From NCBI GenBank assembly GCA_002474345.1, contig DKQD01000008.1:1-18443 (forward strand): a stretch of 18,443 nt of DNA, in the 5' to 3' direction. This document shows, in pieces, positions 1 to 18,443 of this stretch. The notes below the pieces were generated by a model. It saw nothing but the letters and a program-made list of their open reading frames with translations, was not told the origin of the DNA and searched no databases. Position 1 is the first letter of the stretch, and each line of letters opens with the position of its first letter. This DNA is from Bacteriovoracaceae bacterium UBA7317. GTDB taxonomy: Bacteria; Bdellovibrionota; Bacteriovoracia; Bacteriovoracales; Bacteriovoracaceae. The translations under genes and the position numbers were made by a program.

Positions 1-80
1 TTCTTCTTAGTTTTTTTCTTTGAGACTTTTTTAGCCACTTTCTTTTTAGTAGTTTTTTTCTTCGTTTTTTTCTTTGCCAT
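1..80 (-). CDS. Lysine-rich histone H1-like protein, N-terminal part (partial)
   Basis: The reading frame starts at the ATG complementary to 78-80 and is still open at the window edge, so only 26 residues are visible. It begins MAKKKTKKK and is almost entirely Lys with some Thr, Val, Ala and Ser. This composition is typical of bacterial histone H1-like or AlgP-like tails that bind DNA without sequence specificity and compact the nucleoid. A weak purine-rich ribosome site (GAGA) lies a few bases upstream. A 6-bp hairpin (99-104 with 109-114) sits in the probable leader. A basic N-terminal tail of another protein is also possible, because the rest cannot be seen. Confidence 0.6.
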   Translation of the reverse strand, partial: MAKKKTKKKTTKKKVAKKVSKKKTKK

Positions 81-397
81 AATATTCTCTTTTTTGAGGT
101 AGTTTCAGAACTACAAAATAATATAATTAAGTATATAAAGAATGATCGGCATATAGAATTATTTTTATTAGCTTAAAGTTATTTTTGATTAAAATTAGTT
201 TTTATTTGTAAATAGGGTTATTGGACTTTGGTAAGTTCTTGAGTTCCAAGGCTTCTTATTAATAATAAATTATAAATTATTTAATCTTTTAATTATATTT
301 TGAAGAACAAGTCCATTAGTGAGTTCAAGTTGCCAGGCAAGAATGGAAGGTAAATTGATTAATCGACTTAATTAGCTTTTTTTACATTTGAATTAGG
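81..397. other. Intergenic region, very AT-rich
   Basis: I see no credible gene here on either strand. The stretch should hold the promoter of the lysine-rich gene and the 3' end of the 45-residue gene's transcript. The only structure noticed is the small GTAGTT/AACTAC hairpin at 99-114 and a weak, imperfect inverted pair around TTGGACTT (about 220-230) and AAGTCCA (about 310-316). No convincing -35/-10 pair could be picked by eye. Confidence 0.5.
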
Positions 398-535
398 CTA
401 ACTTTTTAAGCTTTTCACAAAATTTTGCAGAATAGCGAGGTCTTTCACAGCGTCTTCATTACTCTTCTCTTCTTTTCTGTAAATTTTCGCCCACCAAATC
501 CAAGATTGAATAACCTCATAAGAGAATTTTTTCAT
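398..535 (-). CDS. Small protein of 45 residues, unknown function
   Basis: A short complete frame starts MKKFSYEVIQ and ends KSLKS followed by TAG. A GAGG ribosome site (complement of 543-546) lies 7 bases upstream of the ATG, the same spacing used by neighbouring genes, which is the main reason to call it real. The product has an aromatic, Trp-rich N-terminal third (S-W-I-W-W at residues 11-15) followed by a charged, probably helical second half. It has no signal peptide and no cysteine. It lies about 60 bases downstream of the CheY-like gene on the same strand and may be cotranscribed with it. I do not recognise the family. Confidence 0.55.
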   Translation of the reverse strand: MKKFSYEVIQSWIWWAKIYRKEEKSNEDAVKDLAILQNFVKSLKS

Positions 536-596
536 TCTTTGGCCTCACTTTTAAAAAAGTTTATATGATACTACTTTTTTTATTTACCGCGTATTT

Positions 597-995
597 TTAG
601 GTGCCTTTTGGTAAAGGCATTAAAACATTTGTAATCTTGCTTATTGCCATAAGAATGGTTGCAGGCTTAGCAGGTTTTAGTAACCATGCAGAAGCCTGAA
701 AGCTTTTAGCAACAGCTTTCATTTCTTCTGAGCACTCCGTAGAATAAATAACAAAGGGGAGAGAGCTATCTTCTTTTTTTTCCCTTAGTGCTTTTAGCAA
801 AGCGATTCCATCCATCTCTGGCATGTTTATGTCAGACAAAATAATATCTAGTTCATTATTGTTTTCGATGATTGTCAGAGCTTCAGAGCCGTTTTCTGCC
901 TCTAAAATATCAAAAAAATCCTCAGAGGCTTCGTTCAGTATTCGACAAAGCCTTAAGCGGCAACTGGCTGAATCATCTACAATTAATATTTTCAA
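597..995 (-). CDS. Stand-alone CheY-like response regulator receiver
   Basis: The 132-residue product is a single receiver domain with no output domain. The acidic pair is D7-D8, the likely phosphoacceptor is D55 in the segment LSDINMPEMDG, the switch Ser/Thr is at S85-T86, and the conserved Lys-Pro is K107-P108. It should be phosphorylated by a histidine kinase encoded elsewhere and act by protein-protein contact, as in CheY-type motility switches or phosphorelays. The start codon is TTG (complement of 993-995). A GGAG site (complement of 1003-1006) lies 7 bases upstream, and no ATG gives a better fit to the conserved receiver start MKILIVDD. It is divergent from sbcD. The family call is firm, but the pathway is not shown by the sequence. 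Confidence 0.9.
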   Translation of the reverse strand: MKILIVDDSASCRLRLCRILNEASEDFFDILEAENGSEALTIIENNNELDIILSDINMPEMDGIALLKALREKKEDSSLPFVIYSTECSEEMKAVAKSFQASAWLLKPAKPATILMAISKITNVLMPLPKGT

Positions 996-1053
996 ACTTA
1001 TGCTCCAAATTTGGATTATTAAATTATCTTAAGGCTTTTTTGATAATTGCCTG

Positions 1054-1065
1054 AGTATGCATACT
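1054..1065. repeat. Perfect 12-bp palindrome, possible operator
   Basis: AGTATGCATACT reads identically on both strands. It lies about 60 bases upstream of the receiver gene's TTG start, where a dimeric regulator could bind. Only one copy was noticed, so an operator role is inference. Confidence 0.35.
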
Positions 1066-1127
1066 TTGAAAAAGCATGAACAAAACTTGAAAGCTTTTTC
1101 AGACTCTGAGAACAAGATAAATTACAG

Positions 1128-1152
1128 AAACTAAATAATATTTATTTAGTTT
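1128..1152. repeat. Inverted repeat, 10-bp arms, 5-base loop
   Basis: AAACTAAATA is followed by a 5-base spacer and its exact reverse complement TATTTAGTTT. The stem is almost all A/T and is not followed by a clear T-run, so a terminator is unlikely. A protein-binding site or cruciform in the sbcD upstream region is possible. Confidence 0.45.
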
Positions 1153-1287
1153 AATCCTGCTTAAGTCCTAGTGAATATTAACTTCACATTGATTTTGTGC
1201 TAATCGATTGAGTTTTGAGTCCTTTTTATATTTTATAAATTAATCATGCAAAGGGTTAGTTTTTTTGAATGATATTTGGAGATTAGG

Positions 1288-2448
1288 ATGAAGTTTATAC
1301 ACACATCTGATTGGCATATAGGAAGGCTTTTCCACAATGTTAGTCTATTAGAAGACCAAATCTACGCCATAGATAAAATAAAGGAGCTGTCTAAAGACCA
1401 TAACATTGATGCTCTCGTTATATCTGGAGATATATACGACCGGGCCTTTCCTCCTTCAGACGCTGTTAATGCTCTTAATCATATTTTAGAAACCTTTATA
1501 ATTGAAATGAATATTCCGGTTATTATGATACCTGGAAACCACGATAGTTTAGAAAGATTAAACTTTGGATCCCGCTTTATGGCAAAAAAGGGACTCCATA
1601 TTTTAGGAAACCTGAGGGAAATCGATAGGCCAGTCTTAATAAAAAATAAAAAAGGAGAGGTTTGCCACTTCTATGGAATTCCTTATAATTCTCCCTCGGA
1701 AATAAAAGAAATCTATGGCACTGAAGTAAAAACCTACGACGATGCCCATCGATTCTTAATCAGTAAAATAAATGAGAATAGAAATCAAAACGAAAAGTCC
1801 ATCCCAAGTGTTCTATTAAGTCACTGCTTTATAAATAACGGCAAAGTGTCTGAGTCAGAAAGGTCATTATCCATAGGAGGTTCAGATAGAATCGGCTGGG
1901 AAACGCTTCAAGATTTTGATTATGTGGCCTTAGGGCATCTTCACAGTCCTCAAACTATAGGAGAGCAAAATCATATCCGTTATTCAGGTAGTTTGTTAAA
2001 GTACTCTTTTTCTGAATCCAAGCAAGAGAAGAGTGTTGTTCTTGTAGAAATTGGTGAAGACGGATTTGTCTCTGCAGAAAACCTTATTTATAGGCCCAAA
2101 AGAAATGTGAGAAAAATAAAAGGAAAGCTCCAAGACATTATTGAAAGGGGCAAAAATGATCCTTTTAAAGATGATTTTATCTTTTGTTTTCTAGAAGATA
2201 AGGGAGCCCTTTTAGACCCCATGGGAAAGCTAAGGGATATTTATCCAAATATCTTACAAATTGGTCGAAAGTCTTATCAAAGTAATACGGAATTAAAAAA
2301 TCAAGATTTGGAAGCGAAGGAAAGAAATGATTTGGATGTCATAAAAGATTTTTACTATCAGATTTTTGACGAAGAGATGCCTTCAAAAAAAATGGATTAC
2401 TTGAAAAATATTATTGATAAAGTCAATTCTGAAGGGGTTTCCTTATGA
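1288..2448 (+). CDS. sbcD: SbcD, exonuclease subunit of SbcCD (Mre11 type)
   Basis: The 386-residue product is a calcineurin-like metallophosphoesterase. With SbcC it forms the ATP-dependent nuclease that opens DNA hairpins and cleans protein-blocked or palindromic double-strand ends. Metal-site motifs are present in order: D8-W-H10, G-D48-I-Y-D, G-N84-H-D86, S-H179 and G-H217-L-H219. The start at 1288 is chosen because a GGAG site (1278-1281) lies 6 bases upstream and the protein then begins MKFIHTSDWH, as SbcD proteins do. An in-frame TTG at 1276 overlaps that ribosome site and is rejected. The gene overlaps sbcC by ATGA, which suggests translational coupling. Length is close to the E. coli protein. 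Confidence 0.96.
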   Translation: MKFIHTSDWHIGRLFHNVSLLEDQIYAIDKIKELSKDHNIDALVISGDIYDRAFPPSDAVNALNHILETFIIEMNIPVIMIPGNHDSLERLNFGSRFMAKKGLHILGNLREIDRPVLIKNKKGEVCHFYGIPYNSPSEIKEIYGTEVKTYDDAHRFLISKINENRNQNEKSIPSVLLSHCFINNGKVSESERSLSIGGSDRIGWETLQDFDYVALGHLHSPQTIGEQNHIRYSGSLLKYSFSESKQEKSVVLVEIGEDGFVSAENLIYRPKRNVRKIKGKLQDIIERGKNDPFKDDFIFCFLEDKGALLDPMGKLRDIYPNILQIGRKSYQSNTELKNQDLEAKERNDLDVIKDFYYQIFDEEMPSKKMDYLKNIIDKVNSEGVSL

Positions 2449-5400
2449 AGCTAATAAGTTTAAAAGTGAAGGCCTTTGGCCCTTTTAGGAATCAAGAAAT
2501 TATTGAATTTAATAAGTTGGGTGAAGATCCCCTTTTTTTAATTGATGGACCTACAGGTGCAGGAAAATCTTCAATCTTAAATGCTATTAGCTTTGCCTTG
2601 TATGGAGATCTGGCAGACAAAGATAGAAATAATGAGGGACTACGCTGTGACTTTTCAGATGATGATATTGAAACGTTGGTTACTTTAAAATTTCAACTAA
2701 GGGGAGTTATTTATCAAATTACTCGTTCCCCAACTCAAGTGGTAAGAAAAAAAGTCGGTGAGGGATTTAGAGAAAGACCCGGAGAGGCTGAACTATTAAA
2801 AATGGGGGAGAATGAGTTTGAGGTTTTAGTACCCAGGAAAATGAAAGAAGCAACAGAGAGAATTGAGCAAATTGTAGGTCTTGATAAAAATCAATTCACT
2901 CAAGTTATGGTTTTGCCGCAAGGTAAGTTTAGAGAATTACTCTTGGCTTCTTCAGATGAGAGACAAAAGATACTTTCGACTCTCTTTGGCACAAAAAGGT
3001 TTAAGGAGATTGAACTTCTTTTAAAGGAAAAGTCAAAAGAGATTATAAAAAAATATGAACACTATAAATCAAAGGTTGATAGTGTTCTTAAAAGTTTTGA
3101 TCTCAAATATAATGAGGTTGATAAACTTGATGAGCTTATTCAAGATGAGATAAAAAACCTTAAAATTTCAAAAGAAGAGAAAGATAAGGCCCAAAAAAAG
3201 AGAGAAGAATCGTCTAACAAGCTAGAGATCGCCAACAACATTCTTAAAACATTTTACCTTTTAGACCAAAAGAGAGAAGAATTTAGTAATTCTTTAGAGA
3301 AAAAGAAAAAAAATGAACTCATAAAAGAAAAAATTTTTGAAGCTGAAGAGGCAAGGAAAATTAAAATATCTTTTAATCGATATTCTGATTGCGAAAAAAA
3401 GATTTTAAGTGTTCAAAAAGATATTTCTTTCATTAAAATTGAAAGAAATAAAAGTAAACAGAAGCTAGAAGCCGCTAACTCCAATTTCCTAAAAGCTGAA
3501 GCATTGTTAAAAAAGAAAGATGCTTTTATTGCAAAAGGGGTGGAGCTCAATAGTTTTTTTGAAAAATCGACCGCTTTGGAAAATACATTTTTGAAATATA
3601 AGGAAATAAAGAAATCTTTAGAAATAGAAGAAGTTAACTATTTAAAATTAAGAAAAGAAAAAAAGAAAAATAGTGAAGAATTAAAAGATATAGAAAATGA
3701 AGTAAATAGTATAACTAATACTCTTTCACAAAAGGCTGAATTAGTAAAAAAAGAAAATGACCTTCAAGGAAAATTGACAAAAAAAAGAGAGTTAAATGAT
3801 TTAGAGGACATAAAGAATAAAAAAAAGCAATCATTGAGTCTATTAGAGGAGAACTTTTCCAAAATAAATGAAGGTTTAATAAAAGCTCAAGAAGAAGCTG
3901 ATCTGTTAGAGATGAATTGGCATAGCAATCAGGCTTCATTACTGGCAAAAAAATTAAAGAGAGGCGAACCTTGCCCTGTTTGTGGGAGCGAAGATCACCC
4001 AAGGCCATCTATTTCAAAAACTGAACTAGTGGACAAAGAAGTTGTTGAGGAAGCAAGAAAAAAGGAAAGGAACTTAATCAATGAAAAAAATAAAGCCGCT
4101 GTAGGGATCGGGAAAATAAAAACTTTAATTGAAAGAGTTCAGGAGCGTGAAGAACTTATTAAAAAAGAATTGGGTAGCGATTATAAGGAAGAGATTCCAT
4201 TTCTTGAACAAAAACTTGATTCAATAAAATGCACTTTAAACGAAGTCGAACAAAAAGGGCTTCGACTGAAAAAGATTATTGAAAAAAAAGAAAATCTTAA
4301 TCGAATTTATAATGAAAATGAAAGGTTAATATCAAATCTAAATGATAATGTTTTGCCACGATTAAAAGAAGAGTCGGTTAAATGGAAATATAATTTGGAC
4401 AGTATTAAGAAACTTTTGCCCGAAAAATACTATAACCTTATAGCATTGAAAGCAGATATAGAAAAAAATAAAAGACTTATAAGTGAAATTCAATTTCAAT
4501 ATGATAAATCAAAAAGAGAACAAGAAATCGCGAGTAAAAATTTTACAGCAATCTGTGAGAATTTAAAGTTGCGGGAAAAAGACCATAAAGTAAGCGAGGA
4601 AGAGCTTGAATTAGCATCGCTGGATTGGAGTACTGAATTTGAAAAAAGCCCTTTCAAGAAAAAAGAAGACTTTTTAAAGGCTTCTGAAAATATTCTAAAT
4701 TTAGATTTATGGAGAGAGGAAATCCAAAGCTTCGAAAAAAGCCTCAATACACTTAAAGGAGAGAAAGAAAGTCTTGAAAAACAATTAAGTGGCAAACACC
4801 GACCCAAAGTTTCTGAGCTTGAAGAAAACTATAGGCAATCCATTCATTGGTTTAATCAAAAAGAAACTTTATGGGTCAAAATAGAAGGCAAGAAAAAGAA
4901 ATTAGAAGAAGCCAAAAACATAGTTTTTGATTTGCAAAAAACAATTAAAGAAATTGAAGACAAAAGTGAGTTAGTTGGGACCCTTGCTGATATGGCTTCA
5001 GGAAAGCTAGGTCTGTCCAAAATTAGTTTAGAGAGGTTTGTATTAATGGACCTTCTTGACAGAGTTTTACAGGTTGCAAGCGAAAGGTTATATAAAATGA
5101 GCAAAGGTCAATACCGGCTAATTCGTTTGGATGGACAAAAGCAAAATAAGGTTGTTTCTGCTGGTTTGGATCTTGCTGTAGATGACTTTTATACAGGTAA
5201 ACAAAGGCCTGTTAAAACACTCTCTGGTGGTGAATCTTTCCTTGCCTCCTTATCTCTGGCATTGGCCTTATCAGATATTGTTCAAAGAAGATCTGGAGGC
5301 ATTCAAATAGAGACACTCTTTATTGATGAGGGGTTTGGTAGTTTGGATCCAGAGTCTCTACAATTGGCCATTGATACCCTTAAGGATTTACATACTTCTG

Positions 5401-5510
5401 GGCGCTCAATAGGGATTATTTCGCATGTCACTGAATTGAAGGATCAAATTCCTCTTCGGATTGATGTCAAAAATTCGCGTCGAGGAAGTGAGATAAGCCT
5501 TTCTATTTGA
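2445..5510 (+). CDS. sbcC: SbcC, ATPase subunit of SbcCD (Rad50 type)
   Basis: The 1021-residue SMC-like ATPase drives the SbcD nuclease. Walker A is GPTGAGKS at residues 35-42. A Q-loop region around VMVLPQGKF follows, then a long charged coiled coil. The zinc hook CPVC at residues 510-513 sits at almost exactly the midpoint, followed by a returning coiled coil. The ABC signature LSGGES is at 926-931 and Walker B with D961-E962 lies in LFIDEGFGSLD. The two ATPase halves meet when the coils fold back at the hook, and two hooks can share a zinc ion. Translation starts at an ATG overlapping the sbcD stop, with an AAGGGG site 7 bases upstream. All catalytic motifs are intact. Confidence 0.97.
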   Translation: MKLISLKVKAFGPFRNQEIIEFNKLGEDPLFLIDGPTGAGKSSILNAISFALYGDLADKDRNNEGLRCDFSDDDIETLVTLKFQLRGVIYQITRSPTQVVRKKVGEGFRERPGEAELLKMGENEFEVLVPRKMKEATERIEQIVGLDKNQFTQVMVLPQGKFRELLLASSDERQKILSTLFGTKRFKEIELLLKEKSKEIIKKYEHYKSKVDSVLKSFDLKYNEVDKLDELIQDEIKNLKISKEEKDKAQKKREESSNKLEIANNILKTFYLLDQKREEFSNSLEKKKKNELIKEKIFEAEEARKIKISFNRYSDCEKKILSVQKDISFIKIERNKSKQKLEAANSNFLKAEALLKKKDAFIAKGVELNSFFEKSTALENTFLKYKEIKKSLEIEEVNYLKLRKEKKKNSEELKDIENEVNSITNTLSQKAELVKKENDLQGKLTKKRELNDLEDIKNKKKQSLSLLEENFSKINEGLIKAQEEADLLEMNWHSNQASLLAKKLKRGEPCPVCGSEDHPRPSISKTELVDKEVVEEARKKERNLINEKNKAAVGIGKIKTLIERVQEREELIKKELGSDYKEEIPFLEQKLDSIKCTLNEVEQKGLRLKKIIEKKENLNRIYNENERLISNLNDNVLPRLKEESVKWKYNLDSIKKLLPEKYYNLIALKADIEKNKRLISEIQFQYDKSKREQEIASKNFTAICENLKLREKDHKVSEEELELASLDWSTEFEKSPFKKKEDFLKASENILNLDLWREEIQSFEKSLNTLKGEKESLEKQLSGKHRPKVSELEENYRQSIHWFNQKETLWVKIEGKKKKLEEAKNIVFDLQKTIKEIEDKSELVGTLADMASGKLGLSKISLERFVLMDLLDRVLQVASERLYKMSKGQYRLIRLDGQKQNKVVSAGLDLAVDDFYTGKQRPVKTLSGGESFLASLSLALALSDIVQRRSGGIQIETLFIDEGFGSLDPESLQLAIDTLKDLHTSGRSIGIISHVTELKDQIPLRIDVKNSRRGSEISLSI

Positions 5511-5521
5511 AATAGGAGCTA

Positions 5522-5550
5522 TTGGGTTAACTTTTCATCCCAACTTTTTT
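5522..5550 (+). terminator. Weak intrinsic terminator after sbcC
   Basis: TTGGG at 5522-5526 pairs with CCCAA at 5539-5543 around a 12-base loop, and is followed by C and six T at 5544-5550. The stem is short, so the terminator is plausible but weak. It lies in the short gap between convergent genes. Confidence 0.4.
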
Positions 5551-6193
5551 AAAACCTATAACCCACAGTAAACTTTAACCCAAGGGTTATTCCAGATCCA
5601 ACAGGATTTGCTATGGATCTCGTTTGTCCAGAAGAAGACTCTAGTTCGATTGTGCTCGCTCCTGAATAAAAAGTTAGTCCCGCTCCAGTCTGAACATTCA
5701 CCTTCTCCCATACCCATTGATATCCGTAGAGACCACCTAGTGTTAAGATTGATACAGACGATTCATAGTTTGTTGAGCTGTATGTTTCTTTTATAGAGAA
5801 TGTACCATAGTTCGCGTAGGCAGATCCAATCCATCCTTTCTTTTCTATATCGCCACTTGTTGCATAGACGGCTTCTGCTCCAAAAGAAAATGAACTTACC
5901 GTAGTTTCACCGACAGTTAATGAAAAGATAGAAAGGCTCGGTCCAGCGCTCAGGTCACTCCTTAATTTAAAGTCTGCTGTTCCCGAAATCGTACCTAACA
6001 GTAAATTAAGGGGAGAAATTCTAATATTATATAATTTTGGTGATGACCAATTAATTTTTTCCTTTTCTTTTGAGGGACCTTCTGTTTCCTTTTGATCTTC
6101 TTCGTTGCCTTTTTTGCCTTCTTGGTTTTCTTGGGCATAAGAAAAGTTTATTAAAAGGTTAAAAATTATAAAAACCCTAACTAAATTTTTCAC
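5549..6193 (-). CDS. Outer-membrane beta-barrel protein, small
   Basis: The 214-residue protein starts with a signal peptide (residues 1-20, likely cut after S-Y-A). A Glu/Lys-rich hydrophilic linker to about residue 49 follows. The rest alternates polar and hydrophobic residues as beta-strands do, is rich in Gly, Ser and Thr, has no cysteine, and ends in the aromatic residue of Y-R-F, the usual C-terminal signal for barrel insertion. About 8 strands would fit. The start is GTG (complement of 6191-6193), with an AAGAGG site 6 bases upstream. A specific family cannot be named. A role as a small porin-like or structural outer-membrane protein is inferred. It is convergent with sbcC. Confidence 0.75.
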   Translation of the reverse strand: MKNLVRVFIIFNLLINFSYAQENQEGKKGNEEDQKETEGPSKEKEKINWSSPKLYNIRISPLNLLLGTISGTADFKLRSDLSAGPSLSIFSLTVGETTVSSFSFGAEAVYATSGDIEKKGWIGSAYANYGTFSIKETYSSTNYESSVSILTLGGLYGYQWVWEKVNVQTGAGLTFYSGASTIELESSSGQTRSIANPVGSGITLGLKFTVGYRF

Positions 6194-6300
6194 AAGGAAC
6201 CTCTTAAAATTCTTATATATTTGCCAAAAAAAAATACTAAATAATAAAAAAATTAATGAGAAATATAGGAAACCTATCGTTATACTTTTCGCAAAGTTTA

Positions 6301-7128
6301 TTATTTTTTTAAAACATTCTTTTCCGATATATTTAGTCTTTTAATTTGTGATGAATCCGTACTATTCTTTCGAAAAAAAATCTCATAATCTTGATGGTTT
6401 GTCTTAATAAGTCTATCCCAAATAGTAAAATAATATCCGTAATTGCAGTTAAACTTTTGATGGTGTTGGTGGTGATGTGTAGTTGTTGTAAATATTTTTC
6501 CAAAAGGTGAATGAATAAACCAAGCTGGATATAACTCATGGCCTAGATGTCCTAAAATATTATAGGCAAAAGCAAATGTGAAAAAGATTAGAAGGGCCCC
6601 TTGATGGAGAGGAATTATTATAGCAAGTAAAGGATAAATACCAGCTTCTACGACGGCCTCTAAAGGGTGGAAAGCATAACTCGTTAAAGGTGTAGGATTT
6701 TTGGATAAGTGGTGAACCTTATGAAAATAAGGAAATAACTTTTTATTATGCATCAGATAATGTGTCCAATAAAAGTAAGTATCATGAATAAAGACCATAA
6801 CTGGTAATGAAAGAAACCACCACGCCCATCCATATTCGTCTACGTTCTTATAAAGCTGTGTCCATCCAGCTTTTTCCATCATATAAGTTAAAATGCCCAC
6901 AATGCCAAAAATAGAAATAGATAAAAAAGAATAAAATACATCTCTTTTATTTTGAGGAAGAGGTCTTTTACTCTTTGAAATCTCTAGTGGCTTAAGCCAA
7001 GTAGGGGGCCTATGAAAAAAAAGATAGTAGACCAAGCCGGCCATAAAAAAATATCTTATATAGTTTAGCCCTGCACTAAAAAAAACCGCTTCTGTTAATC
7101 CGTCCCAGTTTAATTGAAGAAAATTCAT
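6301..7128 (-). CDS. Sterol desaturase / fatty acid hydroxylase family membrane protein
   Basis: The 275-residue integral membrane protein belongs to the histidine-box di-iron oxygenases. Histidine clusters are visible at residues 115-127 (H-D-T-Y-F-Y-W-T-H, then M-H), 136-140 (HKVHH), 154 (F-H-P), 194-197 (HLGH) and 218-223 (HHHQHH), alternating with hydrophobic spans. The family inserts oxygen into or desaturates lipid substrates (sterols, carotenoids, fatty acids), and the substrate here is unknown. The start at 7128 is preferred over an in-frame ATG at 7158 because GAGGAG lies 5 bases upstream and the longer N-terminus is an unusual Arg/Cys-rich stretch. The gene is divergent from a TetR-family regulator 79 bases away, which probably controls it. 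Confidence 0.88.
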   Translation of the reverse strand: MNFLQLNWDGLTEAVFFSAGLNYIRYFFMAGLVYYLFFHRPPTWLKPLEISKSKRPLPQNKRDVFYSFLSISIFGIVGILTYMMEKAGWTQLYKNVDEYGWAWWFLSLPVMVFIHDTYFYWTHYLMHNKKLFPYFHKVHHLSKNPTPLTSYAFHPLEAVVEAGIYPLLAIIIPLHQGALLIFFTFAFAYNILGHLGHELYPAWFIHSPFGKIFTTTTHHHQHHQKFNCNYGYYFTIWDRLIKTNHQDYEIFFRKNSTDSSQIKRLNISEKNVLKK

Positions 7129-7207
7129 AATAACTCCTCGACAACATCTTGGCGGCATAATATGAATGATCTGTCAGTTTTACTAGTCGCATTGGAGTTC
7201 AGTTTTT
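7129..7207. promoter_or_regulatory. Divergent promoter region of desaturase-like gene and tetR
   Basis: This 79-base gap must contain both start regions and the probable TetR operator. I found no long perfect palindrome; ACTAGT is the only short one seen. The two ribosome sites are at its edges (complement of GAGGAG on the left, GGAG on the right). The operator could not be defined by eye. Confidence 0.45.
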
Positions 7208-7822
7208 ATGAAGCCCCTAAGTCCCCGTAAGCACCCAATTCAAGGCCGTTCAAGGCATACTGTGGATGCTGTTATTCAGGCCGCAGGTCAGGTTTTAGTT
7301 GCAGATGGTCTTCAAAAAACAACGACTCATGTCATCGCCAAAAGGGCCGGAGTTTCTGTTGGAACTCTTTATCAATATTTCCCAAATAAAGAGTCCGTTT
7401 TCATAGAACTTCAGCGCCGCTTTTCTAATTCATTATATGAAAATATTGAAGAGATGCTTCATACCCTTAGGACTTTACCATTAAAGGATGCGATTTCTCT
7501 TTTTGTTAAGGGCCTTATTTCCCATATTCAAAAAAGCCCCGAGACTTGGATGGCGCTTTTAGAGCATAGAAATCAATTCCTTCCAGAAGATGAAAAGGCC
7601 CTCCGTAACCACAAACTAAGGGCCCTTCTTGCTCAGCTTTTTTTTGAGAAAAGAGACGAATGTCATATTCAAAATTTCGAGTTTACTAGTTTTGTGCTTG
7701 TGAATGTTTGTGAATCTCTCACTCATAACGTTCTTTTGGAGTGTCCTCAAAACCTCAAAAATGGTGTATTGGAAAGTGAGCTGACTACTCTTTTGTCCCG
7801 CTATCTTTTGGGAGGGTTTTAG
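7208..7822 (+). CDS. TetR/AcrR family transcriptional regulator
   Basis: The 204-residue protein has the typical N-terminal helix-turn-helix at about residues 18-62, including IAKRAGVSVGTLYQYFPNK. A helical ligand-binding and dimer domain without recognisable sequence signature follows. The leader segment R-K-x-P-x-Q-x-R-S is common in this family. The start ATG has GGAG at 7194-7197, 10 bases upstream. It is transcribed away from the sterol desaturase-like gene, the classic arrangement for a repressor acting on its neighbour and itself. By eye the gene looks less AT-rich than its surroundings, which might reflect transfer but was not measured. Its 3' end overlaps the convergent hydrolase gene by 38 bases. 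Confidence 0.93.
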   Translation: MKPLSPRKHPIQGRSRHTVDAVIQAAGQVLVADGLQKTTTHVIAKRAGVSVGTLYQYFPNKESVFIELQRRFSNSLYENIEEMLHTLRTLPLKDAISLFVKGLISHIQKSPETWMALLEHRNQFLPEDEKALRNHKLRALLAQLFFEKRDECHIQNFEFTSFVLVNVCESLTHNVLLECPQNLKNGVLESELTTLLSRYLLGGF

Positions 7823-8927
7823 GTTTTTTTAAAGACCTCCACCAAAATTCGTTTTTAATGGGTTTTCCAATTTGAATTGTCTCACCTATTTTTGGGGTTA
7901 TGAGCTTTATATTATTTTTTTTGGCAGAGGCAACGGTCCTTTCGATGGGTTCATTCCATGGATGGTAAGAGAGCTGAAAAACACCCCAGTGGATTGGCAG
8001 CATGATTTTTGCCCCAATATGTTTGTGCGATCTGATTGAGTTTTCTGGAATCATGTGAATATCTTGCCAGCCAAGGTCCATACCATAATCTCCAACTTTT
8101 ATTAAACTCAAATCAATTCCAGGAAACCTTTCTCCAATTTTTTTAAAATGCGGTGAAAAGCCTGTATCTCCACTATGGAAAACAGAATGGTCAGGACCTT
8201 TAACTACCCATGAGGTCCAAAGACTGTCATTACTCATAGATTTTCTCCCAGAGTAGTGGCGAGCTTCTGTGCAATGAATTGTTAAACCTTTAAACCTTGC
8301 TTTTCCTCCCCAATCGAGTTCTGTAATTTTACTTAGTTTAATCTTCCATTTTTCAAGATGAGCACCAACTCCAAGCCCCACAAAAAAGTGGGCACCTAAT
8401 TTATCAAGGTGTTTCACACTTTTCATATCGAGGTGGTCAAAATGATCATGACTTATAATGACGGCATCGATCTTTGGTAATTCCTTAAGTTTCATAGGAG
8501 GGGGGTTCATTCTTTTTGGAGCAATGGTATTAACAGGAAAGGCAGCTTCTGAAAGCATAGGATCAAAAAAGACTCTGTATCCATCAATTTCGACTAAGAC
8601 ACTTGCATGACCAAACCATATGGCCCTTAATCCCTTTGAAACTGTTTTATCAAATTTTGGTTTAATCAAAGGAAAAGGACCTGGAGGCCTTCTTATTTGA
8701 TCCCCCATCATTTCTCGTATATTGACCCAAAAGTCATAATTTCTTTTCTTAACGGTATTTTGAAAGCTGTCTTCTTTAAAGTTTTTCGAAGAGTTTAAAA
8801 GAAGTTTTCTCTCTTTTTTTGGATTTCCTCCAAACTCAGGATCCTGAAAAATAATCATTACTGTGAAAAATAAAGAAGTCATAATGAAAATTAAAACTGA
8901 GAAGGATCCTATTAAGAACTTTTTCAT
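7785..8927 (-). CDS. Membrane-anchored metallo-beta-lactamase-fold hydrolase, NAPE-PLD-like
   Basis: The 380-residue protein has an N-terminal hydrophobic segment (about residues 4-28) that should anchor or export it, then a metallo-beta-lactamase fold. Zinc ligands are visible: H160-x-H162-x-D164-H165, H224 (ARHYSGR), D254 (HSGDTGF) and H313 (PIHWGVF). The order, the spacing and the segment WFGHASVLVEIDG resemble the family of N-acyl-phosphatidylethanolamine phospholipase D and bacterial RomA-like proteins, which hydrolyse phosphodiesters. The true substrate is unknown. An AAGGA site lies 9 bases upstream of the ATG. The last residues are encoded opposite the end of the tetR gene (38-base convergent overlap), and the basic C-terminal tail may be a local extension. 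A UlaG-type lactonase is less likely given the WFGHAS-type start and length. Confidence 0.87.
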   Translation of the reverse strand: MKKFLIGSFSVLIFIMTSLFFTVMIIFQDPEFGGNPKKERKLLLNSSKNFKEDSFQNTVKKRNYDFWVNIREMMGDQIRRPPGPFPLIKPKFDKTVSKGLRAIWFGHASVLVEIDGYRVFFDPMLSEAAFPVNTIAPKRMNPPPMKLKELPKIDAVIISHDHFDHLDMKSVKHLDKLGAHFFVGLGVGAHLEKWKIKLSKITELDWGGKARFKGLTIHCTEARHYSGRKSMSNDSLWTSWVVKGPDHSVFHSGDTGFSPHFKKIGERFPGIDLSLIKVGDYGMDLGWQDIHMIPENSIRSHKHIGAKIMLPIHWGVFQLSYHPWNEPIERTVASAKKNNIKLITPKIGETIQIGKPIKNEFWWRSLKKPKTLPKDSGTKE

Positions 8928-9123
8928 TTTTAAAATTCCTTCAATCTTTTTTGATAAAATTATTTTATGGATTTTAGGTATAAATTATCGATTTAATTTT
9001 AAAAAACCTAAGGGAAATATTCTTGAAATTCACTTAAACGCATATAGTTAGAAAAAACATTTTAAATGAATTATAAGTAATGAAAAAAGGTGAATTAAAT
9101 TTTAAAAGGAAAAATCTAAACAT
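8928..9123. other. Intergenic region, AT-rich
   Basis: This gap of about 200 bases holds the start region of the metallo-hydrolase gene on the left and the 3' end of the giant RCC1-repeat gene on the right. A plus-strand open frame crosses it but is mostly antisense to the hydrolase signal segment, with no ribosome site. No clear terminator hairpin was seen after the giant gene. Confidence 0.4.
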
Positions 9124-12100
9124 CTAAATGTCGTCATCGGTAAAAATATCACTCTGATTAATAATCTTATTTCTATTTTTTTGGTATTTTCTAACATCTT
9201 TTTTAATTTTGGTTTGTTCATCCATAATATCTGAATAAAGATCTTCAAGTTCTACGAATGCTTTACATTTAAGTTCAGTGATAAAATCTTTAGGATTAAT
9301 ACACTCATCCCTTGAGCTTCCTTCCCAACACATTCCATAAAATAGGTGTAAGTCACAAAGTTGATCATGAAAATAATCAAGCTTCAACTTCTTTGCATAT
9401 TCCTGTTCTGACAGCCTGTATAAAGTGTAACAAACAGCAAACGTATCTAATCGATCTTTCCAGTCTCCATTTTTGACATCTTTATACCCCTTAGGCTTGC
9501 AATCAAATGGATCACTATTATCACCTGCACAAGAAAAATGACAGTCCCAACCATCTCTTGGGTCTTCTTTTAATTTGCATATCCTGTTTTCCGTTCTTGT
9601 AGGTTCTTTTTCGGTTATGAATTTTTCAGGGCAATCAACTTTATCAAGGCATATTTTATATTCTTTATCAAAATACTCTTTTGAAAAGTCACACAGGCCA
9701 TCGTCTACCTTAACACACATTTTTTCGGATTTTGACCACATGTAGTCAGATTCGCAAAAGGGTGTTGGAGGAATTAATTTCTTAATTCTACTGTCACCCC
9801 AGCACCTCATATTGCCATTAGACTTAATCCCGCATGTGTGGCCTCTATAGGTAGATACGTAGCGAAAACCTTTGTTGAGGTTAGCGTTCTCTAAAAAACT
9901 ATTATCATTATGGAGTTGACCCCAACAAGAAATAACGCCTCCAGTGTTTATAGCACATGTTCTATTGAAGCCTGCAGAAAGTGCGATGAAGGACCTTTCA
10001 GACCAGGAATCAGGAGGTGTACTTTCTTTAAATTTATTACTTCCCCAGCAAACAGCTCCTCCATCGATTCTTAAGGCGCATGTATGGCCAAAACCTGCTG
10101 AAACAATAAAAAACAAATCATCGTTATCAGGTGGAGTTGCTTTGTTTAGAGCATTATTTCCCCAACACCTAATTTTTTTGTCTTGAGTAACTCCACATGC
10201 ATGATCGTGACCCAATGAAATACTATTAAAAGACTCATTTTTTGGAGGTTCTAATTGCCCTAGTCGATTTTCTCCCCAACAATAAGCGCTACCATCACTT
10301 TTCAATCCACAATTAAAAAAACTACCTGTGGACACAGAGATAAAGTTATTATTTTCGTCAGCGGGTATATTAAGTAAATTTTTAGAATTATTTTCATTCC
10401 CCCAACAATATATACTTCCATCATCTTTTAAACCACAGGAATGATTACTACTTGTTGAAACCATTTGGTAATTGCTTTTATCATTTTGTTCCCATGTTTT
10501 AAAAGGGTCGATTAATAAATTCTCTTTTAATAGAGGGTTCTCATTTTCCCCCCAACAATTTATTTTATCTTCATTATTAATTGCACATGAGTGGTACTGG
10601 TTAGTAGATAAGGTTTTATTTTCACTCATACAAGAAAGATAATGACTTATGGTACCTGGATCGGCTCCCTTCTTTTCAAAATGGCCCCATCCTGAAGGAT
10701 CATATTTATATGATTTCAAACATGAGGGACGCTTTTTACAGACTCTATCTTCGATTAATGTCGGGTTAGATACGGTCTTTCCGAGATCACATTTTTTCGC
10801 CTCTTGGCACTTTTTTGTTTTTAGGTTGAAAAAACTATCTGCGCCACACTCTGGTATGCCATCACATACATGGTCTGAAATTATAATTTTTTCTTTTTCT
10901 TGTTTACATCTCGTGTCTGCTACATCAAACAGTTGATCGCTCTCATTTCCTTTTTCACCATTCTCCTTCGGAACTTCATTATCTCCATAATGGCCAAAAC
11001 AAGAAACTTTTCCGTCAGTCTCTATTCCACAAATATTTTTGAATCCCACTTTAATGCTTTTATACCTTTTCTCATTTTCAGGCATAAGAATATTATATTT
11101 TCCCCATTTAAAGATAAATCCCCAACAAAATGGCTTTCCCGAACTCTTTAAAGCGCAAAAGGCCCTTGATCCACCAGTTAAGTCAACGAAACCTTCATTT
11201 TCCTCTGGTATATTTAAACCTTCCCAAGCATTATCTCCCCAGCATTTAAGAGTTCCATCTTTTTTAAGGCCACAAGTCACATTGTGACTTACGGCCAGCT
11301 TGATAAAGTTTTTATTTTCACTGGAGTTGTTTATATCACGAAAGAAGTTCTTCCAATTAAGAAAAGGCTTATTTTTTTTCGAGGACCACCAGCAATAAAC
11401 TTTTCCATTACCTTTAAGACCGCATGTATGGTAAAAGGCTGCTTCAACGGAAATAAAATCATTATTTTGTTCATCTGGTGGACTTTCTATTGGCCCGTTT
11501 TCGTTCCAGCACTGTATTTTTTTATTCTTTTTAATTGCACAAATCCACTGCCCCTCATGAGCAATTGAAAAATTAGAAAATGGCCCACCTTCTATTTGAT
11601 AAGTCTTTTTTTCTAGTGCCTTCCGACCGCTTATATTTGTATAGCATCTTATGGATCCATTTTGTTTAATTCCACAAAAATGGATACCCGGTTTTTCACT
11701 CTTTTCAATTTGAATTGATGTCCAAGGATTCTCTGTATCTTTTAGCATTCCGTAAAAGCCTTGATCTTTACCATAACTGTCAAAGCACAAGGGTTGATTG
11801 TCTTTATTTAATAAGCAGGTTAAATATCTTCCCACGGAAAGCGTGCTTCTTGTTTCTTTACAGATTAAAGAAATCTCATTTTTAGGAACCTCTAAATAGT
11901 TACTAAGTTCACTTATATATTGATTTTCACCACAGATTTTAAGATCCTTACAACTACTTCCATTTGGAGGTAAGTTTGTTATCTCATTAAACTTACCTTC
12001 TCCACAGGAAGTTGGTTTTATGCACTTATTTCCAGAACCCTGTTTAACTAATATTTCATAAGGTTCACAGACTACCTGGGGAGAACAAATATTGTCTGAA

Positions 12101-13287
12101 GTCAAAGTTGCAGGAGATGAAATATATTCATTTTCCGTACATTTTGTAATGGGACTACACTCTCTGTCAGAGTTTTTTGATTTTACTTTTGAAACCCATT
12201 CACCTTCTTTACATTCAGTTAGAGGTGAACAAATTTGATCTGAATCTAATGTAGCGGCTTTTGAAACCCATTCATTTTCCTTGCAAGGAGTAATTTTAGA
12301 GCATGTTCGGTCTAAAAATTCATTACCTTCTGAGGAGATATATTCATCATCTTTACAGTCAGTATATCCCAAACAGTGTAGAACTCCGTTTATATTAACC
12401 TTTCTTGTATTGGAACCACATGAGATTTCAGTTTTTTCCTCGGCCATCTGAAGCTTTTGAGATTTAATAAGATTCATTTTTTCTATAGCCTTTTTGTAAT
12501 TTTCTCTCTTTGCTTCAATTACAATTTTCTTTGTATTAAGATCATTTTTTAGAACATTGTTTTTACTTATAATAGCGGCTGAATCAATAATACATTCGTC
12601 CCTTTTTGATGCTAAACTTTTGTAACATGAGTTAAGTTTGATAAAACGCTCTTCATACTCTACCTCTAAGTTCTTAATTTCTTCTTTCTTGCTATTTTTT
12701 TGACAGGTAGATTGATCTTCTTCACATTTTCTTAATGGGGTGTTTATTTTTGTTTGTTCTGAAATGTAATGATCGAAAATCTTTTGATTAGATTTTAAAC
12801 TTGATAAGCATTTTTTTTGTTTACCCTCACAATTATAAAAATTTGATAAATGATTATTAAGACTCTTATCAAGGTTTTCTTTTTTATTTTTTTCAACTTT
12901 TTCTTCATTACATGATTGAGTTACGCTCTTTTTGCACTTCTTAACTTTTTCATCTATTTTAATTTTTTCGCTTCTTAGTTTTTCAAGATCACTGTTTAAT
13001 AAACTTTTACTATTATTACATGCCTCTTTATCCTCATCACATATTCCCAAGTCTTTTTCAATTCTATCCGATTGATATAACTTTTCTAATAATACTGTTT
13101 GAAGGCGCTTTTCTTCATTTAAACAGCTTACTTCCTTTTCAACACATTTATTTACCTTATTGTTACAATCTTGGATCATCTTTTTTGTAATACACTTTGC
13201 CGGCTTGGACGCTCCCAAAATCATTTTTGAATTAAAAGATAAAATTATAAATAAAATAATTTTTATATACAAAGAGAAAATGTTCAT
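9124..13287 (-). CDS. Giant exported Cys-rich protein: coiled coil, Cys repeats, two RCC1-type propellers
   Basis: This is a 1387-residue secreted protein. Residues 1-26 form a signal peptide, followed by S-K-P-A-K. Residues 30-285 form a charged coiled coil with CX6C pairs starting at C48, C83, C118, C153 and C188, exactly 35 apart (the C118 pair is CX7C). A CG-x13-C motif lies at 290-305. Seven Cys repeats of about 24 residues, similar to TNFR-type modules, begin at C311, C335, C359, C383, C407, C428 and C452. Two sets of seven RCC1-type repeats follow (about 478-780 and 890-1175), every repeat carrying a CX9C pair, separated by a Cys-rich linker. A Cys-rich C-terminal domain ends in acidic residues. 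The start at 13287 is chosen because GGAAGG lies 6 bases upstream; the TTG at 13293 touches that site. It is divergent from a gene for a shorter relative. Binding or surface adhesion is inferred. Confidence 0.85.
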   Translation of the reverse strand: MNIFSLYIKIILFIILSFNSKMILGASKPAKCITKKMIQDCNNKVNKCVEKEVSCLNEEKRLQTVLLEKLYQSDRIEKDLGICDEDKEACNNSKSLLNSDLEKLRSEKIKIDEKVKKCKKSVTQSCNEEKVEKNKKENLDKSLNNHLSNFYNCEGKQKKCLSSLKSNQKIFDHYISEQTKINTPLRKCEEDQSTCQKNSKKEEIKNLEVEYEERFIKLNSCYKSLASKRDECIIDSAAIISKNNVLKNDLNTKKIVIEAKRENYKKAIEKMNLIKSQKLQMAEEKTEISCGSNTRKVNINGVLHCLGYTDCKDDEYISSEGNEFLDRTCSKITPCKENEWVSKAATLDSDQICSPLTECKEGEWVSKVKSKNSDRECSPITKCTENEYISSPATLTSDNICSPQVVCEPYEILVKQGSGNKCIKPTSCGEGKFNEITNLPPNGSSCKDLKICGENQYISELSNYLEVPKNEISLICKETRSTLSVGRYLTCLLNKDNQPLCFDSYGKDQGFYGMLKDTENPWTSIQIEKSEKPGIHFCGIKQNGSIRCYTNISGRKALEKKTYQIEGGPFSNFSIAHEGQWICAIKKNKKIQCWNENGPIESPPDEQNNDFISVEAAFYHTCGLKGNGKVYCWWSSKKNKPFLNWKNFFRDINNSSENKNFIKLAVSHNVTCGLKKDGTLKCWGDNAWEGLNIPEENEGFVDLTGGSRAFCALKSSGKPFCWGFIFKWGKYNILMPENEKRYKSIKVGFKNICGIETDGKVSCFGHYGDNEVPKENGEKGNESDQLFDVADTRCKQEKEKIIISDHVCDGIPECGADSFFNLKTKKCQEAKKCDLGKTVSNPTLIEDRVCKKRPSCLKSYKYDPSGWGHFEKKGADPGTISHYLSCMSENKTLSTNQYHSCAINNEDKINCWGENENPLLKENLLIDPFKTWEQNDKSNYQMVSTSSNHSCGLKDDGSIYCWGNENNSKNLLNIPADENNNFISVSTGSFFNCGLKSDGSAYCWGENRLGQLEPPKNESFNSISLGHDHACGVTQDKKIRCWGNNALNKATPPDNDDLFFIVSAGFGHTCALRIDGGAVCWGSNKFKESTPPDSWSERSFIALSAGFNRTCAINTGGVISCWGQLHNDNSFLENANLNKGFRYVSTYRGHTCGIKSNGNMRCWGDSRIKKLIPPTPFCESDYMWSKSEKMCVKVDDGLCDFSKEYFDKEYKICLDKVDCPEKFITEKEPTRTENRICKLKEDPRDGWDCHFSCAGDNSDPFDCKPKGYKDVKNGDWKDRLDTFAVCYTLYRLSEQEYAKKLKLDYFHDQLCDLHLFYGMCWEGSSRDECINPKDFITELKCKAFVELEDLYSDIMDEQTKIKKDVRKYQKNRNKIINQSDIFTDDDI
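9763..10620 (-). repeat. Seven RCC1-type repeats, second propeller
   Basis: Seven copies of a blade with the core C-[GA]-[LIV]-x6-C-W-G are encoded here, with first cysteines at residues 901, 951, 993, 1031, 1070, 1111 and 1152. Seven repeats match one closed beta-propeller. Most units are followed by a Pro-containing loop such as PP. Confidence 0.85.
10950..11856 (-). repeat. Seven RCC1-type repeats, first propeller (more diverged)
   Basis: Seven units have first cysteines at residues 491, 538, 583, 622, 672, 711 and 753, each with the second cysteine exactly 10 positions later. The W-G after the second cysteine is degraded in several copies (C-F-D, C-Y-T, C-W-N, C-W-W, C-F-G), so this propeller is older or less constrained than the second. 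Confidence 0.8.
11857..12357 (-). repeat. Seven tandem Cys repeats of about 24 residues (TNFR-like)
   Basis: The units begin at cysteines 311, 335, 359, 383, 407, 428 and 452. The consensus is C-K-x2-E-[YW]-[IV]-S, a variable loop, S-D-x2-C-S-x-[IL]-T. The first five starts are exactly 24 residues apart. Related single units recur between the propellers (C833) and after the second propeller (C1219). Confidence 0.75.
12592..13194 (-). repeat. Coiled-coil CX6C module array, 35-residue period
   Basis: Within the giant protein, cysteine pairs C48/C55, C83/C90, C118/C126, C153/C160 and C188/C195 have first members exactly 35 residues apart. A longer pair C221/C232 follows. The sequence between is charged and helical. 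Confidence 0.8.
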
Positions 13288-13405
13288 TAACAACCTTCCA
13301 ATTTGGGCATTAACAAATCTAACATAACTTTAAATTTTTTATTAAAATTAAAAATAATCATATTAAAATAAACTTGATAAAGATCATGATAAAAGAGAGA
13401 ACGAA
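13288..13405. promoter_or_regulatory. Shared divergent promoter region of the two CX6C-protein genes
   Basis: This 118-base, extremely AT-rich gap separates the starts of the giant and the 318-residue gene, so their promoters must lie back to back here and could be coregulated. GATAAA occurs twice near 13376-13395, close to the plus-strand gene. No confident -35/-10 pair was assigned. Confidence 0.5.
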
Positions 13406-14362
13406 ATGAAGAAGTTATATTTACTCACATTTTTTCTCCTGTTCAATTTGGTTTCTTCTGGATTAAACGCAGGAGGAAAACCATCAAAACCAAAAAAAAC
13501 AAATAATTGCTTATCGAGCTATGAAAGACAGGACCCGCAGGCCGCAATTGATACTTGTAATGTTTTAGAAGAAGCATGTAATGAAAGATTGGATTCCTGT
13601 ACAAAAAGAAATGAGTCATCACTAAGTGAAATAAAAAAAGTTGAAGAAGAAATGGAGTTGCCTGCGGAAAATCTAAGGTCGTGTCAGGACAGTTTAAGAA
13701 ATTGTTACGACCAAAAAAATACTTTAACTTACGAAGAAAATAACCTTAAAAAAGAAATTAAAAAGTTGAATGACGAAAATAAAACGATTTGTAGTGAAGA
13801 TGAAAAATGCAATAATTCTTTGAGCTTATATCAAAAACAAAACTTGCAAACGGAGAAGATGATTAAAGAATATGATGGGAAATTAAAAATCTGCCAAAAG
13901 GAAACCGATTCTTGTCTTAGTGAAGAAAAAATATTGATCAGTAATACAAATGACGTTGAAAATAATATTCCAAACCTAGTAACCAGGCATGAAGAATGTA
14001 TCGAAAGTCTAACTTTATGCTTAGCTTATGAAAAAAACGCTCTTAGTCTCCTTCTTGTAAAGAGAAACCAAAATGAAATACAAAAGCAAAATTTAAAAAA
14101 TTGCCTAGAAGAAAGGGATAATATTCCCCAATGTAAGTCATACGATGGTTTTAATATTGAAGAAGTTAAAGGTGAAAATGAAAAGCTTAAAATAGAAAAT
14201 GAGAATTTAGACAAGGATTGGGAAGCAGAAGAAAAAGAACTCTCTGCAGAATTGGCAAGATTAACAGAAGAAGTGGAAAATATTCCAGAAGACTATAATT
14301 CTGTTTGTGGCGAAGGGACTTCATTAAGGTTAATAGATGGAAAAAGTTATTGTGTTGATTAA
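13406..14362 (+). CDS. Exported coiled-coil protein with CX6C pairs, short relative of the giant
   Basis: The 318-residue protein has a signal peptide (residues 1-22, likely cut before GGKPSKPK), then a highly charged coiled coil. Cysteine pairs start at C51, C58, C93, C129, C163, C198 and C233. From C58 on the spacing is 35, 36, 34, 35 and 35 residues, mostly CX6C. It ends with C301-G-x2-T-x4-I-D-G-x3-C316, the same spacing as C290-C305 in the divergent giant protein, and stops two residues later. It therefore corresponds to the giant's first 300 residues without repeats and propellers. A GAGAGA-type purine stretch precedes the ATG. A partner or spacer role for the giant is inferred. A broken paralogue that lost its C-terminus is the alternative, but the neat end at the motif argues against random truncation. 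Confidence 0.85.
   Translation: MKKLYLLTFFLLFNLVSSGLNAGGKPSKPKKTNNCLSSYERQDPQAAIDTCNVLEEACNERLDSCTKRNESSLSEIKKVEEEMELPAENLRSCQDSLRNCYDQKNTLTYEENNLKKEIKKLNDENKTICSEDEKCNNSLSLYQKQNLQTEKMIKEYDGKLKICQKETDSCLSEEKILISNTNDVENNIPNLVTRHEECIESLTLCLAYEKNALSLLLVKRNQNEIQKQNLKNCLEERDNIPQCKSYDGFNIEEVKGENEKLKIENENLDKDWEAEEKELSAELARLTEEVENIPEDYNSVCGEGTSLRLIDGKSYCVD
13556..14134 (+). repeat. Coiled-coil CX6C module array, about 35-residue period
   Basis: Cysteine pairs at residues 51/58/65, 93/100, 129/135, 163/170, 198/205 and 233/243 repeat every 34-36 residues. A typical unit reads L-[KR]-x-C-x6-C followed by a charged helix, as in the divergent giant. Confidence 0.8.
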
Positions 14363-14381
14363 AGAAAACCAAGATTTGAAA

Positions 14382-14462
14382 GAAACCTTTATCTGTCAAT
14401 TTTAATTTTACTATTTACCCTAACAGATCCATTTAAAGTAGCCGACTGAAAAGATAGGTTTC
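14382..14462. repeat. Nested inverted repeats in intergenic region
   Basis: GAAACCT (14382-14388) is the exact complement of AGGTTTC (14456-14462). Inside it ATCTGT (14391-14396) pairs with ACAGAT (14423-14428). This could fold into a branched RNA in the 218-base gap between the 318-residue gene and the next gene. The loops are long, so chance pairing is possible. Nothing else was seen in the gap except probable promoter sequence for the gene at 14581. Confidence 0.25.
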
Positions 14463-14580
14463 ATTTTAACTTTAAAAAGCTTAATTATTAAATTTTTTTC
14501 TAACCTTAAATCTTGTATTTCCCGATAGAAGTCTCAATGAATTAAGCTCTTATGGATTTATTAAAAGAGGTTTTATTCCA

Positions 14581-15603
14581 ATGAATCTTTACATTTATGC
14601 TTTATTATCTTTGATTGTATTTGAAGTTAAGGCACAAAAAATTGGAGAACATTCTTTAATAAACATTGCATTTCTTAAAAAGAACCCTAAAAAAATGGAA
14701 TTAGCAAAGCTTTTATGGAGGACAGAACCTGTTAATGTGGATGAAATCTATAATCAATTGGGACTTGAAAAAGAAAATAAAGGAAATTTTAAATTAAAAG
14801 GAAGACTAGCTTTAAGAAATGGTATTGGTTTTAAGACAAGAAATCCATATTTCCCAAGGTATAGTATTGAATATAAAAAGGGGATAAAAAGGTTTCCAGG
14901 TTTAAAAGATCCTATTAAAAAAAGAAAAATTGAATTCGAAGTCAAAAGAAAAAAGACTATAAAATTTTATAATCAAGAACAAATAACAAGCTGGTTTTTA
15001 AATCTTGAAAAAAGTGGGAGTGACGAATCTAGAGAAGTTTGTGCAATAAAGTTTATTGATAACTCTGATAAAAAATATAAATTTAAAACATTTAAAAATG
15101 CTGATGAAGCAAGAAAAAGTGGTTGGTTTATTACTCATAAGTATAAGTGCGGAACCTGCTCTTCTTTAAAGGATCTTGCTGTTTATATGGCAAAGCCTGA
15201 CCTTACTGACCCAGTTAGATTCTGTACAAAAAAGCCAACTTTAAAAATGATTAAAAGTTGTCTTATGAATAAAGTGGGTTTTTCTGAGAGGTGTTCTGAA
15301 AGTTGGACCTATAATGCTGATCATACTAAAAAAAGGTGTATGGGAATATGCATGAAAGATTATGGACTTGTTAACATCTTAACAAATAATATGCAGGGTT
15401 CAAATGTTGATAAAGATGGAAATTTAAAGCCATGTATTGCTTGCGATGAGTATAGGTCTGGACCTGGTTTTAAGTATGCAGCTGCTAGAACCAGAAGGTG
15501 GTCAGGTCTTGTTTCCGCAATTAAAAGAGGATCAGGCGAAGTCTATAAAGTGAACCACTTTAAATATTTTAAAAAAACCAAAGATTGGAAATGGTTCGAT
15601 TAA
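14581..15603 (+). CDS. Exported Cys-rich protein, unknown function
   Basis: The 340-residue protein has a signal peptide (residues 1-18, V-K-A before QKIG). A basic N-terminal half is followed by a Cys-rich half with ten cysteines at 154, 190, 193, 215, 227, 238, 253, 257, 285 and 288, including CGTC (190-193) and CIAC (285-288). The segment CGTCSSLKDLAVYM with P-D-L-T-D-P-V-R and C215 looks like a conserved family core, but I cannot name the family. CxxC pairs could be redox-active or bind metal; disulfides are more likely in an exported protein. GAGG lies 10 bases upstream of the ATG. The next gene starts 9 bases after its stop, so the two form an operon. Neither resembles the CX6C proteins on either side. 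Confidence 0.8.
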   Translation: MNLYIYALLSLIVFEVKAQKIGEHSLINIAFLKKNPKKMELAKLLWRTEPVNVDEIYNQLGLEKENKGNFKLKGRLALRNGIGFKTRNPYFPRYSIEYKKGIKRFPGLKDPIKKRKIEFEVKRKKTIKFYNQEQITSWFLNLEKSGSDESREVCAIKFIDNSDKKYKFKTFKNADEARKSGWFITHKYKCGTCSSLKDLAVYMAKPDLTDPVRFCTKKPTLKMIKSCLMNKVGFSERCSESWTYNADHTKKRCMGICMKDYGLVNILTNNMQGSNVDKDGNLKPCIACDEYRSGPGFKYAAARTRRWSGLVSAIKRGSGEVYKVNHFKYFKKTKDWKWFD

Positions 15604-15612
15604 GGAGATTGT

Positions 15613-16581
15613 ATGAAAAAATTAATGGTTCTATTGTTTGCAATGTTATCTTTTAGTGCTTTTTCATCAGAAGCCAAAAAAGTTTTTCTTAACGACACTT
15701 ATTGGAAAAAGAAAATCCCTTCTTGGAAGGAGTACAAGCTAAAAGCTGGTAATACTTTTATTACATCTCCCGCATGTAGTCAGGCTGCTGCAAGTGTGAT
15801 AGGAGGACTTACTGCAGAGAGAGCTGCAATAAAGGGGAAAAAACCAAAGCATGCTTATAATATTGTTTCTCCTATTTTTAACTACCTTAAATCAGGTTAT
15901 ATTTATTATACAAAGCAAAGAGGTTATGAAAAGTATAATCAGCTTATTGAAGAGGCTTCTGTCGTCATTGCTGGTAAAGATCACGTAGTTAAAACTAAAA
16001 GATTTGATCACTTTGCCAAAAAAGTTATGAAAAAAGCTGTTGAAGATACTGTTAAAATGAAAAGTGTTGAGTTAACGGCCAATGGAACATATAGATATAT
16101 TCCTAACGGTCAAAATAAAGAAGTTAAATTAAAAAAGGTTAACCGGCTTCATATTGCGACAAATCTTCTTATGGGGGATGCTGCTGGATATTTCTGTTCT
16201 TTTGATGTTTTAAGAATGGCCGATAAATCTCTTAATTTTAATAAGGTTAAGATCCTTAAAAAAAGTGCCCTTGTAGGTCTTTTTCAAACAGGGCCTATGA
16301 AAAGCAGAAAATTTATGGCAAGTGCTAAGAAGTTTGAAGAGCTTAGGCTTTATGTAAATTACCTCAAGGAAAAAAAGGAAATCACAACAAGTGGGGCTGG
16401 GTACGCTCAGCATTGGAAAAAAGTTACTTTTAAGAAGCAGGACAAATTAAGAAAGGGTTATGAAAAACAAATAAAAGTTATTCTTATGGAAGCTGATGAT
16501 AAGTTGATCGCTTCTCAATTTAATAAGCTAATAGATAAAATGAGTGATGATCATTGGAAAAAAGACTTGGATGATTATTAA
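15613..16581 (+). CDS. Exported basic protein, unknown function, second gene of operon
   Basis: The 322-residue protein has a clear signal peptide (residues 1-21, S-S-E-A before KKVF). The mature part is Lys-rich, mostly helical in appearance, with only two cysteines (C55 and C195), which could form one disulfide. It contains a small-residue helix (CSQAAASVIGGLTAERAA, residues 55-72) and a second one around LLMGDAAGYFC (185-195). I recognise no family. AGGAG overlaps the preceding stop codon and sits 5 bases before the ATG, so translation is likely coupled to the gene at 14581. The pair probably works together in the periplasm or outside the cell. A strong terminator follows about 20 bases after the stop. 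Confidence 0.82.
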   Translation: MKKLMVLLFAMLSFSAFSSEAKKVFLNDTYWKKKIPSWKEYKLKAGNTFITSPACSQAAASVIGGLTAERAAIKGKKPKHAYNIVSPIFNYLKSGYIYYTKQRGYEKYNQLIEEASVVIAGKDHVVKTKRFDHFAKKVMKKAVEDTVKMKSVELTANGTYRYIPNGQNKEVKLKKVNRLHIATNLLMGDAAGYFCSFDVLRMADKSLNFNKVKILKKSALVGLFQTGPMKSRKFMASAKKFEELRLYVNYLKEKKEITTSGAGYAQHWKKVTFKKQDKLRKGYEKQIKVILMEADDKLIASQFNKLIDKMSDDHWKKDLDDY

Positions 16582-16601
16582 AAATTAGTGGGTATTAAAA
16601 T

Positions 16602-16626
16602 AAGCGCCTCACTCGAGGCGCTTTTT
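16602..16626 (+). terminator. Strong intrinsic terminator of the two-gene operon
   Basis: AAGCGCCTC (16602-16610) pairs perfectly with GAGGCGCTT (16615-16623) around the loop ACTC, and five T occupy 16622-16626. It is the only GC-rich hairpin in this AT-rich stretch and lies just after the gene ending at 16581. Confidence 0.93.
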
Positions 16627-16775
16627 CAAATAAATTTTATTCAAATAAATTTAATTTCTTTTAAATATAAAAATCTACAATTTTAAAAAAATTGCGGCTA
16701 AAGTAAGCAAAAAAAAAGTTTATTTTTAAAATATGTTAATATTCATTTAGTAGTGATTTGAACTTGGAGAGAGGG
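16627..16775 (+). promoter_or_regulatory. Upstream region of the IITTNG-repeat gene
   Basis: This AT-rich region lies between the terminator and the repeat-protein gene. It must carry that gene's promoter, since the preceding operon is terminated. GGAG at 16766-16769 is the ribosome site. TTGCGGCTAAAGTAAGC at about 16692 stands out as less AT-rich and might include a promoter element, but no -10 could be fixed. Confidence 0.4.
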
Positions 16776-17813
16776 ATGGAAAAAAGGGATTTAACGAATT
16801 CTTTTTTGCGGTTTACTTATTTTTTACCAATTATTCTTTTAATTCCATTCCTAAGCTATGGTGGGGCAAAAAAACCAATGAAGCCCGTGAGCTCTGACTC
16901 CAATCAGGAATTAAAGAGTTGTGAAGAGGGCCTAAAATCTTGTAGTAAAAGCAAGTCTAGCCTTTCAGCACAAATTTTGGCAGCTAAGGATGACATTAAA
17001 AATCTTAAAGCGGAGATTGAAAATTATAAAATAACGATTGCTGATCTTAGAAATAAATTGAGTGAGAGTAATAATGTTTCAGATTCTAAATCAGGCATTA
17101 TAACAACGAACGGTATTATAACGACTAATGGACTTAAGACAGGAATCATAACAACCAACGGTACAATAGATAAAGGATGGAAACCTATGGCTGGCTATAA
17201 AGGTTGGGTTCCTGAAGTTGGTAAGGGGACAGAAGAAGCGTCCTCTAAAGCGGATAACTTAGTCGGAGAGTGGATACCTGAAGATGATGGAATGACTGCT
17301 GGCTGGGTTCCCGAAGTTGGAAAGGTCGTTGGAAAGTGGACAGGTAATGATAATATGTCCGGCGCCTTAATTATGAATTCGCAAGGAAGCGTTGGAATCA
17401 TTACAACTAATGGTAAACAGGCTGGGGAGTGGATTCCTTACGCTGGAATGGTTGTAGGTTCCTTTACTGATAAAAAAGGTAAGACTGGTGTTATAACTAA
17501 AAAAGGCGATACCATGGGTATTATTACAACCAATGGGAAATTCGTGGGTGAATTTATTCCAGAAAATGGTAAAACAGGCATAATCACAACAAACGGAAAT
17601 CAGGTAAGCATAATTTTCACAAATGGAAGAGTTGTTGAAGATAATATTGAATCAAAAATAGATCAAAAGGGGTGGGTGCCTGAAGTTGGATCAAAGGTTG
17701 GAGAATGGGTTGGTGAAGATGGAAAAAGAGGAATCATTACAACTAATGGTAATAAATTAAATATTGTAAGGGGTAATGGAATTCCTGTTATGGAAGTCAA
17801 TATACAGCAATGA
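16776..17813 (+). CDS. Exported repeat protein: CX6C coiled coil plus IITTNG/WVPEVG repeat domain
   Basis: The 345-residue protein has a signal peptide (residues 1 to about 28), a mature start GGAKKPMKP, one CX6C pair (C49/C56, LKSCEEGLKSC) and a coiled coil to about residue 100. This N-terminus resembles the two CX6C proteins at 9124-14362. From residue 107 almost to the end it consists of about 21 units of 9-12 residues, mainly hydrophobic-I/V-x-x-x-G-x2-3-G. There are two main versions: IITTNG (seven exact copies) and WVPEVG or relatives such as WIPEDD, FIPENG and WIPYAG. The domain should be beta-rich, perhaps a meander or solenoid distantly like MORN-type repeats, but I recognise no named family. 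The start at 16776 has GGAG 6 bases upstream; the in-frame TTG at 16758 is rejected. A surface or binding role is inferred. Confidence 0.85.
   Translation: MEKRDLTNSFLRFTYFLPIILLIPFLSYGGAKKPMKPVSSDSNQELKSCEEGLKSCSKSKSSLSAQILAAKDDIKNLKAEIENYKITIADLRNKLSESNNVSDSKSGIITTNGIITTNGLKTGIITTNGTIDKGWKPMAGYKGWVPEVGKGTEEASSKADNLVGEWIPEDDGMTAGWVPEVGKVVGKWTGNDNMSGALIMNSQGSVGIITTNGKQAGEWIPYAGMVVGSFTDKKGKTGVITKKGDTMGIITTNGKFVGEFIPENGKTGIITTNGNQVSIIFTNGRVVEDNIESKIDQKGWVPEVGSKVGEWVGEDGKRGIITTNGNKLNIVRGNGIPVMEVNIQQ
17094..17780 (+). repeat. In-frame tandem repeats of 9-12 codons (IITTNG / WVPEVG units)
   Basis: About 21 consecutive units lie in the coding frame. Seven encode exactly I-I-T-T-N-G using six different codon combinations, and three encode G-W-V-P-E-V-G, each with different codons. 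Other units are intermediate (V-I-T-K-K-G, I-I-F-T-N-G, F-T-D-K-K-G). The DNA identity between units is modest, so these are protein-level repeats. Confidence 0.88.
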
Positions 17814-17817
17814 GCTT

Positions 17818-17840
17818 TTAACTCTAAGGCCTTAACTCTA
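17818..17840. repeat. Short direct repeat and palindrome between convergent genes
   Basis: TTAACTCTA occurs at 17818-17826 and 17832-17840, with the palindrome TAAGGCCTTA (17825-17834) overlapping both. The gap between the convergent genes is only 24 bases, and no T-run terminator is evident. Function is unknown. Confidence 0.4.
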
Positions 17841-18443
17841 GTGGGCAAACCTTGAAATGGATGTTACTTCCTTAAGCTTATAGCTTCCTTCAAAGCCTTT
17901 TAGATTGACTTCACCAAATTCCTCAAAAGTAACACCTGACCCTAGAACCAAGGAAGTTAAAATATCAGAGACCAAAATTTGACCTCCTGAGGCGACACTT
18001 TGTATTCTTGAAGCAAGGTTGACGTTAAGACCGCTTATATCACCCTCTAACTTTTCAATCTCTCCAATGTGAAGACCTGCCCTTATGCTTAGACCAAGCT
18101 TTTTTACGTCATTTTTAATACCAAAAGAGCACTTAATTGCCTTAGTTGGTCCGTCAAAAATGGCCAGTGCTCCATCTCCCATTGTTTTAATAAGAGTGCC
18201 CTCGCATTCAAAAATATTTTTTTCAAGAATTTCTATGAACGATTGTATTTTTTCTTTCCAAGCTGTATCCCCTAATTCTCTTTGAAGGTTTGTTGAATTA
18301 ACTATATCATTAAACATAATTGTTGCGAGACTCCTCTGGGTTGCACCTTCATTTTCTAGTTCCTCATCATCTAAAGAGAAATCAATGACTTTTTCTAAAA
18401 TATAGTCAGATTCACCTGCCCAAAAAATATGACCGGCTTCTTT
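17838..18443 (-). CDS. Class III adenylate/guanylate cyclase domain, C-terminal part of a probable hydrolase-cyclase fusion (partial)
   Basis: The frame is open to the right window edge, giving at least 201 residues; an internal ATG at 18317 falls inside the conserved core and is not the start. The cyclase domain begins around R-S-L-A-T-I-M-F-N-D-I-V-N-S-T (first metal-binding Asp). It continues through K-T-M-G-D-G-A-L-A-I-F-D-G-P (substrate Lys region and second Asp) and L-N-V-N-L-A-S-R-I (Asn/Arg of the catalytic site), so it appears active and should make cyclic AMP or GMP. The 42 residues before the internal ATG include E-A-G-H-I-F-W-A-G-E-S-D-Y-I-L. This resembles the last part of alpha/beta-hydrolases that precede cyclase domains in known fusions, with H in the position of the catalytic His. 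The hydrolase part itself lies outside the window. Confidence 0.88.
   Translation of the reverse strand, partial: KEAGHIFWAGESDYILEKVIDFSLDDEELENEGATQRSLATIMFNDIVNSTNLQRELGDTAWKEKIQSFIEILEKNIFECEGTLIKTMGDGALAIFDGPTKAIKCSFGIKNDVKKLGLSIRAGLHIGEIEKLEGDISGLNVNLASRIQSVASGGQILVSDILTSLVLGSGVTFEEFGEVNLKGFEGSYKLKEVTSISRFAH

Follow-up and report, generated by a model that had tools for sequence, protein, structure and literature searches.

The analysed window, a stretch of 18,443 nucleotides from Bacteriovoracaceae bacterium UBA7317, carries two divergently transcribed genes for apparently exported proteins, a giant of 1387 residues and a neighbour of 318 residues (p318), in which the cysteines are placed with a regularity that was confirmed as real and not due to chance. 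The deeper rule behind this regularity is a period of 7 rather than 35. The arrangement as a whole is best explained, with somewhat better than even confidence, by exported stalks in which cysteines at core position d of a parallel, in-register coiled coil form an interchain disulfide ladder. The ladder is judged to be a real bacterial variant of a structural principle already proven in the animal protein PLVAP.

The features of the locus are collected in Table 1. The giant is numbered from the ATG at 13287 (9127–13287) as residue 1, in keeping with an earlier sequence-only reading of the window, whilst the TTG two codons upstream would give 1389 residues. Export of both proteins was judged by eye from their hydrophobic N-terminal segments. 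Promoter-like sites in the region 12900–14700 number 9, against 7.7 (sd 2.9) in shuffles, and so show no excess. A CobW-like open reading frame (L021:2022-2915) lies about 24 kb away.

Table 1. Positions of the two ladder genes, their parts and the neighbouring p351 in the window
Feature	Position	Strand	Basis or remarks
Giant protein gene, putatively exported	9124..13293	-	Open reading frame; RCC1_2 matches; 80 cysteines
p318, putatively exported, 318 aa; ladder and terminal CX14C, no head	13406..14362	+	Open reading frame
Giant cysteine ladder, residues 41-232	12592..13167	-	Heptad-multiple spacings; hydrophobics at Cys phase and +4
p318 cysteine ladder, residues 51-243	13556..14134	+	Heptad-multiple spacings
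Giant CX14C module, residues 290-305, closing the helical part	12373..12420	-	Aligned to p318 C-terminus
p318 terminal CX14C, residues 301-316	14306..14353	+	Aligned to the giant's CX14C module
Giant TNFR-like CX5C modules, residues 305-491	11815..12375	-	Sub-cut-off TNFR_c6; Cys spacing mostly 6/18
Giant RCC1-type repeat region with recurrent CX9C pairs	9838..11790 (limits approximate; other segments interspersed)	-	Pfam RCC1_2; recurrent Cys spacing 10
Intergenic region between the divergent giant and p318	13294..13405	.	112 bp counted from TTG
p351, third putatively exported protein	16758..17813	+	One CX6C rung, coiled coil, GIITTNG repeats

The cysteines of the giant lie at residues 32, 41, 48, 55, 83, 90, 118, 126, 153, 160, 188, 195, 221, 232, 290 and 305, followed by those of its head, and the cysteines of p318 at 35, 51, 58, 65, 93, 100, 129, 135, 163, 170, 198, 205, 233, 243, 301 and 316. 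Recomputation reproduced the first-cysteine positions that had been given for both proteins, and also their recurrence in 35-residue steps: cysteine pairs 35 apart number 6 in the giant and 7 in p318, far above the means of 0.66 and 0.68 obtained with 14 cysteines placed at random, and in neither protein was the observed count matched or exceeded in 20,000 random placements. The pairs, described as nearly always CX6C, have this form in 4 of 5 cases in the giant (the third being CX7C) and in 4 of 6 in p318 (the others being CX5C and CX9C). An extra cysteine 7 residues upstream of the first pair (giant 41, p318 51), a sixth pair in the giant (221/232) and the CX14C at the end of each protein, or of its helical part in the giant, had escaped that reading. 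Spacings that are multiples of 7 make up 8 of 14 in the giant (residues 26–290; 1.7 expected, with 7 of 100,000 placements reaching 8) and 9 of 13 in p318 (residues 23–300; 1.6 expected, with none of 100,000 reaching 9). The second cysteine of the third pair (126) falls out of heptad phase in the giant, together with 32, 221, 232, 290 and 305, as do the first cysteine of the third pair (129), 35, 243, 301 and 316 in p318. Among 25 other open reading frames of at least 150 residues and at least 6 cysteines, taken from 11 DNA stretches with heavily masked frames skipped, the highest proportions of heptad-multiple spacings were 5 of 14, in RCC1 repeats, and 3 of 7.

A 912-residue protein encoded in a genome of the same genus keeps the heptad phase with a step other than 35. 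Its spacings are multiples of 7 in 22 of 25 cases (from 7 to 63; 3.1 expected), and after three phase shifts before residue 206 a run of 14 cysteines, from 206 to 458 (253 residues), holds one phase with spacings of 7 to 42. Residues 208–575 form a stretch of 368 residues that is free of proline and has 13 cysteines inside it. Hence, 35 is not the essential number, and the 35-residue spacing once proposed as a design unit describes the giant and p318 but not this relative, which keeps phase 7 only. The 912-residue protein also matched p351 in a search of 129 genomes that scored at most seven candidates per genome. This third protein has a single CX6C rung (residues 55/62), followed by a short cysteine-free coiled coil and then GIITTNG repeats, and its orthologue in another genome (G001) is 89% identical and retains both cysteines. 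The C-terminal 313 residues of the 912-residue protein matched only one of 129 genomes (G002).

The cysteines are in phase with a hydrophobic core. The fraction of non-cysteine positions occupied by hydrophobic residues at the cysteine phase or at +4 is 0.48 in the giant, 0.55 in p318 and 0.52 in the 912-residue protein, compared with 0.17, 0.18 and 0.16 elsewhere, and none of 20,000 permutations reached any of the three values. The phase pair 0/4 ranks best of 21 in each protein, which places the cysteines in the core, at position d of the heptad. In all three proteins several cysteines occupy core heptad positions, as in PLVAP, in terms of sequence phase and not of structure. The hydrophobic residues of the giant (residues 41–290) give no spectral peak at 3.5 residues, with a value of 0.10 there and 0.85 at 3.45. 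The helices of the giant and p318 are rich in K, E and N, and their ladders contain prolines and glycines (G81, G155 and P184 in the giant; P86, G158, P189 and P241 in p318), so that the rods may be jointed.

Between the giant and p318, 15 of the first 16 cysteines correspond in order, at offsets of 9–12 residues, and the CX14C modules align with the common motif C-G-x-x-T-x6-G-x3-C. Apart from the cysteines, similarity is at shuffle level, since 488 of 2000 shuffles that kept cysteines and heptad phase reached the score, and it is thus the cysteine frame that is maintained. Beyond cysteines and heptad composition, sequence conservation is not detectable: MAFFT alignments of the two proteins slip by one repeat unit and phase-preserving shuffles score equally high, p318 fails to match the giant at E 1 in a search of the genome that encodes both, and the 912-residue ladder matches neither, even at E 10. 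The kinship of the ladders therefore rests on architecture.

The statement that no named family has this pattern stood up, in that the ladder matches nothing in Pfam or NCBIfam above the cut-offs and draws only weak, generic coiled-coil matches. Thus p318 scores 17.7 bits against SMC_prok_B (cut-off 567) and 19.6 against TIGR04523 (cut-off 270), and a Pfam match at E 0.07 is to TPR_MLP1_2, a coiled-coil family. Sel1, tetratricopeptide, PLVAP, CHCH and copper storage families are absent from the Pfam matches up to E 1, a range in which the HMMER filters remove most matches above 0.1. Against 5.8 billion proteins, p318 found its own cluster only (3 members, 15 contigs; 2661 candidates), whilst giant residues 1–312 found nothing at E 1, themselves included (7740 candidates, with lengths bound to the whole giant), and a two-row profile, scored on the 7993 candidates with the most words in common, recovered p318 alone. 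Within 59 related genomes the giant N-terminus was found in its own genome only, and p318 in 2, its own and G010, where a 95-residue match (E 8e-4) was rejected as a ladder relative as the matched frame shows no ladder; a profile (A2) searched in the family's 129 genomes likewise recovered its own genome alone. Neither p318 nor the 912-residue ladder was matched in plasmids, nor p318 in phages. Among solved structures the best E for p318 was 0.56, and the giant and 912-residue ladders gave nothing at E up to 10, a range in which PLVAP was missing from the matches of the ladder proteins. Within these searches the ladder is found in no genus but its own. Missed homologues are to be expected of fast-evolving coiled coils, and these searches do not prove absence elsewhere.

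The giant differs from p318 in its head, which scores 202.3 bits against RCC1_2 (cut-off 22) over ten stretches in Pfam and 115 bits against the broader WD40_RLD model, under its cut-off of 150. TNFR_c6 reaches 25.2 bits, below the curated Pfam cut-off of 29.4. RCC1-repeat proteins resembling the head occur in related genomes (G018 and G026), where the frames examined, some of which end at contig ends, have no cysteine ladder. A weak match to the C-terminal part in G053 (E 1.7e-4) was dismissed as chance, the 1090-residue protein there reading by eye like a DNA methylase. The cysteine-rich TNFR-like modules, the RCC1-type repeats and the C-terminal part probably make up a binding head.

Single-sequence AlphaFold2 monomers of the giant and p318 are of low confidence (mean pLDDT 63.5 and 57.9). 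Helix breaks are modelled at about 82–86, 128–131 and 191–199 in the giant and at 83–86, 180 and 239–250 in p318, where one helix of 93 residues holds six cysteines, and the CX14C module is modelled as two strands in both. In a simple coiled-coil geometry the Cbeta distances are 4.4–5.1 A for d-d' in a parallel pair and 5.5–6.1 A for a-d' in layered antiparallel packing, mildly favouring parallel helices, but antiparallel d-d' reaches 3.5–4.3 A at other axial offsets, which leaves orientation unsettled on geometric grounds. The model has Calpha distances of 7.6–8.3 A at a and 4.9–5.7 A at d, which differ less in real coiled-coil dimers, and being crude it is given little weight. The DsbA family is encoded at eight places in the genome (85.6% complete), in which DsbB gave no match at E 1e-3.

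The closest known system is the extracellular domain of mouse PLVAP (PV-1), in which five interchain disulfides within 89 residues link the chains of a parallel coiled coil (PMC10083539). The giant and p318 would resemble it in being parallel coiled coils outside the cell whose chains are joined at several points of the rod by disulfides. PLVAP differs in being an animal type II membrane protein with spacings of 11, 25, 21 and 25 and in having neither CX6C pairs nor a 35-residue period.

A disulfide ladder had been proposed for the two proteins either within a parallel oligomer or as staples between stacked helical hairpins. The ladder remains the best reading and the parallel option is favoured, as the cysteines share one core heptad position and the 912-residue protein keeps its phase without the 35 step. 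Stacked hairpins would comprise 35-residue helix-turn-helix units with intrachain disulfides, akin to an Hcp/Sel1-like or CagY-like repeat, and are considered unlikely. The unit length approaches that of TPR (34 residues) and SLR (36–38 residues) repeats, prolines fall at unit positions 26–31 in three ladder units, and the low-confidence model of the giant breaks its helices near cysteine pairs. Helicobacter Hcp/Sel1-like repeats are helical, with regular between-repeat disulfides in the Hcp branch (PMC3851747), and Helicobacter pylori CagY has helical repeats with regular cysteines, forms cysteine-dependent multimers and contributes its repeat region to the sheath of the type IV secretion filament (PMC2581425). 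The ladders show a period of 35, but their hydrophobics are heptad-patterned, with best phase pair 0/4. The Hcp proteins are described as a super-helix of alpha/alpha motifs whose disulfides link repeats within one chain (PMC3851747), and the CagY motifs are different, with mutants at hydrophobic positions that argue against a coiled coil (PMC2581425). Moreover, hairpins fit poorly with the proline-free, cysteine-bearing stretch of the 912-residue protein, with the 93-residue helix of the low-confidence p318 model and with the lack of Sel1 or tetratricopeptide families among the Pfam matches. A mirror test on residues 206–458 of the 912-residue protein also gave no signal (10 of 14 cysteines were mirrored, against a mean of 8.4 and a range of 6–12 in 400 null draws).

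This irregular frame also speaks against two antiparallel chains linked by disulfides, or one hairpin of great length, a reading that is considered quite improbable: in the giant and in p318 the periodic cysteine frames are compatible with a mirrored arrangement (10 of 13 to within one residue, 8 of 13 with no deviation), yet cysteines confined to d would be expected to face a' in layered packing. It is slightly easier to imagine, although still improbable, that a fast-evolving coiled coil simply tolerates cysteine at its d positions and has no covalent ladder, given the K/E/N-rich helices, the generic family matches and the lack of detectable conservation outside the cysteines; the ordered correspondence of 15 of 16 cysteines and the low counts in the 25 comparison frames weigh against it. 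Copper storage proteins are cysteine-lined four-helix bundles that bind Cu(I), and a similar core binding copper or zinc as thiolates would suit a helical rod with numerous thiols per chain lining one core position. It is the least probable reading, as the proteins are putatively exported from a cell encoding DsbA-family proteins, the Pfam matches up to E 1 include no such family, and no copper or zinc storage gene was recognised by eye among the open reading frames of the contig. CX9C twin (CHCH) proteins also pair cysteines on helix faces, but they are small intrachain hairpins.

In the preferred parallel ladder, the N-terminal 250–290 residues of the giant and p318 would make up a coiled-coil stalk that is exported. 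Most of its cysteines, being at d, would each face their own counterpart in a parallel in-register helix pair. Oxidation after export would convert facing cysteines into interchain disulfides, and the resulting covalent ladder would stiffen the stalk and help it to resist unfolding. The giant's stalk would bear the TNFR-like modules, the RCC1-type repeats and the C-terminal part. Because p318 ends where this head begins, its oligomeric state may be that of a headless partner or of a separate homodimer. A more speculative extension, thought rather unlikely in full, is that headed giant and headless p318 zip into disulfide-locked heteromers, with head number set by the chain ratio, as genus-specific surface stalks whose rungs evolve freely in 7-residue steps; it draws on the cysteine-for-cysteine match of the ladders and on divergent transcription from one intergenic region.

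If the parallel ladder is correct, bacteria make long, covalently stapled coiled-coil stalks by using the same heptad position for cysteine many times. The spacing of cysteines modulo 7, taken together with their phase relative to the hydrophobic core, offers a sequence test that is usable where homology search fails, because little beyond cysteines and heptads is shared, and it could uncover stalks of this kind among other exported orphans. The ladders would also supply templates from nature for protein rods of great stability.

The giant protein (1387 residues, minus strand) and its neighbour p318 (318 residues) are transcribed divergently, with a gap of 112 bp from the TTG of the giant or 118 bp from its ATG, in a window that forms part of a 39,001-base contig of an 85.6% complete genome. 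The computed cysteine pairs, which are found at 48/55, 83/90, 118/126, 153/160 and 188/195 in the giant and at 58/65, 93/100, 129/135, 163/170, 198/205 and 233/243 in p318, bear out the positions given in the sequence-only reading. That reading had overlooked a sixth pair in the giant (221/232), one more cysteine seven residues ahead of the first pair in each protein, and a CX14C motif that closes both helical parts. Taken in order, the first 16 cysteines give offsets of p318 minus giant of 3, 10, 10, 10, 10, 10, 11, 9, 10, 10, 10, 10, 12, 11, 11 and 11, such that 15 of the 16 lie within 9 to 12. Cysteine pairs at a distance of 35 number six in the giant and seven in p318, against 0.66 and 0.68 for random placement of 14 cysteines, and neither count was matched in 20,000 placements. 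The cysteine pattern is real and strong.

A period of 35 residues, as had been put forward, is present in both proteins but is not the basic rule, being one instance of a seven-residue rule. Exact multiples of seven account for 8 of the 14 successive cysteine spacings in residues 26-290 of the giant and for 9 of 13 in residues 23-300 of p318, values reached by 7 and 0 of 100,000 placements, respectively. Among 25 control ORFs from 11 fetched stretches (at least 150 residues and six cysteines, leaving aside frames with more than 10 masked residues and the window's own other ORFs), at most 5/14 (RCC1 repeats) or 3/7 spacings are multiples of seven; the 26th ORF of this set, a 912-residue protein of the same-genus genome G002, has 24/35 over its whole length.

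With cysteines excluded and the phase measured from the preceding cysteine, strong hydrophobics occur at 0.48 in the giant and 0.55 in p318 at the cysteine phase and the phase four later, versus 0.17 and 0.18 elsewhere. These values were reached in none of 20,000 permutations for either protein, and this is the best of 21 phase pairs in both. The hydrophobic spectrum of p318 peaks at 3.5 residues (2.18; next 0.52), and residues 41-290 of the giant have no such peak (0.10 at 3.5, 0.85 at 3.45), an absence attributed to the irregular pairs of the giant, where the phase jumps. In a heptad, position d is the core residue whose next core residue is at +4, and the ladder cysteines appear, as judged from sequence, to occupy this position.

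The N-terminal parts of the giant and p318 match at a BLAST E of 6e-4 as a single comparison. Of 2000 shuffles that hold the cysteines in place and the residues in heptad phase, 488 reach as high a score, and hence, once the cysteine frame and the heptad composition are set aside, no common sequence is demonstrable. Either the two derive from one ancestral gene with the frame retained, or a shared constraint gave rise to the frame in each; both origins point to the frame as the functional element.

Downstream of p318, at a distance of 2.4 kb, lies p351. In this protein a hydrophobic N-terminus is followed by a KKP stretch, and there are a single CX6C and a short coiled coil; no Pfam family scores over the cut-off. 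A search of 59 relatives with p351 matched three, all of one genus and including the window's own genome: an orthologue in G001 is 89% identical, and a weak match in G002 (E 9.1e-4) is the 912-residue protein. In a search of 129 family genomes that scored no more than seven candidates in each, the latter matches p351 from both G001 (E 6e-6) and the window's genome (E 3e-4), as well as a neighbour of its own in G002, and nothing outside the genus; no Pfam family matches it at E 0.1. Its first 480 residues contain 26 cysteines, and 22 of the 25 spacings are multiples of seven, against 3.1 expected and a maximum of 12 in 100,000 placements (14 eight times, 7 seven times, 21 four times, 35, 42 and 63 once each; non-multiples 10, 10 and 8). 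Fourteen cysteines, from 206 to 458, lie in a single phase, and hydrophobics favour the same 0/4 phases (0.52 versus 0.16). Residues 208-575 are free of proline with glycines present, the longest stretch free of both being 356-484. With this ladder alone as the query, the giant and p318 were not found even at E 10; a p318 query missed the giant at E 1 in the genome that encodes both. It is therefore architecture that connects the ladders; p351 is the only sequence bridge, and to the 912-residue protein alone.

The p340-p322-p351 block is common to the window's genome and G001; p340 and p322 have no Pfam match over the cut-off and no NCBIfam match at E 0.1. Upstream of the block G001 has a different divergent pair, so that neither the giant nor p318 stands there, and sequence and profile searches did not find them elsewhere in this 72% complete genome. 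Promoter-like sites around the giant/p318 pair are no commoner than in shuffles. Whilst p318 stops two residues past its CX14C, the giant continues there into a head with TNFR-like modules, which stay below the cut-off, and RCC1-type repeats, which score 202.3 bits over ten stretches. The window's genome has eight DsbA-family places over the cut-off and, at 85.6% completeness, no DsbB match at E 1e-3.

Features of the window and of other fetched stretches
Feature	Sequence	Position	Strand	Observation
Giant head	window	9838-12375	-	CX5C pairs, most of them 24 residues from the next, followed by recurrent cysteine pairs 10 apart within RCC1-type repeats
p318	window	13406-14362	+	Ladder without head
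p340, p322	window	14581-16581		Apparently exported; conserved block with p351 in G001
Shared block	window	14605-17815		88% nucleotide identity with G001
p351	window	16758-17813	+	Seven GIITTNG copies, several GEW/GEF and WxPEVG stretches after the short coiled coil
912-residue protein	L028 (G002)	3808-6543	-	Ladder
346- and 904-residue (cut) proteins	L028 (G002)	2-3783		Follow the 912-residue protein; the 346-residue protein shares its C-terminal domain (E 2e-5)
462- and 174-residue proteins	L027 (G001)	7090-9336		Divergent pair upstream of the shared block, where the window has giant and p318; HELGHxxGxxH-like metalloprotease motif (462, by eye); basic, GRG-rich tail (174)
Two adjoining ORFs	L020	8841-12885	-	Resemble molybdenum hydroxylase large and iron-sulfur subunits; XdhC-like and MobA-like ORFs adjoin (by eye)

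The helices could be linked in parallel between chains or stapled as stacked hairpins. AlphaFold2, run on single sequences of giant residues 26-312 and p318 residues 23-318, gave mean pLDDT values of 63.5 and 57.9. These low-confidence models are almost wholly helical, with two strands at the CX14C end; in that of p318 one 93-residue helix, spanning roughly residues 87-179, carries six cysteines, and helix breaks fall near 83-86, 180 and 239-250, whereas in that of the giant they fall near 82-86, 128-131 and 191-199. Models this weak do not decide the orientation. In a crude coiled-coil calculation the d-d' Cbeta distance is 4.4-5.1 A for parallel and 5.5-6.1 A for a-d' layered antiparallel helices, and other axial offsets give antiparallel distances of 3.5-4.3 A. 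A fold-back hairpin of the irregular 912-residue frame should show mirrored cysteines; over 206-458, 10 of 14 have a mirror partner about the best centre, against a null mean of 8.4 (range 6-12, 400 draws). The regular frames of the giant and p318 are mirror-compatible (10/13 within one residue), and hence without discriminating value on a hairpin.

The disulfide ladder proposed in the sequence-only reading is retained in its parallel form, which is, with moderate confidence, the best explanation. From the observed cysteine placement and core phase, the most likely mechanism is that each chain would be exported, that chains would pair parallel and in register, and that oxidation along the rod, cysteine facing cysteine, would produce a stapled stalk, which in the giant would bear a head with a presumed function. 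The nearest proven case is PLVAP, a dimer whose parallel coiled coil is joined symmetrically by five interchain disulfides, at 142, 153, 178, 199 and 224 (PMC10083539). Two bacterial examples, the Hcp proteins (PMC3851747) and CagY (PMC2581425), have helical repeats with regularly placed cysteines, although their build is different. No bacterial disulfide-laddered coiled coil was found in the literature covered, mostly papers outside subscription. Within the reach of the searches the ladder occurs in a single genus, and it adds a new bacterial form to a structural principle that is already known.
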